A DNA stretch of 64,000 bases from Sabellastarte sp. h YS-2021 (Eukaryota; Annelida; Polychaeta; Sabellida; Sabellidae): NCBI GenBank assembly GCA_964017235.1, contig OZ024929.1, positions 112,205,793 through 112,269,792 on the forward strand. The letters are read 5' to 3'. Every line of letters begins with the position of its first letter. Within the stretch, counting starts at the first letter, position 1. Positions 1-64,000 of this stretch are shown here, piece by piece. A program made the position numbers and the translations under genes. The notes under the pieces are model-generated. The model saw only the letters and a list, made by a program, of their open reading frames with translations. It did not search any database and was not told where the DNA came from.

Positions 1-1516
1 AACCATTAGGTTCCATGCAGCCTTAAATGTCTTCCGTGTTGGATGCTTCCATTATTTAAATTCTTGACTTCCCAAAATTGGAATCTGGCAGTAGTCAAAA
101 TTGTGATAAACCTCCCGTGGTTCTTTTTTTCCCCATTTTACCCTAATATTTCCACAATATATATAAAAGTATATTTAATGCAATGTAAGTATTATAGTAT
201 TAAAGCATTAGATCCTGTTTTAATTAAAACAAAAGCTCTTAATCTGATATAACCTAACCTGTGGTGCTGCCAATGACTGCTATATATTAACAAAACACAT
301 CAGTGCATCAGATAAAAGTCTAAGAGTTTGATTTTCTCATACCATGCCACTTGTATTGGGGGATAATGTTTTTTGGGGGGACATGCTTTACTATTAATGT
401 ACAATTTAGATTTCTGATGGAGACCTAGTTTTCACACTGTGTTGGTGTATACCTTAACCTGGATTAATTTCGGGATTGCATGATAAAAAGTTAAGTTTCA
501 AAGAGCAGAATTAATGGGATGGAATAATATAGTCTACAATGGCATAGTGTTAAACTGGACAAAAACCTAATGTTTAGATTTTCAAATGAAATATTTTCCT
601 CTTATTAAAAAGATTCCAGTTTGCCAGCAGGCATCCAATAATTACATTCCACACATCTTGATGGATATATCTGGCTGAATTCACATAAACTAATGCCAAT
701 TTTTCGTAAATATTTTTAAAATTATACAACCTATAATTTTAATCCATCAAAATTTAAGTTTTATATGCACCGGCTCAATATTGTACAATTTTACTTAACA
801 AAATTAGCATAAATTCAGTGTTAACTTAAACTATGAGGGATTGTATAGAATATTTGTTGATAAATTGGAGATGTTTAATTTAATATTTTGCAAAATAAGT
901 GGTACATTTACATACATGAACTTTCTCCATTGTGTATTGCATAGCAAACCGTGTACATGGAAATAAGCACTTACTTCTACACAAGACAAGCTTGAAAGTG
1001 TAAACATTTAAGCATGAAGGTTGGTGTGTTAAGCTAGCCCATGTGGAGGACACACCACAAATATGAAGATTTGATTGTCGAGGGGGGGGGGGGATTCAGG
1101 TGGACGGACAGATAAACTTTTTCATTTGTTATTGTGATAACTGAAAAAGCACAAAACAAGTACGGAAGACATGCTCTGTAACCAAGCCTCATTGCAGTTA
1201 ATTTCAAAATTTGTATCTGTAATTTAACCCCAATGACATGCCTTTTTTATGCTTTAGATAAAGAAATCTGTGGACCTGAATCCACAAAAAAAACCAAAGT
1301 TCAAATGTTGATTAATTTTGTGCTTTTTTCTGTGAATAGATTGCTTGTTTTTGGTGGACAGTTGATGAGTGAAGGTTGATTAATTTCTCCAGCGAAAACA
1401 AAACCCCTCAAATTCATACCAAATTACAGACACACCCTGTTCTAAATTATTGTGTGTTTCTTTGGCTGACTAAATGAAATGGGGAGGCTTTCAGTGTCAT
1501 AGACACCATTCTCACT

Positions 1517-1740
1517 GTTCCGTTCAGGTACCACGATGGTAATCATGTGTGTTTCAGACTGTTCCTAAGCATAGCCCAAAGTTGGTTAACATAACCTATT
1601 TCAATCAGTTTTGACTGCTGTTATGGTAACTGACGGATAAAACTCCTTTCTTAGTGTTCCATTCAGGAACCCTGATAGTACACATGTGGGCTTTAAACTG
1701 CTCCTAAGCGTAACCCAAAATGGGTTAACATAACCCATTT
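1517..1740. repeat. Two-copy local tandem duplication
   Basis: A block starting with gttccgttcaggtacc (about 1517-1609) is repeated in diverged form at about 1657-1740. Both copies contain the string gttaacataacc and a cctaagc core. Spacing is about 140 bp. No coding potential is seen. Confidence 0.6.
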
Positions 1741-1810
1741 GACAGCTGTATCTTCAAACTGAGACAAACTTGTTAGGATCCAAACCAAACTATGTAGTTT
1801 TGGCTTCACT

Positions 1811-1839
1811 GGGGGGGGGGGGGGGGGGGGGGGGGGGGG
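1811..1839 (+). repeat. Poly(G) tract, 29 nt
   Basis: An uninterrupted run of 29 G residues. The window has shorter plus-strand G runs at 1082-1093 (12), 11370-11381 (12) and 47628-47642 (15). Length in an assembly of such runs is often unreliable. Confidence 0.9.
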
Positions 1840-3443
1840 AGTTACATGAGCTTCACTACTTGAACTAGTAATAGTTACTACTTGAAATAGTTAAATCAGT
1901 TTTACACTATTTATGCACGTTTCTTTCAATCAGAGATGTTCAAATAAATTAGTATGTCAGTTAAGGTATATGGATCTTTTTACATCAGATGTCTTATTAG
2001 CAGTACTTTGTGTTATAGATTCCCCCCTGTTAAAAAACTGAAAAAGAATACAATAAATAAGCAATGTCACCTTGCTCTTAAACGCCTCCTTTTGATGTAG
2101 ATGCAAGTAAAGTTAACTCATTTCTCTAATATACAACAACAGTATCAAAACTATTTCAAAAATTAAGCTAACCAGTCCTGGATTTTGAATTTGTCTAGCA
2201 AAGGCAACAGAATGAATCATAAGATGATCATCAAAGACCAAAAAATATTCTTTGACTGAAAATGTTTGACAAATTGCTTCAGATTTACGGACAAAAATAT
2301 CAAAAGGTTTGTGATGAAAGGAGTCTCATTGAATTTTGTATCTTGAAAGAGAGTTGTCGCTTCCATGAGGAATCTTAATTAAACTCAGTATCAAGTTTTA
2401 GAATGTTGATCTCATCACTATTTTGGCATGTCCACGGCGGAAAGTAATTAACACTTGTGTCATGTAATATGTCAACTGAGAATAATAGAATTTGCGACAA
2501 TGTTACAATAATAATGCTCACCATTTCAAGATATCAGTTTTAACCAAAGTTTTATGAAGTATTTTAAAGAATTTCCAGAAATTGGAGAAAGAAATTGTCT
2601 ATACTTAAAATGTTACTGTTCACAGCCTATACTTTTAACACACTTGAGACTGTCACATCAGGATTTATGACCAAAAGATCAGATCTTAGTGTGGCTACAA
2701 GACCATAGCCAGAAAGTTTTAAAGTACTAATAATTGTAATGCCATATTCTCATTGTACTGGAGGCTTATGTATATAATATGCCCGTCTCAGCTGTTCTAG
2801 TCCTCTTCTGTGATCAAAATATTTATTTATAAAATGTCATGTGACATTTTCAGCCATTCTAATTCACAGATTTGGCAATTAATTATAAGAATATTATTTG
2901 CCTTTTTTTGCAATTGTAACATATACAGGATAGTTCAAGAATACAACTTTTTTCGTAAGACACATTTTTAGCTTTTATGCCTGGATTATTTGTACTTGCA
3001 TGCAGATTAGACTTAGTCACACCATTTCAAGCATATATAAAACTTGCTTCAACTTTTTGCTTCGATATAGTTGCAGTATTTGGTTAAGGGATTATTATTT
3101 ACAAAAGGACTGTACATTGATAGAGAGTTCCAGAGACAGATAACTGGAATCATTCTGTTAGCAGACTGATAAATATCCACAAAGTCAAATGAACTAGTGT
3201 TTGCTGACTTTATCACATGTCAGCAATATTTGTTAAACCCCATTCACACATACCCAATAAGATGCCTCAATGTAACTTCGTATAGGAATTGGTCTTTAAA
3301 GTCTGGCACTTTATCACTGATCTTATAAAGCATATCATTATACCTAAAGTGCCTATCAGCCAATCAGAAAACTTTATTTGAGGGCAATACCTTTTATTAT
3401 TGCAGAAATCATATTTTTTCCCATGAAAAATGAGTTTTGCTAA

Positions 3444-4870
3444 ATAGTCGAGGACTCACTGGAGCTTCATAGTGTTTGGGCATTTATAGAGCAAACAGTT
3501 GTAGAGGTCAAGGAGAGAGGTAGCAAAGACATGTACAAGGGTAATACATGCACTTGTGGTGAGGTATTTTCTAATTCTGAAAAGATTTCTGAGATGACAC
3601 CAAGCCACTGATGAAATGTGATTGGCATGATGTTTCATTGTGAGTTCAGAATCAAAGTAGATACCAATGTTTTTCACACTGTTTTTGACTGCAATTTTTG
3701 AGTTGGAAACATCTATTGTGTTAATAGTTGATTTCCATAATTGGCCTTTCATACCAACAATTATAACCTCAGTCTTGTCATCATTCAATTTTAACTAGTT
3801 TGAAGTCATCCATGTTTTACCTCTTTGCTGCATTGGTCAATTTTGAGTACTGCAACCTGAACTGCATCTGGGTTATTAGGATTATAGTGAAATTACAATT
3901 GTGAATCATCTGCATAAAAGTTTGGTGTAACAGATTTTGATCTATATTCACTGGGTCCATGATTTATTGATTTGGGTTTTGGAGGTACTGTAAAATGCTG
4001 ACCAGTGGCAAGCAACCACCAGCTTTCCCACTTGAGGTAGGGCCATGAACTAAACCCCGGCCTCAGAGGTGGTAGGTGAGAGTGTTACCACTCTGCCACC
4101 ATGACCCCTACTGGGTCCATTCATGGACCCCCATGGAACATTCAGTGTAAGGACAACCTCATTCAAGAAAAAAGTTTTATCATGACCTGCTGACACCTGT
4201 GTGGAGATAGGATATTATCCATTCATGTGCTCGTCCCTTTATTCCAAACTGGTTATGCAGTGTATGTAGCAGAATGCAATGGTTGACAGTATCGAAAGCA
4301 GCTGACAGATCCAGTAGAATTAGGATGCTACATTCACCTCTGTCAGTAGCCATCATTAGATCATTGTGGAATTTTAGAATTGCAGTTTCAGTGCTGTGAT
4401 TGCATCTGTATGCAGACTGTATATTTTCTCTTAAGTTATTAGCATCTTTGTAATTGCTTAGTCTGCATGCAACTAGCCATTATAAAAGTTTTGAAATGAA
4501 AGATAGATTTGAAACAGCCCGATAATTTTGTAGAATTTCTGCATCAAGAGTATTCTTGTTTCAAAAGTAGGGTGACAATGGATTTTTTGAAGCTGGATGG
4601 CACAATCCCTGTTTGCAGTGATATATTTATTATCCTTGTGAAGATGGGAGTGAATGTTTGGCAACAGTCTTTTACCAAGGATGTGGGGACTGGGTCAAGG
4701 TTACACTGCTTGTTGGGACATGTGAGGACTAACCGCTCAATTTCCTTTTCACTTACAAGTGGAAATGTCTCCATTCTGAAATGTGCTAGAAAATCAAACC
4801 TATTTGGATCTACACCTGTTTCCAGATCAGATTGAATTTTATAGCTTGTGGAGGAAAAAATTGTTGAATT
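3444..4870 (-). pseudogene. CR1-like LINE reverse transcriptase remnant
   Basis: Broken ORF2 of a CR1/L2-type non-LTR retrotransposon, read on the minus strand. From 5' (high coordinate) to 3', the pieces are a pre-RT segment near 4770-4870, a finger-region block (CNLDPVPTSLVKD, about 4700), motif A ([12 protein letters not shown], about 4280-4320), catalytic YADD (FYADDSQL, about 3905-3925), and a connection segment ending in a conserved LxLYNCLLY-type block near 3490. Frames change several times and stops interrupt it, so it is dead. The endonuclease domain and the 3' tail are not seen, making it a 5'- and probably 3'-truncated copy. A SINE interrupts it at 3961-4109. Family assignment rests on these motifs; the exact clade (CR1, L2 or Rex1) is not resolved. 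Confidence 0.85.
3961..4109 (-). mobile_element. SINE-1 copy, internally deleted, inside LINE
   Basis: Minus-strand copy of the tRNA-derived SINE found complete at 54061. It is flanked by an 11-bp target duplication actgggtccat (3950-3960 and 4110-4120). The tRNA-like head and the A-rich tail are present, but about 90 bp of the body is missing between the gggtttt and tactgtaaa segments. It lies within the LINE reverse transcriptase, so it inserted after that LINE. Confidence 0.9.
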
Positions 4871-5206
4871 TTCCAGTCAGGAGAGTCTTACAACCACTGG
4901 GCAGGAAGGTTCTTTTCTTTTTGTGTAATAAAGAATTCAAAATTTGAAAGAGTCTCAGAGTCCTCAATGCTTTTTGTAATAGAACACTTGATGCCTTATA
5001 AGTTTAGAGTCCCAATATTAAACATTTTAACACTCTCATAAATAGCCAAGAGAACTGATCATTTGCATCTACGGCCTTAGGCAAAACCAGGATGACATTT
5101 CCACTAAACAAGAAAGAACCAAGAATAGTGAACATTTTTTAAATGATAAATATTGTTGTTCTTAGTTTACTGACAATGATAGTTGATAACTTTTTTCGTA
5201 TTTTAG

Positions 5207-5375
5207 GGATCTACTACCACTGCATTGGCCACATTTGACTTATGTCCAAGATACACGCTGTTATGTTAGAACGATGCCCATCTCTGTTGCTATTTATGAC
5301 ATCAGCAATGAAGATAAAAAACAATTTGGACCGACACACCCAATATCTGGCTGCGTCTGCTCCACCATGTTTTAA
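5207..5375 (+). CDS. Possible last coding exon, unidentified gene
   Basis: A polypyrimidine-rich acceptor (ttttttcgtattttag, AG at 5205-5206) opens a 55-codon reading frame that runs from 5208 to a TAA at 5373-5375. It has no start codon, so it can only be an internal or terminal exon. One base (5207) would complete a split codon. The peptide reads like ordinary folded protein rather than random translation, for example CYVRTMPISVAIYDISNED near the middle and a Cys-containing end GCVCSTMF. I do not recognise the family. No upstream exon with a good donor was found between 1 and 5200, so earlier exons would lie outside the window. The evidence is splice signal plus peptide character only. A chance frame is a real alternative. 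Confidence 0.33.
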
Positions 5376-6900
5376 GTCAAAGCTGTTTATTCGGAGAAGT
5401 GCGAACCCAAGCTATACTGTGGGCAAAATGACAATGCCACCAATTAATCTGTCTGGAGTTTGTGTTCAATCAATTAGAAAAATCCTCAGGCAATGACACT
5501 CCATGCAATTGTCTGAGAAATATGTTCTGATATTCAGCAAAAAGTATGATGAAGAAATAATGAGTTACTTTCTCTTGTGGGGATTCATTGGAAGAGCTCA
5601 TACAATTTTAATGCCTTTTACTTGTTTCCCTTTTCAAAAATGATATCTGATTTATCACCCATTTAAGCAACCAAGTTACAGCCCATCAGTTTCTGAAATT
5701 AGCAATTACAATATCTACATAAAAAAGAATTTCTCAGTGAAACAAGTTATGAGCAAGAATCAGTCAGTATTTAAAACACTAATTTTGAGGTTCGGTGTTG
5801 CCAATTAAAATAGTTTAATAGTTTTCAACTTTCCTTGACAGCAAGTAAGTGAAGATACAATGTAAATTTAATTTTCAATAAGAGCACTCGGAAAGATCTA
5901 ACCTCTGTCAAGGCATACATGAGGTTTTTTTTAACAAAATGGCTCTATAATAAGGGAATCAATAATAACTGCGAAAATCTGGATCTTTGATAATGTTTCT
6001 ATCCAGGTGGTCATCCGGATCACTCTTAAAATTAATTAGGATTTAAGTGGGACCAAATTCCATCTCCTCATTTTTTTTCAAATAAACAGACAAATAAACA
6101 ATCTTTACTTAAATACCTCCTTGTCAAGGTAATGAACACCAAGGTCAGGGTGTTAATCCTTTTCAATAGTCTATATCATATTAGGTCAGTGTCTGAGCAC
6201 ATTCAACATGCTGCTATAAGCTGAATTGGAACCCACAGCCAGAGATGTGAGACCCAAGTAATAAAATGCAAAACTTGTTAATGGCTTGCCAGGGAGGCTT
6301 CTTTGAGATTTTGCAAAAGAACATTCCTTCAGCTCTTTATTCACAATGAAATCACACTGATTTTGACATTGTATTTGTGACTATTCTGTAAAAAAGGAAC
6401 AATGAGAAAAATAGTTGCCATCTGGTTTGCCTTTCTAATCAAACTAATTTATATACGTTTTTTGGGGAAGAGTATGTGAGCTTAAACAGCTCATTGGCCA
6501 GGCCAAAGCAGAACAAGACTCATCCAAAATGCTATGTTAAAATGGCTGTGCTTTAGCAAATAGACGACTGGCAAAGCTGGTCACCTCTTCAAACAAATAG
6601 TTTGTTTCAAGAGTAAAATTAGGGTAGGATAAAGCTATTCAAAAGCATTTCCTTTTGATTATCCTATGAAGGTGAAGGTTAAAACTCCTTTCAACCTCCC
6701 AGCTTCCTCCTCACCACAATGAAATAAGAACTGAATCAAACTCCACTATTGAATTGTCGAGGACATGTCAGGAAGAGACATTTGTGAGGAAAAAACTTGA
6801 CAAAATGTCTCAACTTGAAACGTGTTACAGTTTTTTCAGCAAAAAGGAAATGAGGGGTTTTGTAAACCAATATCAAGGGATGCGATGCTAATTGGTTAAA
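5376..6900. other. Non-coding stretch with a dispersed repeat
   Basis: No gene found. About 5978-6135 resembles a repeat also present at 36,155-36,340 and 41,283-41,725: a block around gatcca/gatcac, then an aaacagacaaa segment, ending cctcc-ttg-c-aggtaa. The rest shows no recognisable structure. Confidence 0.45.
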
Positions 6901-6904
6901 AGGA

Positions 6905-7025
6905 AATCTTCTCATCCATGGTGCTTCTCTATAGCTGAGTAGGTAACAAGTTAGGCATTTAGTCACTCGATATACTTGGTTTGAATCCAATATGCTTAGT
7001 GGGTCGTTGTCTCAACATGACATTC
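6905..7025 (+). mobile_element. Possible tRNA-derived SINE head
   Basis: Contains an A-box-like string (tagctgagtagg) and, about 40 bp later, a B-box-like string (ggtttgaatcc), the spacing of a tRNA-like Pol III promoter. No tail or target duplication was identified and no second copy exists here, so the call is weak. Confidence 0.3.
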
Positions 7026-7194
7026 GCAGATAAAATACACATAAAACTGTAACCTTGATCTTTATCAGTCAAATACAGGATACAATTTAAAATAGACCTT
7101 ATTACACACAAAATTCTCAACCAAGTCAACCAGCTTACCTAAGAGAATTAATTCACCCCTATACCTCTACCAGAAATACAGGGCAAAGCACCCC

Positions 7195-7545
7195 CAAATT
7201 CAATTTCTTCATATCTCCACTTTCCACTGTAGAGTTCATAAATCAATCAAACAATCTTTTCTAATTCTTTCAATCACTACACCCCAGTTCTTTGGAACTC
7301 CTTCCCCTTCCAAATAAGAAATAGTCCCTCTGTCGCATCTTTCAGGAAACATCTCAAAACCCACCTCTTCAACTCCAGTTTCCCAACTTAGTCTCCTTCC
7401 CTCTTGGTCACACCCACAACATCCGAATGACTGACCTTGAAGTCCCTCAACTCTCCTTATGATAAATGATTTTTGTTAAGCTAGCGCACTGAGTTCCCCT
7501 TTGTGGGGAAGATATTGCACCTGCAAAGCAGTAGATTAGATTAGT
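7195..7545 (+). mobile_element. CR1-like LINE 3' end (family B)
   Basis: The plus strand encodes the typical C-terminus of a CR1-type ORF2: a TPVLWNSFPFQIRNSPS block followed by ASFRKHLKTHLFNSSFP and a stop, at about 7260-7390. A 3' UTR follows, ending in a tagattagatta short repeat near 7533-7545, the expected form of a CR1-type tail. The element is 5'-truncated. Its tail differs from LINE family A (24.9, 38.1 and 52.0 kb), so it belongs to a different family. Confidence 0.7.
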
Positions 7546-9214
7546 TTGGGTCATGGCCAGAGAAGGGTTGGGTTACAAGCTAAGAATTGCATTTATATCC
7601 CCTTAATATAAGGCTTTGATCATCCCTATTCAGCAGACCCTGTGTATCTAGAACTTCCACAATTTGCAGGGTTTGGTTCTAGTTACGGCTAAAGTCTCGA
7701 TATATTTACAAAAATATACCTTTCTCTAATCATGTTAGGGCCCCAAGATGGTTCCAATTTTACCCAAATATGACTTACATTGTGTCTGTTCATAAAGTCA
7801 TTAATCATCAAACTGAACATCAGAGAGACAAAAAGTTATCAGTTAGTCTTCTCCTTCTGCATTTTCTGGGTTATTTAATCTCAGCAATGATGTAGTGCCT
7901 CTATTTTTTTTAACTTTGATAAAAATTTAAGTTAAATTTAAGTCAATTAAAGATTTTTTTTAAATTTTTTTTTTCATATTTTTTTTAGTCGTTTTGGGTA
8001 AATGATGAAAACTGATCAGTGGTCCTTTTCCACTGTAGGTGTAAGCCCGCAAAAAAGTCTTCTGTTTCTTTTAATTGGAAATTGGATGTACATTAAAGAA
8101 TTGGGTGTAACTCGTACATTCGGTTCGCATATAAACTGGGTGAAAAGGAGGTTTTTATTATAAATCAATGATCTAGGAGATTTTAACAGATTTTTTATCA
8201 TTGTACTAATACGCAATATTAAAACCGTTATATTTGCTTGATGTCTTCGTTCTCCAAGTGGTATTGTTTATATACATATATAAAATTTTAGGTTTTGTTA
8301 GGTTGCACTCTCCAGGTTCCAATGTTTATATAGTTCTGTTCAAAGTATTATAATATTATCTGCTTGACAGTAAAAAAAGGTATAAAATAATCTCAGTTAT
8401 GTTGGTATGGCTGTTACAACTACAATTTATTGCTGTTCTGTTGTTTAAGCATGGGTGACACTAAGAATTAGGGTCTCTGTCATTATGGATGAGTACCCTT
8501 AAATATATATCTTTAAACAAGTAACAATAAAAAGGAACTGTGTTGCACTTTTGTCAGTTATTAAAAAGGGTTAAATATATTTTCAGGTAAGAAAAATGGG
8601 AGTCACCGAATCAATAATATTTTGATTATGAGAGAGTCTTTGATATGAAAATGTTTGTTTTTAAATTTCCTGTTGTATCCCATTTGCGACAAAAATAGTT
8701 TATAGATCTTCCAGTGAAACAGATTCATTAAACGAGGTATCTTTGACAAGGACATTTTTCATGACAATTCATAATTAAAGAAGATATGCTGTCTCAAGTT
8801 TCAGAATGTGGATTTCTGTTGGTTTCAGCCTGTTCACAGATGAAAGTTAATTAACACTTGTCATGTTACATGTTCACTTGCAATGATAGAAACAGCACTC
8901 AGGTGACAGTAAGTAAAACAAAAAAATTTTAAGTATAATTACTGATACATACATTTGTAATGGGTTACATTCTGACAAACATTATTACATAATAAATGAT
9001 TTTTTTTTTAAATGTAAGTTGGTAATGCACTGGTTATTGTAGACATTTTTATGTTTCGAGAATACCTTTTAAAATTTTATGCTTTCAACAACAAAGGATT
9101 CTTATTGTAGTGGGTTTTGATTTTACCACAAGCAGAAAATCCTTGTACCACCACATATAAAATGCCTTAACATTTGATGAAGCTTAAAAAAGAAATGTTA
9201 TTGCAATTTACATA
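7546..9214. other. Non-coding stretch
   Basis: AT-rich, no gene or named repeat seen. Short homopolymer T runs near 7910-7990. Confidence 0.6.
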
Positions 9215-9550
9215 AAATACATGGAGGTAGTAAGCACTGAGAAGTATAACATTAATTTAAGCTTCAGGTGATCTCTACATAATGCATAATATAGGTAGTA
9301 CTGAGAAGCCATGACACTGATTTAAGCTTGCGACGGTATTTACATAATACATCTGTAGGTAGTAATGAGAAGTCATAGTATTAATTTAAACCCTCTGATA
9401 ATCACATTATAAATCAATAGTTAGTAGCAAGAAGTCATAACATTAATTAAAATCTCGAAAAATCACATTAAAATAAATAGTTAGCATTCAGAAGTCATAG
9501 AAGTAATTCGTATTTCACCTTAGATTTACATTATTATAATTAATATACAT
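9215..9550. repeat. Tandem array, about 65-bp unit, five copies
   Basis: Five diverged units start near 9226, 9294, 9358, 9420 and 9480. Each carries a tagttag/ggtagta segment, then gagaagtcata, then attaatttaa. Units become more diverged to the right. No coding role is evident. Confidence 0.75.
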
Positions 9551-9562
9551 TATCAAAAAACA

Positions 9563-9563
<1 letters not shown>

Positions 9564-9605
<42 letters not shown>
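9564..9605. repeat. (TTGA)n microsatellite
   Basis: About ten uninterrupted copies of ttga, directly downstream of the 65-bp array. Confidence 0.95.
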
Positions 9606-11650
9606 ATGTCAACCCTCAACCATCACTCCTCATGCAGAATCATAACATTAGCATACATGATACATACATTGCATTGGCATACATGGATACATTTTTGCTA
9701 TGAGTTTCTGATGTTACTTTTGGAAAATATTTGTTTACAAGCGTGTTTTGCATGGCAGCTGGCATAATGAAACGGGGAGTACACTTTGGAACACAGGAGT
9801 TTACAAATAACATCGAATGTGAATGTTTGTTTTTTCAGGACATGACTTCTCAGTTGAGGCCAAGGTGGAGTGGGCTCCTGGGTTTTGGTGTCATGAATAT
9901 ATGATATCATAAGTGTCAAAACCCCGGTTGGCAGTGAGTGAAATATGATCACTTTCCCGCCAAAGTGTGTTTTCCTCTGCCCTGCCTGGGGGTTCCCAAC
10001 ATCATTCTACAGTTGATTCATGGGTGAAAAACATCCCCACCCACCTTCCTCTTCAGCAACCCAAATCTTTGTACAGGTTAGGCACTATATATCACTACAC
10101 TGCCTATCTAGTCATGTGAAATCCTGTTTTAACTTTTATTATTATGCACAAGTGTATAACAGAGTCTATGTTTAGGGCCTTTTTATGTCTTACATGCTAT
10201 TTGGGTGGTTAACATTTAGTCATTACTGTTATGTCTAATGTATTTCTGTCTGGAAACTGATAAGATGTTGTTAATTATATGTAAAATAAAGGCTCTTATG
10301 CCATTGGGTTTTTCATTATGTTACTCTTGGCACAGTTTTTGGTTTAAAATCATTCTGTCATTCATTGTTTTGTGTTTTTGCTTAAATTCTCGGATAATGA
10401 AACGTACCACATATTTTGTGCTAAACTGTATTAAGAATTATGAGAAACCTACTTTAAGTATATGTCTCTTGTTTCCCTTTCCATTACAAGCTAAATTAAG
10501 ATGAATCTAATATATTCTCTAGGCTTCTATGTTAGCTTAAATTCTAGAATAAAGAAATTTCCCACATATTCTCTTCAAAAAATGTATTAATCATAATCAG
10601 AAATCTATTTGGTTCTTGTTTCTGTCCATTACATACAGTTATTTAGATAGACCGTTGGAGGTTTTCCACGATTTCAATATTTCTGGTTTCAGTTTTCGTT
10701 GAGCTTTAGTCCAGATACTTTATCCCTGCCCCATATATCTACCATGTTCTGGTGTCATCCTCTACCACTCTAGAATCCCTTGAGATGCTGAAGCATCCAC
10801 ATGAAGAATGTGGACGTTGTCAGATTTTGGGCCCCACAGGGAAATCAGAACAGTTCACCAACACCCACAACCTACTCTAATAGTGGCAAGCCCTGGCATG
10901 CAATGTGACATCATGATGGGTGGAAGACATTAAGTCTTCCTCCAAGGTGAAAAACTTTTTTTTGATGCTTGACATGACAAGGGGAATTTTGTGGTGGGTT
11001 TCACATTACATAACTTGCATGCCAGAGTCTTGTAAGTCTGGTCTGTTTGGTGTAACTAGATTACAAGTGTATATTTCATGTCAATGGGGTTGCTTTACTG
11101 GAAACTCCAAACCGATTTTGTAAATATTGTAATGCAGGTTACAATATTTTAGCCTCATTAATTTGCTAAATCAAACCGCAAAATCAGAATATACATATTA
11201 TGTTGAAGTATAATTTCATTTATTTTTTTTCTCTCTAGTTTTATCATGGAATAATATGTAATATGTTTCAATCTTCATTAAATCACTGATTTTCATAACC
11301 CTTGTAAGTAAGCATTTCTGTCCTGAATACTTATAACCAATCTTTTTAGTCGTAAGGAGGAAAGGAGGAGGGGGGGGGGGGCAACTAATTTTTAAGATGC
11401 TTTAAATTGTGAACTTTATCGTTTTACATTTTAGACTGTTAAAACCTACCATGTTCACTCTTCAGTAAAATAAGCACTATTAATTTTGGAAAGTAGAACA
11501 TGTGTCTAAGGTAATGGCCTTTGGTATAAGATGCTAATGTGCCTCATAACTTACATTATCATCACAGACAAATAGTACAGATTATTTGGTAAGTTTGCTT
11601 GTGAGAATTAGTTACAAAGTAAGCTATTATCTAATGGCATTTGATTATAA
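9606..11650. other. Non-coding stretch
   Basis: No supported gene. Short ORFs at 9698-9952 and 10238-10504 have no recognisable domains. A 12-nt poly-G run is at 11370-11381. Confidence 0.55.
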
Positions 11651-11651
11651 T

Positions 11652-11830
11652 TTATTCTAACCTGCACTTTTATATCCCTTAATCTCTGCGAGGCAGATTC
11701 TAAGGCGCAACACCAGAGTCCAATAAAAAAATAATCATTCAATAGCCGTTGCCAAGTCCAATACCATGGAGACGTGAGATAGAGTGTATGCTAAGTTGGG
11801 AAAGCCTTTTTGAATTCATCGTGTTTGGCA
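11652..11830 (-). mobile_element. LINE family A 3' end, degenerate
   Basis: Read on minus, this matches the 3' UTR of the LINE at 24,955-25,500: a cttttata-c-cttaatctc block, a ctctaaggc-caac block, a distal ggaga block and an aagcctttttgaa segment that corresponds to the end of the ORF. It is old and short, and the terminal attctaa repeat is mostly lost. Confidence 0.55.
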
Positions 11831-12744
11831 ACCGTCATGAGGCCTTGAATTAAGTACAGTCATGTTGTTTGACAATTGTGATAAATACTTATCATAGTGT
11901 GACCTGTAAGTAATTTGACCTTTAGGTGAAAGACTGTGAAATTCATTAGCTGATCACTAACAGACTGCAAGTCATAAAGGTAGATCAATATATAACAGAA
12001 GAAATATAAGTACAACTATATTTATTTAGATTGCCCATATAGGTAACATTCTTTGTAACACCACATCTCATGAAAGAGTGTTGCAATTTTAGCGCAAATC
12101 CTAAACATTTTGTTGGGTGTGAAATGGTTTATTTGCCATTCCATTCTTTGGCAAGTGTCTGTTTTACTCCCAGTGGGAAGTACTCTGATGGTTTATGCCA
12201 TGATTTTCTTCTGCCTCTGTTCCTTCTGTCATGTTCCATCTGCTGCTCTTTATCATCAAGGCACAGATATATTTTTTTTGTTTGCAGTTTAAACACTACT
12301 GCACCAAAATATTTTGGTTTATGAATTTCAGAGACAAGATATTTAAGGTGGGACATCCCAGATATGTTTCATGATTTATTATATACCATTCTCTCATGAG
12401 AACTAGTTCCAAAAAGAAAATAATTACTCTGATAAGCTATTAAATCTGTGCTCTCCATCATAACTTAACACATTTTGGACATTAAATCCTTAATTGAGCT
12501 GATTTTTTTTTAAATTTAAGAAATTGAGTCTATTTCCATTAAAATATGCATGGATGCAAGCACAGGTTATAAAGCTTCTTCACCCACAGAAAGCAAATAA
12601 ATTGATCTTTTCATGGTGCTTTTAATGGGCGATAACATAAGTTCTACTTTAAAGCAGTACTTGGCACAAATAACAGAATTTACATGTGAACAGCTCCACC
12701 CAAAGCAATGAACATGAACATTTGTATGACACAACTTGGTTTCT

Positions 12745-13080
12745 CTCTCTTTTGTGATCTGACTCGTGGAAATAGATTGTCAAGTTCCTCAGTTTGTTCC
12801 AGAAATTCTTGATCAGGCGTGGTTTTGCCATGGCTGCACCAGTGGAATGGAACAGGCTCCCACTAAATGTCAGCTCCCAGTAGACCATATCAAGTTTTAG
12901 GACCCAATGCAACACTTACCTGTTTGAGACTCGCTAACCCACCGAAATAGTCATCCTCAACTGACAGGCGCTTTCTCAAGTACAGTTGTTCAGATTTTGG
13001 AGTGTCTCATTTTACAATTCCATATACAAATGTTTCTATTATTATTTATTATTATTATGATGATTATTATTGAGATTTAT
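12745..13080 (+). mobile_element. CR1-like LINE C-terminal remnant (family C)
   Basis: The plus strand at about 12,810-12,925 reads RRGFAMAAPVEWNRLPLN, one stop, then an SFRTQCNTYLF segment. This is the pattern of the ORF2 C-terminus in CR1/Rex-type LINEs (FAVAAPxLWNxLP then FKxxLKTxLF). A 3' UTR with ATT repeats (about 13,035-13,080) follows. It is a dead 5'-truncated copy. Confidence 0.5.
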
Positions 13081-13624
13081 TTTTTCTGTAACATTAGTTT
13101 TCCAGAGTTTACAGGTAGCCCTTCAAAAAAAAAAAAAACAGATTAAGACAGACATTGCTCATTCCAATACTTCCACTATTCTTCATAGTTTCTATAGGTT
13201 TGTTTTCTTTGAAAACGCAACCATGTAAGTTTGGGTTTACATATTATTGATGTGCATACAAAGTGCGTATGGTTATGCTGTCAGTAGTGTTTGTCTGGCT
13301 GACTGTATATCTGTTGCAAGTGTACTATAAAAATGTAATGGAGGAGCTGGTGTAACATCAGTGACAAGACAAATAAATGTTAAAGTACAAAGATGCATTG
13401 TTCTGAATACTTTGAGAAAATAGCACCAAGTTTTAAAAGTAACAGGCACTCTACCAGCATTGAATAACAAGCTAATTGAAATATATTTGCTGAAATATTG
13501 ATTATTGAAAAAAAAACAATCGATAGTAGTTATTCATCAATTCCTGACATATCAGCTTTCAGGTGGAAAACTCCTGATTCATATAGGGTTTTTAAGGGTT
13601 TTAAGCTTTTGTCTCAAACAAGTG

Positions 13625-13862
13625 AGGGGCCATGGTGGCAGAGTGGCAACACTCTCGCCTCCCACCTCTGAGGCCGGGGTTAGGTTCCCAGAAAGGCCTC
13701 AAGTGGGAAAGCTGGTAGTTTTTTGCCATTGGTCAGCAGTTTTACAGTACAGAACCCTGACGAACTGTATGTGCTGGTTTCTTCTGCCCTTCCAACTACC
13801 CATCGTGATGTGACCTGTACAGTGTTGAAAGCTATGTAAAACCCCAAATAAATAAATAATTG
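13625..13862 (+). mobile_element. SINE-1, full-length
   Basis: A tRNA-like head with A box (tggcagagtgg) and a B-box-like segment, a shared body, and a tail accccaaataaataaataa. It is flanked by target duplication aaacaagtg (13616-13624 and 13863-13871). The 5' start ggggccatggtgg matches the other copies. Confidence 0.92.
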
Positions 13863-15199
13863 AAACAAGTGGGGTGACTGAACAAATATGGAGCAGTCAT
13901 TTATTCATAAGGCTCAATGTCATCATGCCACAAACAATTGCTTATTGTTTTCTTGATATATGAATTGATGGTATAAAACTGAGTGTACCAGATGGATAAA
14001 TAACGTACATCATTGCATTCATTTATTTATGTGCAATCTAAGAGTATCCATTAAGAGGGTCAAATGCCAAGTATGTAGGTCATGTCAACAACTATCTGCA
14101 AACGTCACATTGACTATATAATTGACTGTATAAATGTATATGAAAATGACAAAGCAATAATTCTCGCAGTAATCCCATAGCTAAAGTCACAAAGCTTGAA
14201 CAGTCCATACTTTATCAAAGCAATGATCAAGCTTGTGTGTAAATGATATGGGGATTAGTGCCAAATGTATCAAAAGTTGTAATCATTGTCCAGCACACCA
14301 ATATCTGCGCATACAATAGAATAATGCTACAGTTACCTCCTTGTTAAGCTCCTAATTTCCCCCCATTTTATTTGACTTGCAATGACTGTTTTCAATGAGA
14401 AATAACTGAGAAATTTATGCCATTTGGGTCTATGAATAACAATGACCCATATAATGGGAAAGGAAATCTACAGATTACAGTCAACCATAATTATCCACCA
14501 TCCTGGCATTAAATGTATATTGACAATAGCCTTGCAATAAAAACACCAGAATAACATCACTGACCAAATGCAGGCTACAGGGATCATTTTAGCAAAATGA
14601 TAGTTGATTAATGAAATAGGTTTCATATTCAAATAACCTTGAAAACAGAGCTGATTAATGAAATTTCTTTCATAATCATAAAATAGTGGTGGTCATATCA
14701 TTGTATACATCAGAGGCAATATATGTTGCAATAGATACAGGCGAATGACACAGTTTATATCTAAGTACCTTGGCTTGCAAACCTGATAGGGACACAGTCA
14801 TTCTCTTGCAAGAAATTATGGCAATTGAAAATTTAATAGCAATTACTATAATATACTCTAAACACTCTAGAAAACACTATTTGGGTATGGCGCAAACGTC
14901 CACCATGGCACATTTTAAAACCAGGATTTTTTTATATCAAAATATGATCCAAATCTGCCTAAAAATGTGATAACTTCTCGCTTTGGTCTGACCCTGCCAA
15001 CATAAAAAAACATGAACATCTGGTCATTACTTTTGGAGTAATATCAACCAGAGAAAATACATTGAAAATGGGAACTTAGAAAATTTAGGGTTTTTTGTTG
15101 TATACAGAAAATCGGGTGTTTTCCAAAATTTATACAAAAGGGAAGAGGGGAGTCTTACGAGTGTGAGTTAAGACCAAAATGCACACACAATTACATAAA

Positions 15200-15490
15200 T
15201 TACTTAATGCCTGTATGATGTATTACTCCAATATAACACAACAACCACTCCTCACGCTTACTTTTGTAAGCCAGTCTGAGAGTGTTGTATTTTTGAGAAC
15301 ACCATTGCATAATTGAGAAATGCATATCATTGGCAGAGTGACCCTTTCCAGTGAAATGTTTGGAGACTATGGTGACTCTGTTATCCATTGGCTTTATGAC
15401 AAAGAATATATGTTCTAGATTCAAGTTCTGAACTGTCACCTGGATCAGTGTGTAATAGGTGCATTTACCCATGGGCCGAATATGGTGCAC
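15200..15490 (-). pseudogene. Penelope-like element GIY-YIG remnant
   Basis: A 96-codon minus-strand frame aligns by eye to the better-preserved Penelope-like fragment at 52,630-53,280. Shared points are MGKCTY (GKCTYC there), a VSKHFTGKGHS block (VSRHFTSDYH there), MHFSIMQWC (MEFSVLEWC there) and an R-x-x-KREEWLL segment (RRHELSWIF there). The nucleotide string ataggtgcattt is common to both. The GIY-YIG core itself is eroded. It is an inactive fragment. Confidence 0.6.
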
Positions 15491-15699
15491 TGATTGAGTA
15501 TAATAGCGAGGTTATCTCTCTAGGCATTGGAATATGTGCTGATCTCAACTCCAGACCCTCAAACAATAGATCCAGTATGGAGGTGGCTGGTAACAGAGTA
15601 GTAGAGTTACTTGCACCTTCAGGAGCCACATGGTTAAAACAGACAAAAAAATATTTAAATATATACTGAAGTGCACAATGAGTCACTATTAGTATAGCT

Positions 15700-17058
15700 C
15701 CCCAATTAGTGCTTCAGGGAGGGGTTACCCAAGTAATCTCTAGCCTCTGAAGATAAAGTTCGGCCAATCACTTTAGAAACACAATATATCAGAAATTATC
15801 ATTGTGTAAGACATACCATCACATTAACCATTGTAAACATTACTTAGTGACTTATTTTACACTTCAGTATACATAGTTTTTTCTGTTTTCCAAAATTTAA
15901 TCACTTCTTCCTTTTCTTTTAAACATTTTCTTTTAAACTCGGGAAAGATAAATTTTCAGAAGAAGAAAGACAAAATTTCAGAAAGATTGGTTCAACACTT
16001 TTGGAGTTATCACGAATACACACAGGCAGACAAATATACTCAAACAATAATAACCTGGTGGGGGTAATAATTGCAGTAATAATCATAGCCCAGTATATTT
16101 TAAAACCTACCAAACCAAATTTGAATGTAAAAGTCTTGCACAGAATCCATATTAGGGTGTCTATATATTTACAAGTGCTAATGTGTGTGTGTGTTTTCTA
16201 ATAAGTTGTGGAGAAATGATTTTTCATAATAATTTTCTGAACCAGAGAAAGGCGTAAAAATAATAAGACTCAACTTATATTCAATTTACAGCTTGTTTCA
16301 AAAGATTTGCAACTGTGTATGCCTAGAGGGATCCAATGTTTAAGGTAGTTTTATTTTCTGGTTTAATTAATGCTTAATCAATGTCATAGACAAAAGTTCT
16401 GATGCCTTGTAATAATGTAATATTCAGACATTTGACAGCTTATCTTTAGAAAAGAATAAAAATCATGGAAAGGTAATTGAATTTACACCAGTAATTTTTT
16501 CATGAATTCCACATATCTTCAAACTCAGTGGAAGTGTTAAAACTATTTTGTTCCGCAAAGATCAGATTTAATGGGGACAAACAGGTCGCCACACCATTAG
16601 TCTGCATTATACTGATTTACCTAATTATGGCTACCCAACCTCTTTGCAGATGTGAGTCTCCAAATGAGAATTTCCACAAAATTGCAAATTAGTTTCCTGT
16701 AATAAAATTGTGCTCTTTTTGACAAATTGGAAACCAAGGTTATGGCAAATATCGCCCATGTAATTGTTTATGAATGCTAAGGAAAATTGAGAATAGGAAA
16801 GTTTTTTATGTGAGTCAAGGCCGCTATGTAGACTTAAAATTTCATTACTTGGATTTAGCAAATTACATTTTGCTGTAATACATTCGATGTGTTTGAACCT
16901 CAATGGGCTGAGTTCACAACTGGAATTTTATGGCATATAACCACTTGGCTCTGCCCCCGGAGATGTTAAAACCCACCTCGGAACAACTTGTGTGTGTTTC
17001 ACAAACAGACTGTACTAACATGACCTCAGCAATTGCAAAGGATGGGGTGGTGACAATA
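15700..17058. other. Non-coding stretch left of YR retrotransposon
   Basis: No supported gene. The only pattern is a dispersed-repeat-like ggttcaacacttttgga segment near 15,985-16,035. Confidence 0.5.
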
Positions 17059-17063
17059 CCCCA

Positions 17064-17447
17064 ACAGTTCCTCGAGTACCAGTGGCCAAGTGAATTAATG
17101 GAAAGTCAACCGGCTCGTTGACCCCATATGACCTTGAGGATGGGGACAAAGGTCAAAACAGCATTGCGGTTATAAAATTTTATTAATCATTAATAACACA
17201 TGTCTACACTAGCTGTATTTACAAACCCAACAGTTCAATAGTTACACATAGGGTCACCTTAACTGAGGCACAGTTTAGACTACCTTAACAAAAGGAAAGG
17301 AGGAGAGTTAAGGTTAACTTAAGGACAATTTGGAAGATAATAGAGTGCCTTACGGAAAGGTGACCCTAACTGATATAAATTGAAGTGTACTGAAGCCTTA
17401 CATGAGGGCATATAAGTTAAAAGTTATGAAGGAGTACATTTCACCCA
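17064..17447 (-). repeat. B2 terminal repeat of YR retrotransposon
   Basis: 384 bp, matching B1 (19,271-19,654) at all but four positions by direct comparison. It marks the 3' end of the element in its own orientation. It contains an inverted pair agggtcacctt (17250-17260) and aaggtgaccct (17357-17367). Confidence 0.92.
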
Positions 17448-19107
17448 TGTGAACATTACAAACTATAAATTGTTTAACATCACTGAAAATGCTGTAAAAT
17501 CTGACTAGAACACATAATGTTTTAAAAGGAGTGTTATAGATTATGGTGAACTCGAAAACATAGTTAAAGGCGAATAGTAATAGTTATGCCAGTACTGAAG
17601 TAAACCCTGTACAAGAAGGTAAATAGTTACTAACTAGAACAACAGTATGGACTAAAATAATTACTTAGTAACAAGCAACGATAATTACAGTTACATACAA
17701 ACTATTTCAGAGTAAATCACAAGAAGTCTTAACATAAACCTTTAATCCTCTTGCAGTACAAGTAATGCGAATTCATGAGCAATGTTAACTATCTTGTCAA
17801 ACTTAAATTCAACATTATACTCAACTTGAAACAAGGACAGAACTGAAGGCGAATATGCAAGAATGGTTATGATAGTACTGCAGTAACCCTGTACAAGAAA
17901 TATAAAATAGTTACTGACTAAAACAACAATATAGACTAAGATAATTACAAGTAATTAGTATGTACTAATTCAGTTAATATACACTGATTTCAGAGTAGTT
18001 ACAAGAATCTCAACATAAAAAAAAAACAATTTTGCTTTTTAATCCCTCTGAAATACAAGTAATGAAAGAAATCTACAACAACCACACCATTTACAGTGAA
18101 TGGGCATTCAATTCGTACTAAAGACGACACAGAAGTAGTTTTCACAATGTAATGGATACAGCAATAGCTAACTAGTTGAACCGTGTCACACCAGCCCCGA
18201 GCGAGCACTGCTTCATTGGGGCGCATAATGAGGTGACAATAAAAATTTTAAGCTTACATGTACACAACGACGGGTCCTAGGCGGCTGGCGGACAGCCTGG
18301 GCCCAACACAAACTACCCTCATTTATGCAACACCTCAGTAATAGAGTACACTTCAACTCACTGTAACACACTAATTCAAAGCAATTACCTCAGTTACCTA
18401 AGACATACACTCAATGCTGAGTGGTACATTACAACAGTGGAGTGGCAGTAACAGTCACTGTGCCAGGTAATGTGATCAACTAGTGACATGATTGACTAAA
18501 ACATGATTGACTAAAACACAATGTAAGCCACACCATCACAATTCTACATAAAATAATACCTAATCTTGGCTGAGCAAGACCAATTACACTAACTTTTATG
18601 AATCAATGAATTCGAGCCACTGTACTGTGGGAATTTTAGTCAAGTCCATTTGAGAAATTGAAATAGCTTACACCAGGGTTATACCCAACTGCTCCTGCTA
18701 CCCAAGGAGCTCCTTCTCAAAGACTCAGAGCCGCCCTAAAGGAACTGAGCAGTACAGCCCCTAGTCCATCTGAACCTTAGACTCAGAGCCAGTAACGGTG
18801 GAGCTAATCAACTGACCATAAAAATGGTGGACATGAGCCAAGCACTGTTTACATTTGGGCTTAATAAGCCCAAGCACACAGATGGAATCACGACCTAACA
18901 GCAAGCTTGCTCTGGTAGCAGCAGCATGGCCTTGCTCCAACCAAGCTGTTCTGTTTAAAGTGTATCCTGGTACCTGCAAATACAGTAAATACAACTGAGT
19001 ACCAGATTCAATAATACAGTGTCTTCCAACACATGCAACACATGACATACAATTGGTACCACATAAATTCGTGTATAGACATGGGGATGGGATACTACAT
19101 AGGGTGG
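17448..19107 (-). other. Spacer between A2 and B2
   Basis: 1.66 kb inside the retrotransposon, downstream of the recombinase gene. About 17,571-17,770 is repeated in diverged form at about 17,848-18,070 (shared blocks: ggcgaata, ccctgtacaaga, atagttact, acaagtaatg). A minus-strand frame at 18,761-19,048 (95 codons, open further upstream) is Cys-rich at its start (MSCVACVGRHC) and has a CKQC pair later. I do not recognise it. It may be a small accessory ORF or chance. Some PAT/Ngaro-type elements carry additional ORFs, but nothing here shows a known domain. Confidence 0.6.
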
Positions 19108-19271
19108 GTAAAATTTTTGATGTGTTTTGTCCGAATCCAAGAGTGTGGCGCGAAATTCAAATGAAAGCTGGCTTTTATAGTCACAGGCAATGAAGCATTA
19201 AGAACCACAATGCATTATTCTAGACTGGTACCAGAACTGAAGGTTATGGCCATAAGGTGGCCATATCCCCA
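19108..19271 (-). repeat. A2 internal repeat of YR retrotransposon
   Basis: 164 bp, identical to A1 (24,399-24,562) except at two positions. It directly abuts B1, forming the internal B1-A2 block. Its inner end carries the palindrome tatggccata followed by a second ggccat next to cccca, plausible recombinase-binding and crossover sequence. Confidence 0.92.
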
Positions 19272-19654
19272 CAGTTCCTCGAGTACCAGTGGCCAAGTGA
19301 ATTAATGGAAAGTCAACCAGCTCGTTGACCCCATATGACCTTGAGGATGGGGACAAAGGTCAAAACAGCATTGCATTTATAAAATTTTATTAATCATTAA
19401 TAACACATGTCTACACTAGCTGTATTTACAAACCCAACAGTTCAATAGTTACACATAGGGTCACCTTAACTGAGGCACAGTTTAGACTACCTTAACAAAA
19501 GGAAAGGAGGAGAGTTAAGGTTAACTTAAGGACAATTTGGAAGATAATAGAGTGCCTTACGGAAAGGTGACCCTAACTGATATAAATTGAAGTGTACTGA
19601 AGCCCTACATGAGGGCATATAAGTTAAAAGTTATGAAGGAGTACATTTCACCCA
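19271..19654 (-). repeat. B1 internal repeat of YR retrotransposon
   Basis: 384 bp copy of B2. It begins 20 bp after the recombinase stop codon, so the coding part and repeat are tightly packed. Together with A2 it would template the B2-A1 junction of the circular intermediate. Confidence 0.92.
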
Positions 19655-19673
19655 AGCCCCAAAGTATAAGTAG

Positions 19674-20684
19674 TTAAGAGGCAGACAACTTAGATCTGAA
19701 CATATTCGCAACCTGCTCACCAGCATCAGCAGTGTCAGTGATATACCTCCACACACAGTCCGAGGTCCAGGTGCCATGTTTTTGAATATTTTGCAAAGTA
19801 ACATCATTATTGAAGGCAAAAGTGGCACCTGAACGTCGGAATGTGTGAAAGGTAAGACCAGCCTGGTGCAGGTGCAGTTTTTCTGTGATCATGGCCAGAT
19901 GGCGCCTAACTTTGTTGTCAGTTAGAGGGACCCATTCAGTGGCTACTTTACACTGGAACAGAGGGAGATTGGCCCCTTTGGGGGTGAGATCCAGCAAGTT
20001 CTTAATAGCAACAACAGGACAGATACTAGAATTAGGGATTCTAGGAACAGTTATCAACTTGATCTGATTGTTAGTCTGCATGGTCTTAGACCACTTCAAT
20101 ATCAGGACCAATTTGTCAGACCTCAATATAACATCACCCCTTGCTAAATGTTTTAAAGGTGAAAACTGGGCTACAGTATGGGGTACCAGGTTAGATAAAC
20201 GCAAGAAAGAGAAAAAACTAAGCAAATACAAGGCCTTAAAAACCTGGCCCATGTAAGTGAAATCACATTGACAGGCAATTGCCTTTAATACAGGTATGTC
20301 AATAATACGTTTTAACTTAGCATTAAGTGGAGCATGCATCTGCACAGCTTTTTGATAGTACTTAAGACGAAAATCAGAGAAACAAGCAACATCCAGGCCT
20401 AAAATTAGAAACTTGGTTTTAATAGCAGACAGATAATTGGCCATTTGTGGCTGTTTGACCCCATTAAATTGCAAACATTCTAGAAAACAAAGCAATCTTA
20501 AGGTGGTCACCTGGTGAACATTCCAAGACATGAAGGCCACAAAAGCAAGGAAGGTCCTGAAGAGTGATGCATAGGCCTTCTTTGTGGATTCTGAGAAGGC
20601 ATGTGAAAGCCTGGATGTTGCAAGCTGAGATAAATGACGTTCCAGTGGTAATGCACCTACAACATAATGAACAAGAACAGTGCT
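19674..20684 (-). CDS. Tyrosine recombinase of YR retrotransposon
   Basis: Integrates the circular DNA form by site-specific recombination in the nucleus. The frame is open for 336 residues from just after a TGA at 20,685-20,687 to its own stop. The first ATG (20,538-20,540) would give 288 residues but would cut off a conserved-looking N-terminal part (SRLSHAFSESTKKAYASL) typical of the SAM-like/core-binding domain of these recombinases. Counting from that ATG, catalytic residues are Arg about 114 (FLRLSNLVP), H-x-x-R at 231-234 (FHTFRRSG), His 255 and Trp 258 (QKHGTWTSD) and nucleophile Tyr 266 (VWRYI). All key residues are present. It is in the same frame as the upstream RT-RNase H, so the natural product is probably one polyprotein, with the TGA being either a readthrough site or a disabling mutation. 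Confidence 0.9.
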   Translation of the reverse strand, partial: STVLVHYVVGALPLERHLSQLATSRLSHAFSESTKKAYASLFRTFLAFVAFMSWNVHQVTTLRLLCFLECLQFNGVKQPQMANYLSAIKTKFLILGLDVACFSDFRLKYYQKAVQMHAPLNAKLKRIIDIPVLKAIACQCDFTYMGQVFKALYLLSFFSFLRLSNLVPHTVAQFSPLKHLARGDVILRSDKLVLILKWSKTMQTNNQIKLITVPRIPNSSICPVVAIKNLLDLTPKGANLPLFQCKVATEWVPLTDNKVRRHLAMITEKLHLHQAGLTFHTFRRSGATFAFNNDVTLQNIQKHGTWTSDCVWRYITDTADAGEQVANMFRSKLSAS

Positions 20685-22502
20685 TCAAATACTTTGGTTA
20701 CAATACAATAACTCATCAGTAGTATGCATCCAGGTGACAGGATGAATCAGTGCCTGCAACTTAGAAACATCATTGACAGTTTCATGCCACCTAGACAATA
20801 GATCAGCAACTGGATTCATCTTGCCTGGAATATGAACTACTTGAATATCAATATTGAAGGCACTAAGCCAAAGAAACACATTTCTCGCATACATAGCCAT
20901 GACCCTATCACGAGTTTTACCAGTATTTAACACTGAAACAACTGCCTGGTTATCACACAGGATTTTTACCTTCAAACCAGCCCATTGGAGATGCCAAACT
21001 TTCAGGGCCACCAAAATATTAATCATCTCAGTATATGCTATGTTAACATCCTGCCAACTCTGAGGCAGAGGAAGTGCATACACCTGTGTGCCAAAAATGG
21101 CCCCAAGGCCGGACGGACATGCATCAAGATGGACAGACTGACTAGGGGCATAGTTAAAGAAAGACACACCATTATAGACTGATAGAAAAGTATTAAACCA
21201 ATTCAGGTCATTTTTAAATTCTTCAGTGACCCTAATTCGTTTCTCACCAATATTCTCTCGCAATAAAGTTAACATTCTATTGAGAAAGTACCTAGCATAT
21301 TTGATACACTTGGCTACATACAAGAGGGAACCTAGAAGGGATTGCAACTCCCTCTTTGTACAAAATGATTTTTTAACCCAATTTTGACACATACACTTTA
21401 TTGTTTCTAATTTTTCATTTGGTATTGAAACTGACAAATTTTCTGTGTCAACCTGGATGCCCAGGCAGGTAACTTTGGTACCAGGAGGTACTAGTTTCTT
21501 GGCACTAACTGTGAGGCCCAATTCATTCAATAAACCCTGTAATCTGGTGAAGGTTTGACCTATTTTCGAGGGGAGGGACACACACAAAAAATCATCAATA
21601 TAATTCCATATACTGTGGCCCTCCTGCCTCATAATGAAGCGTACTGCGTCTGACAATCTCTGAAGGATGGAAGACCCATGTTTGAACCCGAAGGGAAGCG
21701 ATCGATCGATAAAATAACCTTTCCAGTGAAGACCCAGCAGATCCAGGTCCCCAGGGTCAATTGGGACATGGCGAAAGGCCCTACTTATATCAATTTTGAA
21801 AATTTGACACCCTTTACCCAATTTCAGTACTTCACCGGTTATGTTGTCAATGGAAGGGTAGGTAAGGACAAAATCAGTGCCTAGATATCGATCATTGTCC
21901 ACCCCTGAGTTCACAGAATGGCCATGAGGCCAACTCAAGTCAATTATGACTCGCCTATTAGCTGAGGTACTTTTGTCCCGAGTCATGAAAGGGCTAACAT
22001 GCAAATTTTCGATAGGGGGGTTGGGAAATGGGCCCAACATGGCCCCGTGATTAAGTTCCTCCTGCAAATAAGTTGTGACATGATCAGGATACTCAGTGGC
22101 ACTTTTATGATTAATTTTATCAGAATTTGTGTCAAAATTTCGATCAAAATCCAAAGGAAAACCATATTTGATGAGGAGAGGCAACTGCCAGTCCCAATAA
22201 GTCGTTAAGTACTGGGCCCATTTTTCATGATTTAAATTAGACATAAGTGGTATTTGTAAACCAGCATAGTTATGTCTGCCATCTTGTCTCAATTTTTTGT
22301 GAAGTTCTAAAATATTTTTGCATACGGAATTATCTCCAGTATCATAGACCTGACTTTTCAGCCCATAAATGGGTATGAAGCCAAATAATGGTCTATTCTG
22401 TTGTATGCACAATTCATTTTCAGGGGCCCTCCTGGCTACCTGGATTTTGGATTTTTTAAGATTGGTTTGAATTTCCAGTTCATATTTGTCATCGTCCTGC
22501 AA
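20685..22502 (-). CDS. Reverse transcriptase-RNase H of YR retrotransposon
   Basis: Copies the element RNA into DNA. The open frame is 605 residues. RT motifs: motif A IFKIDISRAFRHVPI (Asp about 238), motif B RSLPFGFKHGSS (about 268-279), motif C NYIDDF (Asp pair about 303-304) and a following CLGIQVDT block. RNase H follows with LDACPSGLGA (Asp about 460), a Glu about 492, LCDNQAVVSVLN (Asp about 517) and VADLLSRW (Asp about 567), so all catalytic acids are present. No early AUG exists: the listed 5' codon is TTG and the first Met is about 87 residues in. It overlaps the preceding ORF by 67 bp, in the -1 frame. A canonical slippery run A-AAA-AAT lies in the overlap (A6 at 22,452-22,457). It ends in TGA, after which the same frame continues into the recombinase. 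Confidence 0.93.
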   Translation of the reverse strand: MQDDDKYELEIQTNLKKSKIQVARRAPENELCIQQNRPLFGFIPIYGLKSQVYDTGDNSVCKNILELHKKLRQDGRHNYAGLQIPLMSNLNHEKWAQYLTTYWDWQLPLLIKYGFPLDFDRNFDTNSDKINHKSATEYPDHVTTYLQEELNHGAMLGPFPNPPIENLHVSPFMTRDKSTSANRRVIIDLSWPHGHSVNSGVDNDRYLGTDFVLTYPSIDNITGEVLKLGKGCQIFKIDISRAFRHVPIDPGDLDLLGLHWKGYFIDRSLPFGFKHGSSILQRLSDAVRFIMRQEGHSIWNYIDDFLCVSLPSKIGQTFTRLQGLLNELGLTVSAKKLVPPGTKVTCLGIQVDTENLSVSIPNEKLETIKCMCQNWVKKSFCTKRELQSLLGSLLYVAKCIKYARYFLNRMLTLLRENIGEKRIRVTEEFKNDLNWFNTFLSVYNGVSFFNYAPSQSVHLDACPSGLGAIFGTQVYALPLPQSWQDVNIAYTEMINILVALKVWHLQWAGLKVKILCDNQAVVSVLNTGKTRDRVMAMYARNVFLWLSAFNIDIQVVHIPGKMNPVADLLSRWHETVNDVSKLQALIHPVTWMHTTDELLYCNQSI

Positions 22503-23296
22503 TTCTGCAGTTGTATTACTGATAAGAGTATCAACAGTGACACCACCCCCTGACAGTCAGTATTTGTTTGTTGTTTGCTACCTTGGACAGAAACCTCAGT
22601 TTCTCCGGAACCAGAGCCCTCTTTGGTCGCCCCAGTGGAAGGATGACACGGTTTCGAAGCAATAATTTGGTTTTTCTTACCTTTGTTGAGGTTTCTACCA
22701 TTTTTCATGAGTACAGACGCTTCATGACACGTTTGACCCTCAGTTTGACGCACAACATTGTTTACATTGCCAGGTTGACACTTATTGACACTACTGAAAT
22801 CAATATCAGCTAGAACTGCATATGGATTACTATGTACAAATTTATTTTCAAACTTGTGTTGACATTTACTATGAACACTACTGTCTGTAACACGACACAT
22901 GTGTGACCCACATTGACTTTCCCACATTGCACGTCGTACGACAGACTTTTTTGGACTTTCAATATTAGAGCTGTAAGGCTTGGCAGTTTTGCCCTTGGCC
23001 ATTTTCACGTGCTGTGGAGTTAAATTCAGACATTTTACATTTGGTTGGCTACTCTGGCTACTCACACCACGAGGCTGACCTCTTTTTGCAACCTCAGAAT
23101 AAGAAACATTAGGTTTGACAAATCTACATAATGATTTTAACTTTTCAATGTAATCCCTATTTAACAAGTGACTATTTACAAAGTTACTGTTATAACAGTA
23201 CCTGTCAGTAAAGCTTTTAACCTTAGGTACCTTGTCAAAAGCCACTGCACTACTGCAGTGGCTACTCAGTTTTTTTAACCACTTTTTTGGGTACAC
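22436..23296 (-). CDS. Middle ORF of YR retrotransposon, function unknown
   Basis: 286-codon frame between gag and RT, overlapping gag by 22 bp and RT by 67 bp, in the -1 frame relative to gag. It opens with GTG rather than ATG, and no AUG lies near its start, which suggests it is translated by frameshift from gag (A6 run at 23,283-23,288 just before the gag stop). Content is basic and Ser/Asn-rich with scattered Cys/His (for example SKCQHKFENK) and no protease or other known domain that I can see. It probably forms the N-terminal linker of a gag-pol polyprotein. Continuous openness between two real genes and the compact overlaps support it as genuine coding sequence. Confidence 0.7.
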   Translation of the reverse strand: MYPKKWLKKLSSHCSSAVAFDKVPKVKSFTDRYCYNSNFVNSHLLNRDYIEKLKSLCRFVKPNVSYSEVAKRGQPRGVSSQSSQPNVKCLNLTPQHVKMAKGKTAKPYSSNIESPKKSVVRRAMWESQCGSHMCRVTDSSVHSKCQHKFENKFVHSNPYAVLADIDFSSVNKCQPGNVNNVVRQTEGQTCHEASVLMKNGRNLNKGKKNQIIASKPCHPSTGATKEGSGSGETEVSVQGSKQQTNTDCQGVVSLLILLSVIQLQNCRTMTNMNWKFKPILKNPKSR

Positions 23297-24285
23297 GTGC
23301 GACTAATATGGGGACCATCACAGTGCTCACATGCATGTCTGTAAAACTGACCTGCAGTTCTGTGATGGGAGACAAACCTACAGGTGCCCTCCTGGAAAAA
23401 TTTGCAAATAACCCCATTTTTTGACACAATATTTTTGGTTTTCTTAAATCCAGCACCTTTAGAAGCTGTGAACTGGCCTGTGGTTGAGTGCCTCTGGGCA
23501 TGAGCCCTACGGATACGATCCAGTTTTTCAGTGTCAGACCACTGTAACCTATCGGCCTCCATGTTTGTTAAAACGACCGCATGAGAAGCTTTAGCTGACT
23601 CCCAAGAGAAATCAGAGGCATCTTCCATAAGATTTCCCAGGTAATCCAACATGGATGCCCTGGCTTCCCCTGATTTCTCTTCTTGAATACAGCGTACAAA
23701 ACCAGACACCCATTGGGTAATCGTTAGATCATCATAAGAGGGCCTGGACTTCCTATTTCCGGTCAATATGAAATGTTGGGGCCAGTCCACCACCCTTTTA
23801 ACCGGAACCTCCCCAGGACCACCCCTGTGAGACTTTAATCTACCTCTAGTGGCTGATTCGTTAATTTGGGCCAGTTCTGCTAATCTTTTGTCAACTTCAG
23901 CCTGAATTGAAGTGTTATTCCACAAGTAATTCAACGAAGGGACCACACTCTCAACGGTGTCTTCCGTATCAATACCGTGGCTCTCATTATTTTGAGTTGG
24001 AGGTTTACAGGCAGTAGTAACAGTTGCACTTGCCTGTTGAGATCCTTGTCCAAGTGCTGCCTCGGTACGCTGCACCCTCCTATCCATGGAATCCATCTTC
24101 TCGCCAAGCTTTTGAAGTTGGAGCAAGATTTGGTCGGAAACCGTAGCCACACCGACAGGATCCGTAGAGGGGGGTGCAGCGTCCTCCGCATCACTGGCCA
24201 AGGACTCACCCTCCTGTTGACACTTCTTCCCAACCGGTCTCGCATGCTGCAAGGTACATTTTGAACAATAAAACACTTTCGGCAT
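23275..24285 (-). CDS. Gag-like protein of YR retrotransposon
   Basis: Structural/nucleic-acid-binding protein of the element. The frame is open to 24,384, but I choose the Met at 24,283-24,285 (MPKVFYCSK), giving 336 residues and a 113-bp leader from repeat A1. An N-terminal putative zinc-binding motif C-x2-C-x3-H-x7-C (residues 7-22) is followed by an acidic, Ser-rich stretch, a short heptad-like helix (LQKLGEKMDSMDRRVQRTE), a conserved-looking central region (WPQHFILTGNRKSRPSYDD to WVSGFVRCIQEEKSGEAR), and a C-terminal Cys/His cluster (CKFFQEGTC through HACEHCDGPH to RTC), which fits the Cys/His-rich end of DIRS/Ngaro gag proteins. It ends in TAA at 23,275, just after a six-A run where a -1 shift would join the middle ORF. 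Confidence 0.82.
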   Translation of the reverse strand: MPKVFYCSKCTLQHARPVGKKCQQEGESLASDAEDAAPPSTDPVGVATVSDQILLQLQKLGEKMDSMDRRVQRTEAALGQGSQQASATVTTACKPPTQNNESHGIDTEDTVESVVPSLNYLWNNTSIQAEVDKRLAELAQINESATRGRLKSHRGGPGEVPVKRVVDWPQHFILTGNRKSRPSYDDLTITQWVSGFVRCIQEEKSGEARASMLDYLGNLMEDASDFSWESAKASHAVVLTNMEADRLQWSDTEKLDRIRRAHAQRHSTTGQFTASKGAGFKKTKNIVSKNGVICKFFQEGTCRFVSHHRTAGQFYRHACEHCDGPHISRTCTQKSG

Positions 24286-24398
24286 TTTTAAGAACTGAGC
24301 AGAATATAATATAAAATGAACTAAAAGACTAAAATCGATAAAACAAAATACGATAAAATAGTGTAAAATACATGAACAATACAATTCAGCTCAGTCCT

Positions 24399-24562
24399 GT
24401 AAAATTTTTGATGTGTTTTGTCCGAATCCAAGAGTGTGGCGTGAAATTCAAATGAAAGGTGGCTTTTATAGTCACAGGCAATGAAGCATTAAGAACCACA
24501 ATGCATTATTCTAGACTGGTACCAGAACTGAAGGTTATGGCCATAAGGTGGCCATATCCCCA
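24399..24562 (-). repeat. A1 terminal repeat of YR retrotransposon
   Basis: 164 bp at the 5' end of the element in its own orientation, differing from A2 at two positions. It presumably holds the promoter. The outer boundary is the shared cccca (24,558-24,562), beyond which similarity to A2-B1 stops. Confidence 0.92.
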
Positions 24563-24954
24563 TTTTCACTTTCTTTTTTGTGTTTATGACTTGGGCTAAT
24601 ACGAGTACTCAAAGAGTGCCTACCTTCCAATGCCGTGGTTCTATGAATAACGTAGCTTGCAAATATTGAAGAACTTTAATAAAATAAACATTTTTTTATA
24701 AATGCAATAAGACAAAATCCAAAACAAATTATATTAAGCCATCTGGCAATTAAGGAACTTGTCACTAAGATTTCAGATCGAGATTGTATTGTAAACAAAG
24801 TACAAAGTTATTTATTGTATTGTATTTATTGTTACAATTTATTGTATTGTATATACTTTTGTTGTTTAACAGTATATTTATTTCTAGTGTAATGTCAGTT
24901 TCACTGTAGGACTCGCAGTGTTATTTGTTCCATCCCTACCATACAAGTATAGGC

Positions 24955-25500
24955 CTATTCTAATTCTAATTCGACTTTTATAGCGCTTAATCTCCACTGA
25001 GTAGTGGACTCTAAGGCACAACAAGACAATAGCAATATGTAAATTCAAAGTCCTGGGACAGAAATAGGTCCGCACCACGGAGAAGCCAAAAGAGAAAAAG
25101 AGCTAAGAAGGATAAGCCTTTGCGTAGAGATAGGTTTTGAGCTTCTTTCTAAAAGAGGCAATAGGGGGTGATACACAAATGTCTTCAGGAAGTGAATTCC
25201 AAACAGTGGGAGCATCAAAGGCAAAACTGAAACCAAACTGCTTAGTGGACTTGTGAATTGTAGGTTGAAATTTTGGTACATTAAGGAAATTGGCAACACC
25301 AAGCTCTCTAGTGACTGACATTTCCCCAACTGAAAGACAGGGTCTCGGGAGTGACCATTTATAAACGTCCCTGAGGTTCTTTAGCCTGACACTGGGAATA
25401 GGACCCAATGACAGAGGGCTGCTTTTTGTAGTGGTCATCTGAGCCACTAGGTATCTGCATGAACCTGTTGCCCAGTAGACCACAGCGGCACAGAACTCTT
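24955..25500 (-). mobile_element. LINE family A (CR1-like) 3' part
   Basis: 5'-truncated copy. The minus frame 25,483-25,103 encodes the end of ORF2: a GFSFAFDAPTVWNSLPED block, then ASFRKKLKTYLYAKAYPS and a stop. A short 3' UTR follows with a ctctaaggcacaacaa segment, a tatagcgctta block and a terminal attctaattctaatt repeat at about 24,955-24,970. Related copies are at 11,652, 38,102 and 51,980. The C-terminal pattern is typical of CR1-type LINEs of marine invertebrates. RT and endonuclease are missing. Confidence 0.85.
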
Positions 25501-26827
25501 ATTCATCCTACCTAACTAAATATAATACAGAAATCAAGTACAAGATCACAATGAAGATGACAATGAATTTTCTTTAACCTTTTATAAAATTTAAAATCAA
25601 GAAAAAACGTTTAATAATAAAGACATATTTTTTACCAAGGATTATTCTGTAAAATAAATATAAGTTAAACTAGATAAAAATTTTGTGAATATGGCCCCAG
25701 ATTTGTAGAATATTTTTTCAAATATTCCTGCAGAGAAAGAAACAATGTCAAATGGATAAACACGGTGTGTTAGAACAACTCTGGAAAACATTACATGTAG
25801 ATAAGTGTTTGCAAAAAGTGAAAGATATAGAGAGTTTTAGAGATTTTATAACTCTAGTACACAAGTTCAGGTACAATGTATTGTTAACTCTCTACCAATG
25901 AGCCAATAGCAGTAGGTGGCTTTTAAAATTGGCTCAAACAAAACCTGAATCCATTTATCATTTCTCTCAATTTGTATTGAATTAACTTTGAATACACCAT
26001 AATAATCTACCTCCACATAAAGTTTACAAAGAGTGTTTACAACAGCCACTTTTTATTAGTTTGTGTGTTCATTTCTCTCATAGTCTAGTAAATGCGAATT
26101 TGGCCATATTCCATGAGATTTATTGTTATTGGTTTGGCCGTCTTGCAGAAGCCTGACACATAAAAACACTGATAAGGTGATATTATAGCATATTTACACA
26201 GGAAAATGAAGTTGCAGGGAAGAAAGATATCTATTTCCATGTTATGGGTCAGTATTCTTTAACCAAGTAACCTTCCCCTAAAACCTAATTTGTCTGATGA
26301 ACGAAATTGATCTAAACTGGTCTTGGTGTATGTGTCAATCTGTTGCGTTTTACAGTTCTTTATGGGCGTTGTACAAAGTGTTCCACAGATAAAGTAAAGT
26401 ATATACATCTGTCTCTGTTCCTGGAATTATTGTTTTATTTTAGTTCTTAGATACAGTCATTTTATCAAGGTCTCGGAGAAAGAGAGATAAAATGTCAATA
26501 TTAATGAGTGTGGTCTATTTCTGGACAGCATCACACGAGTGAGGAATTTCCTCTCTTTAGTATCAATAAATGGTTGTTTTGATTGAGCTTTTACTCTTTT
26601 GCGTAGCTTAATATGAATTTTGTCGTTGTTGCTTAAGTCTTATTTGCAAAAATAAGAATGTCTATTCATGCAATAATTCAATCATTATACCTGGTCTTAT
26701 CTTCAAATCCTGACTGAAGAGGCGGGATTTGATATTGTTACAACCTATGTTTTACTTATTTGCTTAGTTGACCTGGTAGACACCAACCTGTTGAAAATGC
26801 AGCTTGAATGTTCCAGTCTGTTTTTGT
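25501..26827. other. Non-coding stretch
   Basis: No supported gene or recognisable repeat seen on either strand. Confidence 0.55.
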
Positions 26828-26987
26828 ATGTACAAAGTGCTTAAGTGTCTTGAGCCCGTTTACCAGAAAGGGTAACATTGGGACTGACCCTCAGCATTGC
26901 CACTAGTGGGAGTTGAACCCACACAGAGATGACAGCCTGGGATTAGATGCCAAACTTGCCAACCACAAGGTCACTAAAGACCTTTCA
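26828..26987 (-). mobile_element. SINE-3 copy
   Basis: Minus-strand tRNA-derived element homologous to 63,605-63,830. Shared blocks on its own strand are gtttggcatctaat, gctgtcatct, gggttcaactccca (B box) and a distal acccttt-tggtaaacggg segment. The A-box region is weak. No clear target duplication. Confidence 0.7.
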
Positions 26988-29428
26988 TGATAAGATCTTA
27001 GGTGTTGAAACTGATGAAAATTTTCAACTTTGTTCATTCTATAAGCCACTTCGGTTTCTTCAACCTGGACACATAAGTTTTTGGGCTTGCGCAGGACACG
27101 TTTCATTACTTTTATGTTTCTTTAATGTCATCAACTTGTCAACCTTTTAAGCTAGGGATCAACATAAAGACATTGATTTGATGCTGTGTTACCAGGTTAT
27201 AAATTGCATTTTGCAATTTTAATTAATATGTAGTCAAAAATATTTAAAAACTAAACTAAATTTTAAATTATCTTGGGGTCACCTTAACCAAAGCACTCAC
27301 CATGTGTAATAGTGTGAGTTTAATTCGTGAAAGTTTATCTTTTATTGTGAGCATTACAGCATAGTTATTCACAAATTGGTGGAACAGAACAGTAAACATT
27401 GTACTGTAATCATGTCAATCACCCCTATTTGCAATAATCTGTCATCATTTCCCAACAAGGATATTTGCAGTTATCTTTTTTATATTTTAGTACGTAGTAA
27501 TACTCCCATTGATTAATGTGCAACATACACTGTTTCGGAGAGTTTATGCCATCAACATGTCCCAGTTTTATCCATAGCGTCAACACTTGGTAATCCATGC
27601 GTAGGACAGAGTCATTTAACCATTGTTTATAAAGATGGATTAGACTTTGTCAGCAAAAACGATTTGTTCATCCTGTGTTTGCAAGCTTTATACTTTGTGT
27701 TTGTTCTTCACAAAATGCAGGCAACATATTTCAAAATGAACATTTTCTCCAAAACCTTTAAAATATGAGATATTGTATTTGTTGAGGGTATTTTAATTTT
27801 TTTTCCAATTTGATTTACATTGAAACCTTTATTAAATCTGTTTTATAGAAAAATCTTTAAGGCCAAATACTTCAGGAACAAAGAAAGTTAAAAACAAAAA
27901 GGCAGACTGAAATTACAAAAATGCAACAGTGACCTTCAAGGTCTTGGTGGGTGTAAAAAAGGCAACTAGATTACATTTTGTCAGGCAAAATTAATTCACT
28001 TTGTTCCTGCATAGTTATTTTTAAAGGCTTTTAACCTTGTTGTTCAGCTACTTGTACCAGTGATAGTAAACAACCTCATATGTGATTATTGCATGAAATA
28101 TGCTGTGCTGGGTGGGGAGAATCCTGCATACAATCATGCATCTGATCAATTATCCCCAAAACGTTAAGGTTTGTAAAACCACCCTAAATGTGAAACAGAA
28201 GAGGTGTACTGTTGGGCAATGTAGAAGTGAGTGAGTATTATATTACTTGTGAAGCTCCCGGTCTCTTTTCTTTAGTTGGATATCATGTGAACCCTTTGCT
28301 GTCCCCACCGGAAGCTTATGTCTTGGGGTGTGTTCATTTGTTTCTGCGTTCTATGAGTGCTTTCTAATTTTTCCATTGTAATGGAGTCTGCCACTGATTG
28401 TAACATAAAGTTCGTGATACAAGTAGATCTGTTTTCAGGGCCAGTAAATGGTTTTCAAATGTACAAAACTTCTGTGAATGGACAAGATTTTTCTAGAGCA
28501 AGAGTCATGTTTTCATCACTTTTCTTGTAGCTAACTGATTTCTACCTTATACACAAGTTAACTATATGTTGACAATTCCTATGTAAAAACTATAAAGAAC
28601 TAATCTAATCTAACCATCCCATTCCAGCTCCTAATTTTTGTACCAATAGAGTCTAAAGTACAGAAATATTCATCATAGTTAAAACTTCATTAAGGTATAG
28701 GACATGTGTGTTTTACACTAAATTCACCAAATCTCAGACTTACCTTGGATATATTTGTATGTAAAAGTTGAGCATAAGACTTGGCTAAGACCTTTTTGAA
28801 CATGGCCCCTGAGAAGCCTGGAACCAAGAAATATACTCTAGGAGTCAGCCGTGAAATTGTTACAGTCAGAATGTTGTTTTTGTTTGCTCAAAACCCTGTT
28901 TTGTTCATTTTTAATGGGGTCAATCATTATTTCCCCTGAACAGTAAAATTTCCAAGCCAAGGGGTCCCACTTTCAGGCCCCCTATCAAAATCAAGGTACA
29001 GTTAAAAATAATTGGTTTTGCAGTTATATTTAGGGGGGTTGTGTGTAACCAACCCACCTATTAGATTGATGTGTCCGACGTCTGTCTGTCTGTCCGTCTG
29101 TTCGTCAACATTTTCATTTTTGAACTCTAAGTCAAAAAGGCTTTGTCCAATCAAATTTAAACTTGGCAGGGAAATAGATCACCATCAAAGCTAGGTTCCT
29201 TTTCAAATAAGTGTAATTACATTTGTTCGTTTGTCCGTTTTCTGTCTGTTTGTATGTCCATTAACATTTCCGTTTCCGGGCTCTAACTCAAAAACGCTTT
29301 GTCCGATCAAATTCAAACTTGACAGGGAGATAGATCACCATCATAGCTAAGTTGCTTTCAAAATTGGTGTGATTTCGTCTGTTGGTTTGTCTGTTTGTCA
29401 ACATTTTCATTTTATTGTGTTAATAGAT

Positions 29429-29601
29429 CCTATCCAATGGACAATTGCTAAACCGGTCGGCGCAGACCGGCCCGCCAAACGCCAGAAAAAGACGTCCTGT
29501 GTTTCCACCGGCTGGCCGGTCCCAGTACTGTGCATTCGCCAGGTGGCGCATGGTATTTACTTCCTGTCTAGACAACATGACGTCATAGCATCTTTTTCGT
29601 T
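29429..29601 (+). repeat. Left inverted terminal repeat of DIRS element
   Basis: 173 bp, inverted match to 35,485-35,657 with one difference by direct comparison. It contains the palindrome tgacgtca (29,578-29,585), the consensus CRE site, within the likely promoter of the element. Confidence 0.95.
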
Positions 29602-30530
29602 TGGCGTGTGTACTGTGCGAACGTGTTTTCAACAATCTCCAGATATTTTAAGGAAAAGTGTGCATTATGACGGATTTTACACCTTAATTGCAAATAATTT
29701 ATTGTAAAAGTGTTACCTACATATCAAGCACGGATATACATCAAGAAATCTGCTGGAAACGCTCCCTAGTTGACTCAATTTAGTGTTGATGATAGGGCAG
29801 TAATCTACGAGAAATATGAAGGCAGCCATTTTTCTAGTTTCCTCCCATTCAACAATTGTGTTGTTAGGGGCAGATCGGCAATATTTAGAAATATAATGGA
29901 ATGTACTACTTACAAGGTATTTCTATCCGTGTTTTTTGTTTGAATGTACCTGCTGTAACCTTCCAGCTACAATCACCATAGAAACGTCTTTTCTAGTACA
30001 CTACAAATAGAAATCACGGGAAACTTCAATCTACGTAGTTTTGAACACTGTAAAGAAGGAATTCCCCAAGCAAGATGCATTCTTCATCTTCAGAGCGCAC
30101 TGGTACCGACTTCTCTGCTGTATAGCATCAATCACACCAGCCTAGCTCGATTATTTAGTGTTTTTCATCAGAACTTCATATCTACGACATAGAAGGAATT
30201 TCACTCTCAGTCCCACCCTTATGGACCCGGCACGTGTGTCGGTAGTAAGGGCAGTGGATGGCCAGGACACTGGTTTGAGTGCACAGCCGGCTGAGAAGAA
30301 CTGTCATTAGCATTAGTTGACCGGCAAGCTCCAGTTCAACCGACTTCACAATAGAAGGTGATATCAGTCCCTCCCTTGCAGACCCGGCTTTGTTGTCGGT
30401 AGTGGGGGTTGTGGATGGCCAGTTTGCTGGTTTTATCACGAAAGAAGAATGATTTTCATCTACACATCTACAGAATGCACTGGTCCAGGCTTCTCTGTTT
30501 TTAAAGCATTAGCCGACCGGCCAGTTCAAA
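29602..30530 (+). other. DIRS leader, no ORF
   Basis: No gag-like protein is readable. From about 30,205 a segment with cagacccggc and gtcggtagtgggg appears (30,211 and 30,369), the first diverged units of the array that continues to about 31,060. Confidence 0.6.
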
Positions 30531-30534
30531 GAAC

Positions 30535-31060
30535 GCGACCTCTGACGTCATATCCAGTCAGCCAATCGCGTGTCCCTCCGACCAATCACGAAGCAGGTCA
30601 TGTGTTTTCACCGACCAGCAAGGTCGGAAGTGCGTTCTTCAGAACTCACATGTACTGTGACTACAGTCCCTGCTTTGCAGACCCGGCCTGGTTGTCGGTA
30701 GTGGGGTTTTGTGGACTGTAAAGTTGCCGGTAAAGCTTCACACAAAGAACGCGAATACTGACGTCATCTCCAGTCAGCCAATCGCGTGTCCTTCCGACCA
30801 ATCACGAAACAGGTCACGTGTTTTCACCGACCAGGAAGGTCGGAAGTGCGTTCTTCAGAACTCACGTCTACTGTGATTGCAGTCCCTGCCTTGCAGACCC
30901 GGCTTCGTTGTCGGTAGTGGGGTTTGTGGATGAGCAGAATACTGCGCATTTGCATGTTTAAGTATCACAAAAGAACGTCACAACTGACGAGCTCCAATCA
31001 GCCAATCGCGTGTCTTTCCGACCAGCAAGCTGGTCACGTGACGCACCGAACACCAAGTGT
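30535..31060 (+). promoter_or_regulatory. Tandem promoter-like array in DIRS leader
   Basis: Units of about 217-223 bp. Starts of gccaatcgcg are at 30,561, 30,777 and 31,001. Each unit groups a CRE palindrome tgacgtca (30,543 and 30,769; eroded in the third), gccaatcgcg, ccaatcacg (first two), and an E-box cacgtg (aggtcacgtg at about 30,811; tggtcacgtg at about 31,031; mutated to catgtg in the first), then the gcagacccggc and gtcggtagtgggg block. The grouped consensus sites resemble a Pol II enhancer or upstream promoter module. No expression evidence is available, so function is inferred from motifs alone. Confidence 0.45.
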
Positions 31061-31189
31061 TTCTAATATAGCTCACAAGGGCTTTCCCAGCAACTGTCAA
31101 ATCTACAAGTAAGACGTGGGATTAAAGAAATGCTTTACTTAATGGAGGAAACCTACAGCAAGCTGAATTCAACACAAAAGATAGTTGTA

Positions 31190-31635
31190 AAATTGCTTTA
31201 GCAACTATTTACAGAGTGTACTGACTGGTGCTGGCTACACAGCCTTGTACACTTGCTTCAACAACTGGTTACAAAGTGTACCGACCGGCTACACAGCCTT
31301 GTACAGTTGCTTCAATAACTGGTTACAGAGTGTACCGACTGGTACTGGCTACACAGCCTTGTACACTTGCTTCAACAACTGGTTACAGAGTGTACCGGCT
31401 GGTACTGACTGCACAGCCTTGTACACTTGCTTCAACAACTGGTTACAGAGTGTACCGACTGGTACTGGTTACACAGCCTTGTACACTTGCTTTAACAACG
31501 GGTTACAGAGTGTACCGACTGGTACTGGCTACACAGTCTTGTACACTTGCTTCAACCTACTGGTTACAAAGTCTACTAACAGGGTGTTGGCTACACAGTC
31601 CTTACTGTACAGTGCTTCAACCCAACTGGTTAAAT
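31190..31635 (+). repeat. 60-bp minisatellite, about seven units
   Basis: Tandem units of 60 bp (one of 54 bp) built around ttgtacacttgcttcaacaa, ctggttacagagtgtaccg and actggtactggctacacagc. Because 60 is a multiple of three, two frames stay open for over 390 bp and give 20-residue repeats. Starts are GTG/TTG and no conserved protein is seen, so I treat these as by-products of the period. Confidence 0.9.
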
Positions 31636-32099
31636 AAAAAAAAAAAAGGCTGGCTAAATATAGACCAGTAGCTGTCAAAATTCATGGATGACCCCAGCCT
31701 GCCAGTTTTTTGTTACAGAGAATTACTAGTTACAGTAAAGTACCGAGTATGGAGCCCGGGTACCGGACAGAAATACCTAAGGTTTATTTGGTTACAGAGA
31801 ATTCTTAGACCAGTCAGTGGTTTTGGTGATATGACAGGTATATGACAGTGTCCCTTATCACACCTCTCAACAACCTGTTATCGGTGCTGGACTTGACTGG
31901 AGAGATAATAAATTTTGTCATCATCTCCGGCCAGGGGTCAGACATCTCACAAATGACAATTGCTCTGTAAATACTGCACCTTGCAGGCTGCTGGCCCGGG
32001 GCGAAGAGTCTATTAATGTGAAAAGTTGTGTCAGCCCCACCGGACCACAATAAGAACAGAGAGACTGTTAACCTGGATCATTGTCTCCAGACCGGACCA

Positions 32100-33275
32100 G
32101 TGTCCGGAGGGACAGAAAATGTTGGTCAGAATACCAAATGTGGCACACAGTCTGCCTATAGGTTCCAGACTAAGCCCTTTTTGGGAACGTAGGAAGCCTT
32201 GGGGGCTGGACCCTAGGTAGTATAACTGTTGAAGGAGGGATACCTATGTCCATATACCTATACAAGAACAATCCAGGAAATGCCTGAGATTTCACATCCA
32301 AGGTCGGGCATACCAGTTCAAGGCCCTGCCATTCAGTTGGTCCACAGCACCTTTGGAGTTCACCGTGATACCAAAGCAGGTGAAATGGATAGCCATACAC
32401 AAGGATTTAAGAAGCCACCTGTACCTAGATGACTGGTTGGTGAGAGCCAGATCCCACCAGGCTTGTCTCCAACATACAAAGGAACTAGTAAATAATGTGT
32501 CAGCAACTGGGTGGCTGATGAACTTAGAGAAATCAGAGCTGGAGCCCAAACAAGACTTCGATTTTGTAGGCTACCAGTTCAACTTCAGGTCTGATTGGTT
32601 CCGACCGACTCTGGACTGGTGACAGAACCTTCAAGAGACTGTTAAAACTGCTATCCCTACCGGCTTGCCCGGTCCGGGAATTCATGTCCTTGATAGGTTA
32701 CTAACATCTACAGAAAAGCATGTTAATCTAGGCAGACTTCATATGAGACCCATACAGTGGTATCTCAAAAACAACTGGAGGGTATCCAGAATCACTGCAA
32801 AAGGTGATCCAAGTCCCCAGGTCCCTGCACCCCCATTTACAATGGTGGCTGAAGGAAGACAATGCACTTACAGGCCAACCACTACACCCAATAAAACATG
32901 CTCTGCAAATATTTACAGACGCATCAATAGAAGGGTGGGGCGCTCACTTAGATGAGCACTTGGCAAGAGCAACCTGGTCCCCTCTGGGAAGCAAGTTGTA
33001 TATAAACTATCTAGAACTTAAAGCAGCCTTTCTGGCTTTAAAAGAGTTCCAAGACCTTTGCTCAACAAGATAGTACTTGTAGCTACTGACAACACCACAA
33101 TAGTGTCATGCATAAAGGAAGGAGGAATGAGGTCGGGCCCACCTTGTGCCCTAGTATGGAGAATCTTGACCTGGTGTACCAGGAAACAAGTGACTCTAAG
33201 CACGACACATTCCAGGCCGGCCTAATGTGGTAGCAGACAGGCTGTCCAGACTAGGCCAGACCATCCCAACAGTGG
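32100..33275 (+). pseudogene. DIRS reverse transcriptase-RNase H, broken
   Basis: Recognisable DIRS-1-group RT: an N-terminal LPIGSRLSPFWERR block (about 32,150), then a jump that removes the motif A region with its catalytic Asp. After it come GRAYQFKALPFSWSTAPLEF (motif B), YLDDWLVRA (motif C, about 32,420-32,445) and FDFVGYQFNF. A stop at about 32,620 is followed by RNase H pieces in other frames: FTDASIEGWGAHLDE (about 32,915), INYLELKAAFLALK (about 33,010), ATDNTTIVSCIKEGG (about 33,080) and NVVADRLSRLGQ (about 33,230). At least three frame changes and the missing motif A make it inactive. Confidence 0.88.
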
Positions 33276-33745
33276 TTTCTCCTCCCACATGTCTTCCACT
33301 CTATGCAGTAGGTGGCACCGGCCCAAAATAACTTATTTGCCACGAGGTTCAACAACAAGTCGCCTCTGTTTTGTGTCACTGGTACCGGATCCCCTGGCCA
33401 CAGCAGTGGATGTGCTCAGTCGGCCATGGTAGGATCTAAAAGCATACACCTTCTCACCATCAGCCATATTGGGCAAAGTGGTGGAGAAGTTGCAAGACTC
33501 CCCATGTAAGAGAATCATTCTGATTGCTCCGTTTTGGGATCTAGTGGCCATGTCCAGCCACATCCCGCTGAGCCTGCCCAATCTGTCCAGCCTGTTCACA
33601 ACCATTCGATCAGATCCCTCACAGAAATCTGACAAATCTTAATCTCCATGCAGGGCTCCTAGAGCCTCAGCAATCGAGGAGCAGGACTTGTCTGAGGCAG
33701 TGGCAGCAAGAATTGAGGCTCCTCAAAGGGGGGTCAATCAGATCA
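33276..33745 (+). pseudogene. Linker between RNase H and YR in DIRS
   Basis: Frame fragments such as LFATRFNNKSPLFVS (about 33,340) and KRIILIAPFWDL (about 33,515) fit the region of DIRS pol between RNase H and recombinase. They fall in different frames, so the segment is degenerate like its neighbours. Confidence 0.6.
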
Positions 33746-34980
33746 GTCTATGAGGCAAATGGGTCATTTTTACCAAGTGATGTATCATTCATCAGGTGGA
33801 CTTCGGGCACCACCTGTAAAGTCAGTTTACTTCCTTAGGTACCTGTTTCAGGACAGGAAGTTGCAGCCCAGTACCATTGATGGTTACAGGTCAGCCATTG
33901 CTGATAGTCTAGAAATTTGCCCATCAATGTTAGTAAGGATGAAAATCTCACTCGTCTCCTGGATAGCTTCCACTGAGACAGACCCAAAGGCCGGAGGGTA
34001 ACCCCTTCCTGGAACCTCTCCCTGGTTTTTGCACCAGCTGACAAGGTTCATTTTGAACCAATTAAAGGCCTCCTTGAAGCATTTGACCTTCAAGGCAGTT
34101 TCCCTCTGGGCCCTGGGTTCGCAAACAGCCCAGCACCATTGATGGTTATAGGTCACCCATTGTTGATAAACTGGAAATTCACCCTTCAACATCAGTAAGG
34201 ACGAAAATCTCGCTCGTCTCCTGGATAGTTTCCTCAGAGACAGACCCAGAGGCAGGAGTGGCATACCCTTCTGGAACTTCTCACTGGCCGTGCACCAGCT
34301 AAGACTCCTTTTGATCCAATCAAGGAGGCCCCCCTTGAAGCATTTGACCTTCAAGACGGTATTCCTCTTGGCCTTTGGGTCGGGCAAGTGCAAAAGTGAG
34401 ATTCATGCCTGGCAAAACTGATATATTGGACACCAATCCGATTGGTCAAAGGGGTCCCTGTATCCATCACCCAGCTTTCTATCCTAGAATCAGCTGGCCA
34501 TAGAGTGTCCAGTGTGGCCCCTGGGGTTATAACAGCCCTGGCCCCGACTCTGGATAGATCCCTCAAGTCTGACAGGTCCCTCTGTCCGGTCAGAGCGTTG
34601 TGCTACTATTTGGACAGGACCTCAGACATCAGGCAGAATAAGGAGGTGGTTTTTGTCTCCTTTAAGAAAGGTTTCAACAAAGACATCTCACCTGCCACTA
34701 TCTCCTCTTGGATCAAGCAGACTGTGATCCTATGTTATGAGCTCTCTGACCAGGGGGCCCACATTTAACATCAGGTTAAAGCCCATGATGTCAGGGCCTT
34801 TGCTCCTTCTAAGGCCTCCCAGTCGGGAGTCTCCTTAGATCCAATCTTGTCAGCCTGCCACTGAAGTCACAATACCTTCACACAGTTCTATATGAAGGGC
34901 GGTGCTTGGGCTGATTCAGAGCTTTACCAATTGGGCTCGGTAGTGGCTGCTCAGCAGATCCACAAGTGGCCCTTAGATTG
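33746..34980 (+). pseudogene. DIRS tyrosine recombinase, broken by duplication
   Basis: The N-terminal core-binding part is seen as YFLRYLFQDRKLQPSTIDGY (about 33,830-33,890). A segment of about 255 bp starting at cccagtaccattgatggtta is duplicated in tandem (about 33,868-34,125 and 34,126-34,380), repeating this part. The catalytic part follows from about 34,440: LCPVRALCYYLDRT (about 34,580), FKKGFNKDISPATISSWI (about 34,665), a stop at about 34,766, then VKAHDVRAF with the H-x-x-R pair (about 34,780) and HNTFTQFYMKGGAWAD with the probable Tyr (about 34,875-34,920), ending near 34,980. Frameshifts, the stop and the duplication disable it. Confidence 0.88.
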
Positions 34981-35331
34981 AGGAGATTTGTATATATGTA
35001 TAAACAGTTTCTTCATGTACATAAGAATTAAGTGTGGCGTACTTCCTTTGGGAGGTTTATTTGCATTCTGGGACTGAACTCATCCCTCTCTTCCCCTACC
35101 TCAGAGCAGGTCTGCAAAAAAGGGGGGGTGACGGCGGTATAGCCCCGGGTAACCGGCTGCTGGCAACCGACCATGGCCTTGCAGGGTTTCCTGACCTTAA
35201 ACTCAACCCAGGCCTGGACCTATAGGTTTCCTGACGAAGTCAGCCTAGACCGTAGGTTAAAATTTGCTATTACTTGTGAGTTCACATAAGTCCCTAGTAA
35301 CTTACCCGCCAACCAAGCGGTAGTTATTCAG

Positions 35332-35426
35332 CAATTGTCCATTGGATAGGATGTATTAACGCAATAAAATTGCAAATTTAATAAGTAAATTAAATTTTTA
35401 TAAGTTAATACCCTATCCAATGGACA
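35332..35426 (+). repeat. Internal complementary region of DIRS element
   Basis: The first half is the reverse complement of the element's left end (29,409-29,447, about two mismatches). The second half is the reverse complement of the right end (about 35,643-35,703). The two halves overlap at aaaat, the complement of the shared atttt. This is the defining DIRS-1 feature and gives the predicted circle junction. Confidence 0.92.
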
Positions 35427-35484
35427 CACAAGACCCTCCCACCGACCCCGCTATCAGCTTACTAGGGGTCTAATAGTTTTAGAC

Positions 35485-35657
35485 AACGAAAAAGATGCTA
35501 TGACGTCATGTTGTCTAGACAGGAAGTAAATACCATGCGCCACCTGGCGAATGCACAGTACTGGGACCGGCCAGCCGGTGGAAACACAGGACATCTTTTT
35601 CTGGCGTTTGGCGGGCCGGTCTGCGCCGACCGGTTTAGCAATTGTCCATTGGATAGG
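35485..35657 (-). repeat. Right inverted terminal repeat of DIRS element
   Basis: Inverted copy of 29,429-29,601 with one mismatch. It is followed by a 46-bp AT-rich extension to 35,703 that is found, inverted, in the internal complementary region. Confidence 0.95.
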
Positions 35658-36154
35658 GTATTAACTTATAAAAATTTAATTTACTTATTAAATTTGCAAT
35701 TTTCAGACTCTAACTCGAAAACATTTTGTCCAATCGAACTCAAACTTGACAGGGAGATAGATCACCATCATAACTAAGTTGCTTTCGAAATTCGTGTAAT
35801 TCCATTTTTTTGTTTGTCCGTTTATAGGATAGATACAATTATGTAACCTATTATGTAACCTAGATTACAAGTTTTACATTTCTTAGCATCTCTCACACAT
35901 TTACCTTAACTGGGTGACCTAAAATTTCTTTCATTGTTTCTAAATTTAATTACAGCAATCACTAACCTTATAGCTGCCTGTGCAACCCGCCTTTTGGGGC
36001 ATCTTTGACCCTCTTGTTAAATATTTACCTTAATTGACCATATAAGCTGAAGCAAAACATATATAATAAGTAAGTTTTAAACCCTTTGCTGAAACATGTT
36101 AGAGAAGAAGCACAACTTATATCAAGTGGCAATTCATTGCAGAAACAAGGGAAC

Positions 36155-36340
36155 TAGGAGAGCTGGATCCAGATAGTTATCCAGATCACCACTAAATCTT
36201 ATCATCTGTTCCTTGTGCCACTGTGGACATATTCTGAAAATTTCATCAAAATCCATCCATACCTTTTTGGGGTATTTTGCAAACAAAACACACAAACCCG
36301 TTGCATCCAATTACATAACCTCCATGGCTGAAGTAACTAG
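36155..36340. repeat. Dispersed repeat, left-unit copy
   Basis: A block with gctggatccaga, catctgttccttgtgc, aaaatttcatcaaaatcca, a tattttgcaaacaaaaca segment and a cataacctccatggc end. The same order occurs at 41,283-41,725 (the duplicated counterpart, interrupted by a SINE) and, eroded, at about 5978-6135. It resembles a short non-autonomous repeat widespread in invertebrates; I cannot assign a class. Confidence 0.5.
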
Positions 36341-37384
36341 GAGCATCACTGAAAAACTGCTGTTAATGTTTTTATATGTATGAAGTGAAGGTTCAAAAAG
36401 AACAATGGTTAAGAAAAGGCCTTGTAGAGTTTACTACATCTGGTGTTAAATTCACTTATATACAGTGTATAGTTATGCACAGAATACTTTGGTAAGCCTG
36501 AATCAAGCTAACTGTTTTGAATGTTGAATTGTGAAATTACAACTTAAATGTTGGAGATATTTTAAGAATAGGTGTGATTTTTTTGGCGCATGTGCGAAAG
36601 CCCCTTTAATATCTCCATTTAGTTCTATACATTTTGACAGTACACAACAATGAAGTATATTCACCCTGAAGAGCTGAATTGCGGCTGTAAGGTGTCAACG
36701 CAACTATTATATTAATAAACAAGGCCCGAAAATTCAATTTGACTCCCTAGCAACACTATTATGAGTGATGACAAAAATTTTCAACAAAGTTGGCAAGAAC
36801 ATGGTTTGGTACGTATACATATCAGGATAAATCAATATTCATGGAGTGAGAGTAACACTACCATAAAACAGTCCAATTTTAAGAGAATAGTACTATAAAG
36901 CATAAAAAGTAAAAAGACTGTTACTTTCATGTTTTGAAAGATATTTTTATTCTTTTTAAATAGTTATGTCTGTGTCAGTGAGAACCTACAGAAATGCAGA
37001 GCAAATTAAGAGTTAACAGTTCTGACAAATGAGCTGAAATGAGGTTGTCTAAATTCAATAAGACAAATTGAGTTCATTCACATGGGGATAAGTTATATTT
37101 GAAGCATCTTTTTATTGGATAATCTGTGGCTGGTCAGATACAACGCTTGCCATTAGATGGTGGGACAAATGCTTGAAATAGGCTTAGGTAATGGGAAGGT
37201 CTTCACCTTGTATTATATTGTATATCATGTATCCAAGGAAACATAACAACAATAAATGTATCCATATTTAAGACTTATCAAATCATTTAAACTGACATCT
37301 TGACTTTCATAGTATTTTGCTGGACAATACTTATTTTAAGTCAGTTGACAAAGAGTGTAACTTCTTTTTGCTAACTTAGGCCAA

Positions 37385-37915
37385 CCCTCCGGGTTTACAC
37401 AAGCCTGGATTTTTACTCTACCTTGGATTTCACAAAGTAGCTAAGTCTTAGCTTAGACTGAGTCTTAGGCTTAAAGTTAATTCCACCTGGGAGTGGGCTT
37501 AACTTTTGTTGAAAAAGACTCAAATATGGCCACCATCAACTTTTCTCGGCTTTAAATTTGGAATAGCTGAAAATAAAGCTTAAAAATATAGAACATCTTC
37601 CTAGAATAGTGTATGGAAATTTTTATGTGGTTACAAAGGTTTCGCATTGCAAAATATCACTTTTCCTGAGATTGAAAAAAATGTCAAACAAAAGATATAT
37701 CTCACCAGTAATATATTTTGAGTAGAAATAAATGATCACATGACACAAAAAACACTGTGGTCATTGGATAAATCAGTCAAATCTTGATCTTAGGTAAGAC
37801 GCTATTTCTGAATTCCACTGAAGCCTAAGACTTGGGCAAGACAAAAGGCTCAGATTTAAGTCTCTGACTCCCCCAAAAAGATCGACAATCTAAGAACCTT
37901 TGTGAAACTATCACC
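37385..37915 (-). mobile_element. Degenerate copy of the 565-bp inverted-repeat element
   Basis: Inverted relative to 45,955-46,519. Shared landmarks are gatttcacaaag, a cttaa/gactta-rich arm, a tggcc(a/g)cca segment beside acttttctc, a cacatgacac segment, and an arm ending cctttgtgaaac. Terminal GGGGCC is eroded. The counterpart in the right duplication unit is 42,800-43,325, so insertion preceded the duplication. Confidence 0.7.
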
Positions 37916-38101
37916 AGAGTGTGTTCATATGAAAACCTGTGCAAACTTCAGATGTTAAATTTATTTCTTGGAACTTCTTCTTGGTTTTATTCTGTGAATC
38001 ACTCAGTCACGTTGCGCTTTCAGTTCAGATTGAACACAGAATCATTGATCCAATCTCTAGAGCAATTGAACATATCACTGCTGACTTGTATTGGGATTTT
38101 T

Positions 38102-38556
38102 GTTGTAAGTGTACTTGTTTATAAGTATCTTCACACAGGTTTTCCCAGGTATTTTTCACCACATCTTTCTTCCTACAGCAGTTCTTATAGTACCAGGCGC
38201 AGTGAAAGTGGTGGTAATTTCCTAGTTATTCCAAAGTTCTGCCCCTCTGTTCATAAATCTGTCAAACAGTTTGGTAATAGTTTTGCGTTTGATGCTCCTA
38301 CTGTGTGGAATACTCTCCCTGATGTGATTCGTGCCTCTCCATCCCTGGCCTCCTTCAGAAAACAGCTTAAAACCTACCTGTACACCAAAGCATATCCACC
38401 CTAGCCTGAATCATCCTCCTGGCGTTCTCCGTGGTGTTCGACCCCTGTTATGTCCCTGGACACAGAATTTTGTTGACTGCTTTTTGTTTTGTTGCGCCTT
38501 AGAGTCCTCTTGTTTGGGGAGATTAAGCGCTATAAAAGTCCAATTAGAATTAGAAT
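38102..38556 (+). mobile_element. LINE family A 3' part, plus strand
   Basis: The C-terminal ORF2 block FGNSFAFDAPTVWNTLPD, then ASFRKQLKTYLYTKAYPP and a stop at about 38,402, then a 3' UTR ending agcgctataaaagtc and attagaattagaatt. The right duplication unit lacks it, so the empty site (near 43,505) proves insertion. Flanking atttttgt (38,096-38,103) and attttttgt (38,555-38,563) is a likely target duplication. A 161-codon frame starting at 37,919 is an accidental fusion of flank and LINE. Confidence 0.9.
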
Positions 38557-40358
38557 TTTTTGTGTGTTTATCTAAAGCAGAAAGCAGAACAATCTATACG
38601 CAGATGTCATGATGTGCTGTAATTTGAGATGTCCTGAATAAGAGGGACTGTGGGTCAAATGTTAAAAATGAATTTGACTTACTTTTATACACTGTATGGG
38701 GACTCATATTGTTAACCATTAGTTTGATACTTTTAAAAATTGAATTTTTGTGTTTAAACATGCATCCTACATGTATAAAATTAACAAATCTACACAAGTC
38801 ATTACAATAAAAACAGCAGTCTTAAAGCAAACAAACAGCATGGAATAGAAAGAAATATCAAAGGAATTAAAAAGCTTTTTTCTCAAGAAACCAAATCTAT
38901 TTTTAAGGGAGTATTTCTGTCTACATTAATGTTGGCATCCGTTTCTTCATCCGTTCAGTCTCCATTTAGGGTTTTTAAAGATCATGAAAAAACTCATCTT
39001 AGTAATTTGTAATTGTTTCTCAGATTTAAAACTTTCCCGTTAAAAATTACAAAGTCGACAACATAACAATGCTATGATAATTTTTGTGAATGATTTCCAA
39101 AAATAAACAGCGAGTAGTGTGATTCGCCACCACAGTTTCTTCGACCTGAACATGACAGTGTTTATAGTAATTCACAAATTAGTGGAAGAGAACAGTAAAA
39201 ATTGTACTGTAATCATTTCAATCACCCCTATTTGCAATAATCTGTCACCATCTGACAACAAGGATATTTGCAATTCTTTCTCTTTTTATATTTTAGTACA
39301 TAGTACTACTCCCATTGATTAATGTGCAACATGCACTGTTTCTGAGAGTTTATGCAATCAACATGTCCCAGTTTTAGCCATAGCAGTAACACTTGGTAAT
39401 CCAAATGTTGGACAGTGCCAGATAGCTATTGTTTATTAAGATGAATTAAACTCTGTCAGCATTAAATCATTTGTTCATATTATGTTTGTCAGCCTTACTT
39501 TGTCTTTCTTCTTCACAAAATGCAGGCAACATATTTCCAAATGAATGTTTTCTCCGAAACCTTTAAAATATAAGATATGGTGTTTCTTGATGTTATTTTA
39601 AAATTTCTTCAATTTGATGCCCATTAAAACCTTTCCTTCATTAAATCTGTTTTATAGGAAAATTTGTAAGGCCAAACACTTGAGGAGCACATGCAATTAA
39701 TAACGGACTAAAATTGCACATGTTACAGTGACCTTCAAGCTATTGGTGGGCAAGAAGATAAAAGGCAAATAGATCATATTTTGTCAGGCAAAATTCATTA
39801 GCTTTGTTCCTGTACAGCTATTTTTAAAGGCTCTGAACCTTGTTGTTCAACTACGTATACCAGTGATAGTAAACAACCTCAGATGTGATTATTTCATGAA
39901 ATATGCTGTGGGTGGGTGGGGTGAATTTTGCACACAATCGTGCATATAATCAATTATCCCAAAACATTATTTAGGGTTAATTTGTAAACCTGCTTAAGTG
40001 TGAAACAAGAGATTTGTACTTTGGACAATAAAGAAGTGAATGCATGTGATTATCATATTACTTACTATTATATTATGAAGCTCCCGGTCTCTTTTCTTTA
40101 GTTGGAGATCATGTGAACCCTTTGCTGCCCCATCAGAAGCTTATGTTTTGGGGTATGTTCATTTGTTTCTGCATTCTATGAGTTCTTTCTAATTTTTTCA
40201 TTGTAATTAGAAAACACGAGTCTGCCACTAATTGTAACATAAAGTTTGCGATACATGTAGATCTGTTTTCAGGGCCAGTAAACGGTTTTCAAATGTACAA
40301 AACTACTGTGAATGGAAGAGACTGATCTAGAGCAAGAGTCATGTTTTCATTACTTTTC

Positions 40359-40592
40359 GGGGCCATGGTGGCTGACTGGTAACACTCTCGCCTCCCACCT
40401 CTGAGGCCGGGGTTTGATTCCCGGCACGGCCTCAAGTGGGAAAGCTGGTAGTTGCTTGCCGTTGGTCGGCAGTTAACAGTACAGAACCCTGACAAACTGT
40501 ATGTACTGGTTTCCTCTGCCCTTCCAACTACCCGTCGTGATATGACTTGTACAGTGTTGAAAGCGACGTAAAACCCCAAATAAATAAATAAA
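40359..40592 (+). mobile_element. SINE-1, full-length
   Basis: Head, body and aaataaata tail complete. The left duplication unit has the empty site at about 28,508-28,525 (ttcatcacttttc). Flanks ttcattacttttc (40,346-40,358) and ttcacttttc (40,593-40,602) are the imperfect target duplication. It inserted after the segmental duplication. Confidence 0.95.
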
Positions 40593-41414
40593 TTCACTTT
40601 TCTTGTAGCTAACTGATTTCTACCTTATACACAATTTAACTATATATTGGCAATTCCTATGTAGAAACTATATAGAACTTATATTATCTAACCATCTCTT
40701 CCTAGCGCCTATTTTTTGTACCAACAGAGTCTAAAGTACAGAAATAATCATCCTAGTTAAAACTTTATTAAGGCATAGGACATGTTTGTTTTACACTAAA
40801 TTCACCAAATCTCAGACTTACTTTGCCTGTATTTGTATACAAAAGTTGAACCTAAGACTTGTCTAAGACCTTTTTGAACATGGCCCCTGAGATGCCTGGA
40901 ACCAAGAAACATAGGATGGCATCCAGTTGTCAAATGGCAGAAATACTGACATAAACTGCAATCAAACAATTTTTTCTATGATACTTAAATGTCGTAATAT
41001 AATGCAAACAACTAATTATTATGTTCAGAATTTTTTTTTGTTCAAAACCCTGTTTTGTTCATTTTTAATAGGGTCAATCATTATTTCCCCTGAATAGTAA
41101 AACTTTCAAACTAAGGGATCCCACTTTCAGGCCCCTCTATCAAAATTAGGGTACAGTTAAAAATAATTGGTTTTGAGGTATTATTTTTAAATATTTACCT
41201 TAATTGACCATATAAGGTGATGCAAAACATATAGAATAAGTAAATTTTAAAGTGGCTATTCATTGCAGAAACAAAGGCAGTCAGAGAGCTGGATCCAGAC
41301 AGTGATCCAGATCACCAAATCTAAGCATCTGTTCCTTGTGCTATGTGGACATTTTCTGAAATTTTCATCAAAATCCACCTATAACTTTTCGAGGTATTTT
41401 GCAAACAAACAGAC

Positions 41415-41655
41415 TTATTTTTTATTTATTTATTTGGGGTTTTACGTCGCTTTCAACATTGTACAGGTCATATCATGACGGGTAGTTGGAATAGCAGAGG
41501 AAACCAGTACATACAGTTCGTCAGGGTTCTGTACTGTAAACTACTGACCAACGGCAAGCAACTACCAGCTTTCCCACTGGAGGCCGTGCCGGAAACCAAA
41601 CCCCGGCCTCAGAGTTGGGAGGCGAGAGTGTTACCACTCTGCCACCATGGCCCCC
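41415..41655 (-). mobile_element. SINE-1, full-length, minus strand
   Basis: 241 bp, tail at the left. It is flanked by gcaaacaaacagac (41,401-41,414) and gcaaacagacagac (41,656-41,669), one mismatch. The left duplication unit has the empty site at about 36,280-36,295. It interrupts the dispersed repeat of 41,283-41,725. Confidence 0.95.
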
Positions 41656-42799
41656 GCAAACAGACAGACCCATTCATCCAACTATATGATCTACATAGCT
41701 AAAATCCTCCATGGCTAGGAGCATCATTGAAAAACTGCTGTTAAAATGATTTTACATTTATGAAGTGAAGACTCGAAAGCAACAATGGTTAAGAAAGTCT
41801 TGTAGAGTTTACTACATTTGACATTAAATTCACTTTTATACAGAGTAATTTTATGCATGAAATACTTTGGTAAACTTGAATTAAGAAATATATGAATCAA
41901 GCTAAATGTTTTGAACGTTAATTGACATTATAACTTAAAAATGTCGGAGATATTTTAAGAATAGGTCTGATTTTTGGGGGTATATGCGAAAACCCCTTTA
42001 ATATTTCCATTTAGTTATTCACATTTTGACAGTATACAACACTGAAATATATTCACCCTGAAGAGCTGAATTGCAGCTGTAAGGTGTCAACACAACTATA
42101 ATATTAATAAACAAGGCAAGAACATTTTATTTGACTCCCTAGCAACACTATTACGAGTGGTGGAAAAAATTTACAACAAAGTTGTCGAGAACATGGTTGG
42201 TACGTATACATATCAGGATACATCAATATTCATGGAGCGAGAGTAACACTACCATAAAACAGTCCAATTTTAAGAGAATAGTTCTCTACGGAATAACAAG
42301 AAAAAAGACTGTTACCTTCATGTTTTGAAAGATATATTTTTTATTATTTTTAAGTAGTTATGTCTGTGTCAGCAGGAAAATACAGAAATGATGAACAAAT
42401 TAAGAGTTAACAGTTCCGACAAATGAGCTGAAATGAGGTTGTTTAAATTCAATAAGACAAATTGACTTGATTCCCAAGGGGATAAGTTATATTTGAAGCA
42501 TCTTTTATTGGATAATCTGTGGCTGGGCTGATGCAATGCTTGCCATTAGATGGTGGGACAAATGCTTGAAATAGGCTTAGGTCGTGGGAAGGTCTTCACC
42601 TTGTATTGTATTATATTGAACATCATACATCCAAGGAAACATTTTAACGATAAAAGTATCCACATTTAAAACTTATTAAATCATTTAAACTGAGTCTTGA
42701 TATTCATAGTACCTTGATAAACAATCATTATTTTCAGTCGTTGATAAAGAGTGTAGCTTCTTTATGTTAACTGTGGTTTAACCACAGACTGCCAAGGCT

Positions 42800-43325
42800 G
42801 TGGTTTTACACAAGCCTGAATTTTACACAAGCCTGGATTTCACAAAATAGCTAAGTCGTAGCTTTGACTGAGTCTTATTAGGCTAAAATTAATTCAATCT
42901 GGGAGTGGGCTTACTTTTGTAGACAAAGAATTAAACATGGCTGCCATAAACTTTTCTCAGCTTTAAATTTGGAATAGCTGAAAATAAAGTATAATCACAT
43001 AGAACATATTCCTAGAATAATATATGGAATTTTTTATGTGGTTACAAAGTTTTTGCATTGCAAAATAGCATTTTCCTGAGATAAAAAATGTCAAATAAAG
43101 GATATATCTCACCAGTAGTAAATTGTGACTAGAAATAAAATGATCACATGACACAGAAAACCACTGAGGCTATTTGATGAATCAGTCAAATCTTGATCTT
43201 AGGTAAGTAGCCATTTCTGAAACCCATTTGAGACCAAGATTTGGGCAAGACAAAAGGCTCGGATTTAAGTCTCTGACTCAGCCCCCAAAAGACTGACTAT
43301 CAAAGACCCTTTGTGAAACTGTCCC
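42800..43325 (-). mobile_element. Degenerate inverted-repeat element, right-unit copy
   Basis: Duplicate of 37,385-37,915, with the same landmarks and similar decay. Its right end reads gtgaaactgtcccc, closer to the intact end gtgaaatcggcccc at 46,519 than the left-unit copy is. Confidence 0.7.
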
Positions 43326-44063
43326 CAGAGTGTGTTCATATGAAAACCTGTGCAAACTTCAGATGTTAAATTTCTTCTTAGAATTTCTTCGTGGTTTCAT
43401 CCTTTGAATCTTTCGCAGTCACGTTGCGCTTTCAGTTCAGATTGAACATGGAATCATTGATCCAATCTCTAGAGCAATTGAACATATCACTGCTGACTTG
43501 TATTGTGATTTTTTGTGTGTTTATCTAAAGCAGAAAGCAGAGCAATCTATACACAGATGTCTGGATGTGCTGTAATTTGAGATGTCCTGAATAAGAGGGA
43601 CTGTGGGTCAAATGTTAAAAATGAATTTGACTTACTTTTATACACTGTGTTGTGCTTTATGTTGATAAAGATTAGTTTGATACTTTGAAAAGTTGAATTT
43701 TATGTGTTTTAAACATGCATCCTGTATGTATAAAATTAACAAATCTACACGAGTCATTACAATAAAAATAGCAGTCTTAAAGCAAAGAAACAGCACGAAA
43801 TAGAAAGAAATATCAAAGGACTTAAAGGATTTTTTTCTCAAAAGACCAAATCTATTTTTAAGATAGTAGTTCTGTCTTCATTAATGTTATTACCCTTTTC
43901 TAGACCCAGCCTCCATTTTGGGGGTTTTTAAAGATCATGAAAAACTGCTGATGTTAGTAATTTGTAATTTAAAACTTTCCTGTCAAAATTACTGAGTGGA
44001 CAACATAACAATGATGTGATAATTTTTGTGAATGATCTCCGAAAATAAACAGCTAGAAGTGTG

Positions 44064-44860
44064 ATTGGGCACTTGCACTCCTTTATTCCTGTCCAGAATC
44101 TACTGTCAAGACAGAAATAAAATCTTTCAAAGTGTCAATATGTTTAGATACTTTACATATTGGTGATTCTTTTATATTTCAACAGTTTGGTCTTATACTA
44201 AAATTGCAAGTTTGAAGAAGGGTGGAACTAATTACATGAAACTCTCCATTTATTGACTGTTTTATTAATAAAGTTATTGCTTATAATCATAAGCAAATAA
44301 AAATTATCATAATACATAAAATTCCTTCAACATCAAAACTGACTGGATGGAGTAATAACGATTCGTTGAAGTAAACCCTCTCACCCTCTTACAAAAATGT
44401 AGCACCAAAGTACTATCATTGCCTTTTGATTAAAATATACAGCCCAGTAGAGAAAAATCCTCAAAATATATGAGATGGTTCCAACTTAATCAACCCTTCA
44501 ACAAAGTCAACTTTTTTCTATTTGTGATAGATTTTCAGAAAACCAATTTCAAAACAAATGGAATGCCATTCAGAGGTCCTGCTAGGCATTTCATCTACAC
44601 AAACATCTTAAGTATATTTGTGATACTTCATTATTGTCATCTTTTACAGTTCATTCCCCAGATAGTTTACAATCTATATAACAACCCTTTAAGATGTATA
44701 TATACATATTTGTTCTAAAAATCAGGGAACACTTTTATTTAATGCATGTAGTAACATATGGTATTTCAAGTTAAAGTACTATCTAAAACTACTTATTGAC
44801 TTAAATGTGATCACAACACAAAGTGAAATATTTCATTTAATACAGAGTGAAGCCTATACC
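44064..44860. other. Non-coding stretch
   Basis: AT-rich, no gene or repeat recognised. Confidence 0.6.
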
Positions 44861-44943
44861 ATATATTTAACTCCTGTCTGCCCTGTAAAACAAGTTGTCT
44901 AACATCCTGGCTATTACTGTCCCCAATACATCACTGTCATTGT

Positions 44944-46706
44944 TCAATTCCAATAATCGTGCCCAGTTTTTCTTGCTTCTTTGAACTCAAAACTTTCAGG
45001 TCTCCTGTAAAATTAAAAATATATCAAATATTTCATACTTGGTAAAACGTGCATTAATATCAAATTGAAATCTAAATCCGGTAATGATATAAATGAAAAA
45101 TTCGATTTTACGTAAATGCTTAAAACCAGTTATACCACAACAAATCAACCTTCTGAACACAAAATGTGTGCTTCAGTGTTGTATATGTGGATATGGGTAT
45201 ATTAAAGGTGAACTAACAATGTAATTTTAAATTGGAGCTATTATATATTTTACATTGATTATGAATTAGTATGTACATTTGTTTTTGATATATGACTGGA
45301 AATAAATATAGAAATGGAGAAAATATCCATAACTAAAGGCGTCTAGCTTAATGAAACTATCAGTGTCAGCTTTCATCTCGTGATTGATTTTCAGAAGAAC
45401 CAGATGCTCATAGAAGTGAGGTGATATAACTCACCTCTCAAGAATATTACCAGCTATTTATCACTACTTATTTTATTAGAAGTGTACTTCCGGCATTTTA
45501 ATGTGAAGTATATATTGACATCATTTCTTTGTTTTAACATGTTTTTGTTAGTGTATTTGCCTGTTGACAAGAATATTCAAAAATGGGTGTCATTTATATA
45601 TGCTCAGCAAAGCTCATTTAGCAATGTCATTTTTGGTTACTAGACCAAGTTGTGCTTGCGAAGTTGTGTAGCATACCAACAGTAGTGAGTGCACTGAGGC
45701 GAAATGCAGTGGTTGATGATTGTTAACAAATTTATACCAAAGTGCTAAAATATAGTCAAAGTGAACTTCTACAATAAAATAAGCAACACAAGCCAACTAG
45801 AAGCCAAGGGATATGCAACATGTACAAGCCAAAGCCACAAGTTTATACAAAACAAACCACAACTAAATTATTTACATGCTAATATACAAAGTTGGCTCCC
45901 AATGAAGAGAGAAAGGTGTAACTATTCTAAACACAACCAAATAAGGGAAGAACAGGGGCCGATTTCACTAAAGGACTTAAACTAAGTCCTTTTTTGGACT
46001 TAAATCTAAGACTTTGGTCTTAGCTAGAAAAATGATTTCACAAAGGTGACTTAGCTAAGTCTAGGCTTATCATATAACCACAGTGGTTTTCTGTGTCATG
46101 TGACCTTTTGTATCTATTCAAAACATAATATTGATGCCACATATTCTTCATTTAATGTATTTTATCTAAGGATAAGTGCTGTTTTGAAATTGAAAACCTT
46201 GTTAGCACATATAAACTTCCCAAACACTACTTTAGTGAGGTGTTCTGCATAATTATAATTTATTTACAGCCATTTCAAATTTTGAAGTGGAGAAAAGTTT
46301 ATGGCGGCCATATTTAAGTCCTCTTTACAAAATTTAAGCCCACTACCTCCCAGACTTAAAAGTTAAGTCCACTGACTTAGCAATTTCATGGACTTAGCTG
46401 CTTTGTGAAATCCGCTAAGTCTAAGACCACAGACTTAGCAGTTTTTTGACAAAATTTAAGACCAAAGTCTTAGATTTAAGCCTAAATCTGGACTTAAGTC
46501 CCTTTGTGAAATCGGCCCCAGAGGACTACTTTCTGTGTTTACTAATTCTAAAGATTCACTATAATTACTATTCCTAAAATGGGACAAGTAGTCTGTTAAT
46601 TTAGTAACCTAAGAATTATGTTAGTTTTTCTTAACATTACACTGGTGTTATGCTTATGAGCATTGTGGCATCTGTATGAAGACTCTTACCTCCTGTCTTT
46701 GTCCAT
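44944..46706 (-). CDS. Possible two-exon short coding unit
   Basis: Minus strand. A start codon in good context (taaccATGG, 46,704-46,706) is followed after 17 bases by a strong donor, caggag|gtaagag (exon end at 46,690). A good acceptor, attttacag|gagacc, starts a second segment at 45,004. Splicing keeps the frame and gives a 25-residue basic peptide (MDKDRRRPESFEF then KEARKTGHDYWN) with a TGA at 44,944-44,946. I do not recognise it. It may instead be an alternative 5' exon, a non-coding RNA, or part of a longer gene with an exon I missed in the 1.7-kb intron, which also holds the element at 45,955. Evidence is splice signals only. Confidence 0.22.
45955..46519 (-). mobile_element. 565-bp terminal-inverted-repeat element (MITE-like)
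   Basis: Ends are a perfect 14-bp inverted pair, ggggccgatttcac and gtgaaatcggcccc. Inversion continues imperfectly inward for about 60 bp, including cttaaatctaagactttgg on both arms. Both arms are packed with gacttag/cttaagtc motifs, so a long foldback could form. There is no ORF, so it is non-autonomous. No clear target duplication is visible, so the superfamily is undetermined. Related degraded copies are at 37,385 and 42,800. Confidence 0.85.
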
Positions 46707-49700
46707 GGTTAAAGCTGAATGATAATCTGACTAGAGATATACGCCGGTTGTTCTCTCTTCGGCTAAGAAGCAAGCAATGATGGTGAACACTTCCTTTCAT
46801 ATCCTAGTGAAAGCATGTGCATGATATCTCACCAACGACATCTCACAAATGAAACAACACTTTCAATGTTTATCCTGATTATCGCCCAACTGATAATCGT
46901 TAACATTACTGTAAAATCATCACATCTACAAATAGGACTGATCCATTTGTGCTCATCCATACACAGTTCTAGTTACATATGATACTGTGGTGGTAATTAG
47001 ACTGCAAAGAGTGAAATTACAATATATGTAATGAGGTACAAATAATATCAATGTTATTTATTCACTACTGATACAAAATTTAGCAGTAGATATATAATTT
47101 GATACATAATAGGGGTCTTTTTGTATACCTTTTTGAAAGATAATCATCTAAGCATTAATTAGAAGTTGTGTAGTCTGTAACTGTATAGAAATAAATTAAT
47201 GATGTTGTTCTAATGTTGGCAACACGCCAATAAGCTAGGTAGAGAAAGGGGCCCTTTGAATTGGATGGTACATAAAAAACATATAATATATTTTATGCCA
47301 CGCATTCATCCAACATTAGTTGAAGGATCCAAAAATAAAAAGGTAGAAATACGGAAGGATTATGTGTGTTAAAAATGTATAACACCCCTCTCTGTTGACA
47401 AAAATAGAGCTAAAATGTATGAATTTAAATAAAAACATTTAACTAAAAAGGTCAGAGCAACTATCTGCGTTTTGATTCAGCTTTCAGCAGAGCCAATTAA
47501 ATCCCAACATTGTCCAAACCTTTGGTATAGAATGATCAGTAATGTCATATGTAGCCGACTTATAAAGTATAAATCAAATCTGAAATTTTCTGCCCGGCAG
47601 TAGACAATCTATACTTGTCATATTGAAGGGGGGGGGGGGGGGAATTGGTTTATGTAGACTGAAAGGGTGTTGGAAAGCCCTTAGCAGTTTTTATGGCAGC
47701 AACAGCTTGGTACTTTGCACAGAAGCACATAGAGCACTTAAACCTCATTTAAAATATAGACACCAGTATTTTACCTTATAGGATCCATTTGGAAAATATT
47801 CAGATTTTATAAAGGTAGTAATTGCTTGTGTCTACTATCTGTGGTTTGAAGCGCACGTACAAAACAAATGAAATAAGTTCACTGTAAGATTGTTAGCTTT
47901 CTCTTTTTTGTAAGCAAAATCAGCTGAATTGTCTATGTAACCTTTTAGCGGTTAGTTTTAGTAAGATCCCTCTCATAACACTATGTCAATCACACTGACT
48001 GGAATATCCCAGTGTTTTATGGTAGTGAATAGCTACCAAGTTGAACTCCTTAAGCTAAAGGATCTACAGCATTTAATCATGGCACTGTTCAGTAATAGAT
48101 TACATATTATGTATCAAAGGTCAACAGTTAAGGTCATAATAGGAACCCCTGACCCGAGCGAGAGGGACTTTAATGCCAAGCTTGTAATAACGCACATCAG
48201 TTTTTTGTTTTGCTGTCTGTTTTGAAATGTTTACAATCGAAGCATGATAATAGTGGGGGAAATATATAAATGAGAATCTAATTTCCTCTAGCTTGATGGT
48301 TAATTATTTCCCTTTCAAATATTTAAAAATAGGAAGTTACTTCTTTGTAGAAAATATGATCGCTGTTTTACTCTGGTTGTTGTTATTTTAACCATTTGTT
48401 CTTTTTTTTCTCTATAAAGCATAGAAATATGATGACAGGGATCCCTCGATTAACATGAGTCCTATGGTGGCAAAAAGTCATCAATTATGGTCTAATCAAT
48501 ATGGGGATGATTCAAAAAATCTAGTTCTTCTATGATTAAGCAATAAAAGTTTAAAATGGGTGATAGAGAGACGATAAACACAATTGTGTATAATTCAGTG
48601 ACAAGTAATAATGGTTAATAAAAAATTATTAAAAATACACAACACAATACATCTCCTCTTGTTATATAATATTCAAGTCTGCCATTCTATGTACCTCATC
48701 AGTTGGATTTGAATCTTGGCAATGGTCAAAAGAATTTAGTTTAAGATAAGGTTATTGTTATAGCTGTCATGTTGACCCAAATGTTCGACGCTGACTAGTT
48801 TAGTTGGCTATTATATTCACAACTATTTTAGCTTATTATATATGTAAACAAACAGTACCTGAGAGAACACAAACCCTCGCCTGGGGATCTGGAAGCAGAT
48901 AGAACCAGACAGGTAGAAACAGACCATATCTTGCCCAACTATCACCCTGGTTATTGAAGTTTGAAATCTGTATGACTGAGAAAGAAAAACTGGCCTACCG
49001 GTGAAAATGGATTCTTTAAAATGTGACAATTGCTGAACGTTTTATTTCAGCTACACAGTTCAATTGTACAGCATTTTACATGTTTTGATAAAAACAGGGA
49101 CTAGTCAAGGATTTTTACTTAAATGGACAGACAATGAAATGTGTTCAGTAGTTGTATTGGTTCAATACCCACGACACATTTTGTGACTGTTTTATTAAGA
49201 GCAAAATGGATTGAAAGCTTGTTTCAATAAAAGGCTGACTGAAAGGTTTCCAATTTAATCAAAATAACTGAGTTGTCATCTCTTTACCATTGATTGATTT
49301 ACAGGGGAAAAAACAATTTCACCAGATTGAACAGATAGTTAAACTGACCTAAAAATCATTTTATCACCAGGTATCTCCACAATCTTAAGTATACCTGATA
49401 CACTTAAAATGCTTAGACTGTAGTAAAATGTGTCATTGAGTTAAATGCTTTCTATAAAACAATATACTGTCAGTATTTGGATTATTACTTTTATATACTG
49501 TTATGCTCTTGTTTGATTCTGAGCTAAAATATATAAATTTGTTCTTTGCAAAATAAGTGAGAAGAATAGATTAACTAAAATTCACATATACACGAAACCG
49601 CCCTCAATTGACAAAAATGTTTAACCCTTTTTGACCAGAGGTTTTGGCTCAGACTTAAGTCCACATTTTAAACCTTCTGCAGAAATATAAACTTCAGTTG

Positions 49701-50440
49701 GTTGTTTGGACTGTATTGCTTTGAATCAAAGCATTGGTGTGTTGTATTTAGCTAACACTAAAGTCTCAACTGAGTTTGGTCTTAATATATTTTGTGAACT
49801 CCATATTAAGTTCAACCAGCTGTAACAGAAGTCTTGAATTTCTTTATTAAACCAGCCCAAAGTATGTATGTTTGTACACGGTAGCCTGGGGTTAACATAT
49901 CAAGAAACAAAGAAGTGTCAGGTCTTAAGACATATCTTAACCGAGTTTTGTCTCAAATTTGTTGTTTTCAGCTGGGGTTTTTTTCTTAAATTGCAATGGT
50001 GAGACTTGAAACCAAAAGTAGATAGTTGAGATTTTTATATAACTACTGTAACAAAAGGAGAAGCTTAAATCATAAACTACAACCATATAATGCAGTTTGA
50101 AATCTTAAGTTATTTCCGAGGCCTCCAAAGAGTCTAAAATTCTTCAGATATGCTGTACATAACTGCATCTTAGGTACACAGCTAATATAACTAACTGCAC
50201 TAAACTTAGTCCAAAACCAGAAATATTGTCATATCAGCAGTTTCTAAGTGTTGGGAGTAAATTCTATAACAGGGGAGACATCAGACTATTCCAGTGATTA
50301 TATGCCACTGATTAAAGGGTAGAGACATCAAGTATATCACGAATAATTGCCTTGAGGCCATACAGGGTCAATGGAGGGGCACTTGGTATAATGTCTCAGT
50401 TTATTAGTCACAGTTTTACCAAATAGCAAATTCCTATTCC
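46707..50440. other. Non-coding stretch
   Basis: No supported gene. It contains a 15-nt poly-G run (47,628-47,642). Short frames at 47,983-48,225 and 48,823-49,029 lack recognisable domains. Confidence 0.55.
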
Positions 50441-50450
50441 AGCTAACATG

Positions 50451-50681
50451 ATTGAGATTTTTTTTTCTTTTACGATACTTTCAACAATGAGGGTCATGTT
50501 GCAATGGGTAGTTTATGGGTGGAGGAACATGTGCATACTAGTTGGTCAAGATTCTGGACTGTAAACCAAAGGCATCGGCAAGCCACTACCAACTTTCCAA
50601 CATGAAGTGCTCGGGTCGAACTGGTGACCTCAGAGGTTGAAGGCAAGAGCAGTCTAACTGCTAAACCACCGAGCCCCCCCT
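50451..50681 (-). mobile_element. SINE-2 copy
   Basis: Minus-strand tRNA-derived SINE flanked by agctaacatg (50,441-50,450 and 50,682-50,691). The head reads gctcggtggtttagcagtta on its own strand, with a B-box-like agttcgaccc. The body aligns with SINE-1 (ggaaag-tggtag, tttacagt, aactaccc, gttgaaag), but the head is different. The tail is poly(A)-like. Confidence 0.85.
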
Positions 50682-50691
50682 AGCTAACATG

Positions 50692-51971
50692 TTCAACTCG
50701 TCAAAGTGTGTGGTCTTTGATCAAAAAGGAACAAAAACATTGTGCAAAAAAAAAGGAAATTAGTTTGTGGTATGATAAGAACAAGCCTCTACTGGACAAA
50801 AATCAATATCACAAATGTAGTTCAAGGTCAAAATAAAAGCTTTCAACAGGTAAGGTTAATATCAGCACAGTCACTCAGTAGATTCCACATTATGGCATAA
50901 ATTGGGGTCAAACTCACAACTACAGGGATTGGACCATAATGATTAAATGCCATACATGTTTATCATATGACCACTGCGAACCCACAACTACAGTCCAAGC
51001 CATAGTATTGTAATTTGCATGACCAATCAACATAGGCAGTTTCTGTCATTAATAATCCTCTGGCTCAGAGTTCCTGATGATTTGATTGTCCTGTCATCAA
51101 GAACCCTTCATTAAATGATATTTCCGCTCTCTTCAACTGTTCCATCTCTCCTCTCCAGCTTCTTATGGTGTGTCATTATCCCCAATATCAAACCACAGAC
51201 AGGGTGTTCACACTTTCTCCATGTTTTGGTTTGGAGCAACAACTAAACTGGTTGGTCTACCTTTGCTTGTGGTTAGACCACATTTGATCTGCTTCGTATT
51301 TTGGTAGGACACATTCGGTGGTATCCTTATTTGGGTTGGATGCCTTCAGACAGCCAAAATGACTAAAATAGCCATCACAACCTCTCATGAACTGTATTAA
51401 AATATATGTGCTGGGGGAAGGATATATATATACAGGGGGGCTTGTTCTTCAACATGTACTACCAAACCAATGAGGTCTCTGTTAATACTTGCAGATGCTG
51501 TAACCTAGGCATAAGCATGTAAAGGTAAACCACAGTATTGGATGTAATACTGCATAGCAACATTATATGCCAAGTTTAATTGGATAATGTTAATATGAGG
51601 TAATATCAAGGAACAAAAAGTGTCACTTAAAAGATTGTTCAAGTTTAAATAACATATCTGGGTGATGTGCATATGGTAATGTCACACATAAAGTTCAAAT
51701 AGAAGTAAAGAGTATTACTCTCAAGGAAGAGAAAGTGTCATTGTAAAGGTGGCTCAGGTTGAAGCAGCAGCGATGTAGGTATTCAACATAGTAATGCAGG
51801 GTCACACAGCAAGGTCAAGCTCAAGATATGTCAATGAATTTTAAGGTAAAGTATTAATATATTAAGGTTATATATTTCAATTTAATAAGATATTCACATT
51901 AATACACATGTATATATTATGTTACTACGGAGGTGAAGTCAAGTATGTATTTTGCCATAGTTAATGACAAA
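50692..51971. other. Non-coding stretch
   Basis: No gene. At about 50,880-50,990 ggggtcaaactcacaac could be another eroded tRNA-like B box on minus. The rest is unremarkable. Confidence 0.5.
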
Positions 51972-51979
51972 AGGCTAAT

Positions 51980-52130
51980 TCTAATTCTAATTGGACTTTT
52001 ATAGCGCTTAATCTCTGTCATAAAGACAGACTCTAAGGCACATCACACAAAAAAAATTGTTCAATATTCATAAACCAGAGACATTGCAGGGGTCAGCACC
52101 GCGGAGAAAGCAGGAGGAGATTGGAAAATT
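51980..52130 (-). mobile_element. LINE family A tail, 151 bp
   Basis: Consists only of the family A 3' UTR (attctaattctaatt, then tatagcgcttaatctc, then ctctaaggcaca, and a caccgcggagaa block). It is flanked by the target duplication aggctaat (51,972-51,979 and 52,131-52,138), so the insertion is complete at this length: a very short 5'-truncated LINE or a tail-sharing non-autonomous element. Confidence 0.85.
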
Positions 52131-52138
52131 AGGCTAAT

Positions 52139-52365
52139 AGATTTAGATTTATTTTTTGCTTTATGTCGCATTCAACAGCCAGGATAATCTTTTGATGGGT
52201 AGTTTGGAGGAACTAGTGCATGCTAGTTGGTCAAGATTCTGTAAACTGTAAACCACTGGACATCCCCAAGTAACTACCAACTGTTCAACATGAAGCGCCT
52301 AGGCCCAGATTCGAACAGGTGACCTCGGAGATTGAAGGTGAGCACTCTACATCACCAAGCCCCTC
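52139..52365 (-). mobile_element. SINE-2 copy
   Basis: Second copy of the family at 50,451, same strand. Body blocks gctttatgtcgcattcaaca, gatgggtagtt, ctgtaaactgtaaacc and a head ending accaagcccc. No target duplication identified. It begins directly after the target duplication of the LINE tail. Confidence 0.8.
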
Positions 52366-52629
52366 ACAACCATCTCATAACCCTCTCTATACCTTAATAC
52401 ATCACTTATAAAGTTGATCAGGTAGAAACAGGTAATTATAACCATAAGGGCATTTGAGATACAGTGAAGTGATTAAAAGGTGAAACAGTTTGTATGATAG
52501 GCCATGGAAAAGTGCAAAGTTAGAACATGTTAAGTGGTTTCAAGATTGTTTAGTTTCTGTTGAAATGTAAAAGGCTATAATAATAAGAAATTAGTCTTGA
52601 GTGTATAGGCTATAAAAGATACCCATAGC

Positions 52630-53280
52630 TCACACATGTTGGTTGATGCCTAGTGGTGCTAGTGAGTGCAGTTTAAAGATCCAGGACAGCTCATGTCTTC
52701 TCAATCCTGTCTCATTGGGTCCAAACTTAGGTGTGCACCATTCTAGCACAGAAAACTCCATGTGGGAGACTCTGTGATAGTCTGAGGTGAAATGTCTAGA
52801 AACTGGTGTGCTTCTACTGGGTTTAGGTTTAAGGACTGAATTTCTGTGTTCATATATCCTTTTTCTAAACTCTCTGCACATTTCCCCTACATAGACCATA
52901 TTGCATTTTGAACATGTTATTAAATAAATAATGTTATTTATTTCACATGTAATTCTCTTTGGGAGATTAATGCATCGGCAAGTAGTATTGGTGAAGGTGC
53001 ATGTGGCTTCAGATAGTTTCTTAATTACTGGGCAATAGGTGCATTTGCCCAATCTCATACAATTTTTGGGTTTGTGACTAGTGTCTTGACTAGTTTCTTC
53101 AGGGTAATTAATTTCAGCATTAGTGATTAAATCTCTAAGGTTGGGTAATCGTCGATATCCTAGGATTGGTGGCTTAGGAAATAGGTTACTAAAATCTGTG
53201 CTATTAGAAATAATATTCCAATTGCATAGGATTAGTTTGCCACTATTTATCAGCAATACATAAAGTATCCTGAAGTACAC
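52630..53280 (-). pseudogene. Penelope-like element, C-terminal GIY-YIG part
   Basis: 216-codon open frame matching the end of a Penelope-like retroelement protein. Residues about 41-55 (GYRRLPNLRDLIT) and a Cys-rich linker (CMRLGKCTYC at 74-83; CRC near 102) precede a GIY-YIG endonuclease domain: IIYLITCSKCNMVYVGE (Tyr 119, Tyr 130, Gly 132), then RKRIYEHR, HFTSDYHRVSH, and the C-terminal Glu region RRHELSWIFKLHSLAPLGIN (Glu about 197). The nuclease domain would nick target DNA for reverse transcription. The reverse transcriptase is missing, so this is a 5'-truncated copy. The first 20 or so residues may be flanking sequence. The frame is intact, so the copy is younger than the one at 15,200. 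Confidence 0.85.
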
Positions 53281-54044
53281 GAGGTCATATACCCATTTAT
53301 ATTACCAAATAATTGGTAATCTTACACTTACCACCCTAAACTGCTAATAAACCGGCAAAACCGGCCAAAAACCGGCAAATAACCGATTTTCTGCCGGTTC
53401 GGTGGTTTAACACAAAAAGTATTTTAGGGCCCTTATTCCATTAAATGGGACATTGCCTCTGATGAGACCTATACTGATTATGGTCGAAATATAATTATAC
53501 CACTAATATAATTTGTATCAGGCCACTCACTGACTATCACTTGATTATTAACTTTATATTTATTGAAATGTAAAAGGCTGTTTGAATGTACAGCTCATAT
53601 TCCTACAGTCAAAAATACCTTAATGATGACACAGACGAAGCTTTGTTCCAACTTGGAATACCCATGTGTGAACGCTGCTTTAGTTTTGATCATCCTTTCT
53701 CCAGGCTCCTACCAGGCGTATACGGGTGAATTATTGATTTCTTGGCAATGCAAAAACATGTGCTCTAATTATTGTCAGACTGGAGGCAATGGCAGTGTTA
53801 TGACAGAATATCTATTACCTTGAGGTGGCATTGTAATTGGACAACAAAGTTTTCAGCAAGGAGTTCAGAGGGTTTACAGTCAGATCTGGGTTTATAAGTC
53901 CATTTTATACAGCAAAAAGGTCCTAAGATATGCTATCAATATTTCCTAGCTGTAGTTTTAAGCTGTATTCGAACTAACCACGTTAGAGATGACCTGGAAA
54001 TTACTTAAACTGACAGAAGTCCATGGTGTGGTATGTCTCAGCTT
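53281..54044. other. Non-coding stretch
   Basis: Contains a small cluster of ccggcaaa/ccggccaaa repeats at about 53,350-53,400. No gene seen. Confidence 0.5.
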
Positions 54045-54060
54045 TCATCAAAGTTAAGAG

Positions 54061-54297
54061 GGGGCCACGGTGGCAGAGTGGTAACACTCTCGCCTCCCAC
54101 CTCTGAGGTCGGGGGCTCGATCCCCGTGACGGCCTTAAGTGGGAAAGCTGGTAGTTGCTTGCCGTTGGTCGGCAGTTTACAGTACACAACCCTAGCGAAC
54201 TCTATGTACTGGTTTCCTCTGCCCTTCCAACTACCCGTCGTGATATGACCTGTACAGTGTTGAAAGCGACGTAAAACCCCAAATAAATAAACAAAAA
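54061..54297 (+). mobile_element. SINE-1, full-length
   Basis: The clearest copy: perfect 16-bp target duplication tcatcaaagttaagag (54,045-54,060 and 54,298-54,313). The tRNA-like head has A box tggcagagtgg and a B-box-like gctcgatcccc, followed by the shared body and the tail gtaaaaccccaaataaata. A perfect duplication implies a recent insertion. Confidence 0.96.
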
Positions 54298-55465
54298 TCA
54301 TCAAAGTTAAGAGCATAATCCCATCAGCTGTGGAGCTCTGTCCCATTTTAAGCGTGAGTTCTCGCTGAGGCTCCTGCTTCTTGATATCACTTTTGTTGTC
54401 TCTGCACTTTCATGGATTCTACACTACTCTAGTACACTACCTGCATTTTGTGATTGCTGTGCAGCTCGCCCATATTGATAAAACAAATTTTGGACTTGTT
54501 TATAACATTTTTACCACTCAGGATACTCTGGTGCATGCTTGTGAAGGTTTTTAAACATGGTTAAAAATGAAGAGTTGACCTGATCACCCAGAGTGGGCAT
54601 CCCTACCTTCATGAGTGTAAATGTAGGTTGTATTGTTTTCACCAGTTGGCCCCTGACCCCACATCCAAGATGGATGGGAAGCAAACTCAGGACAGTGCAG
54701 ATAGGGTACAGCAGTGGTCATGTGACCTGTAATAGCCTTACTTTTTACTCCTGCTAAAGTAAATGATTAAGGCTTGATTCAGTCATCGTTGTGCTTGTGC
54801 ATAAAGAATCAAGATATATATGTATAAAGAATCGAATTGTATGAAATATCCAGTAGCCATAAAATAAGAAAGTTAAGATGTATGAGAAAGAAAATACCAA
54901 TATTCCAAATTTATGTTGTGAACAGACAATTTTAAAAAACAACAACAAGAAAATTATCTCTTAAATGAACCAAGATTTGCATACCAAGCTTTTTTCTCTT
55001 AATGTTAATGCCCTTAACAGTCACCTTTCTGGTATTTTTCATGACGTCATAAATTAAATCAACAGGAGCTAAATATGTAGTGAGCAACCTGTATCTTTCT
55101 TTGAAAAGGAAGTTGCATTTATATTAACTGCACAAAATCGGTATGTGTAACCTTGCCCAGAGCAACCTGGCGTCGTTAAAAACAAAGTTGACAAGTTTCT
55201 TATTTCCGGGCGCCTTCAGACAGGCTATTGTTATTAATAATGGAATCATTGACACATTTGGATGAATGGGTAGAGAGCTCTGCAAAGTGATTATTTTACC
55301 ACTCATTTACACCATGTTTAGGGCCAACTAATCGTAATTTACAACACTAAAACCCGTCAGTTTTGTAAAATACCACACACCTCATCATTTGCAATTGATT
55401 GGGAATTTACAGTATACACAAGCAAGGTTACTATACACTGCAATGAGATATATAAGGGAAAAAAG

Positions 55466-55694
55466 GGGGCCACGGTGGCAGAGTGGTAACACTCTCGCCT
55501 CCCACCTCTGCGGCCGGGGTTCGATCCCCGTCATGGCCGTAAGTGGGAAAGCTGGTAGTTGCTTGCCGTTGGTCGGCAGTTTACAGTACAGAACCCTAGC
55601 GAACTATATGTACTGGTTTCCTCTGCCCTTCCAACTACCCGTCGTGATATGACCTGTACAGTGTTGAAAGCGACGTAAAACCCCAAATAAACAA
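55466..55694 (+). mobile_element. SINE-1, full-length
   Basis: B box ggttcgatccc is exact. Target duplication ataagggaaaaaa (55,452-55,464 and 55,695-55,707). Very similar to the copy at 54,061. Confidence 0.95.
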
Positions 55695-55707
55695 ATAAGG
55701 GAAAAAA

Positions 55708-58700
55708 ACTAATGTGCTAAGGTAGACAATAATTTTTGTTTTCAAGAGTGGAGTGACTTCTACGACAGACTTTTTACAAGTTGACATGACAGTAAATTGG
55801 GATCATTAGTATCCCTTATATTTATTTGACACATATTATTTACTTAAATTGAACTGTAAATTTATAAATAAAAATATAAAAGATAGGAAGGAAAAGTCAA
55901 TTGATTCACAATTAAGTAATCTTAGTCAGTATCTGTGCTAATGCTTCTTTACGCCAGAACTTAATGCACAAAAGGAGACTATTTTGACCTTTTTTATCAA
56001 AATGCAGAGCATTCAATCCCCCTGTGGGGGTGATTTTTGAAAGTGATCTACCATAATAAACATCAAAGGTGAAAACTTAGAAGAACAAGATATACATTTC
56101 AAATAAAGACTATTATTATTCATGTACATTGCATGTACTTCATGATTTGAATTGATAGACATAATTACGTCCATTTAATGATCACAGTATATAATACATC
56201 TTCACAATAGTAGCTCTATAGACCACACTTGTAGATGACTTTGGACAATGCAGAAAATGTGTCTGTAACTACCCACTAATACTTGTTTACGTTTGCACTT
56301 GTTGATCAAATATTATCTCAGATAGCTTCTTTTTGTCTCCCTATCCACCCTTGCCCTAATGATGCTAGGGTTAGAGTGTCCCTGCCTAAGTGGATGATGC
56401 TTGCTGGGTGGGCATGATCTCCCATGTCTCAGTCTCTGTAACCCACCACTGGCCACAAAGCCTCAGTTGGCGGTCTACTTAATTATCGGACGACCTTAAT
56501 GATGCATAAGCACTGTTGGGGGAGGGGGTTTGGTTTGGAGTGTTAGCTTGACTGGAGAGAGTAGCAGACGACATTTTTACTTGTGTTTTAACTAGGTCAA
56601 GTGACGTGCTTAGTTCTCAGATTCTCTTGTTAAGTGTATATTGATGTGTTAGATTTGGGTTGTACACATCAAAACACCACTAGTGGTCACCTGTTTCAAA
56701 CTGTGCACTCTGTTGACACTCTAATGGGCATTGGGCCTCATGTGAAATGATGGCAGGGGAAATGGGAATTTTGAAGAAATGAAATGCACTTGGTATATCT
56801 AATAGATTTGTTTATATTTTTTATATTTATGGTGAAGGATAAAAGCTCTGAATATTGATTCGACACCACTGCTTTATAATAAAGGCATTTGGACATACTT
56901 TTCAGAGGATATGATATTGTATTGGGATAAAACTTCCCCCAAAAGAAAACCTATAGCATCTTATTGTGCTTTTCTTGATTTGCCTTTATATTGCATTAAT
57001 GATTTCTGGTGAAGATATCTACACACTTGGAATCTGATTTTAGCTATCAAGTGTAAAGCTCTTTACTCAGACGATGTATTTGTGTCTGTCTTCAGGGAAG
57101 TACTTAGTTTGAGATAAGAAGTACAGAATTAGAGCATTTACTTGAAACGCAAAACATGACTACGTTTTCTTGGAGGTCCATGTTTTTGACGCCTATCTGC
57201 GTGACTTATTATGAGAAAATATGTTCATTTTTTTCTAACAAAAAGCTTCTTTGTGAGTAAAATTGGCGGGATTAAGTTTTCAGATGCCAAAGCTATCAAG
57301 AATGTGATTAATTAGATGGACACAATGGATTAGATACTATAATACTTAATAATAATGCTTGGGTGTTTTGAACAGAGGATAAACGGTTGTGCGGCTATAT
57401 GGGAAACTGATACAATAGTCTATATTCATCGGTGTTCATCACATTCATATTGCACAGTTTAGATGATAAAATTTAATTCTCATGAATACTTAAGAGGTTT
57501 TTAAACAATGGATATCAGTTTATACAGGAACGTAAAAAATGGACACAAAAATCCGTTGCTTAGCTCATATTTATATTATTGGGGTTAACTTTACATTTAA
57601 AAGGTACATATGCTTCAGTGAAGGAAAATTGGAGAATTCTCTCCAGGGGAAATATTCACATCTTTAAAATTGTAAGGGTGAATTTCTCAGTTGATCAAAA
57701 CAGGAGTTGATACATTACTTAAGCTAGGTCCACACTTCTATTGGCTATTGCGTACAACGTAGTTCTGACACAGTGTATTGAGGCAGATGAGATTAAGAGG
57801 CTAAAATCGGTAAATACATGAAATAATCGTTGTGGATAAACTTGTCAGTAGTTTTATCTTACCACATCGAAAACTGATATTATCTTCTAACATGCTGGAG
57901 TCAGTCACTTATGTTGGTTAAACGTTGACACTACAATAGTAAACAACCCGGAAAATATTGGTAAAGTGTATAAAAAGGGACCATCACAATGCATGTCCAA
58001 ATGGGGTAAAAATAAGCCAGGTGCCAGATTTGCATCACAACACTTTTTTTAGTTGTCAACAGTTTAAAACTCCTGATTAATCTTATTTTTCTGACCAAAA
58101 ATGTCACACAGTTTCACATTGCACAGATACAGTTCTAAATGTATAGTCATTAGGGCTTGTTGGTCGGAAAAATGTGAACAGTGCATTAGCATTTTCTTGA
58201 GGGCAGTCCCCAATATTCGTCCCCCAATAAAACCATCTCTGTCGCAAACCATAGTATCTACAGCCCAGCTCTGCCTACTACTTCTACTTGTATAGATTTC
58301 ACAACAAATATACTTAAAATATACATATAACAATATATATTATGTATAGCGTTTATATCTATTGACATACATATATGTCCAATCGATATATAACTATATG
58401 ACAATTGTGCATCCAATGTCTTGGTAAATACCCAGAATTCCTTGCAGTTGTGTTTTGTTGTGAATGAAAAACAAATAGGTTTAACGAAGTGACATATTGA
58501 TACTGATATTTTTGAAACAGATATAATTCATACAACTTATTCCCGTTATCGGAATAATAAGGTAACATAATAAAGTAATATTTTATTGGCTATTGTCCAC
58601 AAATATTGCTTTACTAATTTTATGCTAAATTACATCACACAAAATCTTCCCGTGACCTTGAACCCTAGAGGAACACCCAGTTAACATTACCCACTAACTA

Positions 58701-60885
58701 GCAATGTGGATGCTTGGTATAAAGTGGCTTTCCGCCCATTACACTTAGAGAACACATTTCCTTGTGGTTTGCAGCACAAACACTGGTCTGATGTAGATAG
58801 CTTTAAGAGCCATTTGATGAAATCCGTGAGATGTTTCAGTCAAATATCAGGACCTTGTCTAGGCCCATAAAACTGGTAGTTTGAACAACAAGGAACTGTT
58901 TAGACTTAGAGAAGTGTTTGCCTTACTTGGGCTTATAATAATTATTGCAATAAAATACCCATTCCTTTTCTTTGCAAAGGCATTTATTGCCTTTCTAGAT
59001 AGGGTTGTTCTCTGAAGAGAACCGCAAGACTGTATTTACTTTGAAAGTATGTGATGTGACTTCAGTACATCAGTGTGCATTCATGTGTCATTAAAGGAAT
59101 AAAACGGATTGAGATGCACCCACATTTTCATAAATAAAATATATAATGTAGCACAGAGTATATACTTGTGGATGGACTAAATTTGCCACTGTCAGTTTTT
59201 TCAGTCCAAATTTTATGCAATTTGTTGGGGAATATAAAGCTACATTGGCCGGAAAAGACATTATCATAAAGATATATGTTGCAGATACCTGGGATATGTT
59301 TTCATGACATTCATTTGGTACATTATCACTGTGGTAATTGGATGTCACTCTTGTAATTAAACAACTGCTCCGTTTATGGGGTGGGCACACAAGATTTCTC
59401 GTTAATTGACACTGGAGTATCACCAGAATTTGGTGTGTTTTTTTCCTACCAAAAAATCCTGTTAATAAATGACAGGTGATTGTCGGGCTGAATGACGTCA
59501 ACCCGCTTGCTTTCAAAACATAGAGTGATAAAACATACAACTGGAATAGTTTAACAGCAGTACTAGATTGGTGTTCATTGGATATGATTGAATGATAAAA
59601 GTTTACATCAGTAATTATAGAGTGTCATTTGCAATTGTGTTTTTTTTCACTAAGTTAGCTGTGGTGACTCAATTTTCTGATACGTACTTCGAGTTATATT
59701 CATCAGTCAGCTGTTTGAACTGGATATAATTATATATACTATTTTACTATTTACATGTTGCTATGTTAATGTTTTCAACAGTGGAGCAACTAGTCACATA
59801 ATGCATTTCTATTGATACCAATAATAAATTATAGACAGACACAGAGCATGTTTGGAGACTTACAGCTCCTGGAAATATCCTTACTATTTCTGTTACAGCT
59901 GTAATATGATTGTCACATTTATCTTGTGGTACTTGGGTTGATTGGGATGATATTTTTACCGACAAACGGCCAAGTACAGGCAGCTATTGTGACCGAGATT
60001 TTGTTTAATAAAACACATTTATTAAGCCTGTTTTGATTTCCAATTGACAGCTTGTTGTTCTTGCTACTACTGTGGCTATGTTATTGGTGTATGGGACCAA
60101 ACCACCTCCTACAAATTTCCAATTAATATTCACTATCTTTTTTATTAAGTGATAAATTGCAGTAGTGGTGATTAAGTACACAATGCTGACTTTTTTTATG
60201 ATGTTTACAGCATTGGCATTTTATGTTGTAAGAAATAAAATCTAAACGGAAAATAAAAAAGCCACACAATGAATGTTAAAAAGCAATAAATTGATGTTTA
60301 ATGACAAAAACAGAGAGTAGATGAGCCCAATTTAAATGGACATTACTAAGGAATGGGATTCGTGATATAAAATAGCTAACTGCACACAGTTGTTGACTGT
60401 ATCCTTTAATAGAAGGTGTGTGTTTTGTGTTGGAATAGAATGATATCAGTGAAAGAATATTTGACATGGAGAAGTGGTCTTACATTGCCGGTCTTGTTGG
60501 ATAACTAGTGTTCATAAGATCAAAGCTGTATGTATAACTGCACACATGTTGTCACAGAAGTTGGATATACTTGGATATTCATAGTTTGCCAGATGGATGG
60601 AATTCTGATAGTGTGGTAGCATTCATATAAGTTTGGAGACACACTTGCTTGTACATCTCAAAAAGGCTGATATTGTAGTTATAATGTATTGCATGATCAC
60701 AGTTGTAGGATATTACTTAAATAACAAAACAAATGTATAATCTTGGATAAGTTGTCTATCTGCATGTTTTATGTCTATCAACAAAGGTGATATATTCGCC
60801 AATGAAAGAGCTAGATTCGGTGTTGCAGTAGATTATTTGGATTCCATCAGAAGTCTGTATACACCTCTTATCGTTGTTAAAAACC
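55708..60885. other. Non-coding stretch upstream of receptor gene
   Basis: No supported gene. It includes the region 5' of the receptor start codon, so promoter and any untranslated exon should be here, but no specific element can be assigned. The 149-codon minus frame at 59,091-59,540 has no recognisable domain. Confidence 0.5.
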
Positions 60886-61134
60886 ATGTCTTGCCAACTT
60901 CATTACTTCCTGGCTTTCTCATGTCATCTGTTTCTGATGTTCTATCCAACTTACCAGTCTGTTCAGATTGGCGCCCTTCTACCAAATGACACTCGATGGC
61001 CTTTTTCCAAGAACATTATGCTTCAGGCAGCAGAGATTGCCATAAGGGAGGTCAGAACCACGAGGAACCTGCAGCTAGATCTGAGTATTAAACACAGAGA
61101 TTCTAACTGTTCTGAAGTGAATGGCATGAATCAG
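60886..61134 (+). CDS. Natriuretic-peptide-receptor-like, exon 1
   Basis: First coding exon of a single-pass receptor of the natriuretic peptide/guanylyl cyclase family. I start at the ATG at 60,886 (A at -3). The first 25 or so residues form a signal peptide (hydrophobic LHYFLAFSCHLFLMFYP, cleavage likely near TYQS-VQ). The mature chain begins with IGALLPNDTRWPFS, the usual opening of ANF-receptor-type ligand-binding domains, then an alpha helix (LQAAEIAIREV). The exon ends caatcag|gtatga at 61,134, phase 0, 83 codons. The frame joins exactly to the next exon at 61,783. The protein would sit at the cell surface and bind a peptide hormone. Whether it carries a cytoplasmic cyclase or is a clearance receptor cannot be told. 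Confidence 0.8.
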
Positions 61135-61189
61135 GTATGATCTATCAAGTGTCTAGGCTGCTTATCATTCAGAATAACCATTAGAAATA

Positions 61190-61380
61190 TATTGGTGGGA
61201 TTTGGTGGTAAAGGATGGGTATTATGCTAACCTTACCACCTTTGAGGTTTTGGGTTTGAATCTGAACTTTGGTATTTAGTGAGAAATTTGGTATTTTCTT
61301 GGCAATGTCCAATGGCTTATAATGCAGAATATATACCAATCACTGCTTATTGCAGTGTGCCCTAAGAAGGTTTGTACATT
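61190..61380 (+). mobile_element. Possible eroded SINE in receptor intron 1
   Basis: ggatttggtggtaaagg followed about 40 bp later by gggtttgaatctg resembles tRNA-like A- and B-boxes, with an anonymous body. No tail or duplication found, so weak. Confidence 0.27.
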
Positions 61381-61782
61381 TTGATATGATATGTATTGTC
61401 ACAGTAATGCGTTATTATATTGCAAAAGTATACTGTTCTTGTGTAATGTAACTTTGATAAAATGTGAAACAGTGATATTGTAAACACATCACTTAAAACC
61501 ACATACCTGAGCTGCAAATAATGTATAATAAGGTATAGCAAATCATGGATTAGATAAACTATATATACATCAAAAAGTTCATTTGGGCTGTTGAACTAAA
61601 TCCCAAGCTATTTTGACCTTTCATGAAAAGAGTTCATTCTTTGTCTTGTTTTCCTTAATGTCCCCATCTTCAATCAAACTTTTGAATGAAAGACTATTTT
61701 ACTTGTATGCAAGTAAAAGACAAGTGATATAAAAACTCACCAGGCTTTTGCCAGTTGTTTATCTCAGTACCTGTTTCTTTAG

Positions 61783-62224
61783 GCCATCAACTTTGTCATA
61801 GAAGACAAAGTCCAGGTGCTTTTTGGCCCAGTCTGTGACTTTGCTGCAGCGCCAGTCGCCAGACAAGTGACATTCTGGAACATTCCTATGGTCACAGTGG
61901 GAGCTATTGCATTTGACTTCAAAGACAGGCATGATGTGATCTATCCATTGCTAACAAGAGCTGGTACAACCAATCTGTTCTCATTGGCGGAAGGGATCAA
62001 CCAAATTATGTACACCTACTGGTGGGCTCACTTCAAGCTCATATACAGCAGGACCTACGACGGCGGATCTGTAACACCAAAATTCTGCCACTTGATGAGC
62101 GAGACTTTCGTTTTAAGCTTCAAGAATATACAAAATATATCATTGGACTACTGGGCACTGGAAGATACAAGGCCATCTGAACTGGAAAGACTATTGGTAG
62201 AAGAGGTGGACAACAAATTCTCAG
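61783..62224 (+). CDS. Natriuretic-peptide-receptor-like, exon 2
   Basis: Continues the ligand-binding domain. Acceptor tgtttctttag|gcc at 61,782 and donor caaattctcag|gttagt at 62,225; 442 bases, leaving phase 1. The peptide starts AINFVIEDKVQVLFGPVCDF and continues AAAPVARQVTFWNIPMVTVG. GPVCxxAAAPVAR is a hallmark of natriuretic peptide receptors (the Cys forms a conserved disulfide), and LTRAGTTN and the WWAHFKLIYS segment fit the next conserved blocks. It has no in-frame stop before the donor. No further exon was found up to 64,000, so the gene continues outside the window. It could be NPR-A/B-like (with guanylyl cyclase) or NPR-C-like. Confidence 0.88.
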
Positions 62225-63600
62225 GTTAGTGAGTAGATGGTCAGTTGATAGTCCATAGAAAGGTCATGTGCCATATATGGAAGAGTGGGGTATAAAGGTT
62301 GTACTGCTGAACAGTGATTAATATTTCATTCACTGTCTAGCATAGTAATTTTGTATAACATGTTCACAAAAAACTTAATGAAGGTGACCTAAACTCCAAT
62401 CATTTGAATGAGAATAGGCATTGAAACAGGATAAGGTTATACATTTATACTTTCAATGGAAATAATATCTAAGATAGTAACCGTTTACCAAGTAGTAACA
62501 ATTTACTGAGTAAATGTCAAATACTATTTAAGGAAATTATATTTAGTAAGAATGTTGCTATACTTGTTCTTGGTTAAACGTGTAACAGGCTGTCACACAC
62601 TTAACTTTCAAAAACTATGTCAAACAAATAAACAGAATATCGTGTCCACTTTATGGAACTTAAATTAATAATGGATATGATTTGTTTTTATCACAAAACA
62701 GCCTCTCAATAAGTATTGCAAATATCTCTTTCAACCATCTTACATTGTTCTTGCTCTTTTGAGGAGACACCCATATTGGTCCTGAGGAATGCTGTTTAAA
62801 ATTACTTATAAATTATACAGTAGCAGGGTGAGATTTGTGTCTACAGCACGATATTATTAAATGCACGACTATTGCATAAAGCAGTTAAAAACCATTGACA
62901 ATGTGTATGAGCATTAACTATTTAAGCACTGTGTATAGTGACGTGCAACAGACAACACTGTGACTTTGAAAAATGGTCAATATATCTGTCTTTCAGCGAA
63001 AAACATATAGAGACATCGGGGAATTAATAACTTGACAGCCATCATCTGCTCCAGTAATACTGGGTGATAATACAGAATTGCAGTGTGTGTTCTGCACGTC
63101 TCACCACAAAGAATAGATCTGGTGGGGTGTTATACTTCATATGGCAATTAGCAAAATTAAGAACAATAACCCACAGGTTTCTATGTCAACGCAACATAGA
63201 TTGATATGGGAAGATATTAAATAGCTGTCTCTTGTTTCCAGAAATGATTACACATTTTTCATTGTCGTCCCTCAGCTACCTAGATGTATAGTAAGCGTTC
63301 TCCTCATTGTCATCACCATCTTCAGTAAAATCTCCAGACAGTTTTAGGTTCCCTAATTTTCTTCTATATACTTATATTTTTTCCATCTTGATGGCAACTT
63401 TGTCATAAGCTGCTGGGATATGAATTTACACAGGACATAAGAAAGAATATCGCATTATAATCCTTTAAATAAAAAATCGATGTTGTTTTATGAATTGTGT
63501 GTGCTGTTTGTGATTATACATGTTGTATCAAAGGTGTAAGATAGTTATGCAATGATATGGCCTTGTACAATGGGTCAGAAGCCTTTAAGTGCGAACCAGA
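62225..63600. other. Intron 2 of receptor gene, 5' part
   Basis: No exon of the receptor or other gene identified. AT-rich, without recognised repeats. Confidence 0.55.
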
Positions 63601-63604
63601 TCTT

Positions 63605-63830
63605 CAGTGGATTTGCAGTGACCAAGTTTGGCATCTAATGACTGTCACCTATGTATGGGTTCATCTAATGGCTGTCACCTGTGTATGCATTCATCTAATG
63701 GCTGTCACCTGTGTATGCATTCATCTAATGGCTGTCACCTATGTATGGGTTCGACTCCCAAAAGTGTCATATGCCAAGGGACTGACTTAATATGACCCTG
63801 GCTGTTGGACGGGAATTAAAGCACCAACTT
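63605..63830 (+). mobile_element. SINE-3 copy with amplified internal 30-mer
   Basis: tRNA-derived SINE homologous to 26,828-26,987, inside the receptor's second intron. The head has gcagtgaccaagtttgg and B box gggttcgactcccaa; the distal part reads gaccctggctgttggac and aagcacc. Between the boxes, a 30-bp unit (catctaatggctgtcacct...) is present four times in exact register at 63,632-63,661, 63,662-63,691, 63,692-63,721 and 63,722-63,751. Confidence 0.85.
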
Positions 63831-64000
63831 TGACTCTTAAGTGCCAATCATATTCTGTTTCTGCTTCTTATGTCATTTTATGTAGCGACATACAGCAGCA
63901 TACTACAAATATACCTATTCGGAGTAATGTTCCATGTGTAATGCATTATTTATTAATGCAAAATGCTAGAATATTGATAACATCGGTAATTAAACCAGTA

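Follow-up and report, generated by a model that had tools for sequence, protein, structure and literature searches.

A probable Ngaro-type tyrosine-recombinase retrotransposon with nearly identical split direct repeats and a divided coding region

Organization of the element and its split repeats

The minus strand of the window (the whole 64-kb stretch of DNA that was analysed) carries an element of 7,499 bp that runs from 24562 to 17064 and comprises, in this order, A1, gag, RT-RNase H, a tyrosine recombinase (YR), the B1|A2 junction, a 1.66 kb spacer and B2; all features of the element described below lie on this strand. The 5' split direct repeat, A1 (24399..24562), and its internal counterpart, A2 (19108..19271), are both 164 bp long and 98.8% identical, with 2 differences, and B1 (19271..19654) and the 3' split direct repeat, B2 (17064..17447), are both 384 bp long and 99.0% identical, with 4 differences. 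The corresponding divergences are 1.2% for A1/A2 and 1.0% for B1/B2. In blastn comparisons, A1 matched A2 with an E value of 8e-78, and B1 matched B2 with an E value of 0.0 over 399 bp, including 15 bp of flank; repeat identity over 164 and 384 bp is far beyond chance. A2 abuts B1, with a single base common to A and B at the boundary (T, 19271), and the internal repeats are located downstream of the YR frame, which ends at 19674, with B1 starting at 19654. The lengths, coordinates and numbers of differences that the sequence-only reading had given for both repeat pairs were reproduced, and the repeat coordinates confirm the A1...B1A2...B2 order that it had described. Inverted repeats of at least 40 bp (exact seed 14) were absent from 15000-27000, and blastn and tblastn detected no further copy of the element within the 64-kb window.

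Coding frames and conserved domains

Four open frames, namely gag, ORF2, RT-RNase H and YR, are found between A1 and B1. When each stretch was resampled separately under a first-order Markov model and read in the three frames of the sense strand, none of the 1,000 resamplings per stretch contained an open frame as long as that of gag, ORF2, RT or YR. A codon score was trained on the gag, RT and YR genes of the same element, so the scores of these three genes provide no test.

The gag-like ORF1 (23275..24285) comprises 336 codons from an ATG and has a C-terminus that appears Cys/His-rich by eye. Its matches to Pfam CCCH zinc-finger families (0.11-0.12) are under the cut-off, a single PHROG family of unknown function was matched at 0.034, and NCBIfam yielded no match. 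It is followed by ORF2 (22436..23302), a 288-codon open frame that is shifted by -1 from gag, with overlaps of 28 nt with gag and 121 nt with the RT frame; it contains no recognised domain and has no Pfam or PHROG match better than E 0.21-0.22. The evidence for ORF2 as a gene is mixed: its length argues for it, and the codon score (0.11 vs 0.14 for another frame of the same stretch) fails to single out this frame.

The RT-RNase H open frame (20685..22556; 623 codons) is in turn shifted by -1 relative to ORF2. Both of its domains were recognised above the Pfam cut-offs, RT as RVT_1 (4.4e-9) and RNase H as RVT_3 (8.2e-5), and a comparison of RT with solved structures returned one polymerase chain, 7sr6 (E 0.0056, limit 0.1). 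The YR open frame (19674..20684; 336 codons) continues in the RT frame after a single TGA and matches PHROG integrase families at 5.7e-7 and 1.7e-6. It also matches NCBIfam XerA over residues 27-104 (3.3e-8, 33.4 bits vs a cut-off of 220) and, under the cut-off, Pfam Phage_integrase (0.012); solved structures gave no match to YR up to E 1. Under their usual names, the motifs of these enzymes are YIDD for RT, the acidic motifs for RNase H, and R, HxxR, H and Y for YR. Read by eye and positioned by string search, YIDD lies at 21602 and the acidic motifs start from 21128, 21029, 20957 and 20831, and the YR motifs follow one another by eye as R (FLRLSN), HxxR (HTFRR), H (KHGTW) and Y (WRYI). The open frames together with the family matches for RT, RNase H and YR bear out the earlier placement of gag, RT-RNase H and YR between A1 and B1, as well as the claim that the catalytic residues are visible, since the motifs of all three enzymes occur in order by eye. 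The minus-strand orientation and the division of the coding region into four frames are both absent from that account. A weak NCBIfam match of RT to a collagen-like repeat preface domain (0.0016) was dismissed as chance, being far under the cut-off, and AlphaFold models built without an alignment reached a mean pLDDT of only 35.6 for YR and 36.2 for RT, too low for use.

Signals in the repeats and the question of two units

String searches located a TATA box, TATAAAAG, in A1 (24463..24470) and its copy in A2 (19172-19179), and the sense strand of 17000-24700 has no further occurrence of this string, a putative promoter element. A candidate poly(A) signal, AATAAA, is present in B1 (19386..19391) and, as a copy, in B2 (17179-17184), and the same search of the sense strand of 17000-24700 located it twice more in the coding part (22841-22846 and 21397-21402). 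With the TATA box inside A and AATAAA inside B, an RNA running from A1 to B2 would miss both end pieces, which are present at the internal B1|A2 junction. Restoring end pieces through B1|A2 is the principle on which YR retrotransposons with split direct repeats operate.

Since A2 has its own TATA box and B2 its own AATAAA, the A2-spacer-B2 segment could be transcribed alone. This raises an alternative in which two adjacent A-to-B units, A1-ORFs-B1 and a non-autonomous A2-spacer-B2, would have been separate circles joined head to tail by YR at an A/B junction. The two segments meet at a single common base, and the spacer and the coding part share no similarity in blastn, two observations that are consistent with such a fusion. 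However, the group is defined by precisely this A1-B1A2-B2 order, and A and B have diverged equally (1.2% and 1.0%), as one insertion predicts. In addition, the internal repeats of the nematode form of Pat1 are placed upstream of YR, according to an excerpt of PMC4157794, and, as far as that excerpt goes, a filled A2-B2 interval is thus not abnormal among YR retrotransposons. A fusion of two units is therefore considered very unlikely, and a single element is preferred.

The A2-B2 spacer and the flanks

Two traits of this single element, which is otherwise ordinary, are less usual: the long A2-B2 spacer and the partial likeness of the 3' flank to the A end. The spacer (17448..19107; 1,660 bp, 37.8% GC) contains an old internal duplication (17567-17738 / 17846-18019) whose copies are 78% identical. 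It also includes most of a putative 131-codon open frame (18761..19156) that starts within A2 and whose coding status is unproven. Whether this frame represents a captured gene is left open: an open frame of this length arose on either strand in 3.9% of 2,000 resamplings, no match was obtained in Pfam up to E 0.1 or in PHROG up to E 1, and its codon score (0.06, and 0.16 for the last 76 codons) falls between the background of the whole spacer in three frames (-0.04 to -0.01) and the genes. It is conceivable, and in our judgement unlikely, that A2-spacer-B2 constitutes a second, separately transcribed unit with the A2 promoter and the B2 poly(A) signal, which would be either an additional small gene of this Ngaro lineage, represented by the 131-codon frame, or a non-autonomous partner circle that the element's own YR joined to the autonomous one at sites resembling the A end. 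Insertion of the spacer after integration was rejected as improbable because the spacer fits exactly between the points where A and B homology end and because visual inspection showed no target duplication.

The flank at the 3' junction (17048..17063) partly resembles the first bases of A, with 12 of 17 positions from 17064 matching the A start. Sites with at least 12/17 matches to the A start number 14 on both strands of the 64 kb, including A1, A2 and the 3' flank itself. The likeness is suggestive at one given position and might stem from the way the recombinase chooses its target, but it was observed once and picked out after inspection; by eye, the left flank shows no such similarity to the terminal part of B.

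Classification among YR retrotransposons

The repeat order, in conjunction with the RT-RNase H and YR matches, supports the initial identification of a YR retrotransposon with split direct repeats. As excerpted, PMC4157794 and PMC9210276 characterize Ngaro elements by split direct repeats, internal repeats downstream of YR and the lack of a methyltransferase (MT) domain, and PMC4157794 describes PAT elements with such a domain and DIRS1-like elements with inverted repeats. The sections of PMC4157794 at hand also warn against relying on structural features alone when YR elements are classified. A Pfam search of the four ORFs with E up to 1, which a very diverged domain would escape, matched no methyltransferase, so a Ngaro-like affiliation fits better than PAT, although the test is not strict because the domain was found in only some DIRS elements, as reported in portions of PMC6681497 and PMC9210276. 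Of the broader label PAT/Ngaro-type that had been proposed, the Ngaro part therefore fits better than the PAT part, the MT domain being unmatched in the ORFs.

The element shares with Ngaro-like elements of zebrafish, sea urchin, fungi, amphioxus, Xenopus (DIRS-53_XT) and Cafeteria the A1-ORFs-B1A2-B2 arrangement, the succession of gag, RT-RNase H and YR, internal repeats past YR and an unmatched methyltransferase. Cafeteria Ngaro elements are given in the available part of PMC8547959 as ~6-7 kb long and are written there as A1-[ORFs]-B1A2B2; compared with the Cafeteria spacing only, the present element is longer (7.5 kb) and has 1.66 kb between A2 and B2. It further differs from Ngaro-like elements in the separate 288-codon open frame between gag and RT and in having RT and YR in one frame. 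In amphibian Ngaro elements an SGNH hydrolase ORF follows YR, whereas the 131-codon spacer frame has no match to it; this ORF belongs to amphibian members only and is no general requirement. The split-repeat arrangement of an amphioxus Ngaro-like element is called distinct from others in an excerpt of PMC2632668, and on that account variation in this arrangement is already on record.

PAT-like elements (Pat1, Toc3 and Kangaroo) have in common with the present one the split direct repeats and a YR on an RT-RNase H retrotransposon, but carry the methyltransferase domain that is unmatched here. A PAT-like element that has lost this domain would account for the split repeats, and, within the consulted part of PMC4157794, the internal repeats of Pat1 are placed differently in its echinoderm and nematode forms, and a Pat1 lineage of Caenorhabditis briggsae has been proposed to have lost the MT domain. 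The restriction of the domain to some DIRS elements (PMC6681497, in part) also favours this view. Pat1 gag carries a zinc finger; the gag C-terminus of the present element is Cys/His-rich by eye, with Pfam CCCH matches of 0.11-0.12 under the cut-off. Nevertheless, the ORFs contain no MT match and the published criteria, read most simply, point to Ngaro, so that a PAT-like origin seems improbable. DIRS1-like elements, which likewise encode RT-RNase H and YR, possess inverted terminal repeats and an internal complementary region, in contrast to the absence of inverted repeats of at least 40 bp here. Taken together, the locus very probably represents one integrated copy of a tyrosine-recombinase retrotransposon of the Ngaro type within an animal genome.

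Proposed replication cycle

The repeats with their order and near identity, the presence of each signal in the expected repeat, and the domains of RT, RNase H and YR are observed features of this Ngaro-type copy, to which every step of the following cycle would be added from the published model of the group. Transcription would start ~30 nt past the TATA box in A1 and end past AATAAA in B2, passing over the AATAAA in B1 if a full-length RNA is to be made. Such an RNA would be without about 120 bp from the start of A and about 100 bp from the end of B, two pieces that would be contiguous in the internal B1|A2. RT-RNase H would copy the RNA, and the ends would then anneal to B1|A2, regenerating the termini and yielding a circle with a B2-A1 junction. 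Finally, YR would recombine the B2-A1 junction into the chromosome, leaving no long target duplication. YR retrotransposons are experimentally poorly understood, and a young copy with measurable A/B boundaries, candidate signals and both junctions readable offers a usable case for the circle model and for recombinase target choice, even though the element adds nothing new in kind.

Integrity and age of the copy

The coding region changes frame by -1 from gag to ORF2 and again by -1 from ORF2 to RT, and RT and YR occupy one frame split by a single TGA; outside the two -1 steps and the TGA, the frames are open. Inspection by eye revealed no canonical slippery heptamer at the gag-ORF2 or the ORF2-RT step. 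The first in-frame ATG/GTG/TTG of YR lies at 20540, and a YR begun there would miss part of the XerA-like stretch because the match starts upstream, at residue 27. Frame shifting, read-through or splicing may bridge the breaks, or the breaks may be lesions. GT/AG-like strings were noticed by eye near the ORF2-RT and RT-YR transitions; they are unscored, and splicing is not claimed.

Six differences in 548 bp of repeat (~1.1%) separate the repeat copies, two of them adjacent, and this pair may represent one event. Such a low divergence indicates that the copy is young, in agreement with the earlier assessment. With animal substitution rates of 1-5e-9 per site per year, a divergence of 1.1% would place the insertion roughly 1-5 million years ago. 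In such elements the repeats are nearly identical at insertion, as stated in an excerpt of PMC6681497.

The copy is nearly complete, and its description as near-intact has to be qualified by the four open frames, two -1 changes and in-frame TGA of the coding region. The further suggestion that it is possibly still mobile was not substantiated: the two -1 frame changes and the TGA break gag-ORF2-RT-YR, and by eye there is no slippery heptamer. The element, of the same Ngaro-type kind, could be a dead relic, in which the frame changes and the TGA would be inactivating lesions of this particular copy. The three breaks, the lack of a canonical heptamer by eye and the truncation of the XerA-like stretch in a YR begun at 20540 point in this direction. 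Conversely, Xenopus Ngaro-like families normally have overlapping frames according to part of PMC9210276, the frames are open except at the three breaks, and the repeats have diverged by only ~1.1%. The balance of these observations makes a dead relic a serious possibility, rated slightly short of an even chance.

Searches for relatives and other features of the window

Neither the RT and YR proteins nor conserved parts of them, used as queries, retrieved any relatives in viral and prokaryotic contig collections, and tblastn of RT found none in phages; as the searched collections cover viruses and prokaryotes, these misses say little about animals. Two viral-contig loci with a degenerate RT motif were attributed to chance, one (L001) because its frame has many stops and the motif reached a tblastn E of 1.5, and the other (L002) because its ORFs are bacteriophage-like by eye, with a best E of 0.018.

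Rfam (gathering thresholds) and tRNA scans of the 64-kb window returned nothing. A second element at ~29.4-35.7 kb is decayed and DIRS1-like, with inverted terminal repeats and an internal complementary region. Pfam also identified an ANF-receptor domain (61783-62229, 1.6e-9), a GIY-YIG domain (52630-53301, 6.5e-6) and two further RT fragments (32233-32622 and 4180-4479), and these domains and fragments suggest an animal genome rich in retroelements.

A second tyrosine recombinase-type element

The window contains a second tyrosine recombinase (YR)-type element at 29409-35703, which is of the DIRS1-like kind, with inverted terminal repeats of 183 bp (29419-29601 and 35485-35665, 97.8% identity) and an internal complementary region, one part of which (35366-35426) is inverted relative to 35643-35703 over 61 bp at 100% identity and another (35327-35370) relative to 29409-29452 over 44 bp at 93%. 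Its reverse transcriptase lies at 32233-32622 (Pfam RVT_1, 9.8e-10), and RNase H-like and YR-like pieces, recognized by eye only, occur at 32747-33073, 33717-34001, and 34400-34768, none of the three being matched by Pfam. Many stops interrupt the coding part throughout, and the element also harbors two tandem arrays, at 30527-30930 (216 bp x 1.9) and 31185-31603 (60 bp x 7.0).

Other repeats and coding sequences

Five copies of a dispersed repeat of ~234 bp (13626-13859, 40359-40592, 41421-41655, 54056-54297, and 55461-55707) show pairwise identities of 88-95% and occur in both orientations, with a shorter relative at 3985-4108; this repeat is probably a short non-autonomous element. The open frames 25103-25498, which matched no Pfam family at E values of up to 0.1, and 37868-38404 have similar C-termini (WNSLPE/WNTLPD ... 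KTYLY.KAYP), which resemble the tails of non-LTR retrotransposon proteins. A GIY-YIG endonuclease domain at 52630-53301 (Pfam 6.5e-6) probably marks the tail end of a Penelope-like element. Ten ORFs were scanned with Pfam, and the sole host-gene-like match was an ANF-receptor ligand-binding domain (1.6e-9) in the open stretch 61783-62229, which is probably an exon belonging to a receptor gene of the host.
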